Shown here piece after piece: positions 1-20,970 of a DNA stretch of 20,970 bases; the stretch's first letter is position 1; each line of letters starts with the position of its first letter. Source of the stretch: a virus; the IMG/VR virus record IMGVR_UViG_3300044547_000764, positions 1 to 20,970 of that record; one strand, given 5' to 3'. The translations under genes were made by a program, and so were the position numbers. The notes beneath the pieces are model-generated. The model was not told where the DNA came from. It made no database searches and saw only the letters and a program-made list of their open reading frames with translations.

Positions 1-264
1 ACAGCTTTCCACCAACCTATCAGTTTTTAAGAGCCGATAGGTAGAGCTCCGTTTTGTTCACTTCTATTTAAATGTTCCACGAGTGATGCGGAATGAACTA
101 AGCAGCGTATGCGTACTCAGAAGCCCCAATGAATTCCATCATAGAATCAAAGGTCATAGTTGACATTTCGTCAGTTATTGTTTTGTACAGATTTAAAGAC
201 ATCTAGCACTTCTGTCTACGTGTGGTACTACCATTCTCATTGCAATCAAGTCCATGGCATCCCC
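1..264 (-). ncRNA. ssrA: tmRNA (transfer-messenger RNA), 3' part cut by window edge
   Basis: tmRNA rescues stalled ribosomes and adds a degradation tag to the unfinished protein. Read on the minus strand, the RNA starts GGGGATG at 264, followed by CCATGGACTTGA, which fits the tmRNA 5' pattern GGGGNUGNNNUGG..U.GA. Three H-type pseudoknots can be drawn by eye. PK1 is TAGTAC/GTGCTA (225-230 with 204-209) plus ACAGA/TCTGT (211-215 with 187-191). The next is TTCCGC/GTGGAA (88-93 with 75-80) plus TCACT/AGTGA (82-86 with 58-62). The third is GGAGC/GCTCT (46-50 with 30-34) plus ACCTATC/GATAGGT (36-42 with 15-21). Between PK1 and the second pseudoknot is an open frame ending GCT GCT TAG (Ala-Ala-stop), as expected for a tag. 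The T-arm and acceptor 3' strand would lie beyond position 1. It sits 42 bases after the last tail gene, on the same strand. Alternative: another structured ncRNA, but tag plus ordered pseudoknots argue strongly for tmRNA. Confidence 0.85.
98..175 (-). other. tmRNA tag-encoding frame
   Basis: The frame ends at TAG (98-100). If resumption is at ACT (173-175), eleven bases after the PK1 3' strand and close to the spacing in E. coli, the tag is 25 residues: it begins TDEMSTMTF, is rich in Met, Phe and acidic residues, and ends GASEYAYAA. The start resembles the NDE of the E. coli tag, and the final Ala-Ala is the usual protease signal, though YAYAA replaces the common ALAA. The exact resume codon cannot be fixed from sequence; the frame stays open upstream to an ATG at 202. 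Confidence 0.65.
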
Positions 265-273
265 ATATAATAT

Positions 274-281
274 GTAAATAT
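274..281 (-). promoter_or_regulatory. putative promoter motif upstream of tmRNA
   Basis: The minus strand reads ATATTTAC, one base off the ATATTTAT element found before five other transcription units here. It lies about ten bases before the tmRNA 5' GGGG. No terminator is visible between the stop of the upstream CDS (307) and the RNA, so co-transcription from the tail operon with 5' processing is also possible. Confidence 0.4.
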
Positions 282-306
282 ACGAATAATAATTTAGATT
301 ACCAAA

Positions 307-666
307 TTATTTTTTAAATTGTAAAAGGTATGGTAAATAAAGTTGAATCGCTGGTAATACCTTAGCTGCTCTTTTTACCGATTTTAAATTTGCTTCTTTT
401 ATTTCTTCATCAGTACCAGACAATTTCCAATCCAATGCAACTACAATATAAAAGTTATTGTTTATAAATTCTTGATATCCCGTTTTTGATATCTCACGTA
501 CAGCCGAATTTTTATCATTTGATTTTTGTATAAAATATCTAGTAATATATCCAGTTGTATAATCTGTATCTATTGGAGATGGGACATATGATGTTATAGT
601 AGGAATTTGAAATTGATTTATTTTACTTCTATTAATTCTATTATATATTACATTATATATACTCAT
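307..666 (-). CDS. Small phage protein of unknown function, probably virion or baseplate associated
   Basis: This 119-residue protein is the last gene of the tail operon, with its ATG one base after the stop of the hub gene, so translational coupling is likely. The N-terminus is basic and polar. The body (about residues 30-119) has a PSPIDTDYTTGYITRYFIQK stretch, a VALDWKLSG strand, and a C-terminal segment with LPAIQLYLPYLLQF. The pattern of a short beta-rich body followed by an amphipathic end resembles small conserved proteins I recall from T4-like environmental phages, but I cannot name a family. There is no signal peptide, membrane helix or catalytic motif. A structural role is inferred only from position. 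There is no clear Shine-Dalgarno before the ATG. Confidence 0.75.
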   Translation of the reverse strand: MSIYNVIYNRINRSKINQFQIPTITSYVPSPIDTDYTTGYITRYFIQKSNDKNSAVREISKTGYQEFINNNFYIVVALDWKLSGTDEEIKEANLKSVKRAAKVLPAIQLYLPYLLQFKK

Positions 667-667
667 A

Positions 668-3238
668 TTATTGTATTTGTCTATATTCTCCTTTTACTTC
701 AGTAAACCAATTCATATTCTCAATAGTGTGTTCTACCTGTGTTATTTGAAACAATCCATATTTTGCGTATTTTGCAGGTATTCCAATTATATTAAACATA
801 TCACCTCGTCTCAATCCACTTGTTCCTAATATTTTAAAACTATATTTTATTGGCAATGGTTGTGATAATCTCTTATCAACTCCTCCGTTTTCATTTACTA
901 AATTATCTGTTGGTTTTTTTAAAAAGAAATTTTTATTTTTTATTTTATCAAAAAATGAAGTATCATTAAAACAATATATTATAAAATTCTTATTAAATTC
1001 ATCTTTAGCTGTAATACTACCATCTGTTAATGCTAATGGTGTATTTATGCTTGGATTTGGTACTACATCAAGTTTATCTAAATTTTTGGTAAGAGTTGTT
1101 TTTTGTAATTCTCCTGTTTCTTTTACCTTTGCGCTAATTTCCTTTTCTATTGCTTTGTATGCAGCCACAGATTCAGCTGATGCTGTACTTCCATCTTCAT
1201 TATAATATGCTGTTATTCCAGGAGAACCCACTCCAAACGATTCAGTTTTGGTAGTAATTTTTAAGTCTTCCTTTGCTTTTTTTAAGTCTTCTAGTGTTTT
1301 ATCTTCTTCAGGAGGAGGTGCACTAGCTGCATTTTCGGTAGTTGCCGGTCTGTCACTACCACCTGCTACTACTTCTTTTAAAAATAAATCTACACTTGCA
1401 TTAAAAAATCCACCAACATCGGTTATTGGTGTGTCAGGATTTGTTACTACATCTAATCTTCTAGAAACAATTTGATTAGTCATTTCACCCGGTATAGACA
1501 ATTCCAAATTTGATTCTAAAAATGTACAATTGGCACCATTGTGATAGAATGTACGAATTGGTTCTGCTGTTGATGGTTTTCCTATCCAATTTTCATCAAT
1601 AACTCCCAATCGTATAGTAGTTTTTGTACTTTCAAGTTGAGTTATTTTTATTGGATTTGTTATATTCATAGGATTTAGCATAGGAACTGAAAATGCGTTT
1701 ATTTCAATTTCTTTACTTATATTTCCATTTTCATCTTGCATTTCTACTATTTGAAAATTCCAATATGAATTAACTGCAGAAGACATTTCGTTTAAAATAT
1801 CTAAAAATATTTCTCTTATATTTTTATTTTTTTGTTCAATTTTATTTTTGAACATATCAAAATTTACATATAAGTTTTTTAAATACCCCCAATGTTCAGC
1901 CTCTTCACTATACCCTTTTACAATTTCAGAAGTTAATGCACTACTTTCAACAAATGGGACACCAAGTCCAATAAAGTTACTATCATATAACTCTTGTTGG
2001 CTTACATCATTTACATTTAAAAAATATTTACTAAATTCAGGTAAATTACCTGCTATTAAAAGTTTATCAGCTTTTGTTGAAAATATTTTTGGAAATGCAC
2101 CAATAACAGAATTTGAAATATCAATTCTTAAATCAATACTTTCGTTTCCCATTGTGTATGCTTCAATAACTCCAATTCTATTTAATATTGCTACAGCCAA
2201 TTCAAGTCTAATATATCTATTTGTTGAAAATAGCTTATCCTTTTCTAATGGAATATCACCGGCAACGGATTTTACATCAACTTCATCACTTTTCCAAAAT
2301 TTGTACCAGGCTGGTTTTGCAAATGAATTTACCGAATTACTAACTACTTTATCAAAATTTATAAAATCAAGCTCAGTTATCTTTACTTTACCATCCGTTA
2401 GTATATCTTTTACATTCTGGGTTTGTCTAAATGTTGGTAAATCATTGAACATTGCTTTAAATCTACGGTCTAATGCGGTTGCATCTTCATCTTCTGCTTC
2501 GCTTGATGGATATGGATATGGGCCTGTATTATTTGTTACTAAGTTAATATCTCCGTTACCATCTTGTTTTAATGGTAAATTATGCGATTGCATAAATGTA
2601 GGTAATGATGGAGACCCTCTTAAAGATACTTCTACATCATACGTCTCATCTGCATTATTAATATTACCGCCAACTATAAATCCTAAAAAAGAATCATAAT
2701 CACCATTTGATTTAATTCGTTTTTCATGTAATTTATTTTGGTTTAAATTAGAAGTAACACCATCGGATAATATTTTTTTTCTATCAATGATACCCCATGA
2801 TGCATTTGGAGTATTCCATCCAAATTCTATACAAAGAGTATAACCAGGCTCCATAAAATATTCTTGAATCAATTCTAATTGTTCTAATGTAAAACATTTT
2901 ATTTTTAAACTTACCTCTCTTGATATTTGGTCATGACCTTCTTTAACAGTCAAACCAGTTATAATTGGTCTTGGCCTTAATGCTCTACCAGCTTTAGTAG
3001 ATACTATTTTACCATTCCAATCACTTCCAACAGTTCCACTTGTATTTGAGTTTCCATAAACAGATGCTTCTCCATTTAATGAAAATATTGGATAATCGGG
3101 ATGAGATTCAAATATAAGCCCAGCATTTGCTCCAGAAATAACTCTCACCCAGCAATTCAATGTACTAGCTGCTACATTATTTCTATTCTTTATTTTGTAA
3201 GCGATATTTGCTTCTATGTTTGATAGCTTAGGCCACAT
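668..3238 (-). CDS. Baseplate hub protein (T4 gp27 / gpD-type)
   Basis: Hub proteins form the trimeric ring at the centre of the baseplate that joins the tube to the central spike. This 856-residue protein has an N-terminal half with the hub-like segment SLKIKCFTLEQLELIQEYF followed by a PGYTLCIEFGW strand (about 110-145). It ends (about 794-856) with GTSGLRRGDMF, FQITQVEHTIENMNW and TEVKGEYR, the pattern I associate with the last domain of contractile-tail hub proteins. It is much longer than T4 gp27 (about 390 residues). Part of the excess is a low-complexity acidic/proline linker at about 625-670 (APPPEEDKTLEDLKKAKED), which looks like an inter-domain hinge. There is no lysozyme-like domain, so this is not a gp5-type fusion. 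The start at 3238 follows the stop of the LysM-like gene by one base. Family call is from motif memory and gene order; exact T4 equivalence is uncertain. Confidence 0.7.
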   Translation of the reverse strand: MWPKLSNIEANIAYKIKNRNNVAASTLNCWVRVISGANAGLIFESHPDYPIFSLNGEASVYGNSNTSGTVGSDWNGKIVSTKAGRALRPRPIITGLTVKEGHDQISREVSLKIKCFTLEQLELIQEYFMEPGYTLCIEFGWNTPNASWGIIDRKKILSDGVTSNLNQNKLHEKRIKSNGDYDSFLGFIVGGNINNADETYDVEVSLRGSPSLPTFMQSHNLPLKQDGNGDINLVTNNTGPYPYPSSEAEDEDATALDRRFKAMFNDLPTFRQTQNVKDILTDGKVKITELDFINFDKVVSNSVNSFAKPAWYKFWKSDEVDVKSVAGDIPLEKDKLFSTNRYIRLELAVAILNRIGVIEAYTMGNESIDLRIDISNSVIGAFPKIFSTKADKLLIAGNLPEFSKYFLNVNDVSQQELYDSNFIGLGVPFVESSALTSEIVKGYSEEAEHWGYLKNLYVNFDMFKNKIEQKNKNIREIFLDILNEMSSAVNSYWNFQIVEMQDENGNISKEIEINAFSVPMLNPMNITNPIKITQLESTKTTIRLGVIDENWIGKPSTAEPIRTFYHNGANCTFLESNLELSIPGEMTNQIVSRRLDVVTNPDTPITDVGGFFNASVDLFLKEVVAGGSDRPATTENAASAPPPEEDKTLEDLKKAKEDLKITTKTESFGVGSPGITAYYNEDGSTASAESVAAYKAIEKEISAKVKETGELQKTTLTKNLDKLDVVPNPSINTPLALTDGSITAKDEFNKNFIIYCFNDTSFFDKIKNKNFFLKKPTDNLVNENGGVDKRLSQPLPIKYSFKILGTSGLRRGDMFNIIGIPAKYAKYGLFQITQVEHTIENMNWFTEVKGEYRQIQ

Positions 3239-3239
3239 A

Positions 3240-3530
3240 TTATCTATTAAAATTATTTATTATTTCTAAATAGTTTTGTGGTATTCTTAATATTGTCCCA
3301 TCCTCAAAACCAAATACAGCATTGTGTATATTATTTGCAGTTGCAATAATCCACCAAAGAGATGCATCTTCATAGAATTGATATGCAAGTGAATCTAATC
3401 TATCACCAGTTTCAGTTGCTACATATATATCATCATCTCTTAATGGAATATTAGGATATATTTTTGATTGATATACCTCTCTGCCATCAATTGTTTTTTT
3501 AGTTCTATTATTTTGATATCTACCTGTCAT
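3240..3530 (-). CDS. LysM-like baseplate protein (gp53 / tail protein X type)
   Basis: This 96-residue protein has a LysM-type fold signature: YVATETGDRLDSLAYQFYED, then LWWIIATANNI, then GTILRIPQ. Together these are the 'set off a structure, then residence in a groove, then IP' pattern of LysM. In contractile tails such small LysM proteins (T4 gp53, P2 gpX, Afp7) clamp the inner baseplate or link hub and wedge. T4 gp53 is about twice as long, so the match is to the LysM core only. The N-terminus is basic (RYQNNRTKKTIDGREVYQSK). It sits six bases after the upstream baseplate gene and one base before the hub gene, consistent with baseplate assembly. A peptidoglycan-binding role is less likely, because it lacks an attached enzymatic domain. 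Confidence 0.72.
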   Translation of the reverse strand: MTGRYQNNRTKKTIDGREVYQSKIYPNIPLRDDDIYVATETGDRLDSLAYQFYEDASLWWIIATANNIHNAVFGFEDGTILRIPQNYLEIINNFNR

Positions 3531-3536
3531 ATTCTA

Positions 3537-5543
3537 TTAATGTTTTATTCCTGCTGCTGTTTCTAAAAATAATTGACTAACTTGTTTACCATCTAAAATA
3601 TATTCTTTTTTACCAGTGGCAGTTTTTGTATCAACTTTAGTATTTGTCTGCTTAACAGGATTTTCTTTTTTAGCACCATCTTTAGCTTTTGGTTGAGATG
3701 CCGCTGTATTTGTTTTTGGATTACCTCCACTATCTATGTTCTTTTTTGCATCATCTGCTTTCTTACCATATGCATATAAATTACTTCCTGGATTAAATAT
3801 AGTTATATCCTTTCCATTGGAATCTTTTCCTTTTGTTTCACTACCATGAGATGCCGCAGATTCTACAAATTTTATAGATATATCAACATCTATAATCATT
3901 GGTAATTTATAATTTGTTAATTCCTTTTGTCCAATAGCTCCGTTTGCAGAATCACCAGGTATTGCATTAAGTCCGGTTTCCCAAGAATAATTATCATCTA
4001 CAGTATATGTTAATGATTCTATAAATCCTTCTTTTTTGTGATATAAATCTCCTAAAGTAAATTTTATAAATGGAGGTACTACATATTTGGCAGGACTATT
4101 ATATCCTTGTGGATATACTAATGATGTTAAGAATTTAATTCTTTGCCATGCTGCTATATGTTCACCAGCTGATAATGAATATATTTTAAATTTAAATGTT
4201 GCTGTTCTTTCTATTCCACTGTATGTGTAGTAATTGAATGGGTTTCCTACAAATTTGCCTGGCTCCCAAGTAGGTCTAAGTGTTTCACTAAATCCACTTA
4301 TTGTTGCTCTAAACATAACAAGCGATTTCTTTGCAACAGAATAAAATTTTAATGGTATAAAATCTATATTTTTTTCAAATAACGTTTGCTTAGCTTCATC
4401 AGCTTCACTAAAAGCTACTAAATTATTTAATGCATCCGCATAGTTACCAACCCTTGCTTTTATAACATTATCGTCAGTATCTTTATATAATTCGTTATAT
4501 GAAAATCCTCGTTTAGTACCTAATGAATTTTCCACTACATAGTCACCATACTCATTTTGAGTACCAATTACTCCATTTTTACCGGTTGAATATGGTGTAG
4601 CGGAATAATCATTTATATATTTTATTGCGGTTGGCTTTTTTGGTAAAATTGTAGTACTCAACGGAGTAAAATCTTTTTGTGCTTCCCCAACACCAACTTG
4701 CTCTAAATAGTGTTTTAAATAATCAGTTTCTGTGTCTACATAAAATTTAGCTGAGTATGGAGTATTTGAACTGTATTTATAACGAGTAAAATTAAATAGC
4801 TCAGTACTATTTTTTACATATGCTTTATTGCCTTGCTTATTTTTTCTAAAAACAATCAATTTACCATCTTCATTAACGCCTGTTGCCGTACCTCCAGTTG
4901 CCAATCCTATTGTTGATTCTCCAAATAATCCTTTTTTGATTTTATCTTTAACCATTTGAGTTGCCCCACCAATTAATTGATTACCCATTTGATTTGGAGT
5001 ACCTTTTGCAGCTTGATTTAAAAATTTTCCAAGTAAGCTACCTGCTGCATCTTTTTTTGCTTTGCTAAAATATTCCGAATATCCAAACGGAGTGGTGTAC
5101 TTAAACGTATCGGATTCTAATTTTAAATTACTTGGTATTAAACTGCTTGGTAATCCTAATTTGCTTGATACAAAACTTTTAATCTTATTTGCAAATGCAC
5201 TAAGAACACCACCAGCACCAGCTCCGTTTGCAACCGATTTCATTGTATCCAAATCCGTTGTAGTACGAGTTTTTAATCTAATAATATCAGTACCATATAT
5301 AATCGGAGATGCTACATTTTTTAATATTCGTAATCCAGTAATTCCTTCCTCAAATCTAGTTTCTCTACCTCTTGTAGATAAATTTCTTCTTGCTATTTGT
5401 TGTAATGGAAATGCCACTGCGTTCATCAATGGATTTGCAGAAGTAGGTTTATTCTCTTTGCTATTTTGAATATCATACTTTTGTTGAGCAGTTTGATTAT
5501 TGCTTAACTTTTTAGATTTAAATAATTCTTGTAATGATGGCAT
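3537..5543 (-). CDS. Baseplate / tail-tube initiator-like protein (gp48/gp54 position)
   Basis: This 668-residue protein comes directly after the tape measure, where T4 encodes the tube-initiating proteins gp48 and gp54. Residues about 394-563 are beta-rich and tube-like: FRATISGFSETLRPTWEPGK, then YYTYSGIERTATFKFKIYSL, a helix with AAWQRIKFLTSLVYPQ, then PFIKFTLGDLY, GFIESLTYTVDDNYSWE and LPMIIDVDISIKFVES. This strand pattern resembles the tail-tube fold used by tube initiators. The N-terminal 390 residues are less distinctive (basic start, glycine-rich stretch near 105-115). Residues about 565-645 form a Lys/Thr/Asn-rich linker, followed by a short C-terminal helix. It is about twice the size of gp48 or gp54, so it may combine roles. 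The role is inferred from position and fold pattern. The gap to the tape-measure stop is 12 bases and there is no obvious Shine-Dalgarno. Confidence 0.6.
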   Translation of the reverse strand: MPSLQELFKSKKLSNNQTAQQKYDIQNSKENKPTSANPLMNAVAFPLQQIARRNLSTRGRETRFEEGITGLRILKNVASPIIYGTDIIRLKTRTTTDLDTMKSVANGAGAGGVLSAFANKIKSFVSSKLGLPSSLIPSNLKLESDTFKYTTPFGYSEYFSKAKKDAAGSLLGKFLNQAAKGTPNQMGNQLIGGATQMVKDKIKKGLFGESTIGLATGGTATGVNEDGKLIVFRKNKQGNKAYVKNSTELFNFTRYKYSSNTPYSAKFYVDTETDYLKHYLEQVGVGEAQKDFTPLSTTILPKKPTAIKYINDYSATPYSTGKNGVIGTQNEYGDYVVENSLGTKRGFSYNELYKDTDDNVIKARVGNYADALNNLVAFSEADEAKQTLFEKNIDFIPLKFYSVAKKSLVMFRATISGFSETLRPTWEPGKFVGNPFNYYTYSGIERTATFKFKIYSLSAGEHIAAWQRIKFLTSLVYPQGYNSPAKYVVPPFIKFTLGDLYHKKEGFIESLTYTVDDNYSWETGLNAIPGDSANGAIGQKELTNYKLPMIIDVDISIKFVESAASHGSETKGKDSNGKDITIFNPGSNLYAYGKKADDAKKNIDSGGNPKTNTAASQPKAKDGAKKENPVKQTNTKVDTKTATGKKEYILDGKQVSQLFLETAAGIKH

Positions 5544-5555
5544 GTTATTCTATGT

Positions 5556-8105
5556 TTACGCTAAATTAAAACTATTTCTACTTGTCTTTTCAACTTGCTT
5601 AGTAATTCCAGATGTAACTTTAGAACCATCCATATAAACAGATATCTTACCTGCATTTAAATCTGCTCTAAGTGCTTTTATTTCATTAATCATTGAGTTT
5701 AGTGGTGCTGATAATGCTGCTAAATTCATTTGTACACCACCTCCACCAGTACCACCAGATAATGCAGCTGCTGCACCAGGCGCTGCTACTAAATCATCAT
5801 TTGCAGATAATTCAAATAAACCACCCTCTTTAGTTGATACTACAGTTTTACCATCTGCCGGTGACATTACATCTCCCGCCTTACTTAAAGATGATGCTAA
5901 ATATCCAAGTATACCACCAATTGCCAATAAACCTAATGGTCCCATCCAGGCATTTCCAGCAAAAATAGATGCAATTGCACTTTGTTCTTTTATACCTGCC
6001 TCTGTAGCAGCTGCTCCTATTCTAGCGGGTGCACCTGCTAATTCTACACCAGATGCAACTACTCCAGCTTCTTTTGCAGCAGTTTTACTTACCTCAGCAC
6101 CTACTGCGGTTGTATTTAATGCTGCTTGACTTTCTGATAATAATAATTGTTCATATTGAGCTTTCAATATTGCACTTTGCATCGTTGCCTCCAACGCTTT
6201 TGCAGCTGCTGCTTTTTGTACGGATTGATAATAAAAATATGCACCAACTCCAAGAGCACCCATAAGTCCGTAAAGTACAGCAGAGTTTTGTGCTATAAAT
6301 TCAAATACATTTGCCAATAGTTGCATTGGTTTTAATAATAAACCACCAATTTGAGTACCAATTGCTTTCAATCCATTACTCATTTGGTCTTGAGATGATT
6401 GTATTTGTGTATTTAATGCAAATTCCTCTGTCTTTTGCTTTAATTGTTCTTCATTTAATTGAGTTATATCCAATCCTGCGTTTATAGCAGCTGTAGCTTT
6501 AGCTTTTTCATCATCACTAAGATTTGCTAATTTTTCTCTAATTGATAATTGCTTATTAATTTCTTCAACAGTCATATTAGATGCCTTAGCTAAAGCCTCT
6601 TGAGTGAATACACTTTGTTTTGTGAAATCACCACTTCTCTGAATTTGTTTTAATACTTCGTCTTGCGCTTCAACCATTTTACCTGCTGCGGCTAAACCTC
6701 TTGCTTGTGATAAATTAAATTGTCCACCAACAAAAGTTGCTGCTACTAATTCATCTCCAATATTTTCTTCAAAATTTAATAAGCCTTTAGCAGTCTTTTC
6801 AACATCTTCAAGTTCTTGTCCTAATTGATGTGCTTTTATTACTTGTTGTTTAAGTAAATTAACATCACCATGAAAATACTTTGATGTAATTCCAGCACTT
6901 TTTGAAATATCCTCCAATACTTCTTTAGGAGAAACACCAGCCATCTCTGCCATACTAGCTACTTGTAATCCTACACTAGCTGCCGTTTCTTGTGATAATC
7001 CAGATACTTGTTCAAATACCGATTGCACTTTAGCTGCCTCACTTTCGGATATACCTAAATTAGTTGTCATTATTGATAACGCTGCTACAGTACTTTCACT
7101 AAATTGAGCTATATCACTAAATTCATTCTTAAGTTGATTTGTTATTTCATATACCGTAGCAGCATGTACTCCCATCTTTCCATACTCTACTGCAATTACA
7201 TGGGCTGAATGTTCTATTTCATATGTTTGCTTTTTTGTATATCCAGTATCCTCTCTAAATTTGCCCGCTGCTTTATCTAATTCTAAAAAATCTTCAACTG
7301 CAAGTCCTATTGCCGTAAATAATAATAATATAGGAGAACCTGCTATAAGTGCACCCATTAATTTTTTTGCTGCATGTCCTGCAGATGTTAATGATTCTGG
7401 TAATTCTCCGGCTAAATCACTTGTTTCTTCTTCAATTTCCTTTAAACGTTCTAATTGATGTTCTTTCTTTTCTGCTAATTCAAATGATTTTTCTGCTGCT
7501 ATTCTTTCTTCTCCAGTTAAATCTTTTATTTTTGCTAACAATTGTACTCGTTCCATATCCACTTTCTTTATACCAAACATACTATTCAATTGTTCAATAT
7601 AATCAGAATTTACTTGTAATTGTTCTTCACTTACCTTACCCATTGTTTCAAGACGAATATCACTTGCTTTCTTTTCTTCTTCGGATAAATTTATTTCATT
7701 TTTTTTACGTTCTACCATTAATGCATTAAGTGTACCATATACTCCTTTTTGTTGAGTATTTATTTGTAAAGCTTTTTGGAGTTGAGGACTCATTTTTGAA
7801 ATGGATGTTGCATACTCATCAATCATATCATTAAGTTCCTTTTGATGAGCAGTTTCTTTTTCTTTTAATGCATTAATCTTAGCTTGTCTTTTTTCATTTT
7901 GGTCTAATGCTTTTTGTCTTTTTTTAGCTTCTTCTTCAGTTAATCCTAAAAGTATTTTAGTACTAGCTATTTTGTTTTCCATTTCTTGAGCTTCCCTACC
8001 ACTAAGAACTGCGGCAGCTTTTATTTGCTCATTTAAGCGAGTTTGAAGTTCTCCTTGCTGTTTAAGCAATTCGTTTAATTCTCTACTATTTTTGGAATCT
8101 GCCAT
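5556..8105 (-). CDS. Tail tape measure protein
   Basis: The tape measure sets tail length and is ejected through the tube at infection. This 849-residue protein has a long charged, coiled-coil-like N-terminal part (about 1-235, rich in Lys, Glu, Gln), a hydrophobic segment at about 249-270 (GALIAGSPILLLFTAIGLAV), a helical middle, and two more membrane-like segments at about 610-626 and 720-737. It ends with a KISVYMDGSKVTSGI motif close to the VYLDGKKVG-type ending common in tape measures. The Ala/Gly-rich, low-complexity C-terminal third also fits. It follows the gp26-like chaperone region and an 80-residue gene and precedes the tube-initiator-like gene, the expected order. The ATG at 8105 lies 19 bases after the upstream stop, with only a weak AAAGAA ahead of it. 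T4 gp29 is about 590 residues; if the usual length rule holds, this tail would be longer than that of T4. Confidence 0.88.
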   Translation of the reverse strand: MADSKNSRELNELLKQQGELQTRLNEQIKAAAVLSGREAQEMENKIASTKILLGLTEEEAKKRQKALDQNEKRQAKINALKEKETAHQKELNDMIDEYATSISKMSPQLQKALQINTQQKGVYGTLNALMVERKKNEINLSEEEKKASDIRLETMGKVSEEQLQVNSDYIEQLNSMFGIKKVDMERVQLLAKIKDLTGEERIAAEKSFELAEKKEHQLERLKEIEEETSDLAGELPESLTSAGHAAKKLMGALIAGSPILLLFTAIGLAVEDFLELDKAAGKFREDTGYTKKQTYEIEHSAHVIAVEYGKMGVHAATVYEITNQLKNEFSDIAQFSESTVAALSIMTTNLGISESEAAKVQSVFEQVSGLSQETAASVGLQVASMAEMAGVSPKEVLEDISKSAGITSKYFHGDVNLLKQQVIKAHQLGQELEDVEKTAKGLLNFEENIGDELVAATFVGGQFNLSQARGLAAAGKMVEAQDEVLKQIQRSGDFTKQSVFTQEALAKASNMTVEEINKQLSIREKLANLSDDEKAKATAAINAGLDITQLNEEQLKQKTEEFALNTQIQSSQDQMSNGLKAIGTQIGGLLLKPMQLLANVFEFIAQNSAVLYGLMGALGVGAYFYYQSVQKAAAAKALEATMQSAILKAQYEQLLLSESQAALNTTAVGAEVSKTAAKEAGVVASGVELAGAPARIGAAATEAGIKEQSAIASIFAGNAWMGPLGLLAIGGILGYLASSLSKAGDVMSPADGKTVVSTKEGGLFELSANDDLVAAPGAAAALSGGTGGGGVQMNLAALSAPLNSMINEIKALRADLNAGKISVYMDGSKVTSGITKQVEKTSRNSFNLA

Positions 8106-8124
8106 TAATTATTCTTTAAATGGA

Positions 8125-8367
8125 TTATATATTTTTTGGTACTAATCCAATTTTAGCTAATTTATCATAAATTTCAGGATTTCTACTTTTGATATTATGT
8201 AATATAGGGCCAGTAGATGCATCAATTTTATCATAATCCGCTTGTAATTTTTTTAATATAGGGTCATTATCTACTATTTTTTGAATTTCATATGGAGTTT
8301 TTTTCTTTTTAAAAAATAATTCCCAAAATTCATTAATATTTCCCTCTGATAATTTGTATTTTTTCAT
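8125..8367 (-). CDS. Small helical protein preceding tape measure, function unknown
   Basis: This 80-residue, lysine-rich protein starts the tape-measure operon. It is mostly helical by composition: an N-terminal part with WELFFKKKKTPYEIQKIVDN, then PILKKLQADYDKI, and a C-terminal RNPEIYDKLAKIGLVPK. There are no membrane segments or metal motifs. The spacing (19 bases to the tape measure) and a promoter-like motif 27 bases upstream suggest a tape-measure partner or small assembly factor, but no family is recognised. It could be a minor virion protein. The start codon is the first ATG after the intergenic hairpin; no Shine-Dalgarno is seen. Confidence 0.72.
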   Translation of the reverse strand: MKKYKLSEGNINEFWELFFKKKKTPYEIQKIVDNDPILKKLQADYDKIDASTGPILHNIKSRNPEIYDKLAKIGLVPKNI

Positions 8368-8392
8368 ATTGAATTTGTTTACTTATACGATA

Positions 8393-8400
8393 ATAAATAT
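8393..8400 (-). promoter_or_regulatory. putative late promoter motif ATATTTAT
   Basis: The minus strand reads ATATTTAT about 26 bases before the ATG of the 80-residue gene, immediately downstream of a terminator hairpin. The same octamer occurs before the tube, sheath and 131-residue genes. This placement after a terminator and before an operon is what a promoter would need. Confidence 0.5.
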
Positions 8401-8411
8401 CCTATAAACGA

Positions 8412-8454
8412 AAAAGTTAGGATTTGGAGAAATTATCTCTTTATCCTAACTTTT
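8412..8454 (-). terminator. intrinsic terminator, possibly bidirectional
   Basis: A 12-bp perfect inverted repeat (AAAAGTTAGGAT at 8412-8423 with ATCCTAACTTTT at 8443-8454) carries A-rich and T-rich flanks, giving a T run after the stem on the minus strand. A small inner GAGA/TCTC pair lies in the loop. It separates the gp26-like region from the tape-measure operon. The upstream arm is inside the coding region of the 52-codon ORF. Confidence 0.75.
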
Positions 8455-8591
8455 GATTGTCTTTGTGATGATTTTATTTGTTCATTCTCTTTTTTCTTAG
8501 AATCCACCAGTTTATTGTAGTAAAATAACCTTAATCGGGTTGGCATTTTGTATAGTTCCATCATAGTAAATCCATTACCATAATTAACCAT
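8433..8591 (-). CDS. Small ORF, candidate frameshift extension of the gp26-like protein (tail chaperone-type)
   Basis: A 52-residue frame runs from ATG (8589-8591) to TAA (8433-8435). It reads MVNYGNGFTMMELYKMP, then TRLRLFYYNKLVD, then a strongly basic tail (SKKKENEQIK and on to KVRIKR). The ELY.MP.RLR.FYY..L segment recalls small phage proteins such as P2 GpE (MSL.EL..WR..A), which are made as frameshift extensions of tail chaperones. Its frame is open 16 codons upstream of the ATG, up to the T7 run inside the 3' end of the gp26-like gene, so it may be translated as a fusion. No Shine-Dalgarno precedes the ATG. It sits between tube and tape measure, as tail chaperone extensions do. It could also be independently started. 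The coding status is judged from composition and position. Confidence 0.6.
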   Translation of the reverse strand: MVNYGNGFTMMELYKMPTRLRLFYYNKLVDSKKKENEQIKSSQRQSKVRIKR

Positions 8592-8619
8592 ATCAAAAAT
8601 CTGCGAATGTAGATTTATA

Positions 8620-9378
8620 CTATGATTGGTAGGAAGGCCAAAAAAACCCTACTCCTAATGAAATAGGCGCCTCCTCCACCTCACCATCTTCATGAGTATA
8701 TTCAAATTTCATATTCATATCAGGTGACATACTCTTAATATGCTCTCTTAATGCTCTACTATCTTTAGCTAACATATTGTTTACAAATTTGTTAATAGTT
8801 GCTAAATCATTCTTACCATCAACTGATTTAATCATATATCTCAATCTAGTACTAATCTCAGATGATACATCTTTATTTATTTTTTTAAGAGCCTCTACAT
8901 CTTTATCAATTAATCTTTCATCACCATGTGTTAATATCTTAAATGTTAATTTAGTACCACTTGGTGTTGTATAATCAAATTCATTTTTGTTTTTGAATAT
9001 TGAAAAATCAACCTCTTTAGTTTGAATTGTAGATAAATCAAAATTTACATTAATAGTTTCACCTTTTTTAGATGAAAAGAATTGTAAATTATATTCTGCA
9101 CCATATCCTAATAATCTAGTTGCTAAAAGGATAGCGTTTTTATCACCAATAATAATATCATCCGATTTTATACCATCTACTATAATAGATTCAAATAATG
9201 TATCAATTGCTAATCCTTTTTTAATAAGATTAGATGAAGAAAGAATATCTTCTTCCTTTGCAGTCATTAATTTAATTCTAATTTGCCCAGATGATAATGG
9301 ATGTTCTGGTGGATATACTTTACCTTGAGATGGAAGGTCTAATACTTCCGTTGGAAAATCATATACTTTGTCTGTCAT
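8620..9378 (-). CDS. T4 gp26-type baseplate / tail assembly protein
   Basis: This 252-residue protein opens with VLDLPSQGKVYPPEHPLSSG, then IRIKLMTAKEEDILSSSNLIKKG, then IIIGDKNAILLATRLLGYGAEY. I associate this pattern with the T4 gp26-like 'T4 baseplate protein' family (Pfam PF12322) found in T4-like phages. It ends with GVGFFWPSYQS; FFWP endings are typical in my memory of the family. T4 gp26 is 208 residues and acts in baseplate hub assembly. Here the gene lies between tail tube and tape measure, the position used by the tail assembly chaperone in many phages. The helical middle contains DVEALKKINKDVSSEIS. A terminator precedes it (after the tube gene) and a motif ATATTTAT-like element lies 29 bases upstream. 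The 3' end carries a T7 run that could allow frameshifting into the next ORF. Confidence 0.75.
   Translation of the reverse strand: MTDKVYDFPTEVLDLPSQGKVYPPEHPLSSGQIRIKLMTAKEEDILSSSNLIKKGLAIDTLFESIIVDGIKSDDIIIGDKNAILLATRLLGYGAEYNLQFFSSKKGETINVNFDLSTIQTKEVDFSIFKNKNEFDYTTPSGTKLTFKILTHGDERLIDKDVEALKKINKDVSSEISTRLRYMIKSVDGKNDLATINKFVNNMLAKDSRALREHIKSMSPDMNMKFEYTHEDGEVEEAPISLGVGFFWPSYQS
8640..8646 (-). other. candidate programmed frameshift site (T7 run)
   Basis: Near the end of the gp26-like gene the minus strand reads GGG TTT TTT TGG. Skipping one T (+1) or slipping back two (-2) leaves the 0 frame and enters a frame that is closed by a TAG at 8649-8651 just upstream but then stays open to 8433. 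The 0 frame stops at 8620-8622. The shared window is therefore only 29 bases and contains the homopolymer. The fused product would be about 314 residues. A -1 slip would terminate after about ten residues. A homopolymer sequencing error is an alternative. Confidence 0.4.
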
Positions 9379-9405
9379 AACTTTACTTGTTTTAAGTTTG
9401 TATAT

Positions 9406-9413
9406 ATAAATAC
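9406..9413 (-). promoter_or_regulatory. putative late promoter motif (one mismatch)
   Basis: The minus strand reads GTATTTAT, one base off ATATTTAT, lying 28 bases before the ATG of the gp26-like gene and downstream of the strong terminator at 9446-9465. Confidence 0.45.
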
Positions 9414-9445
9414 ATAGTTTTTAAAAAATTAGAAAGCACAAAAAA

Positions 9446-9465
9446 GGGGATATTTTGGTATCCCC
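9446..9465 (-). terminator. intrinsic terminator after tail tube gene
   Basis: Minus-strand GGGGATA, loop CCAAAA, TATCCCC forms a perfect 7-bp G/C-rich stem followed by six T residues. It lies 23 bases past the tube stop codon. This is the clearest terminator in the window and would insulate the abundant tube transcript from the gp26-like gene. Confidence 0.9.
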
Positions 9466-9488
9466 TGATTGTTTTTATTATTTTTAGA

Positions 9489-9977
9489 TTAGTATTCTAA
9501 GATAGCGTAATCATAAGATAATGTTAAAGTGATAGTTGCTACTTCGTTTGAAGTGAAATCTAAATCACCAAAGTTAGCTTGAAGAATGAAAGCTCCTTTA
9601 AGTTTCCATTGTTCTATTTTATCGCCGACTGGTCCCAACATATAGATATCGATATCCTTTTTGTAGAAATCAGCGTATCCATCTCTACCAGTAATAGATT
9701 CATGTGATAATCTCACCCACTCCATTACCGCTTGTGCTCCAGATGGAACGATTGGGTCATAAAGAGTGATTTCTAAATCTTGCCACTCACCTTTACCTTT
9801 CAACTGTCTTTTAACGTTGATATGGTCTAAAGTTACTTTCTCAAAGTTAATTTGAGGTCTGTTACCAGCTTTTACTAAATATGATTGAATACCATCAATT
9901 TCCATGATGTATCTGTTCTTCATTTTAGGTTCGAAGTTCGTATAGAACATCTTATCAAATTCTAATATTTCTGCCAT
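9489..9977 (-). CDS. Tail tube protein (T4 gp19-like)
   Basis: The tail tube protein stacks as hexamers to form the inner tube through which DNA passes. This 162-residue protein matches the gp19 family in length and pattern. The N-terminus is MAEILEFDKMFYTNFEPKMK, followed by NRYIMEIDGIQSYLVKAGNRP, then VKRQLKGKGEWQDLEITLYD, PSGAQAVMEWVRLSHES and a final FTSNEVATITLTLSYDYAILEY. The basic VKRQLKGKGEW loop and the C-terminal beta-strand are typical. It directly follows the sheath gene (52-base gap), the classical sheath-tube order. Start choice is supported by AAAAGGAA ending six bases before the ATG. It likely has its own promoter (10002-10009) and terminator (9446-9465), which fits a protein needed in high copy. 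Confidence 0.92.
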   Translation of the reverse strand: MAEILEFDKMFYTNFEPKMKNRYIMEIDGIQSYLVKAGNRPQINFEKVTLDHINVKRQLKGKGEWQDLEITLYDPIVPSGAQAVMEWVRLSHESITGRDGYADFYKKDIDIYMLGPVGDKIEQWKLKGAFILQANFGDLDFTSNEVATITLTLSYDYAILEY

Positions 9978-9982
9978 TTTTG

Positions 9983-9990
9983 TTCCTTTT
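9983..9990 (-). promoter_or_regulatory. ribosome binding site of tail tube gene
   Basis: Minus-strand AAAAGGAA lies five bases before the ATG at 9975-9977. It is one of only two convincing Shine-Dalgarno sequences in the window; the other serves the sheath gene. Confidence 0.7.
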
Positions 9991-10001
9991 ATTTTATATT
10001 A

Positions 10002-10009
10002 ATAAATAT
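10002..10009 (-). promoter_or_regulatory. putative late promoter motif ATATTTAT
   Basis: An exact ATATTTAT on the minus strand lies 25 bases before the tube ATG, between sheath stop and tube start. No terminator is visible in this gap, so tube may be read both from here and by readthrough from the sheath. Confidence 0.5.
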
Positions 10010-10029
10010 CTAATTCCTTTATTTTCAAA

Positions 10030-12306
10030 TTATGCGTTGAAAGATGCTCCCGTTGGTAAGATGTTGAAATCAATTACGATGAATTCAGCCGTCTTTGCCG
10101 GTTGTAAGAACACTTGTCCTGCTAATACATTTCTATCGATTACATCCGGTGTGTTGTTAGTTTCATCCATTACAACTTTGAATGCGTATAAACCTTGTCT
10201 TTGTTGGATAGCCTCTAAATAAGGGTTTACAGTGTTTAAGAAACGAGTTCTAGTTGTAGATGTATTTTGTTCGAACACTAAATAACGAGATGTTGAAGCG
10301 ATGAACTTCTTCATTGTGATAAGTAATCTTCTTACATTGATTCTATCTAATGCTGAAGCCTTATCTTGCAATGTCTTCTGTCCGAATGCTACAATACCTT
10401 GTCCAGGGAATGCTGCGATTGGGTTTACTTTGTTCTCATATAGAGTGTCTCTCTCTGCATGTGTTAATCTATTCAATACACTAACTGCTCCAGTGATACC
10501 ACCTCTATTCAAACCAGCCGGTGCGAACCACTCTGCCGCCAATCTATCATTACTTGCGTAAACCGCTGGTAATAATACGGATGGAGGAACGATTGTTAAT
10601 TTGTTTGTATTTGTATCAATTGTTTTAATCCAAGGATAGTAAGTACCAACATAATTTGAATCTACTCCTTGTGCTTTTTCAGTTACATCTGCAATTGTTG
10701 CATCATAATCAGAAAATTCAGCTATGTAGAATGCATCTTGTCTATCTTCAACCATATCAATAACTGCTTGAACAGCTGCTGGATGGCTTTGATAGTTTAG
10801 ACCCGGTGTTACCACCATATTGATATCCCACTCATCAGGATTAGAAATTGCGTTAATTGCTTTTGTATATGCTGCTGAACCAGATGCTGCTGAAGTTGAA
10901 CAATTGAATCCTTGCTGATTTGCATTGTTCCAATTTGCATCACCAGCTTTAGCTATTGGTGTGATTGGGTTAGTACCATCAAAACCTTGTTGGAATGCTA
11001 ATACAAATTGTCTCTTAACCATATCAACTGCTTTTGAACCAGTCATTTGGTATGATAATTGAGAATCAAATCCGAAAACAACGTTTGAACCTGATACTGC
11101 TTCATTAGGAATTGGTTTTAAGTATTGAGCGTTATCAATTGATACACCCTCACCTTCAAAATCAAATCCACTATAATAGATTGGAGAACCAGCTGTGTTA
11201 GCTGCTGAACCTGTTTGATATACAACTGCAGGTACTTTAGTTACATCACCAGCTGCTGTTTCAATTGGATTTATATATGCGGCATGTCCGAATGGTGCTG
11301 CTGATATAGGATATGAACCAGCTATTGCTACGTCAACTCTTACATATTTTGATTTGTTAGCGTAATCACCATTTTGTGTGATTTTACCAGCAGCATCAAT
11401 TGTAATATAAGAATCACCCATTCTTCTAGCTATAAAGTTTGGAGAAGCAGGGTCTAAGTTTACATTGTTAAATGTTTCAACAACACTCTTTCTCTTATCA
11501 ATATCAGAATAACTTCTAATAGTTACAGTAAAAGTTGAATAATCAGTACCGCCATCTTCACCAGCTGCCTTTACATTAGAAATACCAACTTTAAATTTAG
11601 TATTATAATTTGCACCATCACCTAAAGTTACAAATTTGAAAAGGTCATATCTTACACCACTAATCAATTGAGAGGTAACCATTGGAGTTTGTGCAGGTTG
11701 TGCATCAAATGTATAAACCTGTGTAGGTAATACAATACTAGATATACTAGCGGTTGGTAAACTATTTGCTGCATTTTCAAAGTAAACATAAGTGTATGCT
11801 TCTTTTGGTCCAAGTGGAGATTCACCAAATACATCTGATAAATCATTTGTAGCTGATGTTACTGTTGATGCTGATACATTCGTTGCACTACCGGTTGCTC
11901 CAGTAATTACAAATGAACCAGATGTACCAGTTGCACTTCCTCCAGTAAAACCATAGTTTTGGAATCCGTTTGAAGTTGAGTATAATACACCAGCTATTTT
12001 ACCGCCAGCAACTATTGCCAATGGTGCTGCTTGGTAGTATCCTCCGATACCTGCAACTCTTACGATAGTAGCTTGTCCAGCTTCTCTTAAATAATTTTGT
12101 ACTGCGTATTCAGTATAATATGTTCCGTCTACTTTACCGAACTTTTCCTCAAATTCTGATTGAGTTGTTACGATTGTAGGTACAAATGCAGGTCCTTCTT
12201 TTAGAGGTCCTATAAATGCTGCTCCGATTTCACCGATTCCTTGAGAAAGGAATGATAAATCGTTTTCTCTAGTAAATACACCAGGGGATACAATTCTTTC
12301 TGCCAT
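10030..12306 (-). CDS. Tail sheath protein (T4 gp18-like)
   Basis: The sheath contracts to drive the tube through the host envelope. I place the start at ATG 12304-12306, giving MAERIVSPGVFTREND and 758 residues, because GGAGA stands eight bases upstream and the N-terminus then matches sheath proteins. An upstream in-frame ATG at 12357 would add 17 unlikely residues and run over the untranslated leader. Residues 1-90 include IGEIGAAFIGPLKEGPAF and the AVQNYLREAGQATIVRVAG segment. Residues about 100-420 form a Ser/Thr/Gly-rich, beta-rich region, probably the exposed variable insertion. The C-terminal part (about 593-758) is highly typical: GLNRGGITGAVSVLNRLTHA, then NPIAAFPGQGIVAFGQKTL, DRINVRRLLITMKKFI, and NTVNPYLEAIQQRQGLYAFK, matching the sheath C-terminal domain that binds tube and neighbouring sheath subunits. 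T4 gp18 is 659 residues. Confidence 0.93.
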   Translation of the reverse strand: MAERIVSPGVFTRENDLSFLSQGIGEIGAAFIGPLKEGPAFVPTIVTTQSEFEEKFGKVDGTYYTEYAVQNYLREAGQATIVRVAGIGGYYQAAPLAIVAGGKIAGVLYSTSNGFQNYGFTGGSATGTSGSFVITGATGSATNVSASTVTSATNDLSDVFGESPLGPKEAYTYVYFENAANSLPTASISSIVLPTQVYTFDAQPAQTPMVTSQLISGVRYDLFKFVTLGDGANYNTKFKVGISNVKAAGEDGGTDYSTFTVTIRSYSDIDKRKSVVETFNNVNLDPASPNFIARRMGDSYITIDAAGKITQNGDYANKSKYVRVDVAIAGSYPISAAPFGHAAYINPIETAAGDVTKVPAVVYQTGSAANTAGSPIYYSGFDFEGEGVSIDNAQYLKPIPNEAVSGSNVVFGFDSQLSYQMTGSKAVDMVKRQFVLAFQQGFDGTNPITPIAKAGDANWNNANQQGFNCSTSAASGSAAYTKAINAISNPDEWDINMVVTPGLNYQSHPAAVQAVIDMVEDRQDAFYIAEFSDYDATIADVTEKAQGVDSNYVGTYYPWIKTIDTNTNKLTIVPPSVLLPAVYASNDRLAAEWFAPAGLNRGGITGAVSVLNRLTHAERDTLYENKVNPIAAFPGQGIVAFGQKTLQDKASALDRINVRRLLITMKKFIASTSRYLVFEQNTSTTRTRFLNTVNPYLEAIQQRQGLYAFKVVMDETNNTPDVIDRNVLAGQVFLQPAKTAEFIVIDFNILPTGASFNA

Positions 12307-12312
12307 GTTATT

Positions 12313-12317
12313 TCTCC
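12313..12317 (-). promoter_or_regulatory. ribosome binding site deciding the sheath start
   Basis: Minus-strand GGAGA followed by AATAAC and ATG (12304-12306). It supports the MAERIV start over the in-frame ATG 51 bases upstream, which has no such site. Confidence 0.75.
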
Positions 12318-12367
12318 GATTATTATGTTTTAAAATGCTAATATTGAGTATGTACAATATTACCTAT

Positions 12368-12375
12368 ATAAATAT
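12368..12375 (-). promoter_or_regulatory. putative late promoter motif ATATTTAT
   Basis: An exact octamer on the minus strand, 61 bases before the sheath ATG and immediately after the terminator hairpin at 12382-12427. The resulting leader would be the longest in the window, about 50 bases. Confidence 0.5.
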
Positions 12376-12381
12376 AAAGAA

Positions 12382-12427
12382 AATGTCCAAAACATAATTT
12401 ATTTTATTAAACTATACTTTGGACATT
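12382..12427 (-). terminator. probable terminator between 131-residue gene and sheath
   Basis: A 10-bp perfect inverted repeat (AATGTCCAAA at 12382-12391 with TTTGGACATT at 12418-12427) encloses a 26-base AT-rich loop. On the minus strand the stem is followed by TTTTCTTT (the first Ts overlap the stem end). The large loop makes it weaker than the others. Confidence 0.6.
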
Positions 12428-12450
12428 CAAAATAATATATTTTTGGTATA

Positions 12451-12846
12451 TTATACAGGAGGTGCATCAGGTATATTACTACCAGATGCGTCAGACCAAG
12501 GAAAATTCTTAGGTCCAACTTCTTGCTTTTCCCATTTTATAGTATCGATATGCTTAGTTAATTGCTCATTTACATGCTGCCAATAATGAGGATGTGGTGA
12601 ATCTGAACCACTTACATATGATTTAACCCAACCCAATATTAGGTCTTCAGATAAATCTTTGTAATCAATGAATCCATCATGATTTAAATCTTGCACTTCA
12701 AAAGGAGTTCCTCCTGTAAATGTAGCTGTATATCCTTCTTCATCGGTAGCTTCAACTTTCCAATTCGTACCAACGATAACATCCGCTAAATCAGATGTAT
12801 TTTGTTTTCTAAGTCCTGTTAATGACCATTTGTATTCGAATGCCAT
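12451..12846 (-). CDS. Small virion-associated protein with an EF-hand/dockerin-type calcium loop
   Basis: This 131-residue protein begins MAFEYKWSLTGLRKQNTSDL, then VIVGTNWKVEATDEEGYTATF, and later YWQHVNEQLTKHID and NFPWSDASG. I recall small proteins with this opening in T4-like environmental phages, but no function is known to me. Residues 53-64 read DLNHDGFIDYKD, with Asp/Asn/Asp at loop positions 1, 3 and 5, Gly at 6, Asp at 9 and Asp at 12, the form of a single EF-hand or dockerin calcium loop, followed by a helix (LSEDLILGWVKSYV). It lies 25 bases after the giant fibre stop, so a fibre-linked role such as attachment or calcium-dependent stability is possible but inferred. The ATG has no Shine-Dalgarno, and the promoter-like motif ends only 16 bases before it. 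Confidence 0.75.
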   Translation of the reverse strand: MAFEYKWSLTGLRKQNTSDLADVIVGTNWKVEATDEEGYTATFTGGTPFEVQDLNHDGFIDYKDLSEDLILGWVKSYVSGSDSPHPHYWQHVNEQLTKHIDTIKWEKQEVGPKNFPWSDASGSNIPDAPPV

Positions 12847-12862
12847 AGTTTTGTTATTTTAT

Positions 12863-12870
12863 ATAAATAT
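12863..12870 (-). promoter_or_regulatory. putative late promoter motif ATATTTAT
   Basis: An exact octamer on the minus strand, squeezed between the fibre stop codon (12872-12874) and the ATG at 12846. The leader would be about 10 bases or less, so the mRNA would be almost leaderless. No terminator follows the fibre gene. Confidence 0.4.
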
Positions 12871-12871
12871 A

Positions 12872-15800
12872 TTAGTTTTTATTTTTCAACTCTCTAATCT
12901 CAGCTCTTGCCTCATCCAACTCAGCTTTTAGTTCTTTAACTGCCTCAACTAATAATGCTGTAATCTTATCGTATTTGATAGTTTTATACATTGGAGACAT
13001 TTCAGGAACAAAATCAACCGCATCCATTGCGTTTTTAGAATCTTGGTGAGTAAGTTGAGTTTGGTATTCCGTTGTTAATAATGGTTCAACTGCCTCAACC
13101 TCTTGTGCAATCAATCCAATATCTCTAGTTCCAGCACGCTTACTATTAATATTTACTTTTTCATCATTCCAATCATAAGTAACTCCTCTAAGCTTTTGGA
13201 TTTTTTCTAAAGCGTTAGGAATTGTTTCTATATTTTCTTTAAGTCTAATATCAGAATAATATGCAATTACGTTACCACTTGCTCTCAAATCACCACTAAT
13301 ATACAATCCCCAATCAGTAGTATATGCTCTCCAACCAGCTGCGTATGCTAAATAAACGTTACCATTACAATATGCTAAGAAAGACCAACCATATGAAGGA
13401 TGCCAGAATCCACAAGGTGCACCAGCACCAGCAGTATGTATCATCAATGCCATACTACCATCAACTCTCCATCCAGAATATCCATTATTAGAACCACCCA
13501 TATACCAAGATGTATAATCTCCAGTATAACGGTCTAAGTATTTAGAACTATCGTATCTATTATACATAACACCAGAATACATTCTATTATAGAAATATGC
13601 AATTGGATTACCATTCTCACCACTCATGTAAGTGAATGTGTTATCACCAGTTGAGTTATCCATCAATCTCAAATACGAATAAGTGTTATTGTTATTCGCA
13701 TCAACTCTCAATGTAATATCATTAAATGAGTTTAATGAAACTGAATCGGTGAATGAACCATTATAATCCGTAGATGCATATCCGTGATTTGGATAAGTAT
13801 CATATGTTGCGTTCCAGTCAAAGGATACATATGCTAATCTACTAATATATGAACTATACGAACCATATGTTCCCCAAATAGAATATTCACTACCTACTCT
13901 GAATGAACCTTGTGCTCTAATATATGCATCACAATAAATGTTCTTACCATTATATGTTCTTAACCATGTAGAATCCTGCATAAACCAACCACCACCATAT
14001 GATTCATTATACCAACCAGTAGCATTATAACTTCTAAACCAGTTATAAGAATAGATTGTGTTGGCCATTGTCAATGTATTCATATACGATGAACCATTCA
14101 TATCAATATAATATCCACCATTATCTCTATCCACAATATATGGAACAAATAGAGTATTACTAATTCTTATATTAGTATCACCTCTACCAATACTCATAAT
14201 TTCATTACTATTAACTCCGGGAGAGTCTGCAAAAAATCTAGTACCACCATACGCAGGGTTTCCACCTAATTCCAAACCGGTATGCCATCCCAACGAAAGT
14301 CTTGTATGGGTTGAATTTCCATTATTATATGGAGATTTAACATACATAAAATAGTATGGTTGGTTATCACCTCTTTGTCCAGAACTAATACCAGTCTGAG
14401 AGCCAACTGCTGATGGGTCAGTTGTACTATTTGCTAAATCAATATGTCTTGTATTACCAGTAGCACTTCCAATTCTGAATGCAAATGTTCCACCATAATC
14501 ATAGTAGTAATTTGAGTTTACAGAACTTCGTGAGATTAAAGTACTACTATTAGTAACGCCATTTGTATAGAAATCACCATTGTTTGTTAATGAACCTACG
14601 TTTGTACCAGTTGATGCATTACGGAATACCCATGCTCTACCAGATGTATCCATTACAAACCAAGTACCATATTGGTCCGATTGGTAACCATGCGTACCAA
14701 ATCCAATGTTTGCTCCGTATTTAAACATTATCATTGAAGTAGTAGCGTTACCAGTACTCCATAATGTTATAGAACCATAGTAAGATGAGTTATTACCATT
14801 AGCGTTATACCAACCAGAACCATTTACCGTAAGATTGTTTATACTTCCTACATCACTACCACCAGCACTAATACCACCATACAACCAGTTATAACCAGCT
14901 GAGTAAATACCAGATGGATGCCAAGATGCTGCCCCAGTACCACCTACGTTTCCATTACCTTGTAATGAATATGCTCTAACTGCATTTAGGTTAGAAGTAC
15001 CATCAGTAATTAAATAATATGCACCATTTGAAGTACCATAATAAGTTGGTGCCTGCATACTATCTGCTGAATATTGTCTACCATATGTCCAAAATGAACC
15101 ATTATAGTGCGATATTATTGCATTTACTTTACTATTAGTATTATATCCAACCCAACCAGGCATTGCCGGTCCAGATGATTGTCCAACAAATACAGTTTCT
15201 GCACCGACCATAGTGTATGCACCATAACTTTGTCCACTTTGTGAACCTTTGTTGAAATAAAATATACCCCAGCCTCTAGCATTTTCTTGGAATAACCAGT
15301 TGTTATATTCAGAACCATCGGATACTAAGAATGTACCACCATCATTATTCTGTCTAAAGTAACTTTCAGCTTGAATTACATTACCAATTGATGTACCATT
15401 ACCATCCCACTTATAATATGCGTTATCATAATCATAGAATATAGGTGAACGAGTATCAACATATGAATATAATCTTCTATCCGAATCAATTCTAACCGCA
15501 TGTTGTCCATTTATTGAAGTAAAATCTGATGTGTTATTAACATAGAAATCTAAGTAGCCGTTTGCATTGGTCCTACCTGCTACTATATAGTTTGCACCAT
15601 TATTACCTAATTGTAAACCATACCAGTTAAGAGATGCATGATATATGTTTGAGTTATCAGTATATCTTGCTCTAAAATGATATCCACTATTTTTTGTAAT
15701 TAAATCGTTATCAGCAACATTACCTCTTGCCGATACAGTTTGTAAAGTTTCAGAAGTTGCTAAACCAGTAATGTTTGTATTTATTGAGTTTTTTGGAACA

Positions 15801-18800
15801 GTTGTTATTATACTTAAACCAGTATAAGTTGCATCTGTAATAGCCCAACTTTCCAAATATCCTGAACCTTGGTCGTATATACATCTTACGTTAAATCTAC
15901 CATAATAGATGTTGTTAGATAAGTGAATACATACTTTACCAGAACCATTTCTACCTATTCTTACAGTACCAGGATCCCAATCACCATTATTTATATATGA
16001 ATGATTAGTCCAATTACCAGCATATGCGTACCAAACAATTTGTAAATTAATTGATTGTGCATTTCCATATGCATACCCCTCAATAATTACCGTTGGCATA
16101 TTGAAAGTACCATAATCAATATTCGTAGTAATTAAATATCCGTTTCCAGTTGAATAGTTAAGTGCATTAAATGTAGATGTTAAACTATGATATGGAGTTG
16201 ATACTTGATTAGTTCTTAATATATTTAAAACACTTGTACCATTTGTATTCAAGTAATAACTACTATTATTATTCATATACAAGTTACCATCACTCAGATT
16301 TTTTCTCAAATCCCAGCTTGCCCACGTACCATTTAAGAAACCATAGTTATTACTATTATCACCATATAATTGGAATTTGAAGCCACCAGAACTATTTTGT
16401 ACTACGATACCACCATCACTATTTCCAGATGTTCTAATTCTAATATTTGCCGTATTAAATGCGTCAAATAAATGTGCTCCAATATATGCTGAACTTAAGT
16501 TAGCCTGTCCACCACTACTGATGTAATAAGTTACACCACCTACATAAAGGTTACCATCTACTCTAAAGTTATATGGAGTATAAGTACCATTAGTAAATGC
16601 ATTAGATTGATTTAATCTTAAATAACTATCTGTTGTATCAAGTGCTTGTTTACCATTGCCAGATAGATAATTAGTAAAGAATTGATTACCTGCTCCATTT
16701 ACTCTCCATACCCAACCACTACCATCATTAACCGCAAATCCATAAGAACCGCCGGATGATATAGTTGTATAAATACCATAATCAAATCCAGTCTTATCAA
16801 CAAATAATCCCCAGTCTGCTCCACTTCTATCAGAAATAGTTACAACTGCATCAGTACCTCCAATTGAATATGGATTTGATGAGCGGTAGAATATTGCAGT
16901 ACCATTATCTTGTCCACCAACTATTAAAGTTTTTAAGTTTGCATTATTACTTCCTAAATAATATGTTGTTGCTCCACCTAAATATATGTTACTATTAACT
17001 GTTAAGTTTCCACCAATTGTTGTATCTCTACTAATATATGCTCTATAATAATCGTAATCATAAACGGCTTGATGATATGGTTGGTTATATCCACTATATC
17101 CACCATAGTATGCAAGTGCAGCTACAGATCCAGCATTTCCACTACCACCTGTGTTATAGAATGATACCCTTATTCTATTGATAGCAGAATTAAATAAAGA
17201 ATAGAATTTAGTAAAATTACCAGGCCAGCTACTCCAGTTGTGACTGAATGAGGTACTCCAACTGCTTCCCCCATTTGTTGATGTTTCTACTGTAATTGTA
17301 ATATTTGCTCCATTGGTACTACCTACCACATGGAACATATCAAAGTTTTTATATCCTATACTAAATGTAAATCTTTGACCTCTACCGCCACCACTAGCAT
17401 CAATATTAAATCCACCACCACCATATGAAGGTGAAGCTTTTTCTCCTAAGAATGTATTTCTAATTGAATCGGTAATAGTTTGTGATGTCCAAGATGAATT
17501 ATTTGCCGATGTTTCATATGTTATTAAATCACCATGTCTTAAGTTAGACCAAACTGATGAATATGCAAATCCATTATATAAATAACCTCCACTAAAGCCA
17601 CAATAAACCAAAGGTGAATTATTATTACCAAATGAAAGTACATTTCCAATTACAGTTCCAGTATTAGCAGTTAAATTACCTGCTAATGTTAATGAGTTTA
17701 AATACGATGTACCAGCGTTAATATAATATGTAGAACCACCACCAGTATAAATTGTACCTGCTGTTAAATTTCCACCAAACCAACCAGTTCCATTATTTAA
17801 ATCTACATAGAATCTAGCAACACCACTACCAACAAAACCTAATCTATTAGAATCACCACTACCACCCAATAATCCACCAGCAGTAGTTTCAAAATATAAA
17901 CCCCAGTTATTAGCTCCAGGTGTAATCCAGAAATTATTAGTATCGGTTACTTGTAAGAATGCATAGTTATAAACACCAGATGAATACATACCACCTGCTG
18001 CTACTAAGTTTCCAGCTAAACTTAAATTGTTTAAATAAGATGTGGTTGAATTAATATAATAAGTTGTTGCGTTACCCACATAATGAATTCCAGCAGTTAT
18101 ATTACCAGGAATAGTAAAGTTTCCACTACCATCTAATCTACCTATTTGAGTATATGATGCAAATCTATTTAATGTTGTACTTGCATCATTATAGAAAGTA
18201 AATCCACTATTAAATAATAAATAAGTTGATGTATCTGCTAATGGTGCTCTCCAGCTACCACCTGTTGTAGTATGTCTAACGTTGTATCCTAATCCACCAT
18301 AAGAACCACCACTATAACCAGCTGCAATACCTCTACCTTCAGAACCACCACTACCTAAGTTTACGTTAAATGTACCAGTTCCATCATAAAAATTGGTTGC
18401 TGATACATTTGATGAGAACACAGCGTTTGTACCATTTAAAGTACCGGCTAATGTTAATGCGTTTAAGTTTGATGTACCATTATTAAGATAATAAGTTGTA
18501 CCATTTATATTAATATTACCACCTAAAGGATTTAATGTTATTGGTTCTACTCCATTCGAACCACCTGTGTTATCGTATGATGCTTGAATCCATCCTGCAA
18601 ATGGTGAAACGTTTTGTGTACCTAATTGTAATCTAACCAATGCGTTAGTTCCAGCTAATACTAAATGTGCATTATTTGTGCTATCCGCCGTTGTTGGTGC
18701 ACTTACACCAGCTTTATATATTGTTGTATTACCAATTGCAGTTAAACCACCCATAACACTATTTCCAGAAACAGTCTTATTTCCAGTTACTGTTAATGTA

Positions 18801-20970
18801 GTACCATCAAATAATAAATTACTTTCAACAGTTGCATTTGGTGCAGTACCATTTAATGTTATTACACCATTATCAGTACCACCACTTAAAGATAATAATC
18901 CAGATGAACCCGATGTACCTCTTGATCCTGATGTACCACTACTTCCTGATGTACCGCTTGTACCGGATGTTCCAGATGAACCAGACGAACCCGATGAACC
19001 ACTACTACCAGATGTACCAGATGTTCCCGATGTGCCAGACGTTCCCGATGTACCGGATGTACCTCTACTACCACTACTACCAGACGAACCACTTGCTCCA
19101 GTAGCACCACTACTTCCACTACTACCAGATGAACCACTACTTCCACTACTTCCAGATGTACCTCTTGTTCCGGATGTTCCCGATGAACCAGACGAACCAC
19201 TACTTCCACTACTTCCACTACTTCCAGATGAACCAGATGTTCCCGATGAACCACTACTACCACTTAATCCAGATGAGCCAGATGTTCCACTACTTCCAGA
19301 TGTACCTCTTGTTCCGGATGAACCACTACTACCACTACTTCCACTACTTCCAGATGTTCCTGATGAACCGCTTGTACCAGATGTTCCTGATGTACCAGAT
19401 GAACCTTGTGCTCCAGATGAACCACTACTTCCAGATGAGCCAGATGTACCAGATGAACCACTACTTCCACTACTACCAGATGAACCAGATGTTCCCGATG
19501 TACCAGCTGAACCAGATGAACCTTGTGCTCCAGATGAACCCGATGAACCAGATGTTCCCGATGTACCAGCTGAACCCGATGAACCACTACTACCAGATGT
19601 TCCTGATGTACCAGATGTTCCCGATGTACCTGCAGAGCCCGATGAACCTATTACTCCATCTTTACCAGATGTACCACTTGTTCCAGATGTTCCCGATGTA
19701 CCAGATGTTCCCGATGAACCAGCACTACCACTTAGACCACTTGTACCAGTCGCACCAGATAATCCACTTGTTCCCGATGAACCACTACTTCCAGATGAAC
19801 CAGATGTTCCAGTTGAGCCGGTTGTTCCAGATGAACCACTACTACCAGATGAACCAGATGTTCCAGATAATCCCGATGTACCACTACTTCCACTTACTCC
19901 AGATGAACCACTTATACCAGATGTACCAGCTGTACCACTAACTCCAGATGTACCAGCTGTACCAGTAGAGCCGGATGAACCAGATGAACCAGATGTTCCC
20001 GATGAACCACTACTACCACTACGTCCACTACTACCAGATGAACCAGATGTACCACCACCACCAGTTAAACCACTACTTCCAGATGAACCAGATGTTCCAG
20101 ATGTTCCTGATGACCCACTTATTCCACTTGTGCCAGATGTTCCAGCTGAACCACTTATTCCACTACTTCCAGATGAACCAGATGTTCCAGATGAACCATT
20201 TTTACCACTACTTCCATCTTTACCAGATGAACCACTACTTCCGGTTACCCCAGATGAACCACTTGTTCCGGTCAATCCAGATGAACCAGCTGAACCTCTT
20301 GTTCCACTACTTCCACTACTTCCCGATGTACCAGATGAACCATCTTTACCAGATGAACCACTACTACCACTTACTCCAGATGTTCCCGATGTACCAGTCA
20401 AACCAGATGTACCAGCAGAACCAGTACTTCCAGACGAACCACTACTACCACTTACTCCAGATGTTCCTGATGTACCACGTGTACCAGATGTTCCTGATGT
20501 ACCACTTGTACCAGATGAACCAGATGTTCCGGATGAACCGCTTGTACCAGATGTTCCTGATGTTCCACTACTTCCAGATGTTCCAGCCGAACCCGTTGTA
20601 CCAGCTGTACCAGTACTACCAGATGAACCACTACTTCCAGATGTTCCCGATGAACCACTACTACCAGATGTACCACTTACTCCTGAAGTACCAGATGTTC
20701 CTGATGTACCAGATGTACCAGATGTTGCGGCTGCAAATCTAGAACCTATTTGACCAGTTGCTGTATCAATTACTAATACTTGGTTTGATAGTGATGATGG
20801 AATACTATCCACATAAACACTACCACTTACAATTAAACTACCTGTTATTTTTACACTACCAGTTAATTGTTGTATATTTGTTACAGAATTACCAAATATG
20901 TTTGAGCCAGATGAATATACTACTGATGATGATACTATGTTTGTTACAATTTGATTTGAAACAATAGTAC
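12872..20970 (-). CDS. Giant collagen-like tail fibre with S74 self-cleaving chaperone domain, 5' end outside window
   Basis: Tail fibres bind the host surface. The frame is open from 20970 to the stop at 12872-12874, at least 2698 residues. A GTG at 20810-20812 is not a convincing start, because the upstream 52 codons read as fibre sequence (SSGSNIFGNSVTNIQQLTGS, then VKITGSLIVSGSVYV), a repeat style typical of phage tail fibres. Numbering from that Val: residues 32-638 are uninterrupted Gly-X-Y triplets, mostly GTS and GSS; residues about 640-2500 are a beta-rich, Gly/Ser/Thr/Asn/Tyr-rich shaft with recurring YY...G.S.LN units; residues 2520-2646 are the peptidase S74 intramolecular chaperone, beginning SDIRLKENIETIPNALEKI. 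The S...K spacing of five matches the Ser-Lys dyad of phage endosialidase chaperones, so self-cleavage before Ser2520 is expected after trimer folding. It ends in a coiled coil (LLVEAVKELKAELDEARAEI). No enzyme domain is recognised in the shaft. Confidence 0.93.
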   Translation of the reverse strand, partial: TIVSNQIVTNIVSSSVVYSSGSNIFGNSVTNIQQLTGSVKITGSLIVSGSVYVDSIPSSLSNQVLVIDTATGQIGSRFAAATSGTSGTSGTSGTSGVSGTSGSSGSSGTSGSSGSSGSTGTAGTTGSAGTSGSSGTSGTSGTSGSSGTSGSSGTSGTSGTSGTRGTSGTSGVSGSSGSSGSTGSAGTSGLTGTSGTSGVSGSSGSSGKDGSSGTSGSSGSSGTRGSAGSSGLTGTSGSSGVTGSSGSSGKDGSSGKNGSSGTSGSSGSSGISGSAGTSGTSGISGSSGTSGTSGSSGSSGLTGGGGTSGSSGSSGRSGSSGSSGTSGSSGSSGSTGTAGTSGVSGTAGTSGISGSSGVSGSSGTSGLSGTSGSSGSSGSSGTTGSTGTSGSSGSSGSSGTSGLSGATGTSGLSGSAGSSGTSGTSGTSGTSGTSGKDGVIGSSGSAGTSGTSGTSGTSGSSGSSGSAGTSGTSGSSGSSGAQGSSGSAGTSGTSGSSGSSGSSGSSGTSGSSGSSGSSGAQGSSGTSGTSGTSGSSGTSGSSGSSGSSGSSGTRGTSGSSGTSGSSGLSGSSGSSGTSGSSGSSGSSGSSGSSGSSGTSGTRGTSGSSGSSGSSGSSGSSGATGASGSSGSSGSRGTSGTSGTSGTSGTSGTSGSSGSSGSSGSSGTSGTSGTSGSSGTSGSRGTSGSSGLLSLSGGTDNGVITLNGTAPNATVESNLLFDGTTLTVTGNKTVSGNSVMGGLTAIGNTTIYKAGVSAPTTADSTNNAHLVLAGTNALVRLQLGTQNVSPFAGWIQASYDNTGGSNGVEPITLNPLGGNININGTTYYLNNGTSNLNALTLAGTLNGTNAVFSSNVSATNFYDGTGTFNVNLGSGGSEGRGIAAGYSGGSYGGLGYNVRHTTTGGSWRAPLADTSTYLLFNSGFTFYNDASTTLNRFASYTQIGRLDGSGNFTIPGNITAGIHYVGNATTYYINSTTSYLNNLSLAGNLVAAGGMYSSGVYNYAFLQVTDTNNFWITPGANNWGLYFETTAGGLLGGSGDSNRLGFVGSGVARFYVDLNNGTGWFGGNLTAGTIYTGGGSTYYINAGTSYLNSLTLAGNLTANTGTVIGNVLSFGNNNSPLVYCGFSGGYLYNGFAYSSVWSNLRHGDLITYETSANNSSWTSQTITDSIRNTFLGEKASPSYGGGGFNIDASGGGRGQRFTFSIGYKNFDMFHVVGSTNGANITITVETSTNGGSSWSTSFSHNWSSWPGNFTKFYSLFNSAINRIRVSFYNTGGSGNAGSVAALAYYGGYSGYNQPYHQAVYDYDYYRAYISRDTTIGGNLTVNSNIYLGGATTYYLGSNNANLKTLIVGGQDNGTAIFYRSSNPYSIGGTDAVVTISDRSGADWGLFVDKTGFDYGIYTTISSGGSYGFAVNDGSGWVWRVNGAGNQFFTNYLSGNGKQALDTTDSYLRLNQSNAFTNGTYTPYNFRVDGNLYVGGVTYYISSGGQANLSSAYIGAHLFDAFNTANIRIRTSGNSDGGIVVQNSSGGFKFQLYGDNSNNYGFLNGTWASWDLRKNLSDGNLYMNNNSSYYLNTNGTSVLNILRTNQVSTPYHSLTSTFNALNYSTGNGYLITTNIDYGTFNMPTVIIEGYAYGNAQSINLQIVWYAYAGNWTNHSYINNGDWDPGTVRIGRNGSGKVCIHLSNNIYYGRFNVRCIYDQGSGYLESWAITDATYTGLSIITTVPKNSINTNITGLATSETLQTVSARGNVADNDLITKNSGYHFRARYTDNSNIYHASLNWYGLQLGNNGANYIVAGRTNANGYLDFYVNNTSDFTSINGQHAVRIDSDRRLYSYVDTRSPIFYDYDNAYYKWDGNGTSIGNVIQAESYFRQNNDGGTFLVSDGSEYNNWLFQENARGWGIFYFNKGSQSGQSYGAYTMVGAETVFVGQSSGPAMPGWVGYNTNSKVNAIISHYNGSFWTYGRQYSADSMQAPTYYGTSNGAYYLITDGTSNLNAVRAYSLQGNGNVGGTGAASWHPSGIYSAGYNWLYGGISAGGSDVGSINNLTVNGSGWYNANGNNSSYYGSITLWSTGNATTSMIMFKYGANIGFGTHGYQSDQYGTWFVMDTSGRAWVFRNASTGTNVGSLTNNGDFYTNGVTNSSTLISRSSVNSNYYYDYGGTFAFRIGSATGNTRHIDLANSTTDPSAVGSQTGISSGQRGDNQPYYFMYVKSPYNNGNSTHTRLSLGWHTGLELGGNPAYGGTRFFADSPGVNSNEIMSIGRGDTNIRISNTLFVPYIVDRDNGGYYIDMNGSSYMNTLTMANTIYSYNWFRSYNATGWYNESYGGGWFMQDSTWLRTYNGKNIYCDAYIRAQGSFRVGSEYSIWGTYGSYSSYISRLAYVSFDWNATYDTYPNHGYASTDYNGSFTDSVSLNSFNDITLRVDANNNNTYSYLRLMDNSTGDNTFTYMSGENGNPIAYFYNRMYSGVMYNRYDSSKYLDRYTGDYTSWYMGGSNNGYSGWRVDGSMALMIHTAGAGAPCGFWHPSYGWSFLAYCNGNVYLAYAAGWRAYTTDWGLYISGDLRASGNVIAYYSDIRLKENIETIPNALEKIQKLRGVTYDWNDEKVNINSKRAGTRDIGLIAQEVEAVEPLLTTEYQTQLTHQDSKNAMDAVDFVPEMSPMYKTIKYDKITALLVEAVKELKAELDEARAEIRELKNKN
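12875..13255 (-). other. S74 intramolecular chaperone domain of the fibre, with predicted self-cleavage site
   Basis: The 127-residue C-terminal segment starts at the TCT codon 13253-13255 (Ser of SDIRLK). Conserved elements seen are SD.RLKENI, LRGVTYDWN, DIGLIAQEVEAV and the final heptad-like helix. In this family the chaperone drives trimer folding and is then released by cleavage just before the Ser, so the mature fibre should lack it. Confidence 0.85.
14055..18506 (-). repeat. degenerate YY...LN modules in the fibre shaft
   Basis: At least nine copies of a unit of about 20 residues can be seen, for example TTYYINSTTSYLNNLSLAGN, STYYINAGTSYLNSLTLAGN, TTYYLGSNNANLKTLIVGG, VTYYISSGGQANLSSAYIGA, NGGYYIDMNGSSYMNTLTMA and GAYYLITDGTSNLNAV. 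They are unevenly spaced between 14055 and 18506, separated by unlike inserts of about 40 to 300 residues. They look like the YYxDxxGtSxLN joints of phage fibres that link exchangeable shaft segments. Confidence 0.75.
18899..20719 (-). repeat. collagen-like Gly-X-Y tract (607 residues)
   Basis: About 202 consecutive Gly-X-Y triplets without a break in register, dominated by GTS and GSS, with scattered GKD, GKN, GRG-type, GAQ and GVI triplets. Triplets are encoded mainly by GGT or GGA with TCA, TCT or ACA-type codons, giving a 9-base DNA quasi-repeat. No proline is present in the coded tract. Such tracts form trimeric rod regions in phage fibres. Confidence 0.9.

Follow-up and report, generated by a model that had tools for sequence, protein, structure and literature searches.

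tmRNA is an RNA that releases ribosomes which have stalled and adds a tag to the incomplete protein. Its genes have been described in several groups of phages. They are known in mycobacteriophages and phage G (PMC4131195), in huge phages (PMC7162821), and in Cellulophaga phage Calle (PMC8776804), and one survey has them in 402 of 18,146 phage genomes (PMC9004378). A TLD-only phage RNA is also on record, mycobacteriophage DS6A being the sole example named in the cited literature. The gene described here lies at one end of a virus contig of 20,970 bases, the whole of which is called the window. It shares with bacterial tmRNA (ssrA, RF00023), especially that of Bacteroidota, the G3-U70 acceptor, a T-arm, the want of an anticodon arm, P2, the pseudoknots PK1-PK4, a TAACT-like sequence before the tag and an encoded CCA, and most members of the phage lineage also share the tag end (D/N)YA-x-AA. 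The differences are that the gene is phage-borne and that the tag has 20-25 residues with a conserved block, whereas tags of the likely host phylum have 8-10. Like the tmRNAs of mycobacteriophages, Bacillus phage G, Calle, and Melnitz, it is encoded by a tailed phage, but it forms a unit of its own, with a tail operon on one side and polA on the other and no tRNA in the window, and it is one-piece whereas that of Melnitz is two-piece. The DS6A RNA is likewise phage-encoded and tmRNA-derived; unlike it, the present RNA conserves the tag and all pseudoknots.

As phage tmRNAs are already known, what looks new is this lineage, by its tag. A tblastn search of 50,697 deposited phage records found no tag of the lineage, which is weak evidence of absence given the short queries, and BLASTN of the RNA against deposited phages gave T-arm/acceptor matches only and no relatives. 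Long tags are not unique to the lineage, since in the 484-kb phage LR756508 the tag of the full tmRNA is read as 36 residues. Alongside it, that phage has a 112-nt RNA resembling a TLD-only tmRNA (L369:305-416; LR756508.1 414804-414915; RF00023 58.2 bits), with G3-U70, a T-arm, and a folding z of -2.7. In mycobacteriophage SirSheldon, a region without any annotated feature (L376; MW713383.1 55802-56204) scores 98.4 bits with RF00023 and contains a frame ending AFVDADYAVAA, close to the AFVGADYAVAA of the lineage. Furthermore, a 116-kb phage contig (L012:1216-2843) carries a GOLLD RNA (281.5 bits), several tRNAs, and the lineage tmRNA side by side.

The gene at the record end and its structure

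The minus strand of the window, read from 264 to 1 and starting GGGGATGCCATGGACTTGATTG, carries a one-piece tmRNA gene, of which the 5' two thirds are present. RNA positions (p) are numbered as 265 minus the window position. The record ends at position 1, and therefore the 3' third of the gene cannot be within it; because of the same truncation, ARAGORN and Rfam gave no match reaching the cut-off on the window alone. The relatives supply what is missing. The first 22 bases of the RNA have exact copies in 40 other IMG/VR virus contigs, full tmRNAs are called by ARAGORN in many full-length relatives, and RF00023 scores in these reach 70.9-95.2 bits against a cut-off of 47, so that the score above threshold sought by the initial annotation is obtained in the relatives.

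The closest relative, L015 (record G012), is identical to the window at 956 of 957 bases upstream of the tmRNA and at 262 of 264 inside it, both differences being synonymous in the tag. It goes on for 122 bases past the window end to complete a 386-base tmRNA, and these bases contain the strand that completes P2, then AGGGG-TTCGATT-CCCCT as the T-arm, and finally CATCTCC-ACCA, the acceptor strand, which forms the G3-U70 pair and in which CCA is encoded. The T-arm and complementary acceptor strand expected within 150 bases beyond position 1 are thus at hand in L015. Near-identical and full-length relatives thereby support the original proposal of a phage-encoded tmRNA adjoining tail and baseplate genes, and every element on which it drew is present: the GGGGATG 5' end, a pseudoknot, a tag frame ending Ala-Ala-stop, and two H-type pseudoknots.

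The two tag differences from the window are found in L035 as well, and therefore the bases beyond about 125 could derive from a co-occurring phage; the base choice at these positions may reflect genuine variation or a decision of the assembler, the tag being unchanged. Many contigs, the window included, end inside the tmRNA gene at shared points. In L002-L041, the contig ends fall at tmRNA positions 100-125 and 264-270. Since the window has only part of the gene, at a point where the assembly is tangled, the 3' end of this copy is a deduction from relatives. With contigs ending inside the gene, annotation of metagenomic contigs will consequently miss many such tmRNAs.

The secondary structure was assessed on 25 distinct full-length sequences with hand-placed helices, in which 91.6% of cells are paired. 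Cells changed on both sides number 82, compared with 24.8 +/- 4.2 in shuffles and 8-25 when the partner strands are shifted by 1-3 columns. Support from covariation extends to the acceptor, T-arm, P2, and PK1-PK4, and is weaker for PK4. The acceptor shows compensatory changes from A5-U68 to G5-C68, its window partner (CATCTCC) lying beyond the record end as does that of P2 (CGTGTG), and the alanine identity pair G3-U70 is invariant (25/25). The T-arm is paired throughout the 25 relatives and has compensatory changes too. C-G to G-C swaps affect PK1 in 9 of the 25 sequences, UA to CG double changes affect PK2 in 8, and six of the seven pairs in the second helix of PK3 are changed on both sides, PK3 itself being missing or replaced in some relatives. 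PK4, whose remainder lies beyond the record end, has five double-changed cells in relatives. The RF00023 alignment spans positions 1-374, with a D-loop lacking an anticodon arm and a long P2. All testable defining features are thus found in relatives, and the gene is classified as a tmRNA. A two-piece (permuted) form is ruled out, as L015 and other relatives have the 5' and 3' acceptor strands in the usual order, and the class of TLD-only decoys does not apply to an RNA with tag and pseudoknots present. Longer tmRNAs of 421-435 bases also occur (L032:169-603, L086:4550-4970, L069:140-567); the PK3 region of L032 and L086 holds a hairpin, GGTGTGATTCGAACACACC, resembling a tRNA T-arm from the opposite strand.

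Table 1. Positions in the window of the tmRNA gene, its elements, and the neighbouring genes
Feature	Window position	Strand	RNA position	Basis
tmRNA, 5' two thirds	1..264	-	1-264 of 386	L015 match; RF00023 85.5 bits in G012 (cut-off 47)
5' acceptor strand GGGGATG	258..264	-	1-7	100% paired in 25 relatives
P2 5' strand CACACG	219..224	-		98.7% of cells paired, 25 relatives
PK1, AGAC/GTCT + GTGC/GTAC	185..217	-	48-80	97% of cells paired
Tag frame, 24 codons + TAG, DEMSTMTFDSMMEFIGASEYAYAA*	98..172	-	93-167	ARAGORN on full relatives; pN/pS
PK2, H-type, TTCCGC/GTGGAA + TCACT/AGTGA	58..93	-	172-207	covariation
PK3, H-type, GAGC/GCTC + ACCTATC/GATAGGT	15..49	-	216-250	covariation
PK4 5' strands, TGGT + first bases of GCTGTA	1..14	-	251-264	93.9% paired in relatives
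Promoter-like TTTGGTA-N15-CGTATATTTAC, directly 5' of tmRNA, after 119-aa gene	274..306	-		motif search
119-aa protein, end of tail operon, directly upstream of tmRNA	307..666	-		homologue search
T4-like tail operon	668..12357	-		PHROGs and Pfam matches
856-aa protein, tail operon	within 668..12357	-		PHROGs/Pfam
gp25-like baseplate wedge	3240-3530	-		PHROGs/Pfam
Baseplate hub	8620-9378	-		PHROGs/Pfam
Tail tube	9489-9977	-		PHROGs/Pfam
Tail sheath	10030-12357	-		PHROGs/Pfam

The tag and its counterparts in the host phylum

Tags of 20-25 residues of the DEMSTMTFDDLMAFVGADYALAA type are present in well over 100 virus contigs, the loci having been collected with a tag-start pattern (at least 119 matches) and a TLD pattern. 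Among the matches listed, the main class is DEMSTMTF-[DEN][DS][LVM]M-x-F[VI]GADYA[VL]AA, the form in the window being DEMSTMTFDSMMEFIGASEYAYAA. A second class, DVELSTWTF[DE]D[AV]MAFVGADYAVAA, was found without constraining the tag. With codons fixed by the search pattern left out, pN/pS is 0.23 in the tag frame versus 1.2 and 1.7 in the other frames, and it is 0.22 for codons 8-16, inside the extra block. It is therefore supported that the tag evolves as a protein, including the conserved inserted block of about 15 residues, MSTMTF-[DE][DS]-[LM]-M-x-F-[VI]-GA. The protease signal that ends a tmRNA tag is usually a hydrophobic residue followed by AA; the C-terminus reads AYAA in the window, and nearly all members end in AYAA, AVAA, or ALAA. 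An exception is L120, whose tag (about 4155-4222) keeps DEMSTMTFDDLMAFVGADY and ends GADYE-stop, not ADYAVAA or ADYALAA; a scan for further contigs with such a tag end returned none besides L120.

From the style of the promoter, the tmRNA, and the relationship to phage immuto, we infer that the host belongs to Bacteroidota. The likely host phylum was sampled as 248 genomes reached through a genome of Ignavibacteria, which we take to be a class within Bacteroidota, following GTDB. A tmRNA match was obtained in 247 of the 248, and therefore the phage RNA is unlikely to serve as a substitute for a missing host copy. In 69 of 70 sampled genomes the tags called by ARAGORN have 8-10 residues (the remaining one was read as 19), GENNYALAA, DNNYSYRLAA, and GEYNYALAA being the commonest, so the phage tag is more than twice as long as those of the probable host phylum. 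The sequences before the resume codon are alike, CAATAACT in the phage and AAATAACT in the host. Moreover, a host example (AAATAACT-GGC-GAA-AAT-AAT-TAC-GCT-TTA-GCT-GCG) and a phage example (CAATAACT-GAC-GAA-[block]-GAC-TAC-GCT-TTA-GCA-GCC) align at both ends, and the phage tag therefore resembles a host-like tag into which a block of about 15 residues has been inserted, a statement about the alignment and not a proven history. BLASTN against the sampled bacterial tmRNAs gave alignments at the two ends alone, namely the 5' end and the 3' end with T-arm and acceptor. The exact 5' end of the RNA had no match in the genome_contigs collection (84,980 species), and the T-arm/acceptor pattern matched mostly Bacillota there, indicating no host.

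Genomic setting and history of the gene

The source is a T4-like myophage related to Flavobacterium phage immuto. Its sheath shares 46-47% identity with the sheath of Microcystis phage Mel-JY01 and with that of immuto (Immutovirus, vB_FspM_immuto). Beyond the tail operon, the window encodes a 2646-aa tail fibre (12872-20812). It contains long collagen-like repeats, and close to the C-terminus there is a Peptidase_S74 (endosialidase chaperone) domain; the opposite-strand ORFs there are probably by-products of the repeats. The promoter-like motif upstream of the tmRNA, which we take to resemble the Bacteroidota TTTG/TAnnTTTG promoter, is the sole match in the window, with 0 expected in shuffles. 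A general search of the window for TTTG-N-TAnnTTTG was not above chance, and a sigma-70 scan gave nothing useful. In relatives, the tmRNA is followed on its 3' side by a terminator-like hairpin-T8, as seen in L039, and then by another promoter-like sequence. Of 168 relative loci, 99 have a homologue of the 119-aa protein on the upstream side in the same orientation; the other 69 have no such homologue nearby, some merely because the DNA is short.

The next gene in relatives encodes a polA-type DNA polymerase, a homologue of which was found downstream at 51 of the 65 loci that could be tested, the commonest distance being 55-61 bases. The order of tail operon and polA is shared by immuto and Mel-JY01, but there one follows the other directly, and these genomes lack the tmRNA gene: none lies between tail operon and polA and none scored above the cut-off genome-wide. 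Only six deposited records have this type of polymerase, from these phages and one huge phage. The tmRNA has the look of an RNA unit that was inserted at a single site, the direction of change (gain or loss) being presumptive. Its earlier placement at the end of a tail operon thus stands in so far as it adjoins that operon; as a separate unit with its own promoter-like sequence and, in relatives, its own terminator-like hairpin and polA beyond, it is not simply the last part of it.

The history of the RNA disagrees with that of the gene beside it. Across 66 loci, tmRNA differences and divergence of the adjacent 119-aa protein are uncorrelated (Spearman -0.04). For instance, 119-aa proteins that are 93-98% identical can accompany tmRNAs with about 100 differing positions, while 119-aa proteins less than 50% identical can adjoin tmRNAs without any difference. 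AU tests rejected congruence in 7 of 7 groupings (p <= 1.5e-4), these having been picked after the trees were seen. The discordance implies that the tmRNA gene has apparently been exchanged between related phages. The conservation of the RNA is in part due to strong purifying selection, which does not account for the discordance. As contigs break at shared points inside the gene, chimeric assembly is a real concern for the exchange, though it leaves the gene's identity unaffected: where the flanks of identical tmRNAs differ, the contigs might be chimeras joined at shared sequence, and the pairs L003/L023 and L010/L014 have one flank in common and the other different. Against this, separate datasets show the same junctions from left flank through tmRNA to right flank (L018, L025, L026, and L030; L029 and L031), and between these two sets 1 of 386 tmRNA bases is different, compared with 20-31% in both flanks (about 69% and 79% identical). 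We therefore consider chimeras an unlikely source of the pattern, though one to be taken seriously.

Proposed function and competing readings

The gene, its structure, the coding constraint on its tag, its spread, and its discordance with the adjacent gene are documented above; expression, alanine charging, ribosome rescue, and any role of the block we infer from sequence. It is very probable that the RNA is a tmRNA of a T4-like myophage, with Bacteroidota the probable host, which would rescue ribosomes with a modified tag. It would be made from its own promoter and terminator, charged with alanine through G3-U70, and bound by host SmpB and EF-Tu. SmpB and SspB were not found in 18 related virus records, mostly fragments, and therefore the phage RNA presumably uses the SmpB of the host. 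Ribosomes that stall on truncated mRNAs in infected cells would take up the charged RNA and be freed by the addition of a 24-residue tag instead of the 8-10 residues of the host. The end of the tag (AYAA, or AVAA/ALAA in relatives) should still act as a protease signal, and the block of about 15 residues would be a phage-specific addition, most likely altering how tagged chains are handled.

Three readings without a rescue function are less likely than a ribosome-rescuing tmRNA. The RNA could be a decoy that titrates SmpB and blocks host trans-translation in the manner of the DS6A type, given that the TLD-only form inhibits endogenous tmRNA (PMC11915505, PMC4131195) and that, with no SmpB in the related phage records, the RNA and the host's tmRNA must be competitors for that protein. 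A decoy could do without a tag, yet here selection acts on the tag frame at the protein level and all pseudoknots are retained, which makes such a role improbable. Still less credible is a functionless remnant of host ssrA, left by imprecise excision of a prophage integrated there. ssrA is a common integration site and an origin of this kind has been proposed for other phage tmRNAs (PMC9004378), but the gene is intact in many T4-like phage lineages with compensatory changes kept, has its own promoter-like and terminator sequences, and combines a 5' end absent from the 84,980 species of genome_contigs with a tag unlike host tags. A chance assembly of hairpins, to which the silence of ARAGORN and Rfam on the window itself might point, is refuted by the complete same-phage relative L015 together with covariation, and its probability is negligible.

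As an extension of the ribosome-rescue reading, it is conceivable, though doubtful, that trans-translation is re-programmed, with the block as a targeting element for stalled chains that acts independently of the terminal ALAA. The partner chosen by the block may then be some adaptor or phage factor, or a protease that is not ClpXP. Were this true, L120 would represent a tag of that kind that has lost its degradation signal. Phage tmRNAs have long been catalogued, and this lineage gives a specific handle on their purpose: a selected long tag that stands one block apart from host tags, a variant found in nature that lacks the degradation signal, and the apparent exchange of the RNA gene among related phages.
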